Positions 1-34,902 of a stretch of 34,902 nucleotides of DNA are shown piece after piece; position 1 is the first letter of the stretch; each line of letters opens with the position of its first letter. The notes beneath the pieces were generated by a model. It had not been told where the DNA came from. It did not search any database and saw nothing but the letters and a program-made list of their open reading frames with translations. The stretch is from positions 1 through 34,902 of the forward strand of contig CANHIY010000014.1 of the NCBI GenBank assembly GCA_947461175.1, read 5' to 3'. Made by a program: the position numbers and the translations under genes. Origin of the DNA: Bacteriovoracaceae bacterium. Lineage in GTDB: Bacteria > Bdellovibrionota > Bacteriovoracia > Bacteriovoracales > Bacteriovoracaceae.

Positions 1-110
1 GATAGCTGTGAGGAAATACCCAGTAACATCTCGAACCTGGAAGTCAAGCTCACTTGCGGCGAAGGTAGTGCCAGGGTCACTTGGTGTCAGAATAGCAAGA
101 TGCACCCTCT
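1..110 (+). rRNA. rrf: 5S ribosomal RNA, 3' part (5' end outside window)
   Basis: The stretch carries the conserved 5S core: CGAAC followed by GGAAGTCAAGC (about 33-50), then GGCGAAGGTAGT (58-69) and AATAGCAAGATGC (91-103), lining up in order with E. coli 5S rRNA. By that alignment only about the first ten bases lie left of the window. The 3' strand of helix I would be the GCACCCTC near 102-109. It is the last gene of an rRNA operon, because a strong terminator follows at once. No tRNA sits between it and the terminator. Confidence 0.9.
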
Positions 111-116
111 AATTAT

Positions 117-149
117 AAAAAAAGCCCTCTTCATGAGGGCTTTTTTTTT
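117..149 (+). terminator. Rho-independent terminator of the rRNA operon
   Basis: The stem AGCCCTC / GAGGGCT (123-129 and 135-141) closes on the loop TTCAT. A-run and T-run flanks extend it, and nine T follow at 141-149. It sits 10-15 bases after the 5S 3' end, as expected for an rRNA operon. The next ORF starts only 2 bases later. Confidence 0.93.
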
Positions 150-151
150 GA

Positions 152-1954
152 ATGACCATGAATCTCATAGGTAATAATCATCTTCGTTTAATCAAACGGA
201 TCTTGTTCCTTCTTATAATCTATTCTCTTGTTAGAATTGGCTTCTATCTATATCACATTAATATTTATCATTATTTTTCATGGGATGAAATTTTCCAAAG
301 TTTATTTTTAGGCATTCGTTTTGATATCGCTGGGATTATTCTTGTAAATATTCCAGTGGTCTTTTTTAGTTTTATAAATCTTTATGGCAAGAGCTTCTTT
401 GAAAAAGTTGAGAGGGTTCTCTTTGTTGTACTGAACACTGTTGCTCTATTGATGTCACTGGATGACTATGAACTATTTCTCTTTATGGGGAAGAGGCTAA
501 GTTATGACCTCTTTTTTATCTCTGAAGATATTTATCAACAGCTACCACAACTACTTCTTAATTACTGGTTTATGCCCCTGATCTCAATCTTTTTTGGGGT
601 TTCATTTTATTATGGGGATAAACGTTTCTTTCATCTGAAAGAGAATAGAAATTCTTTTTTAGGTACGGTTATTTTTCTTGGGTGTTTATTTGTGGGAACA
701 AGGGGGGGAGTTCAGAGTAAATCAATCAATGTTCAATCGGCTTTTGTTCAGGGAAAGAATGAGCTAGGGCATTTGGTACTGAATAGTCCTTATCATTTTT
801 TAAGAACACTAAAAAATGCGCCAAGAAAAAAATTAACTTACTTTGAAACGGATGAAGAGGCAAAGTCACAGATATTGAAAGAGAGAGAATTTATCAATGA
901 GTTTAAAGGGCAAAAGGGTGCGAATTTAGTTCTTATCATCCTCGAGAGTTTTTCCATGGAATATATGGAAAAGGGGTATACACCATTTTTGAGTGAAATC
1001 AAGTCTAAGGGACTTTTTTTTGAGAGGCATCTCGCCAATGGAAGAAGGTCTATCGAGGCCCTCCCTTCACTTTTGTGTGGGCTTCCTTCACTGATTGAGG
1101 AGCCTATAAGTAAATCAGTTTATGCTGGAAATAAGTTCCAGTGTTTTTCACAAATCTTAAAAACAAAAGGGTACAGGAACTATTTTTTTCATGGGGGAAA
1201 CCGGGGGACCATGGGGTTTGAATCCTATACACTTTCAAATGGGTTCCATAAGTATTTCGCTAGGGATGATTACGGAGAAGGGGACTATGATGGGACCTGG
1301 GGAGTTTATGACTTGCCCTACTTGGAGTATGTCGTAAAGAGTATTTCAAAAATCGAAGGACCTTTTGTTTCCGGAATTTTTACTCTGAGTTCTCATCAAC
1401 CATATAGTATTCCGCAAAACTTTAAGGGTAAATTCCCTAAAGGCACATTAGATATTCATGAGAGTATTGGGTACGTAGACTTTTCCTTGAGAAATTTTTT
1501 TGAAAAAGCTCAGAAAGAGAAATGGTTTAAGGACACATATTTTGTGATTACCTCTGACCATACTCAAAAACTTGAATCTACGAAATTTTCCAACCTCGTT
1601 GGGCGGTATAGAGTACCACTTATTCTTCTGGGGCCAGGGATTAAAGCTGGAGTTGTGTCAAAAGTGACACAACATTCGGATATTCCGAGTACGGTTCTGG
1701 ATTTACTGGAAGTTGATGGGGAGTTGCCCTTAACTGGCTTAAGTGTTTTATCGAGGGATAACGGTTTGGCACTGAATTTCGCTGATGGAAATACCTATTT
1801 TGTTGCAACAGGTAATAGAGTGATTACTCTTAACTCGGAAAAAATTTATGACTGGGACAAGGGGGCGTTTATTAATGAAACCACCTCCTCAAGTCTTCTT
1901 CTTAAGGCCTATCTTCAATACTTCACCAATGGGCTTATCAAAAATAATTTGTAG
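152..1954 (+). CDS. LtaS/OpgB-type sulfatase-fold phosphoglycerol transferase, inner membrane
   Basis: The protein has 600 aa. About five N-terminal membrane segments (near residues 17-35, 54-76, 86-103, 136-154 and 169-185) are followed by a large periplasmic alkaline-phosphatase-fold sulfatase domain from about 255 on. Visible motifs are LIILESF (metal ligand E265), ANGRRSIEALPSLLCGLP, where S300 lies at the usual Thr nucleophile, TLSSHQPY, and ITSDHTQ near 466-472. LtaS/OpgB/EptA relatives move phosphoglycerol or phosphoethanolamine onto envelope glycans or lipids. The substrate here cannot be told. ATGs at 152 and 158 are both possible starts. The only Shine-Dalgarno-like bases (GAGGG, 135-139) lie inside the rRNA terminator stem. 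The gene stands alone and ends before the promoter of the leucine operon. Confidence 0.85.
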   Translation: MTMNLIGNNHLRLIKRILFLLIIYSLVRIGFYLYHINIYHYFSWDEIFQSLFLGIRFDIAGIILVNIPVVFFSFINLYGKSFFEKVERVLFVVLNTVALLMSLDDYELFLFMGKRLSYDLFFISEDIYQQLPQLLLNYWFMPLISIFFGVSFYYGDKRFFHLKENRNSFLGTVIFLGCLFVGTRGGVQSKSINVQSAFVQGKNELGHLVLNSPYHFLRTLKNAPRKKLTYFETDEEAKSQILKEREFINEFKGQKGANLVLIILESFSMEYMEKGYTPFLSEIKSKGLFFERHLANGRRSIEALPSLLCGLPSLIEEPISKSVYAGNKFQCFSQILKTKGYRNYFFHGGNRGTMGFESYTLSNGFHKYFARDDYGEGDYDGTWGVYDLPYLEYVVKSISKIEGPFVSGIFTLSSHQPYSIPQNFKGKFPKGTLDIHESIGYVDFSLRNFFEKAQKEKWFKDTYFVITSDHTQKLESTKFSNLVGRYRVPLILLGPGIKAGVVSKVTQHSDIPSTVLDLLEVDGELPLTGLSVLSRDNGLALNFADGNTYFVATGNRVITLNSEKIYDWDKGAFINETTSSSLLLKAYLQYFTNGLIKNNL

Positions 1955-1975
1955 CCCCATCTAAAATTCAAATCA

Positions 1976-2005
1976 TTGTCACCCCTCCTCACTTCAAGCT
2001 AGACT
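1976..2005 (+). promoter_or_regulatory. Putative sigma70-type promoter of the leucine-degradation operon
   Basis: TTGTCA (1976-1981), an 18-base gap and TAGACT (2000-2005) resemble -35 and -10 hexamers. They lie 36 bases before the first ATG of the six-gene operon, which also has an AGAGG ribosome site at about 2031-2035. Each hexamer differs from consensus, so this is a motif-based guess. Confidence 0.45.
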
Positions 2006-2041
2006 AAATCGTCATTTTTATTCACAAAAAAAGAGGTTCTT

Positions 2042-3658
2042 ATGCAGCCTTTGGCTTCATCAATTGATACCGGCTCGAAAGAATTTCAGCTGAATGCTGA
2101 ATTTCATCGGGGTCTTGCCCATGAGCTAAAAAAGAAAATTGAAAAAACTCGTCTAGGTGGAGGAGAGGATTCTGTGAAAAAACATAAATCACGGAATAAA
2201 CTTTTACCCCGAGAAAGAATCGAGAAGATTCTTGATCCAGGGTCACCATTCCTCGAGCTCTCCACTCTGGCGGCAGATGGTGTTTATGATGAGGAAGTTC
2301 CTGGGGCAGGTGTAGTGACAGGAATTGGTCTAGTTCATGGCGTGGAGTGCATGTTTGTGGCAAACGATGCAACCGTGAAGGGCGGAACCTATTTTCCTCT
2401 GACGGTGAAAAAACACATCAGGGCCCAGGAAGTGGCCCTTCAGAACAGACTTCCCTGCATCTATCTCGTGGATTCAGGCGGAGCTTTTCTTCCTAAGCAG
2501 GATGAAGTTTTTCCGGATAAGGAACATTTTGGAAAAATATTTTATAATCAAGCGCAAATGTCTTCTAAGGGCATTCCTCAAATAGCTGTGGTTTGTGGAT
2601 CCTGTACTGCTGGTGGGGCCTATGTGCCGGCCATGAGTGATGAGACCATCATCGTGAAAGGAAATGGAACCATTTTTCTTGGTGGGCCACCTTTAGTTAA
2701 GGCGGCCACTGGGGAAGAGGTGAGTGCAGAAGATTTAGGAGGGGCCGATGTGCATACTTCTAAATCTGGAGTGGCCGATCATTTTGCGGAAAACGAAGAG
2801 GACGCACTTGAGCAGGCAAGAAATATCATTGCGACACTTAACTACAAAGCTAAAAATCCTTCAAAATTTATTAAAACAGAAGTGAAGCTTCCGCTTTATA
2901 AAACGGAAGAGATTTACGGAATCATTCCTCAAGACACAAGAAAGCCCTTTGATGTCAAAGACATCATTTCACGGTTAGTGGATGGATCTGAATTTCAGGA
3001 ATTCAAAGAAAGATTTGGAACAACCTTAGTGACAGGTTTTGCAAAGATTCATGGTTATCTTGTCGGAATCGTAGCAAATAATGGAATTCTTTTTTCTGAG
3101 TCGTCTCAGAAGGCAGCTCATTTTATTGAACTCTGTGGCCAGAGAAAAATCCCACTTATCTTCCTTCAGAATATTACGGGATTTATGGTGGGGAAACAGT
3201 ACGAGAATGAGGGAATTGCCAAGCATGGAGCGAAGTTTGTGACTGCAGTTTCCACTGTGAATGTGCCAAAATTTACCGTTATTATTGGAGGATCTTTTGG
3301 GGCCGGTAATTATGGTATGTGTGGAAGGGCCTTTGATCCAAGGTTTCTTTTTATGTGGCCCAATGCCCGCATCTCAGTGATGGGAGGAGAGCAGGCCGCT
3401 AATGTTTTGGCCACAGTAAAACAAGATGGTCTTAAAGCTTCAGGTAAGCCTCTTATGAATGAGGAGGAGCTTTCAAAATTTAAACAACCTATTCTTGATA
3501 AGTATGAAAAAGAAGGATCACCTTATTACTCTTCCGCGAGGATTTGGGATGATGGGGTGATTGATCCCGTTCAGACCAGAGATATTCTAGGACTGTGTTT
3601 AAGTGTTTCCCAAAATGATGAATTCCCAGACCCGCGCTGGGGTGTGTTTAGGATGTAG
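2042..3658 (+). CDS. mccB: 3-methylcrotonyl-CoA carboxylase, carboxyltransferase (beta) subunit
   Basis: This is the carboxyltransferase half of the biotin enzyme that carboxylates 3-methylcrotonyl-CoA to 3-methylglutaconyl-CoA in leucine breakdown. At 538 aa it has the usual MccB length. It shows the two crotonase-fold halves of the family: [20 protein letters not shown] near the N-terminus, [29 protein letters not shown] (acyl-CoA side), then [30 protein letters not shown] and [17 protein letters not shown] (biotin side). [15 protein letters not shown] and GRAFDPRF favour MCC over propionyl-CoA carboxylase. Downstream hydratase, biotin subunits and HMG-CoA lyase genes support the assignment. 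The start has AGAGG 6-10 bases upstream. Confidence 0.95.
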
Positions 3659-3660
3659 TC

Positions 3661-4431
3661 ATGAAATACATTGAAGTTGTTCAAAAAGAAAAAGGTGTTA
3701 AAGAAGTCTGGTTAAATAGACCTGAGCTTCACAATGCTTTTAATGCCGAGCTTATTGAGGAGATGATCTCCTTGTTCAGTTCATTTAAAGATGAAAGGCT
3801 CATTATATTATCCGGAAGGGGGGCAAGCTTCTGCGCAGGAGCGGACCTTAACTGGATGAAGGCCATGAAAAATTACACTAAGGAAGAAAATTTTAAGGAC
3901 TCTAAGAGGCTTGCCAAAATGTTCTCCACCATCAATGAGTGTGATGTGCCGGTGATCGGAAAAGTGAATGGTCATGCCTTAGGCGGGGGAGTGGGGCTTG
4001 TGAGTGTTTGTGATTATGTGATTGCAAACGAGGATGCGATCCTTGGCTTTACTGAAGTCAGACTGGGACTTATTCCGGCGGTTATTTCGCCTTATTGCAT
4101 TTCAAAAATTGGGGAATCCAATGCCCGTTCCTGGATGCTCTCTGGTGAAAGGTTTTCGGCCGAGGAAGGAAAGCGCATGGGACTCGTTCACGAAGTTTGT
4201 CCATCGAAGAATCTGGATGTAAAAGTGGAAGAGCTTGTTAAAAAATTCCTGGCCGCAGGTCCTGAGGCAGCCAAGGAAGCGAAGAGGCTCATTAGAGGGG
4301 TAGTTAAACAATTAAAGTCCTCTGAGGATTTTACCTGTGAAATGATCACGGAAAGAAGAGTGAGTAAGGAGGGGCAGGAAGGAATGAGGGCCCTCCTTGA
4401 AAAAGATAAACCTGAATGGATGAAATCATGA
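3661..4431 (+). CDS. liuC: Methylglutaconyl-CoA hydratase (LiuC-type crotonase)
   Basis: This 256-aa crotonase-fold protein should hydrate 3-methylglutaconyl-CoA to HMG-CoA. ASFCAGADLNWMKAM forms the first oxyanion region, followed by GHALGGGVGLVSVCD and then FTEVRLGLIPAVISPY. The GADLNWMK and IPAVISP signatures are those of LiuC of Pseudomonas-type leucine operons. The usual first catalytic Glu (GGCELA in rat crotonase) is Gly here, as in LiuC, while the second (E in TEVRLG) is kept. The ATG lies two bases after the mccB stop, with AGGA inside the end of mccB. Its stop overlaps the next start as ATGA, so the genes are probably translationally coupled. Confidence 0.9.
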   Translation: MKYIEVVQKEKGVKEVWLNRPELHNAFNAELIEEMISLFSSFKDERLIILSGRGASFCAGADLNWMKAMKNYTKEENFKDSKRLAKMFSTINECDVPVIGKVNGHALGGGVGLVSVCDYVIANEDAILGFTEVRLGLIPAVISPYCISKIGESNARSWMLSGERFSAEEGKRMGLVHEVCPSKNLDVKVEELVKKFLAAGPEAAKEAKRLIRGVVKQLKSSEDFTCEMITERRVSKEGQEGMRALLEKDKPEWMKS

Positions 4432-5918
4432 AAATAAAAAAAATACTTGTCGCTAATCGTGGTGAAATTGCCCTTCGAGTGCTTAAAACGGCAAAAGAAA
4501 TGGGAATTAAAGTCGTAACAGTTTTTGCTGAGGATGATAAAAATTTACCTCACGCCTTATTTGCCGATGAATCCTATTCTTTGGGATTTGGAACGCTCCA
4601 GGATACTTATCTTAATAAAAAGAAATTAATTGAGGTTGCCACCAAAGCGAAGGTGGACGCAATTCATCCGGGTTATGGATTTTTGTCCGAGAACGCTGAG
4701 TTCTCGTCCATGGTGGAGAATGCGGGGATCATTTTTATAGGTCCCACTGCGGAGTCGATCATATTGATGGGGGACAAAATTGGGTCTAAAAAGGCCCTGG
4801 AAAAGCTCACCATACCGATGATTCCTGGTTACCATGGGGACAACCAAGATCCTGATCACCTCATCAAAGAAGCAAAAAAAATTGGCTTCCCAGTCCTTAT
4901 TAAGGCCTCTGCCGGAGGTGGTGGTAAGGGTATGCGGATTGTTCATGAGGAAGGGGAGCTATCAGAGGCGATCAGCGGAGCAAAATCAGAGGCCTTAAAG
5001 GCCTTCTCAAATGATAATGTTTTGATTGAAAAATATGTGGTGAACCCTAGACACATTGAAGTTCAGCTGATGTCAGATACTCATGGTAATCACCTGCATT
5101 TTTTTGAACGGGAGTGCTCTATACAAAGACGCTATCAAAAAATTGTAGAAGAAACTCCAGCTCCGAATCTAACTGAGGACCTTCGACTTAAGATTTGCGA
5201 AACAGCAGTTCAGATTTCTTCTGGCATTAACTACCGAGGTGCCGGAACAGTTGAGTTTATTCTGGCTCCAGATGGAAAATTTTATTTTCTAGAGATGAAT
5301 ACACGACTTCAGGTAGAGCATCCGGTCACTGAAATGGTTACAGGTCACGATCTTGTGAAGTACCAGATCCTCGTAGCAGAAGGGGAAAAGCTTCCTCTGA
5401 GGCAATCGGATATTAAACAAAATGGTCAGGCCATCGAGTGCCGGATTTATGCTGAAGATCCTGATCTAAACTTCATGCCCACCATTGGGAAAATTGACCG
5501 CATAGGGATTCCTACCTTAAGGGATGTGAGGCTTGATTGTGGGTTCCTGGATGGCACGGAAGTGGGTGTGAATTATGATCCCATGCTGGCGAAACTCGTG
5601 GTGTGGGGGCCAACCAGAGAGATTGCGATTTCAAAGAGCCTTCATAGCCTGGATGAGGTGTTGTTTCTCGGGGTGAAAACCAACCGGGATTACCTTAAAC
5701 GAATCCTTTCTCATGATAAGTTTATCAAAGGTTTCACTCACACTCATTTTATACCGGATCACAAAGAAGAGCTTCTTCCTCGTGCTTTGAGTGATGAGGA
5801 CATGGCAAATTTTGTGGCAGCCTTAGGATTTAGTGAAGGAAGAAAAACTCAAAAGTTCTCTTCAGGAGAAGCCTTTTTAAAGACTCCCTGGACAGAGCTG
5901 TCAGGATTTAGGAATTGA
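4428..5918 (+). CDS. mccA: Biotin carboxylase subunit of methylcrotonyl-CoA carboxylase (split MccA, N-terminal part)
   Basis: This ATP-grasp enzyme carboxylates the biotin of the carrier protein. The start is set at the ATG at 4428: it overlaps the liuC stop as ATGA and gives the family N-terminus MKIKKILVANRGEIALR. An ATG at 4416 would add four residues. Motifs: IHPGYGFLSENAEF, the glycine loop ASAGGGGKGMR, HIEVQLM, FERECSIQRRYQKIVEE, and EMNTRLQVEHPVTE with catalytic Glu/Arg residues. At about 496 aa it lacks the BT and biotinyl domains of normal MccA (about 650-670 aa). It ends at TPWTELSGFRN, which matches the SPW...DGWRLN linker of full-length subunits. The missing part is the next gene. 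Confidence 0.93.
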   Translation: MKIKKILVANRGEIALRVLKTAKEMGIKVVTVFAEDDKNLPHALFADESYSLGFGTLQDTYLNKKKLIEVATKAKVDAIHPGYGFLSENAEFSSMVENAGIIFIGPTAESIILMGDKIGSKKALEKLTIPMIPGYHGDNQDPDHLIKEAKKIGFPVLIKASAGGGGKGMRIVHEEGELSEAISGAKSEALKAFSNDNVLIEKYVVNPRHIEVQLMSDTHGNHLHFFERECSIQRRYQKIVEETPAPNLTEDLRLKICETAVQISSGINYRGAGTVEFILAPDGKFYFLEMNTRLQVEHPVTEMVTGHDLVKYQILVAEGEKLPLRQSDIKQNGQAIECRIYAEDPDLNFMPTIGKIDRIGIPTLRDVRLDCGFLDGTEVGVNYDPMLAKLVVWGPTREIAISKSLHSLDEVLFLGVKTNRDYLKRILSHDKFIKGFTHTHFIPDHKEELLPRALSDEDMANFVAALGFSEGRKTQKFSSGEAFLKTPWTELSGFRN

Positions 5919-5919
5919 T

Positions 5920-6402
5920 ATGGAAAAGATGTTTATTTTAAACGGTCAAGAAGTAAAAGTTCAAGACTACAAGGCCACACCAGAGATGGTGTCCTTTACT
6001 TATAAGGGAAAGAATTACTACTACATGCTTGTGACCCGAAATGAGCACGAAATGATTCTTGATCATGGGGGACGATTTAGGGCCGCAGTGAGTTCAAGTA
6101 ATAAAGAGGGTGAGTTCATGATCATGGCCAATGGCCGTGAGGCCACGGGGGCCCTCTCTTCCAGGAAAGTAAAAAAATCTGGGGATCAGGGGAAAGGGTT
6201 AAATTCTCCTATGCCGGGTAAGATTTTTAAAATTTTAAAAGAGGCCGGATCTTCCGTGAAGAAGGGAGAGCCCATTATGATTTTAGAGGCCATGAAAATG
6301 GAGCATTCAATTAAATCTGATAAGGATGGGGTGGTTAAAAAAATTCATTATCAAGTGGGAGAACTGGTTCAGGGTGGAGTCACACTTCTTGAGGTGGAGT
6401 AA
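5920..6402 (+). CDS. Biotin carboxyl carrier protein of methylcrotonyl-CoA carboxylase (split MccA, C-terminal part)
   Basis: At 160 aa, this protein has residues 1-90 resembling the beta-rich BT (carboxylase-association) domain that follows biotin carboxylase in MccA/PccA. Residues 95-160 form a biotinyl domain: SPMPGKIFKI, then LEAMKMEHSIK, with K126 the expected biotin attachment lysine. It starts one base after the stop of the biotin carboxylase gene and shares one base with the HMG-CoA lyase start (TAATG). It should bind the carboxylase, carry CO2-biotin and present it to MccB. The break falls at a domain linker and the gene has its own ATG, so it looks like a real gene fission and not random damage. 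Confidence 0.9.
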   Translation: MEKMFILNGQEVKVQDYKATPEMVSFTYKGKNYYYMLVTRNEHEMILDHGGRFRAAVSSSNKEGEFMIMANGREATGALSSRKVKKSGDQGKGLNSPMPGKIFKILKEAGSSVKKGEPIMILEAMKMEHSIKSDKDGVVKKIHYQVGELVQGGVTLLEVE

Positions 6403-7304
6403 TGATTAAAATTGTTGAGGTTGGCCCGAGGGATGGACTTCAGAATGAAAAAACAATTCTTTCAACTGAAGATAAGTTTCAGTTTATCTCATCACTTAGT
6501 GATACGGGCCTTAAGACCATAGAGGTCACAAGCTTTGTAAAAGCTCCTTCTATTCCCCAGATGGCCGATGCAACTGAGTTATTCACGAGAGTCAAAAATG
6601 AAATTTCAAACAAAGGGATAAGTTTTCCTTGTTTGGTGCCAAACCTTAAGGGGTATGAAACAGCAAAAAGTCTTGGCGTAAAAGAGATTGCTATTTTTAC
6701 CGCTACCTCAGACTCCTTTGCGAGGAAGAACATTAACGCAAGTGTGGAAGAGAGCTTTGAAAGGATGAGAGAAGTTTCACAAGAGGCGAAAAAAGATGGC
6801 ATCCTTGTGAGAGGATACATCTCTACCGCCTTTGGCTGTCCCTATGAAGGGGTCATGGATGTAACAAAGCTCATCAATGTGACTAAAAAATTATTTGAAC
6901 TTGGTGTTTATGAAGTTTCTATCGGAGACACCATTGGGGTGGCAGTCCCCAAACAGGTAAGAAATTATCTTAAGGACCTTAAAAAAGAATTTCCTGTTGA
7001 AAAACTTGCCATGCATTTCCACGATACCCGTGGCATGGCCCCCACGAATATTTATGTCTCTTTAGAAGAGGGGATAACGACCTTTGACTCCTCTGCTGGT
7101 GGTTTAGGGGGATGCCCTTATGCCAAGGGGGCCACGGGGAATGTGGCCACGGAGGATTTATGGTACCTCCTGCATTCAGAGGGACTCGAAACAGGAGTTG
7201 ATATTCAAAAACTCTCAGAGGCCTCTAAATTTATTTTGGAAAAATTAAACAGATCCTCGGAGTCAAAATTTCTTCGTGCTTATTTAAACACAGGTAAAGT
7301 ATGA
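6402..7304 (+). CDS. mvaB: Hydroxymethylglutaryl-CoA lyase
   Basis: This enzyme cleaves HMG-CoA to acetyl-CoA and acetoacetate, the last step of leucine carbon-skeleton breakdown. The 300-aa TIM-barrel protein shows EVGPRDGLQNE at the N-terminus (active-site Arg/Asp), TSFVKAPSIPQMAD, YISTAFGCPYEG, GDTIGVAVP, MHFHDTRGMA (metal-binding His pair) and SAGGLGGCPYAKGATGN, with the catalytic Cys in the HMGL signature. Length matches bacterial forms. Its ATG shares one base with the previous stop, and its TGA overlaps the next gene as ATGA. Acetoacetate handling genes are not in the window. Confidence 0.95.
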   Translation: MIKIVEVGPRDGLQNEKTILSTEDKFQFISSLSDTGLKTIEVTSFVKAPSIPQMADATELFTRVKNEISNKGISFPCLVPNLKGYETAKSLGVKEIAIFTATSDSFARKNINASVEESFERMREVSQEAKKDGILVRGYISTAFGCPYEGVMDVTKLINVTKKLFELGVYEVSIGDTIGVAVPKQVRNYLKDLKKEFPVEKLAMHFHDTRGMAPTNIYVSLEEGITTFDSSAGGLGGCPYAKGATGNVATEDLWYLLHSEGLETGVDIQKLSEASKFILEKLNRSSESKFLRAYLNTGKV

Positions 7305-8116
7305 GCTTCTATTCAAATTCATTTGAAGACCTTCTTCTGGAAAAAAATCATCATAGTCTGTGGATCACGTTAAACCGGCCAGAGAGGAGTAATGCTTACT
7401 CCATAGGGATGGTTCAAGGTCTGACTGAGGTCTTAAAGTATGCAGACAGGGACAAGGACATAAGAGTCATCGTCATTACTGGGGCCGGAAAAAGTTTTTG
7501 TGCCGGAGGTGACGTGAAGGCCATGCGGGAGCAGACGGGAATGTTTGCCGGGGGACCCAATGAGTTACGAGAGGCCTACCAGGCGGGGATTCAGCAAATC
7601 CCCCTGACTATTTCTCAACTTAAAACTCCCCTGATTGCTATGGTCAATGGCCCGGCAGTGGGAGCAGGGTGTGACCTTGCAGCGATGTGTGATTTAAGGA
7701 TTTCTTCCTCGGAGGCGATTTTTGCAGAAACATTTGTTGAAGTGGGGCTTGTCCCCGGTGATGGAGGAGCGTTTTTTTTAACGAGGTTGATTGGATTTGG
7801 AAAGGCCATGGAGATGTTTTTAACCTGTAAGAAAATATTAGCTCCTGAGGCCCTGGAGATGGGTCTTGTGACGAAAGTCGTTCCACCTTCAGAACTTAGA
7901 AAAGAAACAGAGGAGCTGGTCTCTCATCTTGAAAAATTGCCCCCTATTGCACTTCAGATGACGAAGAAGGCAGTTAACCATGCCTATGAAAACGATCTTT
8001 CCTCACATTTAGAATTAATGTCAGCTTATCAAGGAATCACTCAGCGCTCGTCGGACCACTTTATGGCCTTAGAGGGGATGATTCAAAAAAAGAAGCCGAC
8101 ATTTAAGCACCAGTAA
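7301..8116 (+). CDS. Enoyl-CoA hydratase/isomerase family protein (second crotonase of the operon)
   Basis: This 271-aa crotonase-fold protein has ITGAGKSFCAGGDVKAM (oxyanion hole), MVNGPAVGAGCDLAAMCD and EVGLVPGDGGAFFLTRL. The first catalytic Glu position is Asp (GCDLA). By my alignment the second Glu of classical hydratases is replaced by Phe, with a Glu two residues on and PGDGG in place of PGAGG. It may therefore be an isomerase or have an unusual substrate. It closes the operon with a 4-base ATGA overlap. A supporting step for branched or unsaturated acyl-CoA is plausible but not shown. Confidence 0.85.
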   Translation: MSFYSNSFEDLLLEKNHHSLWITLNRPERSNAYSIGMVQGLTEVLKYADRDKDIRVIVITGAGKSFCAGGDVKAMREQTGMFAGGPNELREAYQAGIQQIPLTISQLKTPLIAMVNGPAVGAGCDLAAMCDLRISSSEAIFAETFVEVGLVPGDGGAFFLTRLIGFGKAMEMFLTCKKILAPEALEMGLVTKVVPPSELRKETEELVSHLEKLPPIALQMTKKAVNHAYENDLSSHLELMSAYQGITQRSSDHFMALEGMIQKKKPTFKHQ

Positions 8117-8127
8117 AAAAATAAATT

Positions 8128-8156
8128 TTGACAACTCGATCAGTGAGCTAAAGAAT
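8128..8156 (+). promoter_or_regulatory. Putative promoter of the Bor-like lipoprotein gene
   Basis: A perfect TTGACA (8128-8133) is followed after 17 bases by AAGAAT (8151-8156), or after 15 by TAAAGA (8149-8154). The -10 ends 8-10 bases before the ATG and no Shine-Dalgarno is present, so the mRNA may be nearly leaderless. Confidence 0.5.
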
Positions 8157-8164
8157 TAAAGAAT

Positions 8165-8548
8165 ATGAAAATTCTTTTTAAATTTACGATCTTAGCAGTT
8201 CTTGCCAGTTGTACCACCATCCACTTTAGATCTAACAATTCAGTGCCTGTCACTTTTGATGGAAATCCCAAGCATCAAAAAGAAGTCTCAATTGTTGGCC
8301 ATAAGCACTTTTACTTCTGGGGTGTGGAGCCCGAGGAGCATGAGGTCTTTATTGACGATGAAGTGAGGAAGGCCGGCTACGATGGTATTTCAAAAGTCAT
8401 TATTTATGAGCATAAAAATCCTCAAGACATGCTCATATCATTTTTGACTCTGGGCCTTTATTTACCTCGTGGTTACACCATCGCAGGTTTTACTTCTGGT
8501 GACATGCTCCCAGAAGAAATTGAAAATACAGTAAACACTCAAGAATAA
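8165..8548 (+). CDS. Bor-like small outer-membrane lipoprotein
   Basis: At 127 aa it begins with a short signal peptide and a lipobox (LASC, Cys16). The body shows the layout of lambda Bor/Iss proteins: a HKHFYFWGV strand (Bor: HHFFVSGI), a variable middle part, then ISFLTLGLYLPRGYTIAGF, close to Bor's LLGFITLGIYTPLEARV. Bor/Iss proteins are surface lipoproteins linked to serum resistance in E. coli. Here the link is fold-level only and the role is unknown. It has its own promoter-like site, no visible Shine-Dalgarno and a hairpin terminator downstream, so it is probably a single-gene unit. Confidence 0.6.
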   Translation: MKILFKFTILAVLASCTTIHFRSNNSVPVTFDGNPKHQKEVSIVGHKHFYFWGVEPEEHEVFIDDEVRKAGYDGISKVIIYEHKNPQDMLISFLTLGLYLPRGYTIAGFTSGDMLPEEIENTVNTQE

Positions 8549-8589
8549 ATTTGACCGTCAGGAAGGGGTCTTCCAAGGATGGATACGTT

Positions 8590-8612
8590 AAGGCCAAGGA
8601 TGGCCTTTTCCT
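8590..8612 (+). terminator. Putative terminator after the Bor-like gene
   Basis: AAGGCCA (8590-8596) and TGGCCTT (8601-8607) form a 7-bp stem with an AGGA loop, followed by TTCCTTT and further T-rich sequence. In the reverse direction no T-run follows, so it should mainly serve the plus strand. A second small hairpin (GGAAG/CTTCC, 8561-8574) precedes it. Confidence 0.6.
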
Positions 8613-8625
8613 TTATTGTCTTTTG

Positions 8626-8934
8626 CTATCTTTTTAAACGATGGGCCCTTCTGTTCCATAATGGTTTCGTGATGAGATTAAACCATAGGAAAAAACCCAG
8701 AAAACAGGTGAAGAAGATAGAAACAGCATAATCAAAAGTCAGGGCATTGTTCATTAAGGCCATGATGGAAAACATCCCGAAGGCAAGACCACCGAAGGCG
8801 AGGGTCATCACTAATGTGAGCTTAAAGGTCATGGGTACCTGGGGTTCAGGTCTTAAAAAAGAGAAGGGCCACCAGATAAAATCTTTATCAGAAAGCCAGT
8901 TATGAAATTGAGTCAGTAAATCTAAAATTTTCAT
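8626..8934 (-). CDS. Small two-helix membrane protein, unknown function
   Basis: The 102-aa protein has an N-terminal soluble stretch with the motif FIWWPFSFLRPEP (residues 19-31). Two hydrophobic segments follow (about 38-60 and 68-88), and the tail is basic (NRRAHRLKR). It does not match a family I can name. The start overlaps the helicase stop by four bases (ATGA in minus-strand sense), so it is co-transcribed and likely coupled to the helicase. The hydrophobic pattern and the overlap make it a probable real gene. Confidence 0.65.
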   Translation of the reverse strand: MKILDLLTQFHNWLSDKDFIWWPFSFLRPEPQVPMTFKLTLVMTLAFGGLAFGMFSIMALMNNALTFDYAVSIFFTCFLGFFLWFNLITKPLWNRRAHRLKR

Positions 8935-10946
8935 TCTTTTAAACTATCCATGAGGCCACCAAAGAAGTTCTTTTTAAAAACTTTCACTTCTTCTTCACTC
9001 ATGTCTCCAAAATTTGTTCTGTCTACTTCTTTATAACACTCATTGAGCTCAACGACAAAACGAGATTTAAACCGAGGGATCATTTTTCCATAAATTTTTC
9101 TCTCTTTAGCATGGGTCATGATGAGCTTTTTTCTCGCTCTGGTGATACCCACGTAACAGAGTCTTCTTTCTTCGTTAATATCAGAATTTTCAACAATGGT
9201 TTTTTTATGGGGCAGAAGCTCTTCTTCCATACCCACTAAAAAGACATAATCAAACTCTAATCCTTTAGAGGCATGTAAAGTCATGAGGGTCACTTCATTT
9301 TTTTTAAACCCTTCCCCTGGAGCGTGGGCATCCTGAGAGTCAGCTAAGAGTAACCTTTCCACAAAATTTTTAAGAGAGGCTTCATCCTGGTAGCGGTCCT
9401 GAAAACGGTCAGCAGTGAGGATGAAGTTTTTTACATCATCTTTTTTTCGAGAGGCGAGTTTTGCCTGGTCATAACTTTTTTCGATAAAATCATAGTAGTT
9501 TAATTCTTCAATGAGGAGAGTGATGGCCTCAACGAGGTTTTTTTCCTGGAATACTCTTTGGTATTTTTTGATGAGCTCAAAGAAATTTTTTATCCCCTCG
9601 TGCTCCTCTTCTTTCCCTAGAATCTGAAAAAGGTGCTTCTTTTGTTCCAAGGCTTTTTCAAGATTTTTATTTAAGGTCACTGTACCAATACCACGGTGAG
9701 GGACATTAAGAATTCTTCTTAGGGCGAGCTCATCCTGGGTATTTTGTATCAGGGCCAGGTAGGCGATGATGTCCTTAATTTCTTTTTTTTCATAAAACTT
9801 CTGGCCCCCAATAATGGTATAGGGAACCTGGCCGATCCGGAGCTGATCCTCAAAGGGAGGAACCTGGGTGTTGGAGCGGTAGAGGATCGCTATTTCAGAT
9901 AGAGAAATTCCATGGGACTGAAGTCTAATAATCTCTTCAACCACCACCGAGGCTTCATGATCTGCTTCACCACAGGCCCACAAGAGGGGAAGGTGTCCTT
10001 CCATCTGAGAGGTCCTCATGGTTTTATCTTTTCGGTTAAGATTAAGTTTAATCACTTCATTGGCGAGATTTAAAATAGGAAAAGTTGAGCGGTAATTTTC
10101 CTCAAGCTTAATGACCTTGGTATTTAAGTAGTGTTTTTCAAAATTTAAAATATTTGAAATGTCTGCCCCTCTAAAACCATAAATAGACTGATCATCATCA
10201 CCCACGACACAAATGTTTTGATGAGTGGATGTGAGTCCCTGGATGAAAGAGAACTGCAGGGCGTTTGTGTCCTGGTACTCATCGATCATGATGTACTTAA
10301 AGCGCTCTGAATATTTTTTGGCCACCTCTGGATACTGTTTGAAGAGTTTGACTACCAGGAAAAGAATATCATCAAAATCCAGGGCATTATAGAATTGGAG
10401 CTTATCCTGGTAAAAGTGATAAATATACTCCGTGGCCCCGTCATAATTATTTTCGGGGTCATAAAATTTACTCTTCACAAACTCATCAGCGGAAATGCCT
10501 TGGTTTTTTAAAAAACCAATTTTCGACATGATGATCCCACGGTCGTAGGACTTACTTGAGCGGTAGTTTTTTAATCCCTCTCGCACGATACTCATCTGAT
10601 CGGCCTGATCATAGATGGTAAATAAATTATTATAACCTAAATGATGAATGTCTTCCCGAAGGATGCGGATCCCTAAAGAGTGAAAGGTGCAAAGGGTGGT
10701 GCCCTTTCTTTGACGGGAATCCACCAGGTGGGAGACCCTCTCCTTCATTTCAGCGGCGGCCTTGTTGGTAAAACTCACCGCAAGGATTTCTTTTCCAGAA
10801 ATTTTTTTATTGGTGAGCATGTGAGCAATTCTATAGGTGACGGTACGGGTCTTCCCTGAGCCAGCTCCTGCGAGAATTAAAACAGGGCCCTCCACCGTTT
10901 CGGCAGCTTCGCGTTGTTCAGGATTTAAACCAGCTAGAGATATCAT
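8931..10946 (-). CDS. UvrD/Rep/PcrA-family ATP-dependent 3'-5' DNA helicase
   Basis: This superfamily 1A helicase of about 671 aa has GLNPEQREA (Q-motif region), Walker A AGAGSGKT (residues 26-33), FTNKAAAEMKERV (Ia), DEYQDTN (Walker B), GDDDQSIYGFRGAD (III), LEENYRS (IV), TLHASKGLEFDYVFLVGMEE (V) and YVGITRARKKL (VI). The spacing and HASKGLEF...LPH context look closest to E. coli Rep, but PcrA/UvrD cannot be excluded, so no symbol is given. It would unwind DNA at stalled forks or in repair. I prefer the ATG at 10946 (MISLAGLNPEQRE). A TTG at 11027 would add 27 residues unlike the family and leave 26 bases before metG. A good promoter ends just before the chosen ATG. Confidence 0.92.
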   Translation of the reverse strand: MISLAGLNPEQREAAETVEGPVLILAGAGSGKTRTVTYRIAHMLTNKKISGKEILAVSFTNKAAAEMKERVSHLVDSRQRKGTTLCTFHSLGIRILREDIHHLGYNNLFTIYDQADQMSIVREGLKNYRSSKSYDRGIIMSKIGFLKNQGISADEFVKSKFYDPENNYDGATEYIYHFYQDKLQFYNALDFDDILFLVVKLFKQYPEVAKKYSERFKYIMIDEYQDTNALQFSFIQGLTSTHQNICVVGDDDQSIYGFRGADISNILNFEKHYLNTKVIKLEENYRSTFPILNLANEVIKLNLNRKDKTMRTSQMEGHLPLLWACGEADHEASVVVEEIIRLQSHGISLSEIAILYRSNTQVPPFEDQLRIGQVPYTIIGGQKFYEKKEIKDIIAYLALIQNTQDELALRRILNVPHRGIGTVTLNKNLEKALEQKKHLFQILGKEEEHEGIKNFFELIKKYQRVFQEKNLVEAITLLIEELNYYDFIEKSYDQAKLASRKKDDVKNFILTADRFQDRYQDEASLKNFVERLLLADSQDAHAPGEGFKKNEVTLMTLHASKGLEFDYVFLVGMEEELLPHKKTIVENSDINEERRLCYVGITRARKKLIMTHAKERKIYGKMIPRFKSRFVVELNECYKEVDRTNFGDMSEEEVKVFKKNFFGGLMDSLKE

Positions 10947-10955
10947 AAGGCTTGG

Positions 10956-10984
10956 AGGATAAAAAGGAGTAGCGGAAGTGTCAA
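10956..10984 (-). promoter_or_regulatory. Putative promoter of the helicase gene
   Basis: On the minus strand, TTGACA (10984-10979), a 17-base gap and TATCCT (10961-10956) form a good sigma70-like site. The -10 ends nine bases before the preferred ATG and no Shine-Dalgarno lies between. This supports both that start and a nearly leaderless mRNA. Confidence 0.6.
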
Positions 10985-11053
10985 AATCAAAAGACAAAAA
11001 AGACCTTACTTTGTACACTACCCTCAAGTCTAAATACCTTTATTTGAGGTTTC

Positions 11054-12760
11054 ATGAAATATTTAATTACATCTGCTCTTCCTTATGCCAATGGCCCTAT
11101 TCACTTTGGTCACATTGCTGGAGTTTATTTACCAGCAGATATTTTTACCAGGCATAAAAAACTAAAAGGGGTGAACGCCATTCATATCTCTGGTTCAGAT
11201 GAACATGGTGTGGCGATCATGCAAAATGCTCAGAAGGCAGGAAAAAGCTACCAGGAATATGTCAACGAATGGCACCAAACTCATAAAGAGCTTTTTGAAA
11301 AATATGACATTACATTTGATTTTTTTGGACAAACCTCTGCTCCTTATCACAAAGAAGAAACTCTTAAGTGGTTTAATGACCTCTTAAGTAAGGGACTCAT
11401 TGAGAAGAAAGCTGAAGAGCAGCTTCAATGTCAGTCTTGTCACAACATGCTTCCAGACCGGTTTGTGGAAGGGGAGTGCTACTCCTGTCATTACCCTGAG
11501 GCCAGAGGTGATGAGTGCCCATCTTGTGGAACGTGGATTGATCCTTTAAAACTTATTAATCCTGTTTGTAAATTTTGTGGATCCAAAGAGGTTAAAGCTG
11601 TGGATTCATTCCAGTGGTACCTCATGCTCTCAAAAATGCATGGGAAGTTTCAAGATTGGTTTGAAACAAGAAAATCCGTCTGGAGAAAAAATGTCACTCC
11701 TTTTGTGGAATCCCTCACAAAAGATAACCTGGTTGACCGGGCCATCACCCGAGACCTAGATTGGGGGATCCCTGTTCCCCTTCCTGAGGCCCAAGGGAAA
11801 AAAATCTACGTGTGGTTTGATGCGCCTATTGGTTATGTCTCAAACACCAAAGAGTTTTTAAAAAATTCTCATCCACAGGATGATTACTTAAAGGACTGGT
11901 GGCACAACAAAGACGTCACCATCGTCAATTTCATTGGAAAAGATAATATTATTTTTCACTCCATTATTTTCCCCGTCATGTGCCTTGGGACAGGATTTGT
12001 GAATCCAGTGACAGACCTTCCGGCCAACCAGTATGTTAACTTAGAGGGAAAACAGTTTTCTAAATCCAAGGGGTGGTACGTGGATGCAGAGGAGGCCATT
12101 ACTCAGTTTGGCCCTGATGCCCTTCGCTTTTATTTAACCTCCCTCATTCCAGAAACCTCGGATTCAAGTTTTACCTGGAAGGGGTTTGAATTAAAAATAA
12201 ACTCAGAGCTCGCCAATAACATCGGAAACTTTATTAACCGTGCCATGAAGTTTCTTGCTAAAAACTGGCCCGAGGGGATGAAGTCAGAAAAATTTGACCC
12301 CTTCTTTAAGGACCACTCTCATGGCGTGGAAGAGTTTATCAAAGAGTTTCATGAACTTCTTGATTCCTATCAGATTAAAAAAGGCCAGGAGCATCTTATG
12401 GCCTTGGGCTCAAGGGTCAATCAATTCATCACCGAACGGGCCCCTTGGAGCGAATTTAAAACGGATCAAGAAAAGGCCGCAGAAACCATCGCGACCTCTA
12501 CGGCCTATGTTCTGGTCCTGGGAGTCTTTTTTGCTCCTTATTTACCTCACTTATCAAACTCCATCTTGTCCTACTTTGGTCTTTCTCACCAAAGTGAGAT
12601 CGTGAAGGCCCTATACCAAGGAAACCTTGAGGTGATGAAAAATTTCTTCTCAAAAGATTTTAAACTCCAGGTAGAACCCCAGGGACTTGTCCCGAAGATT
12701 GATCCAAAATTAATTGAGGAACTTGATTTAAAGCTTAAAGAAAAAAGTGCAAGCCTCTAA
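11054..12760 (+). CDS. metG: Methionyl-tRNA synthetase
   Basis: This class I synthetase charges tRNA-Met. In its 568 aa are SALPYANGPIHFGHIAG (HIGH motif as HFGH), a connective-peptide zinc region with four Cys-x2-Cys pairs (CQSC, CYSC, CPSC, CKFC, about residues 125-175), DWGIPVP, YVWFDAPIGY, FIGKDNIIFH and the KMSKS loop as QFSKSKG near residue 333. It ends soon after the anticodon-binding helices, so it lacks the C-terminal tRNA-binding/dimer domain of E. coli MetG (677 aa). TTTGAGG gives a ribosome site 5 bases before the ATG. Its stop codon overlaps the stop of the convergent gene. Confidence 0.97.
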   Translation: MKYLITSALPYANGPIHFGHIAGVYLPADIFTRHKKLKGVNAIHISGSDEHGVAIMQNAQKAGKSYQEYVNEWHQTHKELFEKYDITFDFFGQTSAPYHKEETLKWFNDLLSKGLIEKKAEEQLQCQSCHNMLPDRFVEGECYSCHYPEARGDECPSCGTWIDPLKLINPVCKFCGSKEVKAVDSFQWYLMLSKMHGKFQDWFETRKSVWRKNVTPFVESLTKDNLVDRAITRDLDWGIPVPLPEAQGKKIYVWFDAPIGYVSNTKEFLKNSHPQDDYLKDWWHNKDVTIVNFIGKDNIIFHSIIFPVMCLGTGFVNPVTDLPANQYVNLEGKQFSKSKGWYVDAEEAITQFGPDALRFYLTSLIPETSDSSFTWKGFELKINSELANNIGNFINRAMKFLAKNWPEGMKSEKFDPFFKDHSHGVEEFIKEFHELLDSYQIKKGQEHLMALGSRVNQFITERAPWSEFKTDQEKAAETIATSTAYVLVLGVFFAPYLPHLSNSILSYFGLSHQSEIVKALYQGNLEVMKNFFSKDFKLQVEPQGLVPKIDPKLIEELDLKLKEKSASL

Positions 12761-13236
12761 TCGTGGTGGTAGCGGGGATCAATTTTTACTTTAAAATTAT
12801 TTCTGGGATTAACTGGATCATAGATGGGTTGGTCCCAGCTCTCCATAAGTTTTCCAGAACGGGCATCCACTAAGACCCGGAAGGTGGTGGTGGCGTTAAC
12901 CTCATTTTTTAAGGTCACGATGTAAGACTGGGCCCTCACTTTTTTCCCACCATAGTTCCAAGGAATTTCTTCCACTTTTTCAAACGACATCTCAGATAAA
13001 GAATCTTTCACCATATTTCTTATGGTTGTTTCCATTGTCTTTTCATGTCCCACATGGTGTTTAACTGCATCAGTGGCCACATAAGGCAGAGCCTCTTTAT
13101 TTTTTTCCTTTATCAAAATTTTTTGAGGATTCATCTTTTTTGTTATGACTTTTTGAGTGGAGGATTCCTGCCCCCTAAAAAAAAGAAGTAATCCCAAAAA
13201 AAGCACAAAAAAAAGAAAAGATATTTTTTTATTCAT
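12757..13236 (-). CDS. Small exported or membrane-anchored protein with a PepSY-like end
   Basis: At 159 aa it has an N-terminal hydrophobic segment (residues 5-20) with Lys before it, so it is exported or anchored. The C-terminal part YIVTLKNEV...FRVLVDARSGKLMESW resembles the strand-strand ending of PepSY domains (evyvDaktGkv), which often inhibit or accompany metallopeptidases. This is a weak resemblance, not a firm domain call. The start overlaps the end of the metallopeptidase lipoprotein gene by 8 bases, so the two are very likely co-translated. That fits a peptidase/inhibitor or chaperone pair, which is inference. Confidence 0.6.
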   Translation of the reverse strand: MNKKISFLFFVLFLGLLLFFRGQESSTQKVITKKMNPQKILIKEKNKEALPYVATDAVKHHVGHEKTMETTIRNMVKDSLSEMSFEKVEEIPWNYGGKKVRAQSYIVTLKNEVNATTTFRVLVDARSGKLMESWDQPIYDPVNPRNNFKVKIDPRYHHD

Positions 13237-15613
13237 TCACTTCAAAATCAAAGTTAATAATTTTAAAAGGCTTATGCCCATTGTAGTCCAGGTCAATAAA
13301 ATCATCGTTTCCGTTTGTGTAACAATCAGAACAATTACTAAACCGTGCCCTGAGTCTGCATCTAAATTTTGTACCCGGTGGGATCCACTTGTTTACTTCC
13401 ATAAGAAGTAAGTTTCCAACGTTAAAATTCTTCTCTTCAGTATTTTTTACCACCGATTCATAATACGTTTTTTGAGGCTCAATTTTCGAGAAAAATGCAT
13501 CATTTCCCCCAGGTAAAAACCTCACAAGGCACTCGTGGCGATTGAAGTTAAAGTCAACTTCACTTGGATTGGTGGTCGAATAACCGAGGCAGTCCTTATC
13601 GGTGAGGGAGAGGCCACTTTTTTTTCTGTACTCATCTTGAGAAACCCATTTTGAGGTTTCTCCTTCTTCTGATAAAACCATACAGGCCGGAGAAAAATCT
13701 AAAGAGGTTATATCACATGTTCCACCACTTACCGCCCCTTCATCCATAGTGGTAATGTCATCCACCTTACATGGACTAAAATTGCGAGAACCATAATTAT
13801 TCACATGATCCCAGTCCGTAGCAAGAACCTGAACTCCGGCCATGGTGGAGTTGGAGTTATTAACAATATTTGGGATAACTCCCAAAACTTCTCCCGGAGA
13901 GATGCCAAGATTATTATTATTAAATTTTGTTCCCGCCACATTGGTGCTCAAGGGAACGGGAACACCCTTATAAATGAGCTCCTTTAATATGGCGTCCACA
14001 TCAGAGGTGTTATCAATCAGATAATAACTTACCCGGTCCGGTTTATCGGTGGTCCTCTTGGCGAGGCTAATCATCTCTTTTGAGATCAGAATGGATTTTA
14101 GTCGTTTGGACTCATTAACTTTGGTTGGAGTAGTTGGAGAAGGTGAGTTAAAGAAGTTTTTAGATAATTCCTTTGTCGATGTTCCATCATCATTGTAATT
14201 TTTAAATAACAAGAGCCCATAATCATCCAGAAGTTTTTCTGAATCAAATGATGTGCAGGATGAGAGGTACTTGTTTATATTTTTTCCAAAGACTTGAAAA
14301 AATCTTCTGAAGTTGATGGGGTTATTATAATGGGTCCAGACATAGGAATAATCTTTATCAAGATTATTAAAATAAATGGTCTCAGTTTTAGGATTTAAAT
14401 CTCCAAGTTCACTTAACGTTGCCCCTAACAGAAGAAGAACATAAGAAGTCGTAAGATCATGATCTTCTAAACCACATTTTGATTTTAATTCTTTCGTCAG
14501 CGCCACTAAGTAGTGGGAAACAATTTGGCCTGCGTAGTGAACATCTTCATAAACTTCATCGGGATTATTTGGATCGTAAAGAAGATATTGAGGGTAGGAG
14601 AGTCTTTCGGAAGAGCTCTCAGAGATTCCCGGAATCCTATGAAGATCACTAGACTCTGACATTGGACGAGACTGCTTGAATGTTTTTCCTAAGGCAAATT
14701 CTCCGAATTCAGTCCTCTCATTCATTAAGAAGCTAAAGTAATCAGAAATCCCTTCACCAATGGCCCCAGCTTCACTGTATCCCATGGATCCAAGATTGGA
14801 TCTTAAAGGATGGTAATTGCTTCCGTCTCCATTTCTTAAATTCATCATAATGGATATGAAGGCATGGCCCAGTTCGTGATAAATAATACTTGGATCCTGA
14901 ACAAAATAAAATCCAGGATAGGCCTTTAATTTTCCAAAACACAGGCTCGGCCCTGCAGGTGAAAAAGATGCATTCCCCTCTAACTCACAATGAGAATATG
15001 AAGTTAAAAAATCATTTTTAAATAACTTTTTATCGATGCCTGTCATTTTTTTAAACCAAAAAAGTTCTGAGTCATCTAAATAAGAAGGGATTGATTTTGG
15101 AGAAGGAAAACGCTGAGTAATATCATAGGCAAAACCCAGTTTCTCTAAAAAAGTGCTCACCGTTTTATTAATATGGTAGAGGGTATTTACCTGATAGAAC
15201 TCTGGTGAGTCCGGAGCGAAGATAAAAGTTTGATCAGATTTTCTTTGAAGGGGAGTGGTATCTGATTCTTTGGAGAGTGATTTAATACAATCACTGATAA
15301 TCACATCAAATTCAAAAAATAACATGACACAGTTACTGGTTAGATCATGATTATCAGTAATGAACTGTGGGATATCATTTGTGAGGGAGGACATTTTTAT
15401 ATTTTTTAAACTGTAATTTTCTCCGGCCAGGATATAGGGACTATCTTCATAAACAAAGGCCTTACCATCAAGACTTCCATCATTCATGGAAATATCACTT
15501 CGGGTATTTTTTGGAGTCAGTTCCGTAGGAGTACAGGATGTTAGTAACACCAGTAAAGAGAAGATATAAATATTTTTTCCAAAAAAAGGTTTTGGATTTT
15601 TAAAAAGATCCAT
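13229..15613 (-). CDS. Lipoprotein zinc metallopeptidase (HExxH...E gluzincin, fungalysin-like)
   Basis: The 794-aa protein has a signal peptide and lipobox (LLTSC, Cys27). The middle holds YHELGHAFISIM, with H246, E247 and H250 as zinc ligands and general base, then AGAIGEGISDYFSF, with E287 as the likely third ligand. The last motif resembles GEGWSDF of M36 fungalysins, and DVHYAGQIVSHYLVAL lies where M36 enzymes have their PHYNGEIW helix. The rest shows no family I know. The C-terminal 200 residues carry about ten Cys, suggesting disulfides. It follows the 1002-aa secreted protein gene by 54 bases and overlaps the PepSY-like gene. It would act outside the cytoplasm; the target is unknown. 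Confidence 0.75.
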   Translation of the reverse strand: MDLFKNPKPFFGKNIYIFSLLVLLTSCTPTELTPKNTRSDISMNDGSLDGKAFVYEDSPYILAGENYSLKNIKMSSLTNDIPQFITDNHDLTSNCVMLFFEFDVIISDCIKSLSKESDTTPLQRKSDQTFIFAPDSPEFYQVNTLYHINKTVSTFLEKLGFAYDITQRFPSPKSIPSYLDDSELFWFKKMTGIDKKLFKNDFLTSYSHCELEGNASFSPAGPSLCFGKLKAYPGFYFVQDPSIIYHELGHAFISIMMNLRNGDGSNYHPLRSNLGSMGYSEAGAIGEGISDYFSFLMNERTEFGEFALGKTFKQSRPMSESSDLHRIPGISESSSERLSYPQYLLYDPNNPDEVYEDVHYAGQIVSHYLVALTKELKSKCGLEDHDLTTSYVLLLLGATLSELGDLNPKTETIYFNNLDKDYSYVWTHYNNPINFRRFFQVFGKNINKYLSSCTSFDSEKLLDDYGLLLFKNYNDDGTSTKELSKNFFNSPSPTTPTKVNESKRLKSILISKEMISLAKRTTDKPDRVSYYLIDNTSDVDAILKELIYKGVPVPLSTNVAGTKFNNNNLGISPGEVLGVIPNIVNNSNSTMAGVQVLATDWDHVNNYGSRNFSPCKVDDITTMDEGAVSGGTCDITSLDFSPACMVLSEEGETSKWVSQDEYRKKSGLSLTDKDCLGYSTTNPSEVDFNFNRHECLVRFLPGGNDAFFSKIEPQKTYYESVVKNTEEKNFNVGNLLLMEVNKWIPPGTKFRCRLRARFSNCSDCYTNGNDDFIDLDYNGHKPFKIINFDFEVNE

Positions 15614-15667
15614 ACCTTTATCTTATCGACTGATTTTTAAAAATTATTACCGATTAAAACGGTGGAG

Positions 15668-18600
15668 TTATTGAGCTACCCCATTCTGATTTGCTTTTAT
15701 TAATTCATCAACGATGTCATTTATCCCTTTTTGTATTTCTCGACCGGTATCATTTTCTGCTCCACAGTAGGCGGCGGCTCCTCCGAGTTCGGTGGTGTTA
15801 ACATTAACCTTTTCTTTTTCAAATTGATATATTACCCGGGCTTTTGCATTGCTTACATCTGCACAAACTATCTCTTTTGTGTTGTTGTTTGTTACCTCTT
15901 TGCATGGCTTTAATATTTGATCACATAAATCTTTGTAAACTAAATTGTAATTTGCATCTTTTTCCTTATTTATACAAATACTATTAGCATCAAGACCACC
16001 TTTCTCATCAGCAGGTGCATTCTGCGAGCAGTAGTTATAAAAATCGGTGACTTCTTTGGAGGCCTGTTGCTGCTTTCTTGGATCAAGAATTGCAATCCCT
16101 TCATAAGCTGATTCCACAATGTCTTGAAAGTTTTCTGAGCAGGCCCCATTATGATGAGCACTTGCCATGCTATACATTCTGCAGAATTTATTTCTTTTTT
16201 CTCCGAGTTCAGACATCTTCTTCATGTTTTCTTGTTGCTGTTGGTTTCTTTGTTGTTCTGCGGCCTGGATGGCTCCATCATGCTTTGAGAGACAATCTTT
16301 TGAAATTGTTTCGGCTTCACTGATGACTTTCTCGTAGTTTTTTTCGGTCTGTTTAATGTGGTCGGAAAGTATACCTGGGTTCTTTCCAGTGCCGACACTG
16401 TCTCCTCCGAGGATCTGATCCTGTTGTTTTTTTACGGATTCTTTTAGTTTTTCAATATTATTTTTAAAAAGATTAAAATATTTTTCCGGATCTTCAAGAA
16501 GGAGTTTTCCGTCAGGGGAATTTTGGGTGGCAGAGGAAAATTCAGAGAGGTAACGATTACTTTCAGGAAGGACTTCCCGTTGTATGCCATTCGGGGAGCT
16601 AAATCCTGCACCAAACATTCCTCGGAGCATTTCTCCCTCTCTCATGTATTGGGCAAGAGCGGTATCAAAGGTTCTTACGATGTCATTTTTATTTTTTTGC
16701 ATCATTTGCTTGTAGTTATTAACCCGCGTTGTTTTTTTATCTTGGATGGTTTTGACAAAACTTGAAGCCTGCTGAGAACAGGACTCCATGTTTTTTGAAC
16801 AAGAAAGAGCGGCGGCCGCGCAAAAGCCTGGGGCAGAAGTGTCGAAGCGATCGGAGGTACAAGAACCGGGGGCCGTGTTGTTGGCAACTTCCGGTGTTTC
16901 GCAGTCGATGAGTCTTTTTCTGATGACGTTTTTCATTTCCGCTGCCTGAGATTTTGAAAGATTTTGATAAGCGTCTTTAAGGGAGCGGAGGTTTTTAATG
17001 GCGTTGGCACCGGTGAGCTTGTTGTTGAGTTTGTTCGCCTTAAATTGGGCGTTACAGTTTCTTATGATGTCTGAAAAAAAGGCACTGGGGCTTTTTATGG
17101 TGGAGGCCCCGACAACTTTTGATCTTAAATTGCCTTTTTCATCCACATCCTGAACCTCGTAGGAGTTATCCATTTTTAAAAAATACCTGTTTTTGGTTTG
17201 GGTCTCAAGGGTCTTAAGCTCTTCTAGTTTTCGCTCAAGTGTGAGGTCACTATTCAGGATGTTGTTGAGCTTATCTTTTAAAAAATTAGAAGCGTTTTTG
17301 TTGGCATGAGATGAGGCCGTGGGGTCATAAATTTTTTTCATGATCTTCTCTCTTCCCATGCTTGAAATGGTGGAGGAGAAGCATTTATTTTTTAATTGAT
17401 TCTCAAGTGTTGAAACCTCATACTCAAAATTATCTGAAACGGGGTTTCCTAAAAGGTCTGTGGCCGCTTGGGCGGATATCCCAGCGGTGCGAAGTTCTGA
17501 TTGGATAGTATTTTTTTGATCATTTAATTTCAGGAAGCGTTCGTTAAATTTTGTTTGAAGATCGGAGAAGAGATCGGGTTTCAGGGCGTTTTGTGAGCCA
17601 TTTACTGAGCTAACGGAGTTAGAAAGGTTAGATAAAAAACCACTGTACGCCGATGAGTCTTTTGAAAGAGACCCAAAATTTAATTCAAACTGCTTAGCTG
17701 TATTGTCTGCCAGGCTGTTAAGGTCTTCAAGGACAGAGGAATGGGCATTGGCGTAGGATTCTCCAGAAAACTTTCCCTTCTTTTCTGAAAAGGCTTTTTT
17801 AAGATCCTGATTGATTTGATTTAGTCCTTTATCTCTTCCGGTTTCATTGAGCTTATCACCGGCAAAGATGGAGTTACAGGCAGGATTATTAAAGCGGGAT
17901 TTAAAATCAAAAAGGTCTGGTCTTTTAGTTCTAACTTTGTCGGCAATCTCTGAGTTCCCATCGAGCACGGCCACAGCTTCCTCAATGGCATCAAGATCTG
18001 CACGGGATGATTCCCTGAACTGGTTTTGGAAGGCCTCAAGATTGGTTGTGAGCTTATCCATTTCATCCAGGCGGTATTTAAAGAAACCGTTTAAAATCTG
18101 CATGGCATTGTTCATACAACCAACTCCAAATCCCTGACCTTGGGTATTGGAGTCGGCGGAGTAATTTTTGTAAACCTTAGTGATTTGAAAGTACTGATTA
18201 TAGTAGGTGAACATTTGGTTTAGCTGATAATCCTGGGGAATCCCTTTGTCGGAGGTGGCGCCGATCCGGCACACTTCGGGTTTTGCTTCGTAGAGTGTGG
18301 TGGGAAGGGTGCTACAGTTAAGGACATTAGGGTTAATTCCATTGAGGGAGAGGTAATTTGAAAGGCCAGGAATTTGAGAGAGGCGCTGGAGGTTAAAGTA
18401 CTTATCAGGCTGAGGGGCCATCTGGCCTTGGAGGTTACCCATGTCCATGGCCATTTGTTGATTTACGTTGGCCTGAGCTGGATTAGGTCTTTGACCCTGA
18501 ACTTGATTATAAATAGAGCCAGCGATATCTAGCCCCGTGGAGATGACTTCAGCGGCACTGGTTTTTCTTGGGGGAGGGGTGGTTTGCCCAAAGGCCGTGA

Positions 18601-18676
18601 AGCCCACGAGAGGAGAAACCATCAGTTCTATGGAGAGAAGGATCGATAAAGGTTTAAATAGCATCGATATTTTCAT
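15668..18676 (-). CDS. Large secreted Cys-rich, helix-rich protein, unknown function
   Basis: The preferred start (ATG 18676) gives 1002 aa, with AAGG seven bases upstream and a proper signal peptide (MKISMLFKPLSILLSIE...FGQ). A TTG at 18715 would put 13 charged residues in front. The mature protein begins Pro/Gln-rich, then becomes long helical, Asn/Lys/Gln-rich sequence with a Gln run (QQRNQQQQEN) and roughly two dozen scattered Cys, densest at LIDCETPEV...GSCTSDRF...GFCAAAALSCSK...SCSQQ. That points to an exported, disulfide-bonded, coiled-coil-like protein. No family is recognised. It is the first gene of a probable operon with the metallopeptidase lipoprotein and the PepSY-like protein, divergent from the FHA-RDD gene. 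Confidence 0.75.
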   Translation of the reverse strand: MKISMLFKPLSILLSIELMVSPLVGFTAFGQTTPPPRKTSAAEVISTGLDIAGSIYNQVQGQRPNPAQANVNQQMAMDMGNLQGQMAPQPDKYFNLQRLSQIPGLSNYLSLNGINPNVLNCSTLPTTLYEAKPEVCRIGATSDKGIPQDYQLNQMFTYYNQYFQITKVYKNYSADSNTQGQGFGVGCMNNAMQILNGFFKYRLDEMDKLTTNLEAFQNQFRESSRADLDAIEEAVAVLDGNSEIADKVRTKRPDLFDFKSRFNNPACNSIFAGDKLNETGRDKGLNQINQDLKKAFSEKKGKFSGESYANAHSSVLEDLNSLADNTAKQFELNFGSLSKDSSAYSGFLSNLSNSVSSVNGSQNALKPDLFSDLQTKFNERFLKLNDQKNTIQSELRTAGISAQAATDLLGNPVSDNFEYEVSTLENQLKNKCFSSTISSMGREKIMKKIYDPTASSHANKNASNFLKDKLNNILNSDLTLERKLEELKTLETQTKNRYFLKMDNSYEVQDVDEKGNLRSKVVGASTIKSPSAFFSDIIRNCNAQFKANKLNNKLTGANAIKNLRSLKDAYQNLSKSQAAEMKNVIRKRLIDCETPEVANNTAPGSCTSDRFDTSAPGFCAAAALSCSKNMESCSQQASSFVKTIQDKKTTRVNNYKQMMQKNKNDIVRTFDTALAQYMREGEMLRGMFGAGFSSPNGIQREVLPESNRYLSEFSSATQNSPDGKLLLEDPEKYFNLFKNNIEKLKESVKKQQDQILGGDSVGTGKNPGILSDHIKQTEKNYEKVISEAETISKDCLSKHDGAIQAAEQQRNQQQQENMKKMSELGEKRNKFCRMYSMASAHHNGACSENFQDIVESAYEGIAILDPRKQQQASKEVTDFYNYCSQNAPADEKGGLDANSICINKEKDANYNLVYKDLCDQILKPCKEVTNNNTKEIVCADVSNAKARVIYQFEKEKVNVNTTELGGAAAYCGAENDTGREIQKGINDIVDELIKANQNGVAQ

Positions 18677-18746
18677 GAAGGCGCCTTTTTTCTTATCTAG
18701 TTTTCTATCGGACAAAAACTAAAAAAAATTAATGAAATTGTCCTAC

Positions 18747-18763
18747 AAAAGAAGTCTTCTTTT
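18747..18763. promoter_or_regulatory. 17-bp dyad in the divergent promoter region
   Basis: AAAAGAAG, a central T and CTTCTTTT form a perfect dyad with 8-bp arms. A one-base centre cannot loop as RNA, so a protein-binding operator is more likely. It lies about 70 bases before the secreted-protein start (minus) and about 90 before the FHA-RDD start (plus). An AT-rich hairpin (CTTTTCTT/AAGAAAAG, 18788-18808) lies next to it on the plus-gene side. Confidence 0.4.
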
Positions 18764-18849
18764 CGGGGTCATTGAGGTTTGTAATTTCTTTTCTTTTTTT
18801 AAGAAAAGCGTGAAACTAAGTATATGGAATTTCGAAGTCATAAGAGGAA

Positions 18850-21153
18850 GTGGTGAAGGTGTTTAAGAATTTATTTAAACGAAAACCAAAAGACGTTGTT
18901 TCAGATGATTCTCAAATGATAAATCCCAGGGAGATTAAATACTCCAAGGTCTTTGAGCTTGAGTTAAGTAATATGGAAGGAACTCCTGTTTACTCCCTCA
19001 CTCACCAACTCTCCGTTGGAAGCGAAATCGGAAACATCATCATTGCTGATCCCTCCATCTCTCCCAGGCATGCCACTTTCTTTCTTCAGGATGAAGTGGT
19101 TTCCCTTCTTGATCATGGAAGTGTGTCGGGGACAAAAATTAATGGTCAACTCATTGAACCAGGTAAAAATATAATACTGGAAGAGAGTGATACGGTTTTA
19201 GTAGGGGACCTTGAATTAAAAATCAAGGTGAGTGTGGTGGAAAGTAAGGAAGAAGTTATTCCTCCTGTGCCAGTGGAGAATGAGGAGCTTCAGTTAGAAA
19301 AGCCCCCTGAGGAAACTTTTGATGATGTGGACCCCTTTCAGGAATCACAGATAAAGGTTTTAAACCTAAAAAAATCCATTGAAAAAAATAAACGACCTTC
19401 CTCTAAGCTTGTGATCAGTGCGCCTACGAGTTCTGCAAATGCCATCATCCGGGTCCTGTCGGTGTGTTGTGATTTTTTATTGGCCTACTCTATCCTTTCT
19501 ATTTTTTCTCCTTTTAATGACTTCAGGATGTTCCTAGAATTTATTCCTGACACAGTTGGGGAACTAGCGGGAATGAAGGGGTCTTATCTGTGGTCAGCAC
19601 TTACTTCAGATTTCCCGGTTTTAGAAGAGATAAGATTATTTTTAATGGCGGTGGTGACGGAGCTTTTAAACTTATCTTCCCTTGAACTAGATTTCGTCTC
19701 CTTAGTTGTTCTCTATGCCATCATCCGGTTTGTGACGACTTTATTTATGGGTGTTAGTATTTCTGAATTTTTCCTTGGCATGAGGAGTGAGGGACACCCT
19801 GTTTGGTCGAGATTTGGAGGCGTTGTTAGAGTCATCACTGGTTTTGTGACATGGCCCTTTCTTATTTTTGATATTCCTGCGATTGTCTCTAGAAGGACAT
19901 TAAAGGAATTGGTCTCTTTTACAAATGTTATTATCCCTTCTACCTTACTAAGCATTCTGGGGATTATTTTTTATATCCCTCTTTTGTTACTCTTTTTACT
20001 CTTTTCTCCCATGATTCAGGGCCTAGAGTTTCCAACGGAAGTGGCGATAAATTCTCAGATTGATCCGGGTGTGTTTGTGCCAAAAAAATCACCGGATGAC
20101 CTTCCAGCAGTTGGAGGAATTCCAGCACCTCTATTCTTTGAGACTTCATCTCATTTAGGATTTGACCTCTCCTATGATCCAGAAGAATTGCTCCTCATTC
20201 CGGACTTTCATTTTCAGGGTAGCAAAAAAAGATTAACTCTTAAGACGGGTTTGGTGTTTTACCAGAAAAGTCTTAAAGAGAATGTTGAAATGGAAGTTTA
20301 TAAAACGTTTAATTTGAAAAAACTTTTGGGGATCGCGATCAAAGGAAACTTTTTTCTCTTTGATAAGTACCCAAGAATTTATGATTACGTTTACAGGGTG
20401 GATGCCTTAAGCACCTCTTTTAAAAAAGAAGTATCTCCCAAGGATGAGGCCCTTTTTGCCAGTGAAGTGATTAAATTATTCTCCACCGCTTTTTCTCTCA
20501 ATCTTATGAATTCCCTGGATATCATGCAGGAAGAGACTCTTCTTATAAAAGGATTGATTGAATTAAAGTCATCTTTTTTCAATCTTCTTGAGAGAAAAGA
20601 ATTTAAGGATATTAGTTTTATAAAAATGGGGGACGCTATCTTCATGAAGTTAAGTGTAGACGGAATGAAACCCTATGATCTTCTCATTCCTTTAGTCATG
20701 GATCATGGAAAAATTTATAAAATAAGTTTTTCCAAAAAAGAGACCAAGGACCTCTCCTCCTCACTTCTTTATAAATCCACATTTAAAAAGGGCCGCTGGC
20801 CTGGTACCCAAAAAAGAGAAAAATCAGAGACTATGACAGCTCTTGAGGTTCATGACTTATTTTCAGAACCACAACTTGATGCCTTCTTTAAACAACAGGG
20901 CAGTGCTCAAGCTCTCTTTGGCTATTTATTTGAAACTTCCAGTAAGGTTTTAAGGCGGGGAGATGAAGTGGAAATGGCCACCTGGAAAAATTCTCTGGGA
21001 AAATTATTTCATTTATTGGAAAACTTACCTGACCCTAAAGTTCCTGGAGAAGAGCTAGATGCTAAAACTAGGCTTGTGCAGAACACGAGGTCCATAAAAG
21101 AGGCCGTCGATACCAAAAATGTGAGTTATTTTGGTCTAAACACTAATCCCTAA
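18850..21153 (+). CDS. FHA domain-RDD membrane fusion protein
   Basis: The 767-aa protein begins with a cytoplasmic FHA domain (about 35-128): LSVGSEIGNIIIADPSISPRHATF, then SVSGTKINGQ and DTVLVGDLELKI. The SxxH and NG positions are kept, but the usual Gly-Arg is Gly-Ser. An acidic linker (130-185) follows, then an RDD-type membrane domain: R201 and D208 in IIRVLSVCCDFL, EFFLGMRSEGHPVWSR, and SRRTLKELVSFTNVI, with helices near 199-219, 283-300, 323-343 and 360-388. The last 370 residues match no family I know. FHA domains read phosphothreonine, so kinase control of a membrane channel or transporter is possible. GTG starts at 18850, 18853 and 18859 follow AAGAGGA; the exact start is unsure. 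uppP follows 12 bases later. Confidence 0.8.
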   Translation: MVKVFKNLFKRKPKDVVSDDSQMINPREIKYSKVFELELSNMEGTPVYSLTHQLSVGSEIGNIIIADPSISPRHATFFLQDEVVSLLDHGSVSGTKINGQLIEPGKNIILEESDTVLVGDLELKIKVSVVESKEEVIPPVPVENEELQLEKPPEETFDDVDPFQESQIKVLNLKKSIEKNKRPSSKLVISAPTSSANAIIRVLSVCCDFLLAYSILSIFSPFNDFRMFLEFIPDTVGELAGMKGSYLWSALTSDFPVLEEIRLFLMAVVTELLNLSSLELDFVSLVVLYAIIRFVTTLFMGVSISEFFLGMRSEGHPVWSRFGGVVRVITGFVTWPFLIFDIPAIVSRRTLKELVSFTNVIIPSTLLSILGIIFYIPLLLLFLLFSPMIQGLEFPTEVAINSQIDPGVFVPKKSPDDLPAVGGIPAPLFFETSSHLGFDLSYDPEELLLIPDFHFQGSKKRLTLKTGLVFYQKSLKENVEMEVYKTFNLKKLLGIAIKGNFFLFDKYPRIYDYVYRVDALSTSFKKEVSPKDEALFASEVIKLFSTAFSLNLMNSLDIMQEETLLIKGLIELKSSFFNLLERKEFKDISFIKMGDAIFMKLSVDGMKPYDLLIPLVMDHGKIYKISFSKKETKDLSSSLLYKSTFKKGRWPGTQKREKSETMTALEVHDLFSEPQLDAFFKQQGSAQALFGYLFETSSKVLRRGDEVEMATWKNSLGKLFHLLENLPDPKVPGEELDAKTRLVQNTRSIKEAVDTKNVSYFGLNTNP

Positions 21154-21165
21154 GAGACATCAACC

Positions 21166-21987
21166 ATGACTTTTTTTGAGGCCATCATCTACGGAATCAT
21201 CCAAGGACTCTCTGAGTTTCTTCCCATCAGTTCAAGTGGTCACCTGGCCTTATTACCTTATGTGATGAAGATCAAAGACCCAGGAGTGGTGTTTGATCTC
21301 ATGATGCATTTGGGGACGGCCCTCGCCGTGATGACCTACTTTCGAAATGATATTTTCAGGTACGCCAAAACCTTCACACCCTCCTTGGCCGATTTTAAGG
21401 TGGGAGGAGAGGATAGGTGGTTTGTCCGAAATTTTATTTTCTCTACCTTGGTGAGTGTGTTTTTTATCGTTTTACTCATCCCCTTTGCTAAGGAGGCAAG
21501 GTCCCCCTTCGTCATCATCTTTAATCTTTCTTTTTTTGGTGCCCTGTTGTGGCTCTCTGATTGGAAGAACTCAAGAAATGAACAGATTCTTAATTCTCCT
21601 CTCACAAGCTCTTTTCAACTCCGGATTGCGGGTCTTATAGGTTTATCTCAGTCTCTGGCCATTTTTCCAGGGGTGAGCCGTTCAGGGATCACACTCACGG
21701 TGGCACTTCTGTTGGGGATGCGAAGAAAAGAGGCCGGGAACTACTCCTTTCTCCTCTCACTCCCCATTATCTTTGCGGGAATTTTAAAGGAAGTCCCAGA
21801 CTTAATGAAAAATCAAAATGATTCTTCACTTTTGATCCTCTTAACAGGTGTCATCGCTTCATTTATTGTGGGCTTTTTAACCATTCACTTTTTTATGAAG
21901 CTGATTGCACAAATAAAACTTGGATACTTTGCTGTTTACCGCTGGATGATTGCTCTCTTGATGGTCTGGGTTTTAACTTACTCATAG
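21166..21987 (+). CDS. uppP: Undecaprenyl-diphosphate phosphatase
   Basis: UppP/BacA recycles undecaprenyl pyrophosphate to the monophosphate carrier for peptidoglycan and other envelope glycans, and gives bacitracin resistance. This integral membrane protein (273 aa, family length) has the first signature GIIQGLSEFLPISSSGHL (catalytic Glu and Ser/His set) and the second FPGVSRSGITLTVALLLGM (catalytic Arg). Hydrophobic segments fill the rest. It sits 12 bases behind the FHA-RDD gene and probably shares its transcript, with only a weak AGAGA ribosome site. Its 3' end overlaps the convergent giant lipoprotein gene by 10 bases. Confidence 0.96.
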   Translation: MTFFEAIIYGIIQGLSEFLPISSSGHLALLPYVMKIKDPGVVFDLMMHLGTALAVMTYFRNDIFRYAKTFTPSLADFKVGGEDRWFVRNFIFSTLVSVFFIVLLIPFAKEARSPFVIIFNLSFFGALLWLSDWKNSRNEQILNSPLTSSFQLRIAGLIGLSQSLAIFPGVSRSGITLTVALLLGMRRKEAGNYSFLLSLPIIFAGILKEVPDLMKNQNDSSLLILLTGVIASFIVGFLTIHFFMKLIAQIKLGYFAVYRWMIALLMVWVLTYS

Positions 21988-24900
21988 CCCTTAGGCACAC
22001 AGTAAACGTGGTGATTCCACCTTACTCCCGCATCAAACTTGTAGCCAACGTAACCCGTTTCCGGGTTGTTATCTATTTCTCCCGTTAGATAATGAAAACG
22101 TCTTCTCCTCTTTGGAAGAATTTCTGGATCTTCAGGAACAGAGAGGTCAAAGGTACCATCCTTGAGAGGAATAGGTAATTCACTTATGGCCACACCTCTG
22201 GCAACTTGGCCTGAACAGCACATGTTATTTTGTATGGCGAGTCTTTCAACGGTATTTGGATTTTTTATGTATCCCGTGGTCTCATCATACTCTGATTTAT
22301 CAAGTCCTCGACCCTCGGATGATACGTAACGATTAAGGTAGACCGTAAGATCCGTATAATCAGGAAGGCAGCAAATTTTGGTGGTGTTACTGATGGTATT
22401 ACTAAATCCCGTACAGCACTGGCTGGCCGTGGTGGTGGAGGGGACAGCTTTACCAGAAGGGATACAGCAGTTGAATTCATGTTCGGAGAAGACTTTTTTT
22501 AGGGTGTTTGTGCCTAGATTAAGTTGAGTGTAGTTTGTTCCAGAATAATACTTATAGGTATCCTGAAAATCAAAAGTTGTATTGGGTTTAAAGATTTCTA
22601 TGATATTCGAATTATTCGAATCTGTGAGAGGTAACTTTGAGGCAGCAATACCTTGTTGGCTATCATTAACAAGTTTAAAAATCTGATCATTTGTTTTAAT
22701 CACAGCCTGAGGAATTCCAATGAGCTCAAGGCTAGCCGCCCAGGAGAGGTATTTTTTTTCTTCATCTCCACCTTCGGGAAAAGGTATTAATTCGCAGCTA
22801 TCATTGTAAAAGTTTTCTTCGTCACACTCAAAAGAATTGCGATCTGGGTCATCATTTATAATATTATCTGGCTGCAAGGCAATTAATGTATCTGGTTTCC
22901 AGCTCACATGCTTAAACATGGCCTTATCTATGACCTGCATTTTGGATGGTGTAAAGGCATGACCACCTCCATTGTCTTCTGAAAAACTTCTCACCCAGTG
23001 CTTGGTGCAACAAGTTCTTTCGTTGAGTTTATCCAAAGTTTCATACTGGGCCTTAACTTGTTTTAATCTTGTCTCTTGGTCTTTTGACTCAAGGGAGAGA
23101 GCAAATTTTTTGGTTGGAGTTTTAGTTAAGTCATCAGTATCACAAGTCATCTGATCATACACAGAATGAACTCTTGAGTATCTTGTAGGATCATTGTAAC
23201 TAAGGTTTATACCTGCAACGTTTTTGTCAGCAGGAGTAGCTTTGTTACACCATTTAAATGGAGATCTGGAAGTTTGAGTATAAACACTCAGCGTTTTTCC
23301 AACATCCCGGCAGCATTTATTATTTTTGATGTCATAAGCACTATTGACCACGCCTGGGAAATTGTATTTAAACTCTGGGTTTCCGCAAATAAGGTCTTCC
23401 TTCCAGAAATTGATCTCTGCTTCAGAAAGATATCCGGTAAGATCAGAAGCACTAACCATCTCTGAAATCACATCTGAGGGAGCGCACTCAAGGTCACTAA
23501 AACAAGATGCACCGGCTGCTCTTAAGCAGGTATTCCTTTGATATCCAAGAGTCAGTACTTCTGATCCATTAGTGGAGCTAAAGATGCCCACATCTTTTAA
23601 GGGAGTGAGGTCTAAAAGATTAGATGAAAGATTCTGTGAAATGGTTCGAAGGTTTAAATTTGGATCATTTAGAATTGTATTAGATAGATGGATTGATTTC
23701 CCTGTGCTGTCGGTAGCAGGGCAGGCGTTGAGGGAAAAAATTTCTTTTGTGGAAGTGGAAGTGGTTCTCCCCGTGCCGTAGAGTTTATCTGAAGAGTCTG
23801 TTTTTATGACGGGGGTTTTAGCATGAAGGTCCCAGGTTTTGGATGTTGATGTAATACCGGTAAAATCTTTTCCCGGTGTGCAAAGTCCACTAACTTTATT
23901 ATCAGATTCTAGAGTTGAGCTCACAGAGCTTCGAATAGTTTTTGTTCCATAATAATCAAAGGGTCTTCCGATCACCCTTGCTCCAAAGCCTAGAAGATCA
24001 GATAACGTCGTCACATGGGAATTATTTTGATCCTCTGGAGATGCCCCAAAACGGGCGATCTGGTCATTAAACCGAGAGGAAGTCAAAGGTGTACAGGAAT
24101 TATTCGGAGAGCACATGACTGTTCCAATTAAAGGTGAGCCGTTAAACTTTGGTGAACTACTAAATCTGTTTAAGTCAGGAAGGCAAGGAGCACCTCGCCC
24201 TCTATAAATACAGCGGTTGGTTTGCCCGTTGGTTCCTAAAATGAGGGAGGATAAGGTCCTAGAGGTTGAACCGATGAGCTCTGTTCCGTCGACGCTAAAG
24301 TTGGGCCAGTTGGTACTGATACTTGTCACATTCTGGCATGTGTAATCAAAACCCAGAAGCCTGTAGCAGTCATCATCTGTTTTACAAAAATGAGCACTCT
24401 GACATTCGGCCCCGTCGGTTTCGGAATCGTGATCTGCTATGTCGGAAGAGTAATCTGTTGATTCTGAAATGTTGACACTAAATTTATTGTCACTGTTTAA
24501 GTCCCCGAAGTAGGAATTTATCGCAAGGTAGAGTTTTGTTCCACTGGCCCTGACTCTTCTTTGGGTGCCGATGGAGAACCACTTTACTCCATCGAAGGAA
24601 CCAATGAGAGAGCCGTAATCAAATCCGTACCAGTCTCTGTTGTAGCCGTTGGCAAAGAGAAAATGCTGGGCATTTAAGCGGGCCTGTCTTTGATCTTTGA
24701 CTGTAGAACCTTGTGCATGGGTCCAGGGAATCATGGTGGCCGGAATAAAACAGGCCCTGCCAAAAAGAAGATCATCGGCCCGGTAGATGCCTTTATTTTT
24801 ATGACGGCTACTCTCATAAAGATTTGGGGAATAGCCACCACCATAGGATTTAAAATTTTGTGGAAAAATTTTCTGATAACTTCCGTAATAATCACTACCA

Positions 24901-26945
24901 CAGCTTTGGCAACCGGAGAAGGCTCCGTCTCTGGCCACAATGTCGTAGAACATGCCATTTTTTACTGAAACCACTTTGGCAGGTCTTGCTGGGTTTTTAC
25001 TTTTTTCCTTAAGGCTTCCATAGATTTCATTGAAGCCTATGTATTTAGTAACATTATTGGGTAGGAGAAGATTATCCTCAGAGTATATAAACTCAGGGAG
25101 CTCCTGGGGCGGAGTGGAGGTTGTCAGATTATCGTAGCTCACACCATTTTCGTCATAATAACGATGTGGCACATTTTTTGAGGTCACATATACGGTTTGA
25201 TTTACCGGAGGAGTGGTGGAGGTGGGGGGCAAAATGGAGCACTCATAATTAACCACCGCTTCTTTTTTTGAGTCAAAAATAGGGCTAAGGCCACAGGGAT
25301 AATCACTGTGGCAGTGGCACATGGAGTTGATCTTTTCCTGGGCAGCTTTTTTAAGTTTCATTACGCTGAGAGAATCACTTTTAACAAAATAAGTAATCTC
25401 AATAGTTTGATTTTGGTAGAGGGAGTAGGCTGGCTTAAATTCTATCCCATTGGCACTTCTCCCCCAGGTCGTTAAGGACTCAGGCACAATCACACCACCA
25501 ACTTTTACAACTAATTTTCCAGTGCCTGAATCAAGGTTTGCATAATTTGGAAGTCTAAAAGACTTAGAGGAATCATGGTAAGTTGTGAGCTTGTTATCAG
25601 AGGATTGTTGGATGTAGCTTTTCGTACAGCGCACACTGGATGAAGTCAGGGCTTCACAGGTGCCATCAATTTTGTAGGTAAGATAGAGGTTGTTGTCTTT
25701 TCTATTTGAGAGAGCAGGACTTTTTAGAGTCACTGTTTGAGAGTTCGTGAGGTTATCGTTTGAGGCTCCTAAGGTAAAATCATCCGTTTCTGTAAGAGAC
25801 TTACCACCATAAAAAACTTTTACGATGTTTTTTGATTCTAAATTTGGATTTAGTGAAGTGAAGTTAATGTCATCATTAAAACCCTGACTACTTCCCGAAT
25901 AAGAGGGAGTGGTGGATGTAACATTTTCAAATTTTAAACTGCAGTGAGAAAATTCTCCATCAACCTTATTGATACAATCATATAAATTTTTTAATTCCAT
26001 GAGCCTGACACTTGCTTCGTAATCAGGATCACTGGTGGAGGGAGTGGTGGTCACTGCTGACTCAGGACGGGAGCCACACACAAAAAAGTATTGGGGATAA
26101 AGAGAGATTCTCGCGGGATGTGATTCCACATCTAATTTTGCTTCATTGTAACCAGAAAGTGAGGAAGCTCCTGGTTTGGTGGCGCCGTCTTTTACGCACT
26201 GGCCATTAAGGCAACAGGAAAAACCTTTCGCCTGACAGGAAGTGGATTCAGAACAGCTGTTGATAGTTGAGCTAGTGGCCCCTCCGATGGTGGGGATGAG
26301 TAGGTTTAATGATATGGAAGGAACCTCTTTTCCATCGGTAAAATAGAGCCTTAGACCTGAACCTGTTATGGGGGTGAGGCATGTTGGACAAATAGTGGAA
26401 AGAGCAAAAGAATAATTGGGAGTTGAAGGTGTGGAATGACTTGAAAGGGTAGTTTTTATAGCGGAAACATTACAATGATTCTCATTAAAATCATTATTTG
26501 CCGGTGAAACTTGAAGATAGTATTCCCTGGTTTTATTAATGAAATCCACATAAGAGCGGGGTGTGGCACTTAAGATCAGGTAAGTGTCTGGGGAAGTTGT
26601 TAAGGGTTTAAATTTTGTCACGAGACACAGTTTCGTTGATTCAGTAAGGTTTTTTAAATAGAGAGAGAGGGATTTTCCTCGAATAAGAAAGGTGTCACTG
26701 AAGTTTGAGGCGAGGGCAAAATGAGTGAGGGACTGATTTTCTCCTTCCTGAATGAAAATTCCATTCAATGGGTAATTGGGTTCAGGGTAGGATGAAGTCA
26801 CAGAGCTTTTCGTATCTTCTGAACTACTACTTTCATTGAGACTTGGGGCCGTAGAGGAGGGCATGCAGGAGGAAATGAAAAAGAGCACAAATAAGATAAG
26901 TGCTGAGTTTATTTTGATGTGAAAATTTCTCTTAAAGTAAAACAT
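21978..26945 (-). CDS. Giant lipoprotein with repeated Cys-Cys pairs, unknown function
   Basis: The 1655-aa protein has a signal peptide and lipobox (ISSC, Cys27), followed by a Ser/Thr-rich stretch, so it is lipid-anchored outside the cytoplasm. The body is Ser/Thr/Asn-rich with many Cys. Seven adjacent Cys-Cys pairs occur, near residues 241 (FSCCLNGQC), 1210, 1310, 1491, 1512, 1527 and 1578, four of them in the last 165 residues. A further cluster, CQSAHFCKTDDDCYRLLGFDYTC, lies near 848. Such spacing suggests small disulfide knots, as in adhesins or surface stalks. No enzyme motif is seen and no family recognised. Only a close AGGG and a distant GAGGA precede the ATG. Its stop lies inside the end of uppP. 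Confidence 0.8.
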   Translation of the reverse strand: MFYFKRNFHIKINSALILFVLFFISSCMPSSTAPSLNESSSSEDTKSSVTSSYPEPNYPLNGIFIQEGENQSLTHFALASNFSDTFLIRGKSLSLYLKNLTESTKLCLVTKFKPLTTSPDTYLILSATPRSYVDFINKTREYYLQVSPANNDFNENHCNVSAIKTTLSSHSTPSTPNYSFALSTICPTCLTPITGSGLRLYFTDGKEVPSISLNLLIPTIGGATSSTINSCSESTSCQAKGFSCCLNGQCVKDGATKPGASSLSGYNEAKLDVESHPARISLYPQYFFVCGSRPESAVTTTPSTSDPDYEASVRLMELKNLYDCINKVDGEFSHCSLKFENVTSTTPSYSGSSQGFNDDINFTSLNPNLESKNIVKVFYGGKSLTETDDFTLGASNDNLTNSQTVTLKSPALSNRKDNNLYLTYKIDGTCEALTSSSVRCTKSYIQQSSDNKLTTYHDSSKSFRLPNYANLDSGTGKLVVKVGGVIVPESLTTWGRSANGIEFKPAYSLYQNQTIEITYFVKSDSLSVMKLKKAAQEKINSMCHCHSDYPCGLSPIFDSKKEAVVNYECSILPPTSTTPPVNQTVYVTSKNVPHRYYDENGVSYDNLTTSTPPQELPEFIYSEDNLLLPNNVTKYIGFNEIYGSLKEKSKNPARPAKVVSVKNGMFYDIVARDGAFSGCQSCGSDYYGSYQKIFPQNFKSYGGGYSPNLYESSRHKNKGIYRADDLLFGRACFIPATMIPWTHAQGSTVKDQRQARLNAQHFLFANGYNRDWYGFDYGSLIGSFDGVKWFSIGTQRRVRASGTKLYLAINSYFGDLNSDNKFSVNISESTDYSSDIADHDSETDGAECQSAHFCKTDDDCYRLLGFDYTCQNVTSISTNWPNFSVDGTELIGSTSRTLSSLILGTNGQTNRCIYRGRGAPCLPDLNRFSSSPKFNGSPLIGTVMCSPNNSCTPLTSSRFNDQIARFGASPEDQNNSHVTTLSDLLGFGARVIGRPFDYYGTKTIRSSVSSTLESDNKVSGLCTPGKDFTGITSTSKTWDLHAKTPVIKTDSSDKLYGTGRTTSTSTKEIFSLNACPATDSTGKSIHLSNTILNDPNLNLRTISQNLSSNLLDLTPLKDVGIFSSTNGSEVLTLGYQRNTCLRAAGASCFSDLECAPSDVISEMVSASDLTGYLSEAEINFWKEDLICGNPEFKYNFPGVVNSAYDIKNNKCCRDVGKTLSVYTQTSRSPFKWCNKATPADKNVAGINLSYNDPTRYSRVHSVYDQMTCDTDDLTKTPTKKFALSLESKDQETRLKQVKAQYETLDKLNERTCCTKHWVRSFSEDNGGGHAFTPSKMQVIDKAMFKHVSWKPDTLIALQPDNIINDDPDRNSFECDEENFYNDSCELIPFPEGGDEEKKYLSWAASLELIGIPQAVIKTNDQIFKLVNDSQQGIAASKLPLTDSNNSNIIEIFKPNTTFDFQDTYKYYSGTNYTQLNLGTNTLKKVFSEHEFNCCIPSGKAVPSTTTASQCCTGFSNTISNTTKICCLPDYTDLTVYLNRYVSSEGRGLDKSEYDETTGYIKNPNTVERLAIQNNMCCSGQVARGVAISELPIPLKDGTFDLSVPEDPEILPKRRRRFHYLTGEIDNNPETGYVGYKFDAGVRWNHHVYCVPKGYE

Positions 26946-27863
26946 CCCTGTTATTCCTCAAAGACTTTATCGGTTGAAGAGAGATTTTTTTTAGATCTGG
27001 AGTGTTCTCGTCTGTGATTCGAAGAGGTGAGCGATATTTTGACCAGATTTTCGATAAAAGAGGACGAATGAATCTTGATAGATTCAGACAACGAATTGAC
27101 TAAAGACCTATTCGCTCACCGACTATAACCTACTGTTTTTATTTTTTTAAATTAAAGGGAATTTCGTGAATCGTTATTAAAAAATGGTTGCAGTTTGCTG
27201 ATAGAATAAGGCGGATATAAATGAGTTTGGTCAAAGGGGGAAGGAATTGCATTACCTCTAAGACCTTTTCTTGTGTCAACAAACACAATATTTTTTTTCT
27301 TCATCATTTTTTATGGTAAATTTTACTGCTCCATTAGTAATAGTGATCCTTCTTCAAAAACAAAAACTCTTTCACTCTTTACCTCTCTTTAAATCATTAT
27401 TTTGATTGGGCGAAAATTTTAAAGAGCGGATCACTCCCTCTAACGGTAACATTTCTCATTCTGAGAATTTTTCACGATACCAGCTCCGTCATAATCTTTA
27501 AGAAGCTGCCAGAGAATTAAAAGCTTAGTCCCAACAATAAAATATTGTCAGGCTCGTCCAGGAGAATTGGGCTTAATTTTTGATTAAGATGTCGTTTTCT
27601 TCAATGCTTATTTTTATTATTAAATCCTTCTCCTGTCATAAGCTCCACTGGATTCAGCATTTAGGGTGAAAGGACAATTGAGTGTTTATCATCAAGACGC
27701 TGAATGACTTCAGGCAGAAGAAAGACCTCAATTGAAATGTGGTAGCTCTTTTTTGGATCAGTAAAAAAGTGGATAATTTAGAGTTTTTATATATATGCCT
27801 AAATCATTAAGTATCACCCATCTTTTGCATGACTTTCCATCAAAAAAAGGATAAATCCTCTTC
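26946..27863. other. 918-bp gene-poor region between giant lipoprotein and RAYT gene
   Basis: No convincing gene is present. It is AT-rich and holds several small dyads: the long-range repeat at 27026-27120, TTCTCA/TGAGAA near 27452-27466, ACAATA/TATTGT near 27533-27547, and CTTAAT/ATTAAG near 27572-27588. Short open frames exist on both strands, for example a 51-codon minus-strand frame at 27152-27307 (MMKKKNIVFVDTRKGLRG...) without a ribosome site, and a 37-codon stop-to-stop minus frame near 27665-27778 (IHFFTDPKKSYHISIEVF...). They could be remnants of a decayed gene, but none matches a known family. Confidence 0.5.
27026..27120. repeat. 9-bp perfect inverted repeat enclosing a small hairpin
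   Basis: GGTGAGCGA (27026-27034) is mirrored by TCGCTCACC (27112-27120). Inside lies a second stem, TGAATC/GATTCA (27069-27074 and 27081-27086), with a six-base loop. It begins about 80 bases upstream of the giant lipoprotein start, so it may be part of that gene's leader, a small structured RNA or an element end. Confidence 0.5.
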
Positions 27864-28508
27864 ATGAAAAAAGAGCTTCAGTTTAATTTATTCAAAGGTA
27901 AGCGAGGCGGAAGACGCCCCGGTGCTGGACGGAAAAGAATTCACTCCAAAGGAGTGTCTCATCTTAAAAGAGAAACTGTTACAAAGAGAACTCCCCAGCA
28001 CGTAAACTTTAAATTTCAATGCTCTATAAGAAATAAGGATTGCCTTAAGCTCCTAAAGCGCTCCATTCAAAATGCCCAAAAGATGGGTCTGAAGATCATT
28101 CACTTTTCGCTTCAATCCAATCATGTGCATCTTATTACCGAGGCAGATAATAATGAGGTTTTAACTAAGGGAATGCGGGCCCTTACCATCACTTTCTCTA
28201 AGGGATTAAACAGGGGGCGAGTTCAGCTGGAGCGTTATCACTTGCATGTTCTAAAGACTCTTAGGGAAGTTAAGCACGCGATTGTGTATGTTCTTTTTAA
28301 TGAACAAAAACACACCAAGAAAAAAGCCTCAAAGATCGATGGGTACACATCGGTCTTGTATCTTGAAGAGGGGTTAAAGCTTGTGAGAAATTTTGCACAA
28401 AAGAATAAGGTGACTCTTAAGATAGACAAAATTTCGGAAGAGTTCACCCTTCCACAATCTTCGGGATACTTACTTTCAAAAAGTTTAAAAGATCTCGCCG
28501 TCATCTAG
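27864..28508 (+). CDS. REP-associated tyrosine transposase-like protein (Y1/HUH, RAYT)
   Basis: The 214-aa protein has GGRRPGAGRKR at residues 15-25, a head found on many single-copy proteins of this type in delta-like proteobacteria. The HUH motif is SNHVHLI (H87, H89). The helix REVKHAIVYVLFNEQKH carries the probable catalytic Tyr142. RGRVQLERYHLHVLKT matches the family's GRVFADRYH region. RAYTs nick and join single-stranded DNA at palindromic REP sequences and are usually fixed single genes, not mobile insertion sequences. No matched terminal repeats are seen. AAGG lies 13 bases before the ATG, rather far, within the dyad AGGAT-AA-ATCCT. All key residues are present, so it may be active. 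Confidence 0.85.
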   Translation: MKKELQFNLFKGKRGGRRPGAGRKRIHSKGVSHLKRETVTKRTPQHVNFKFQCSIRNKDCLKLLKRSIQNAQKMGLKIIHFSLQSNHVHLITEADNNEVLTKGMRALTITFSKGLNRGRVQLERYHLHVLKTLREVKHAIVYVLFNEQKHTKKKASKIDGYTSVLYLEEGLKLVRNFAQKNKVTLKIDKISEEFTLPQSSGYLLSKSLKDLAVI

Positions 28509-28547
28509 TTTATCACCTGCTGAGTTAACAAAAATAAGGGATCCCTG

Positions 28548-28649
28548 ATGACATTATTTTTGGTGATGAAAGAACTTTTTTTGACTGAGAAGGGTAACTA
28601 TTTCAAGCTGGCACTGGAGGGAGAGCATTTTAAGAAAGAGAGGAAGTAA
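28548..28649 (+). CDS. Possible 33-codon small ORF, unknown
   Basis: ATG at 28548 opens a 33-aa frame (MTLFLVMKELFLTEKGNYFK, ending EHFKKERK), with AAGGG at 28536-28540 seven bases upstream. That Shine-Dalgarno lies inside the perfect palindrome AGGGATCCCT (28537-28546), which might hide it. The sequence is amphipathic with a basic tail. It overlaps the 3' end of convergent cinA by 20 bases. It may be a true small protein, a remnant of a larger gene, or chance. Confidence 0.3.
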   Translation: MTLFLVMKELFLTEKGNYFKLALEGEHFKKERK

Positions 28650-29898
28650 ATTTTTCCACTTCTTCTAAGAGTGTAAACAAGGCCACCTGGGAAAATCTTT
28701 GCTTTAAAATTTCCCTGTCTCCAAAAAGGTTAAGTTTTTGAACTTCGACTGGTTTACCTCGCTTTGCCTTTCCAATAAAAACAGTTCCTACGGGATTTTC
28801 TGATGTGCCTCCACCGGGACCAGCATAACCTGTGATGGAGAGGGCGATGTCTAGATGAAATTTTTCTAGTAAACCCATGGCCATTTCTGTGGCCGTTTCT
28901 GAACTTACGGCAGAGTGGTTTAAGAGGGTTTCTTTCTTGACTCCAAGAATATCTTCTTTAATTTTTTCATCATAACAAACCACTGATCCCATAAAAGATT
29001 GGCTACTACCAGGAACTCCGGTGATCCGGTGGGAGCACAGTCCCCCGGAGGCGGATTCGGCGAAACCAAATTTGATATTTCTAAGGTTGCAGAGCTTTAT
29101 GATTTTTTCTTCGAGGGTCTCTCTACCCTGACCCCAGATGTTTTTATGGAGAGGGGATTTTTCAAAGATGGAATGAAGCTCTAAAACTTTTTTTTCTAAC
29201 TCTTCTTCTGAAGAGGCCCTGACTTTTACTCCGATATCAACTCCCATAAGATTAGGAAGAGAGCTCACCTCACCATAATGGGAGAGTTTGTCCCACAAAA
29301 GAGTGTCCACCTCTTGGAAGATTTTTTCTTCCGGGATGTATTTTGTCCGCATGATCACGTGCTTTAAAAAAGTCGTTTTTTCTAATTTTTCTGAAATCAC
29401 AGAAAAAAGATGATCTTCAATCATCCTTTTAAATTCTCTAGGAACTCCAGGGGCGCTAAAGAGGAACTTGTTTTGGTGTTTCGTATAAAAACCTGGAGCG
29501 AATCCCATGGTATTTGAGAGAGGGGAAAAATCTTCAGGAAGGTAGGAGTAGGTGTGATCTTTTCCAGGAAAAGTTCGATGAAAGCGTTTGTAATTATCCT
29601 CAGATGTTTTTAGAGCATCTGGATGAAAGAGGATTTTTTTTCCAAAAAAAGAGGCAATTGTTTCTTTGGTGATATCGTCTTTGGTGGGCCCAAGGCCCCC
29701 GGAGGTGATGACAACATCATGGGTGTGAAATAATTCTCTTAACCCATGCTCGATGTCGGATTTTGTGTCCCTTACCACCATGGATTCATGAATTTCCTCG
29801 TGATGGGACCTAAGATACTCTGACAAGATTTTTGTGTTGAGGTCTGTAATTTTTCCATCAAGTATTTCGCTTCCGATGATAAGAAATCCAATTTTCAT
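28630..29898 (-). CDS. cinA: CinA-family protein (molybdopterin-binding-like + PncC nicotinamide-nucleotide amidase domains)
   Basis: The 422-aa two-domain protein starts with a COG1058 MoCF-like domain (IGSEILDGKITDLNTKIL, VVITSGGLGPTKDDITKE, PGVPREFKRM). It ends with a PncC/CinA domain (FGFAESASGGLCSHRITGVPGSS, SVVCYDEKIKEDILGV, AVSSETATEMAMG, SITGYAGPGGGTSENPVGTVFIG). Family members cleave ADP-ribose and deamidate nicotinamide mononucleotide in NAD salvage, and the name reflects co-induction with competence genes. The usual ESCTGG is ESASGG here, keeping the Ser after Glu. GAGG lies six bases before the ATG. It is divergent from the FAD dehydrogenase. Confidence 0.93.
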   Translation of the reverse strand: MKIGFLIIGSEILDGKITDLNTKILSEYLRSHHEEIHESMVVRDTKSDIEHGLRELFHTHDVVITSGGLGPTKDDITKETIASFFGKKILFHPDALKTSEDNYKRFHRTFPGKDHTYSYLPEDFSPLSNTMGFAPGFYTKHQNKFLFSAPGVPREFKRMIEDHLFSVISEKLEKTTFLKHVIMRTKYIPEEKIFQEVDTLLWDKLSHYGEVSSLPNLMGVDIGVKVRASSEEELEKKVLELHSIFEKSPLHKNIWGQGRETLEEKIIKLCNLRNIKFGFAESASGGLCSHRITGVPGSSQSFMGSVVCYDEKIKEDILGVKKETLLNHSAVSSETATEMAMGLLEKFHLDIALSITGYAGPGGGTSENPVGTVFIGKAKRGKPVEVQKLNLFGDREILKQRFSQVALFTLLEEVEKFTSSLS

Positions 29899-29946
29899 AT
29901 TTACCTCTATCCATAGGATAAAGAAGAAAACAGTCTGTGAAAATCT

Positions 29947-29975
29947 TTGATTTATGATTGTGCATAATGTAATAA
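29947..29975 (+). promoter_or_regulatory. Putative promoter of the FAD dehydrogenase gene
   Basis: TTGATT (29947-29952), 17 bases and TAATAA (29970-29975) is one option. CATAAT (29963-29968) is a better -10 but lacks a good -35. Either places the mRNA start within about 10 bases of the ATG at 29985. Confidence 0.3.
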
Positions 29976-29984
29976 AGAGCCACT

Positions 29985-31541
29985 ATGCCAAAGAAATATG
30001 AATTTCAACTCCCTTTTGATGTGGATCTTGAGAACTATGTGGAGAAAACCTACCCAGAGATCTTAAGCTTTCGGACCATCTCGAAAAGCCTTGATGCCCG
30101 AGGGGCCCCAAGGGGAAAAAAACCGGTTTACCACTACATCTTAGATGCCTTAACTGGCCCACAAGATCTTTATCCCTCTCCAGAAGAATTTCCCAAATTT
30201 TCTCCCTTAAAAAAGAAACCTATCATTATCGGCGCTGGCCCTGGGGGACTTTTTTGTGCCGTAAGGCTCGCCGAATATGGGATCCCCTCCATTGTGATTG
30301 AAAGAGGAGATGAGGCCTCAAAACGCATGCTTCATATTGCAAAGTTTTGGCGCTACGGAGAGCTTGATCCTGAAACCAATGTGTGTTTTGGTGAGGGGGG
30401 AGCGGGGTTATTTTCTGACGGAAAACTCATCACGAGAATAAAATCCAATCTTGTTCAATATGTGATGGAGAAGTTTGTTGTGTTTGGGGCACCTCCCGAG
30501 ACTGCGTACGTTTCAAATCCTCATCTTGGATCTAATAAAATCAGATCCATCATCACCCATATTTCAAACTGGTTAAGAAAAGAGGGATGTGAGATCCGCT
30601 ACAATTCCAAGGTAGAGGAACTTCTGATTGAGGAAGACAAGGTTATCGGAGTGAAACTTTCCACTGGAGAGTGCCTTTATTCTGACCATGTGGTTCTTGC
30701 CACGGGACACTCTCCTGAGGATCTTTACCGCCATCTTGAGCATAAAAAGATTCATATGAAGGCAAAAGATTTTGCTGTTGGGGTAAGGGTCGAGCATCCG
30801 AGAAAATACATAGATGAGCTTCAACATGGAAAATTTTGTGAGGCCCCGGACATGGGGTCGGCCAGATACCGTTTAAGTTGGCATGATAAATGGAGTGATC
30901 ACGGGGTTTACAGCTTTTGTATGTGCCCTGGAGGATATGTTCTCTCTTCTGGGACAGAGAAAAATGGAATTGTCGTCAACGGCATGAGTAACTACGCAAG
31001 AAACTCTCCCTGGTCCAATGCAGCTTTGGTGGTGTCGGTGAAATCCCAATCTGATCTTCAGGATAAAGACCTTATGGCGGGTCTACGCTTTCAGCATGAA
31101 ATAGAACAAAAGGCCTATGCTCTTTCAAAAAAATACGCCACCGGGCGAGAGCTTCCCGCCATGACCATTAAAGAATTTATGACCGGGAAACTTACCAATA
31201 AGCCTCTTCCTAAAACCTCTTCTCCTTCTGGCATTTTTAAGGCAGACATCCGGAGTATTTTTCCTCAATTTATTGTGGATCACTTAAAAAAAGGACTAGA
31301 AGAATTTAATAAAGATCTTCCGGGGTTTATTTATGATGAAGGTCTTCTTATTGCTCCTGAAACCAGGACTTCTGCCCCTTTTACCATCTTAAGAAATAAA
31401 GAGACTCTCATCTCCACTTCTCATAAAGGACTTTATCCCTGTGGCGAAGGGGCCGGTTATGCCGGAGGGATTACTTCTGCGGCCGTGGATGGGGTGAAGT
31501 GTGCTCTCAGTATTCTTAAAGAAGAAGGGCTTTTAAGTTAA
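29985..31541 (+). CDS. FAD-dependent dehydrogenase (COG2509 type)
   Basis: The 518-aa protein opens with a 70-residue extension (KYEFQLPFDVDLENYV...), then the dinucleotide fold PIIIGAGPGGLFCAVRLAEYG...IVIERG (FAD binding). Further family motifs are FGEGGAGLFSDGKLITR, VLATGHSPEDLYRHL, KDFAVGVRVEHP, FCMCPGGYVLSSGTE, and the C-terminal CGEGAGYAGGITSAAVDGVKCA that closes over the FAD. These match the widespread but poorly studied flavoprotein group labelled 'uncharacterized FAD-dependent dehydrogenase'. The substrate is unknown. Only a weak AAAGAG precedes the ATG, and a promoter-like site ends close to it. Confidence 0.9.
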   Translation: MPKKYEFQLPFDVDLENYVEKTYPEILSFRTISKSLDARGAPRGKKPVYHYILDALTGPQDLYPSPEEFPKFSPLKKKPIIIGAGPGGLFCAVRLAEYGIPSIVIERGDEASKRMLHIAKFWRYGELDPETNVCFGEGGAGLFSDGKLITRIKSNLVQYVMEKFVVFGAPPETAYVSNPHLGSNKIRSIITHISNWLRKEGCEIRYNSKVEELLIEEDKVIGVKLSTGECLYSDHVVLATGHSPEDLYRHLEHKKIHMKAKDFAVGVRVEHPRKYIDELQHGKFCEAPDMGSARYRLSWHDKWSDHGVYSFCMCPGGYVLSSGTEKNGIVVNGMSNYARNSPWSNAALVVSVKSQSDLQDKDLMAGLRFQHEIEQKAYALSKKYATGRELPAMTIKEFMTGKLTNKPLPKTSSPSGIFKADIRSIFPQFIVDHLKKGLEEFNKDLPGFIYDEGLLIAPETRTSAPFTILRNKETLISTSHKGLYPCGEGAGYAGGITSAAVDGVKCALSILKEEGLLS

Positions 31542-31650
31542 ATAACCAAAAATAATGGGAATTTTTATAGGTTAACCCAACTTTGACTCGCCAAGTTTTG
31601 CCCCCTCAGGTAGACTTGGGCCCATCATTCTCCAAAAGCTAAGGATATTC

Positions 31651-33459
31651 ATGAATTTGAAAAACATTGCCATTGTGGCCCACGTTGACCACGGTAAAAC
31701 GACCCTCGTAGATGAACTATTAAAGCAGTCAGGTCTTTTTTCTGCCCACGAACAGGTGGCAGAAAGAGTCATGGATTCCGGGGAGCTTGAACGTGAGCGC
31801 GGGATTACCATTAAGGCAAAAAACTGCGCCATTAGATGGAAAGGAACAAAAATAAACCTCTTAGATACTCCGGGACACGCCGACTTTGGTGGAGAAGTGG
31901 AGCGCTCTCTTATGATGGTGGATGGAATTTTACTTTTGGTGGATGCCTCAGAAGGACCTCTTCCACAGACCCGTTTTGTTCTTTCAAAGGCCCTTGAAAG
32001 AGATATCCGTGTAGCGGTGTTTATTAATAAAGTGGACCGTCCGGATCAGCGTATTGATGAAGTGAAGTCTGAAGTTGAAGACCTTCTTCTTGAGCTTGCT
32101 TCTCAGTCTGGTCATGACATAGACCTTGATATTCCTTTTCTTTATGGTTCAGGAAGAAATGGTTATGCCTCTGATGATAAAAATAGAAGAGAGGGGAACC
32201 TTGAGCCGATGCTTGATTTTTTAATCTCTGATTATTATCCAGCTCCGAAGGTTGAAAAAGAAGGCCCTGCGCAGCTTCTTATCACGAATCTTTCCTACTC
32301 AAATTATTTGGGTGCTTTGATGGTTGGCCGGATTCAGCGCGGAGTTGTTCTAAACGGAAAACAGCTCGCCCATATTCCCCATGATGGGAAAGTAAAAAAC
32401 TTTAAAGTCACCTCCCTTCAGATTTTTGATGGTCTTGGCATGGCGAACGTTGAGTCCGCTGAAGCTGGTGAGATTGTGATTATTTCTGGTCTTGAGAACG
32501 GTGATATCGGGGATACCCTTGCGGCCGTTGAAAAACCTGAGGCCCTTCCTCGTATTGAAGTTGAACCTCCTACAGTTTCTGTTCAGGTGTCAGTTTCCAC
32601 TTCCCCTATGTCGGGTCGAGAAGGGGAGTACCTTACCTCAAGAAAGCTTGAAGAATTTCTTATTGATGCCATTAGAAAGAACGTTTCTTTAAAATACGAA
32701 CCTACCAATGATCCCAAAGTCTTTATCCTTAAGGCCCGTGGGGAGCTTCAGGTAGCGGTGGTTTTTGAAGAAATCCGCCGAGCTGGTTATGAGCTTATGA
32801 TTGCTCGTCCTCAAGTGATTACCAAAGAAATTGATGGTGAAGTCATGGAGCCTTTTGAGAGGCTAGTACTTGATGTTCCTAATGAATCTACAGGAGCGAT
32901 TACAGAGAAGATGGCCTCCCGTAAGGGGCGCCTTGAGGCCATGCAGCCTTTTGGTGAAGGTCGGACGAGAATGGAATTTCATGTTCCTTCCCGTGGTCTT
33001 ATTGGTTACCGCTCAACTTTCCTCACTGATACAAAAGGCCAGGGTTTAATGTCTTCTTATTTTGTGGGCTATGAGCCCCATGTAGGAAAGATGCTTGCCC
33101 GTCAAAATGGGGCCCTTATTTCTGACCGAGCTGGGAAGATCACTCCTTATGCTTTATTTAATCTCCTCGCTTCTGGTAAGCAGTTTGTCCTTCCTGGGGA
33201 GCAGGCCTATGAAGGTCAGGTGGTGGGGGAGCATACTCGTCCCAACGATCTAAACGTGAACGTTTGTCGTGAAAAGCACCTCTCTTCAGTTCGTACGGCC
33301 GGAAAGGATGAGAATATTATTCTCCCTCCTATTCCTTCGAGAACCCTGGATTGGGCCCTTGACTGGATTGATGATGATGAGTGGGTAGAGGTGACTCCAA
33401 AAAGTATCCGTATCCGTAAGAAAGAACTAAATCAAAATCAAAGATCTGTTGTTCGTTAA
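31651..33459 (+). CDS. typA: Translational GTPase TypA/BipA
   Basis: The 602-aa ribosome-binding GTPase of the EF-G/LepA group has G1 AHVDHGKTTL, switch I RERGITI, G3 DTPGHADFGGEVER, G4 NKVDR, and a C-terminal BipA-specific region (SRGLIGYRSTFLTDTKGQGLM, HEFHVPS-like stretch, RPNDLNVNVCREKHLSSVRTAGKDE). BipA helps 50S assembly and stress growth in E. coli. Length is as expected. AAGGA five bases before the ATG is a good ribosome site. The gene ends before a strong hairpin terminator. Confidence 0.97.
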   Translation: MNLKNIAIVAHVDHGKTTLVDELLKQSGLFSAHEQVAERVMDSGELERERGITIKAKNCAIRWKGTKINLLDTPGHADFGGEVERSLMMVDGILLLVDASEGPLPQTRFVLSKALERDIRVAVFINKVDRPDQRIDEVKSEVEDLLLELASQSGHDIDLDIPFLYGSGRNGYASDDKNRREGNLEPMLDFLISDYYPAPKVEKEGPAQLLITNLSYSNYLGALMVGRIQRGVVLNGKQLAHIPHDGKVKNFKVTSLQIFDGLGMANVESAEAGEIVIISGLENGDIGDTLAAVEKPEALPRIEVEPPTVSVQVSVSTSPMSGREGEYLTSRKLEEFLIDAIRKNVSLKYEPTNDPKVFILKARGELQVAVVFEEIRRAGYELMIARPQVITKEIDGEVMEPFERLVLDVPNESTGAITEKMASRKGRLEAMQPFGEGRTRMEFHVPSRGLIGYRSTFLTDTKGQGLMSSYFVGYEPHVGKMLARQNGALISDRAGKITPYALFNLLASGKQFVLPGEQAYEGQVVGEHTRPNDLNVNVCREKHLSSVRTAGKDENIILPPIPSRTLDWALDWIDDDEWVEVTPKSIRIRKKELNQNQRSVVR

Positions 33460-33464
33460 TCTTT

Positions 33465-33505
33465 AACTCCTTGGGGTCCCTTAGGGGACCCTTAGGAGTT
33501 TTTAT
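33465..33505. terminator. Bidirectional terminator between typA and the convergent gene
   Basis: A long hairpin pairs AACTCCT with AGGAGTT on the outside and GGGTCCC/GGGACCC on the inside, with a TTAG loop (33481-33484). T-rich sequence follows on the plus side (33499-33503), and ATTAA/AAG lies on the other side. It sits six bases after the typA stop and ten before the stop of the minus-strand gene. Confidence 0.85.
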
Positions 33506-33514
33506 CATTCCCGA

Positions 33515-34339
33515 TCATTTTTCCTTCATCACAAATCCGAACCGAAAGATCTTATGGCCACTCTTAAGAGTTGTTATAAATGAGCCCGCCAGAGAAAAAG
33601 AAAACTTATCACCCCAGTGATCATTTAAGAGGTTAAGAGTGTCTTCAACTGCACTTGTTTGGTTGATGGGAGAAACAAATTGAAGATACTTTTCACCGAT
33701 TGGTATCTTGAGCCCTCCGATGGTTCCACTGGTGTTGTTGGTATTTAATCCTGCCAGATGAACTCCCTCAGGGGCGAGGGGAGTGAGAAAGTCAAAGATG
33801 CCCTTATCATTAAAAAGTTCACCACTAAAGCCTGTGTTAAAGACTCCCACAACTTCTTCGAGCTTAAGGCCCCCTGATACAGATGTGCCCTCAGGTTTTG
33901 TTACTCCACCCATCACTGCTTTGATCTCTTCGCAGTGACTTGAAACATGCGCCTCACAGAGATGAAGTTTTAATCCCTCTTTATTTCCCTCGTAACAAAT
34001 TTTTGTGAAAACAATATCTTTTTCTTCCAAAGCGTTCATTGCTGAGACTGCGTTTTCAAATCTTACAACATTTCGCATATCTCCATAGACGGCACAGGAC
34101 AGTGCCTGGAGGGCTTCACAATCCATGGCCCCTTGGCAAAAGTAGTCCACACCAGAGTTGTTAATTCTTCCTAGGCAGCGCTCCTTTAAATGAAGGCCCT
34201 CAATCCTGGCATTGAGCCTTTGAATATTTGACTCATCTTTATAGTGGCCACAAAACTTAATGGCTTCCAGGGCCCGGGCCCTGGCGAGGTTTGAGTTAAG
34301 GGAGAGGACAACGAAACTAAGAATAAAAAGATTTTTCAT
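33515..34339 (-). CDS. Secreted Cys-containing protein, unknown function
   Basis: The ATG at 34339 gives 274 aa with a clean signal peptide (MKNLFILSFVVLSLNSNLARARA) and AAGGG seven bases upstream. A start at 34372 would put 11 extra residues before it. The first half has about nine Cys (KFCGHYKDE, ERCLGRI, YFCQGAMDCEALQALSCAVYG, KICYEGN, HLCEAHVSSHCEE), probably disulfide-bonded in the periplasm or outside. The second half is Gly-rich and strand-like (LKLEEVVGVFNTG, TIGGLKIPIG, FSFSLAGSF). No family is recognised. It stands alone, with an inverted repeat upstream and the typA terminator downstream. Confidence 0.75.
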   Translation of the reverse strand: MKNLFILSFVVLSLNSNLARARALEAIKFCGHYKDESNIQRLNARIEGLHLKERCLGRINNSGVDYFCQGAMDCEALQALSCAVYGDMRNVVRFENAVSAMNALEEKDIVFTKICYEGNKEGLKLHLCEAHVSSHCEEIKAVMGGVTKPEGTSVSGGLKLEEVVGVFNTGFSGELFNDKGIFDFLTPLAPEGVHLAGLNTNNTSGTIGGLKIPIGEKYLQFVSPINQTSAVEDTLNLLNDHWGDKFSFSLAGSFITTLKSGHKIFRFGFVMKEK

Positions 34340-34378
34340 CACTAGACCCTTGGAGGTGGTTGTTGTTCCCAAGAGGGC

Positions 34379-34414
34379 TGAATTTTCAAAGGTTCAACAT
34401 AGGGTGAAAATTCA
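34379..34414. repeat. 10-bp inverted repeat upstream of the secreted-protein gene
   Basis: TGAATTTTCA (34379-34388) and TGAAAATTCA (34405-34414) are perfect inverted copies 16 bases apart. They lie 40-75 bases before the ATG at 34339 (minus strand), in the right place for an operator or a leader hairpin. A further CACCTC/GAGGTG pair lies near 34463-34492. Confidence 0.45.
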
Positions 34415-34503
34415 ACTGTGATGGGACTAGAAGCTATGATGAATCTGTTAATGATCTAAGGCCACCTCGGAGTAATCTCTACAGGGAGGTGTCAAAAAAA
34501 TTT

Positions 34504-34902
34504 TCACCCTTGGGCTTTATTCCTCATCACCGCCGCGGCGGCGGTGGGTTTTAAAGGGACCACAAACCCTTGGCAATAACTCTCCCTTTGGTGGCAGTTG
34601 TAGCAGAGAAGCTTTAGGTTATTTTTCTCATGCACTCCTCCATAACTTTGAGGTTTTAGGTGGTGAATCTCTAACCGGTACTGGCTTTGGCACTTTTCGC
34701 ATTTTCTTTGGGAGCGTTCATAAACTTCCCTTTTTACTTGGGTCGGAATAGTTTTCGTTTCATGATTTTTATGCGCTTTCGGTTTATCGGTTTGATGGTA
34801 TTTCGTTTTTTCAAGAGACTTCTTTTTAAATCTTATGAGTTCCATGAAGAGGTCTTTGTCAGAAAGATGGAGTTCTCTTTTTAATGAATCTAACTCCTCT
34901 GC
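34504..34902 (-). CDS. HNH endonuclease-like protein, C-terminal part (5' end outside window)
   Basis: The frame stays open to the right edge (AEELDSLKRELHLSDKDLF before the first internal Met at 34845), so the gene begins outside the window. The visible C-terminal 132 codons hold a linker with many Lys (KKKSLEKTKYHQ), then REVYERSQRKCEKCQSQYRLEIHHLKPQSYGG and NNLKLLCYNCHQ. That is an HNH motif with two CxxC zinc knuckles (CEKC, CYNC). It resembles the many 'HNH endonuclease' proteins of Bdellovibrio-like genomes, where the HNH domain closes a protein of 300-400 aa. Its role (DNA repair, defence or mobile DNA) is unclear. The tail contains an unusual GC-rich Ala run. Confidence 0.85.
   Translation of the reverse strand, partial: AEELDSLKRELHLSDKDLFMELIRFKKKSLEKTKYHQTDKPKAHKNHETKTIPTQVKREVYERSQRKCEKCQSQYRLEIHHLKPQSYGGVHEKNNLKLLCYNCHQRESYCQGFVVPLKPTAAAAVMRNKAQG

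Follow-up and report, generated by a model that had tools for sequence, protein, structure and literature searches.

A giant cysteine-rich predicted lipoprotein of the Bacteriovoracaceae with a putative LecA-like module

The protein encoded at positions 21978-26945 of the window, by which is meant the whole stretch of 34,902 nucleotides analysed (positions 1 to 34,902 of contig CANHIY010000014.1, assembly GCA_947461175.1, from a Bacteriovoracaceae bacterium), is probably a very large, lipid-anchored and heavily disulfide-bonded protein. This protein of 1655 amino acids, termed lipoprotein A, is a member of a full-length conserved family restricted to the Bacteriovoracaceae within the genomes searched. 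The interpretation we prefer, with about an even chance of being correct, is that of an exported, lipid-anchored envelope protein with a disulfide-stapled ectodomain that binds glycan via an elaborated LecA-type module. We infer glycan binding, surface display, a role in predation and a partnership with its paralog B. The features assigned to the protein are as follows.

21978-26945, minus strand: giant lipoprotein A, 1655 aa (open frame; relatives align end to end)
26865-26945, minus strand: signal peptide and lipobox, residues 1-27 (sequence; conservation of Cys27)
26265-26765, minus strand: N-terminal Ig/IPT-like sandwich, residues 61-227 (AF2 model; VIA)
26196-26255, minus strand: CX5CX6CCX4C cluster with the first CC, residues 231-250 (each Cys in 80/80 A and 6/6 B rows)
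25356-25913, minus strand: A-type-specific insert, residues ~345-530, with a predicted Ig-like fold at 430-527 (not aligned in B; VIA)
24453-25202, minus strand: putative LecA/PA-IL-like jelly-roll module, residues 582-831 (VIA; invariant residues)
24612-24893, minus strand: conserved stretch within the module, residues 685-778 (conservation; limits of the insertion deduced)
22206-22478, minus strand: C-terminal CC-rich stretch, residues 1490-1580, with four CC (Cys count, co-variation, conservation)

Export signal, family and genomic setting

The start ATG of the 1655-residue frame lies at 26945 on the minus strand, and the plus strand across 21978-26945 contains 86 stops. The N terminus has basic residues, then a hydrophobic helix and then the lipobox ISSC27, and the protein was accordingly assigned, from its sequence, a lipoprotein signal (a signal peptide with a lipobox Cys). 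Cys27 is expected to be the site of lipidation. It was kept in 80/80 A rows and 6/6 B rows, these being the rows that reach position 27, which bears out the lipid anchor proposed in the preliminary description. Export signal, lipobox, family membership and Cys pattern were all established at the level of the sequence.

Among the genomes listed, the family was present in 120 of 129 Bacteriovoracaceae and in 0 of 239 others of the phylum. At least two matches were found in 114 of the 120 genomes, consistent with two paralogs, A (the present protein) and B. A scan of contigs gave 0 matches with the single protein and 191 with the alignment. No viral relatives were found by sequence or by fold, and no sequence relatives were found in the PDB at E 0.001 or better, profile searches included. 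Cys conservation was scored on 89 rows taken from 141 matches after removal of near-copies and of sequences shorter than 1400 aa. The 85 of these with at least 1580 residues (79 A, 6 B) constitute the full-length relatives and were used for pair conservation, branch events and invariance. Alignment A3 held 79/80 rows (L056 dropped), A4 86/88 (L056 and L120 dropped), A5 52/88 and A8 49/87.

The nine listed Bacteriovoracaceae genomes that have no giant lipoprotein count against the preferred interpretation. Co-loss with pili or flagella was rejected as the explanation of these absences, as the patterns do not fit. PilT-family matches exceeded the cut-off in 29/29 genomes tested, and PF13629 (pilus-type secretin N-domain), which we take to be typical of Tad systems, was matched in 23/24 genomes (21 over the cut-off), with some match in 7/7 tested that lack the lipoprotein. 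Flagellins were absent only from 4 genomes of genus g32, being present in 3 other lipoprotein-lacking genomes and in 17/17 that have the lipoprotein. A Cys-rich ORF of 951 aa in L156 was considered as a replacement and rejected, since it showed no relation by profile.

The genes around the lipoprotein were compared over 41 loci.

21166-21987, plus strand: UppP/BacA undecaprenyl-diphosphatase (PF02673, 1.2e-66), convergent, with a 10-base overlap with the lipoprotein gene; downstream in 37/41 loci, immediately so in 34/41
18850-21153, plus strand: FHA-domain protein (PF00498, 1.3e-10) whose hydrophobic segments, judged by eye, likely lie in the membrane; downstream in 35/41 loci
15668-18715, minus strand: 1015-aa protein, likely exported (by eye), with conserved Cys; downstream in 38/41 loci
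13229-15613, minus strand: likely lipoprotein of 794 aa carrying HELGH and GEGISDYF; relatives downstream in 38/41 loci
28630-29898, minus strand: CinA (PF02464, PF00994); upstream in 36/41 loci

The 794-aa protein is a candidate metallopeptidase, with a weak match to PF02868 (E 0.026) below the cut-off. The 1015-aa protein had no match in Pfam or NCBIfam. No dependence between the lipoprotein and this neighbour was seen, as the neighbour was found in 28/29 genomes, including 8/9 without the lipoprotein, some of these weakly; in 8 loci lacking the lipoprotein, a search beside the neighbour gave no giant relative. Homology between the neighbour and the product of the gene upstream of B was rejected (hhalign probability 0.7%). 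A Pfam scan of 19 genes of the window found no pilin.

The proximity of UppP and of a conserved, likely exported protein would also suit a structural lipoprotein, a scaffold or load-bearing element of the predator's own outer membrane that faces the periplasm, in which the lectin fold would be a rigid core binding either no free sugar or the predator's own peptidoglycan. We consider this somewhat unlikely. In its favour, the lipoprotein is very widespread in the family and its core varies slowly; in addition, the +2 residue is not Asp, and under the E. coli sorting rule the protein would then go to the outer membrane. Against it, some near-complete genomes that are nested in the family and retain the neighbour gene do not have the lipoprotein, so that an envelope as such can do without it.

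Cysteines and disulfide bonding

Lipoprotein A has 53 Cys, 52 of them in the mature protein. A direct count confirmed the seven CC pairs described earlier, starting at 244, 1211, 1312, 1493, 1510, 1525 and 1576, with four in the last 165 residues. Composition-preserving shuffles gave a mean of 1.66 CC, and at least 7 were reached in only 17 of 20,000. Conservation of the mature Cys was high, 46/52 being absent from at most 4/83 A rows. Lack of conservation of the pairs in homologues had been named beforehand as what would refute the initial reading; it was found in part for two pairs and not for the other five. Both Cys were kept in 85/85 full-length relatives for the CC at 244, 1211 and 1510, in 76/85 for those at 1312 and 1493, and in only 34/85 for those at 1525 and 1576.

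The disulfides themselves are supported indirectly. Variable Cys were gained or lost pairwise on the same branches in 11 events over seven tight pairs, one of these events (430-440) being simply the A insert; three control pairings gave 0 such events. This paired gain and loss is strong indirect evidence for disulfides. The disulfide-rich design that had been proposed is supported. The number of mature Cys was even in 83/85 rows, and the host genome contains DsbA-family matches. With up to about 26 bonds, lipoprotein A would be an extreme example of a disulfide-stapled bacterial protein.

The preliminary description had further proposed a serial disulfide knot, in which small knotted units, repeated along the protein and marked by the CC pairs, build a surface adhesin. 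The excess of CC over shuffles would agree with this, as would the spacing CX5CX6CCX4C at 231-250, which resembles that of knottins, compact three-disulfide knots with 1-4, 2-5 and 3-6 bonds. Nevertheless, the proposal is not borne out and is now considered very improbable. Profile self-comparison by hhalign over 325 window pairs revealed no internal repeats; the best E, 0.0017, is about the chance level for 325 trials and so carries no repeat signal. The protein is accordingly most probably not a serial knot. Co-variation also couples some CC members to distant Cys (1312-1493, 181 residues apart, and 1526-1577), and two of the seven pairs are poorly kept, as given above. Vicinal disulfides as a general rule were rejected for 1312, 1493, 1526 and 1577, each of which co-varies with another Cys.

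Domain architecture and the LecA-like module

Residues 61-227 matched NFAT1 and similar rows with a VIA Z of 6.5 (rmsd 3.2 over 96 residues), and are assigned with moderate confidence as Ig/IPT-like, a common fold. Residues 430-527 gave a Z of 7.8 (rmsd 1.9 over 64 residues) to the tailspike TSP4, with phage-neck rows as well. Residues 530-1655 were modelled as a single compact body (pLDDT 91.7, pTM 0.88), a shape that would also be expected of the structural element considered above. Most of this 1126-residue model was scarcely probed by the fold search, so that the absence of other folds means little.

A jelly roll of the LecA type at residues 582-831 is supported indirectly, by the predicted model. 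VIA ranks 1-6 were all of the LecA family, and their Z of 8.2-7.2 (109-114 residues, rmsd 2.4-3.4) was well separated from the next row at Z 3.2, yet near the best Z of 7 to 8 often attained by models without a clear match. This comparison was made on the predicted model against 231 chains preselected by Foldseek, in which the best row was PA-IL, not significant (E 0.29, probability 0.41). The aligned portion covers 112 of the 250 residues. PF07828 had no match in lipoprotein A, in 52 members of A5 or in 49 of A8, nor in the 290 genomes scanned from the phylum, and profile searches of PDB sequences gave no LecA signal. If the model holds, a LecA-type fold lies here hidden from sequence search. 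The adhesin or surface structure suggested in the preliminary description is supported as far as folds of adhesin type (Ig-like at 61-227 and 430-527, LecA-type at 582-831) go, all in predicted models.

Conservation places the functional hot spot at 601-815, which contains no CC pair. Of the 51 non-Cys residues invariant across the 85 A and B rows, 32 fall there, and 38 of the 65 non-Cys invariants of the 79 A rows fall at 531-830, where mean identity to the query was 51% vs 32-37% elsewhere (A rows). The stretch 685-778 is likely an insertion relative to LecA, with R730, H743, R753, R756, Q760, N766, D771 and W772 invariant; N810 and D815 are invariant in 85/85 rows. If positions are counted backwards from the C-terminal end that the two share, the LecA Ca-binding Asp would correspond to N810 and the Asn pair to the variable 817-818, so that the canonical Ca/galactose site may have been lost.

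Many of the invariants at 601-815 are polar or aromatic, as in a binding site, which argues against the structural role. Variation would be expected in an adhesin that meets diverse prey; that the module is instead the most conserved portion counts against a glycan adhesin. The dense invariant polar residues shared by A and B could instead belong to a novel type of exported enzyme, for example one cutting or transferring glycan or peptide, with a putative active site formed by R730, H743, R753, R756, Q760, D771, W772, N810, D815, H852, D857, E889, R911 and R915. This we hold to be unlikely: the sole separated fold match is a lectin, and no enzyme family was found in Pfam or NCBIfam, so that the reported lack of enzyme motifs holds for both at E 0.05. 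PNGase-like Foldseek rows, at E 1.5 and worse, are no evidence alone.

Proposed function and comparison with known adhesins

In the preferred interpretation, that of a glycan-binding envelope lipoprotein, the Ig-like domains (61-227 and the A-only 430-527) would form a spacer above the lipid anchor, and the compact ectodomain (530-1655) would carry the LecA-type module, the disulfides over the whole protein conferring stability and protease resistance. The glycan bound by the module would probably be part of an envelope, whether the predator's own or that of the prey (lipopolysaccharide or peptidoglycan), and binding would take place while the predator attaches, invades or lives in the prey periplasm.

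The predicted module resembles the LecA/PA-IL lectins (PA-IL, PllA, EclA N-domain; PF07828) as a jelly roll, with 16-22% identity in structural alignment of the predicted model. It differs from them in sitting inside a 1655-aa lipoprotein, in its large conserved insertion and in being invisible to sequence search. As far as the description in PMC10769870 goes, the mosaic adhesive trimer (MAT) fibres of Bdellovibrio bacteriovorus, of which strain HD100 has 21, are likewise large predator proteins with known lectin or adhesin folds, and the MAT Bd2740 has no Ca-binding motif. Lipoprotein A is unlike these trimeric fibres in being lipid-anchored, disulfide-rich, present as two conserved copies and from another predator family. 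The hallmark of the MAT superfamily is a conserved beta-rich domain of ~130 aa after the signal peptide, within a trimeric fibre. Pfam found no S74 peptidase domain in lipoprotein A; non-S74 MATs likewise have none. Pilus tip adhesins (PilY1; the Tad/Kil tip proteins) are also described as large exported adhesive proteins, and Kil as serving predation. Unlike PilY1, lipoprotein A is lipid-anchored, and no PilY1/PilC C-terminal domain was found in it (Pfam, E 0.05).

A bolder proposal, to which we attach a low probability, is that A and B each supply one half of an apparatus for contact or invasion that is based on lectins and unique to predators of the Bacteriovoracaceae, a counterpart of the MAT fibres. 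The disulfide frame and LecA-like core would be common to both, the two would be present or absent together, and their target would be an envelope glycan that is conserved, not prey epitopes that vary.

To our knowledge, prey recognition and entry by predatory bacteria outside the genus Bdellovibrio are largely open questions. The sugar-binding type of fold modelled at the most conserved point of the protein suggests that it may bind envelope glycans of the predator or its prey, and the lipoprotein pair, large, uncatalogued and spread across the family, offers a defined module as a candidate for ligand binding.

Giant lipoprotein A, its paralog and their occurrence

The preliminary description of a 1655-aa lipoprotein with seven pairs of adjacent cysteines (CC) was upheld: the frame was read, the seven CC pairs were counted, and a lipobox (ISSC27) was present.

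21978-26945, minus strand: giant lipoprotein A gene, ATG at 26945, 1655 residues

The protein contains 53 Cys, and seven CC pairs were reached in 17 of 20,000 shuffles of its sequence. No family match to it was obtained from Pfam and NCBIfam at E 0.05. As read from sequence, giant lipoprotein A has a predicted export signal and lipobox, a family of relatives and a Cys frame. No description of it was found in the literature searched, including the available portions of PMC11656739, PMC5760749, PMC12827227, PMC11875179 and PMC10769870. The first of these, in the portion available, reports 564 gene clusters both conserved in and specific to the Bacteriovoracaceae, and the giant lipoprotein likely belongs among them.

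Of 145 genomes searched, 83 had the giant lipoprotein (83/87 in the window's own family; 0/58 in others). Of 368 genomes from the phylum, a profile of residues 530-1655 matched 120, every one of them in the Bacteriovoracaceae, and gave no match in the 239 genomes outside the family. At least nine Bacteriovoracaceae genomes, in a list of misses ordered by relatedness, were without a match to this profile. G076, which is among the nine, gave a weak match (E 6e-4) in the 145-genome search. Among named contigs, 448 stretches fit the search patterns and 191 encode relatives, 80 of which were retained; the titles of these 80 contigs give Bacteriovoracaceae, Bacteriovorax, Halobacteriovorax, Bdellovibrionales or broader names. 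The window's genus takes in MAGs that were deposited under the name Bacteriovorax stolpii.

A second relative, paralog B, was found in 10 of 11 genomes compared, with open frames of 1677-2037 aa that match A towards each terminus and in the central part and are without about residues 345-530 of A. The eleventh genome is the window's own (89.7% complete), where A alone was seen. In the phylum search, at least two matches were recorded in 114 of the 120 positive genomes and one in 6, two candidates being scored per genome and fragments being possible among the matches. By eye, paralog B is adjoined by a dus-like gene in 6/6 loci inspected and by an ffh-like gene in 5/6. Directly upstream of it, a likely exported protein of 661-782 aa is encoded in 6/6 loci (L131-L136); these upstream proteins show just 14-17% identity to the first of the six.

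The kinship of genomes with and without the giant lipoprotein was taken from a tree of a single marker, BipA (30 rows), whose automatic label count left out rows that have the protein. The lacking groups {G028, G065} and {G072, G056, G176, G178} lie within an 11-row clade (100/99) that also holds the window's genus and other genomes having the protein. Since these groups are nested there and the inner forks are poorly supported, at least one loss, perhaps two, was deduced. The incomplete genomes G076 and G181 cluster with G046.

Cysteines and probable disulfides

Among 23 nearer relatives, 50 of the 52 mature Cys were invariant, and in the wider set 46 of 52 were absent from at most four A rows of the alignment. 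Less constant were Cys 1312 (74/83 A rows), 1493 (73/82), 1526 (37/82), 1577 (37/81), and 1233 and 1268 (23 rows each). Six B rows had Cys at 46 of the 52 mature positions, with Cys 335 in all 4 rows aligned there and 1374 and 1384 in 5/6; positions 430, 440, 1233, 1268, 1526 and 1577 were not Cys in B rows.

Across 85 full-length rows, a correlation of 1.0 was observed for the pairs 186-189, 430-440, 1233-1268, 1312-1493 and 1526-1577, that of 430-440 being a mere consequence of the A insert. The same value was obtained for a pair near 1571/1655, found in 44 of the 85 rows, and 0.97 for one near 1346/1424. On a FastTree tree of the rows, these seven pairs changed jointly on 11 branches, a single change being unshared, and 1374-1384 showed one joint change; two pairs that are looser and whose columns are less certain shared 6/8 and 3 of 5-7 changes, and three control pairings shared none. 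The number of mature Cys was even in 83/85 rows, the odd rows being L059, cut at a contig end, and L121 (C682Y). DsbA-family matches were found in the window's genome. From these results we conclude that the majority of the Cys are probably in disulfide bonds, two or more of which link CC members with distant Cys.

Modelled fold and the lectin question

AlphaFold2 models made with family alignments had a pLDDT of 85.8 for residues 1-620 and 91.7 (pTM 0.88) for residues 530-1655 (1126 residues). In the first model, residues 61-227 appear akin to IPT/TIG-type Ig domains (Z up to 6.5) and residues 430-527 to Ig-like domains of phage necks, the tailspike TSP4 (Z 7.8, rmsd 1.9, 64 residues) and Gram-positive pilins; Foldseek gave no row at E 0.001. 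Such folds are common and a poor guide to function.

For the 530-1655 model, VIA rows 1-6 were PA-IL, PllA and EclA-N (Z 8.2 to 7.2) and row 7 dropped to Z 3.2; the top Foldseek row was likewise PA-IL, at a non-significant E of 0.29. The fold search barely covered most of the 1126-residue model. Its LecA-like part is model residues 53-302 (protein residues 582-831). The predicted alignment to PA-IL covers 112 of these 250 residues, so the remainder would be an insertion, which probably includes the conserved stretch 685-778.

Conservation is concentrated in the same region. The 85 rows share 51 invariant non-Cys residues, 32 of them within 601-815, and in the 79 A rows residues 531-830 hold 38 of 65. 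Mean identity to the query in those rows was 51% for 531-830, compared with 32% for 30-340, 32% for 341-530, 37% for 831-1200 and 33% for 1201-1655. This concentration points to the lectin-fold module, and not to the CC-rich tail, as the likely functional centre. N810 and D815 were invariant in the 85 rows; positions 817-818 varied. The LecA lectin fold is predicted by the model, and a LecA lectin sequence match was absent from the giant lipoprotein, its relatives and the phylum genomes searched. We therefore speak of a LecA-like fold, not a LecA lectin, in a protein that may act as a lectin.

Gene neighbourhood and proposed role

Other features of the window are as follows.

1-108, plus strand: 5S rRNA at the contig start, 5' end cut
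2042-8116, plus strand: series of genes for a carboxyltransferase, a biotin carboxylase, a biotinyl-domain protein, an HMGL-like protein and two enoyl-CoA hydratases, which we take to resemble a leucine-degradation operon
13229-15613, minus strand: likely lipoprotein of 794 aa containing HELGH and GEGISDYF, weak thermolysin C-domain match (E 0.026)
15668-18715, minus strand: 1015-aa likely exported protein, no Pfam family
27864-28508, plus strand: REP-associated tyrosine transposase-like gene (PF01797, 1.3e-5), separating CinA from the lipoprotein gene
34504-34845, minus strand: small HNH-like protein, by eye

Presence of neighbours, not order, was scored in 41 of the 80 loci, those extending 5.5 kb or more to each side. 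CinA was upstream of the giant lipoprotein gene in 36/41; downstream were UppP (37/41, directly adjoining in 34), an FHA protein (35/41) and relatives of the 1015-aa protein and of the HELGH lipoprotein (38/41 each). In locus L002, where no transposase gene intervenes, CinA is some 180 bases upstream, and a transposase insertion close to the promoter region is possible in the window. The 794-aa HELGH protein is a candidate for a new metallopeptidase family. The 1015-aa protein has 15 invariant Cys across six aligned sequences and was found in 8/9 genomes without the giant lipoprotein.

A lipoprotein-like 951-aa ORF with 35 Cys (L156, 1-2853, minus strand, running to the stretch end) in a genome lacking the giant lipoprotein was unrelated to it by profile.

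PilT and a pilus-type secretin domain are retained in lacking genomes and flagellins in 3/4 lacking genera, so the giant lipoprotein is not tied to those machines. In one genus of the family (G056, G176, G177, G178), which has neither giant lipoprotein, a flagellin match was found in 0/4 genomes; a change of lifestyle is possible there.

Indirect evidence supports the disulfides and LecA-like fold, and we consider the case for glycan binding evenly balanced. Conservation of the module argues for an invariant ligand over variable prey epitopes; the ligand would be a common one, such as a core envelope glycan. The giant lipoprotein may be exposed to prey and may take part in predation.
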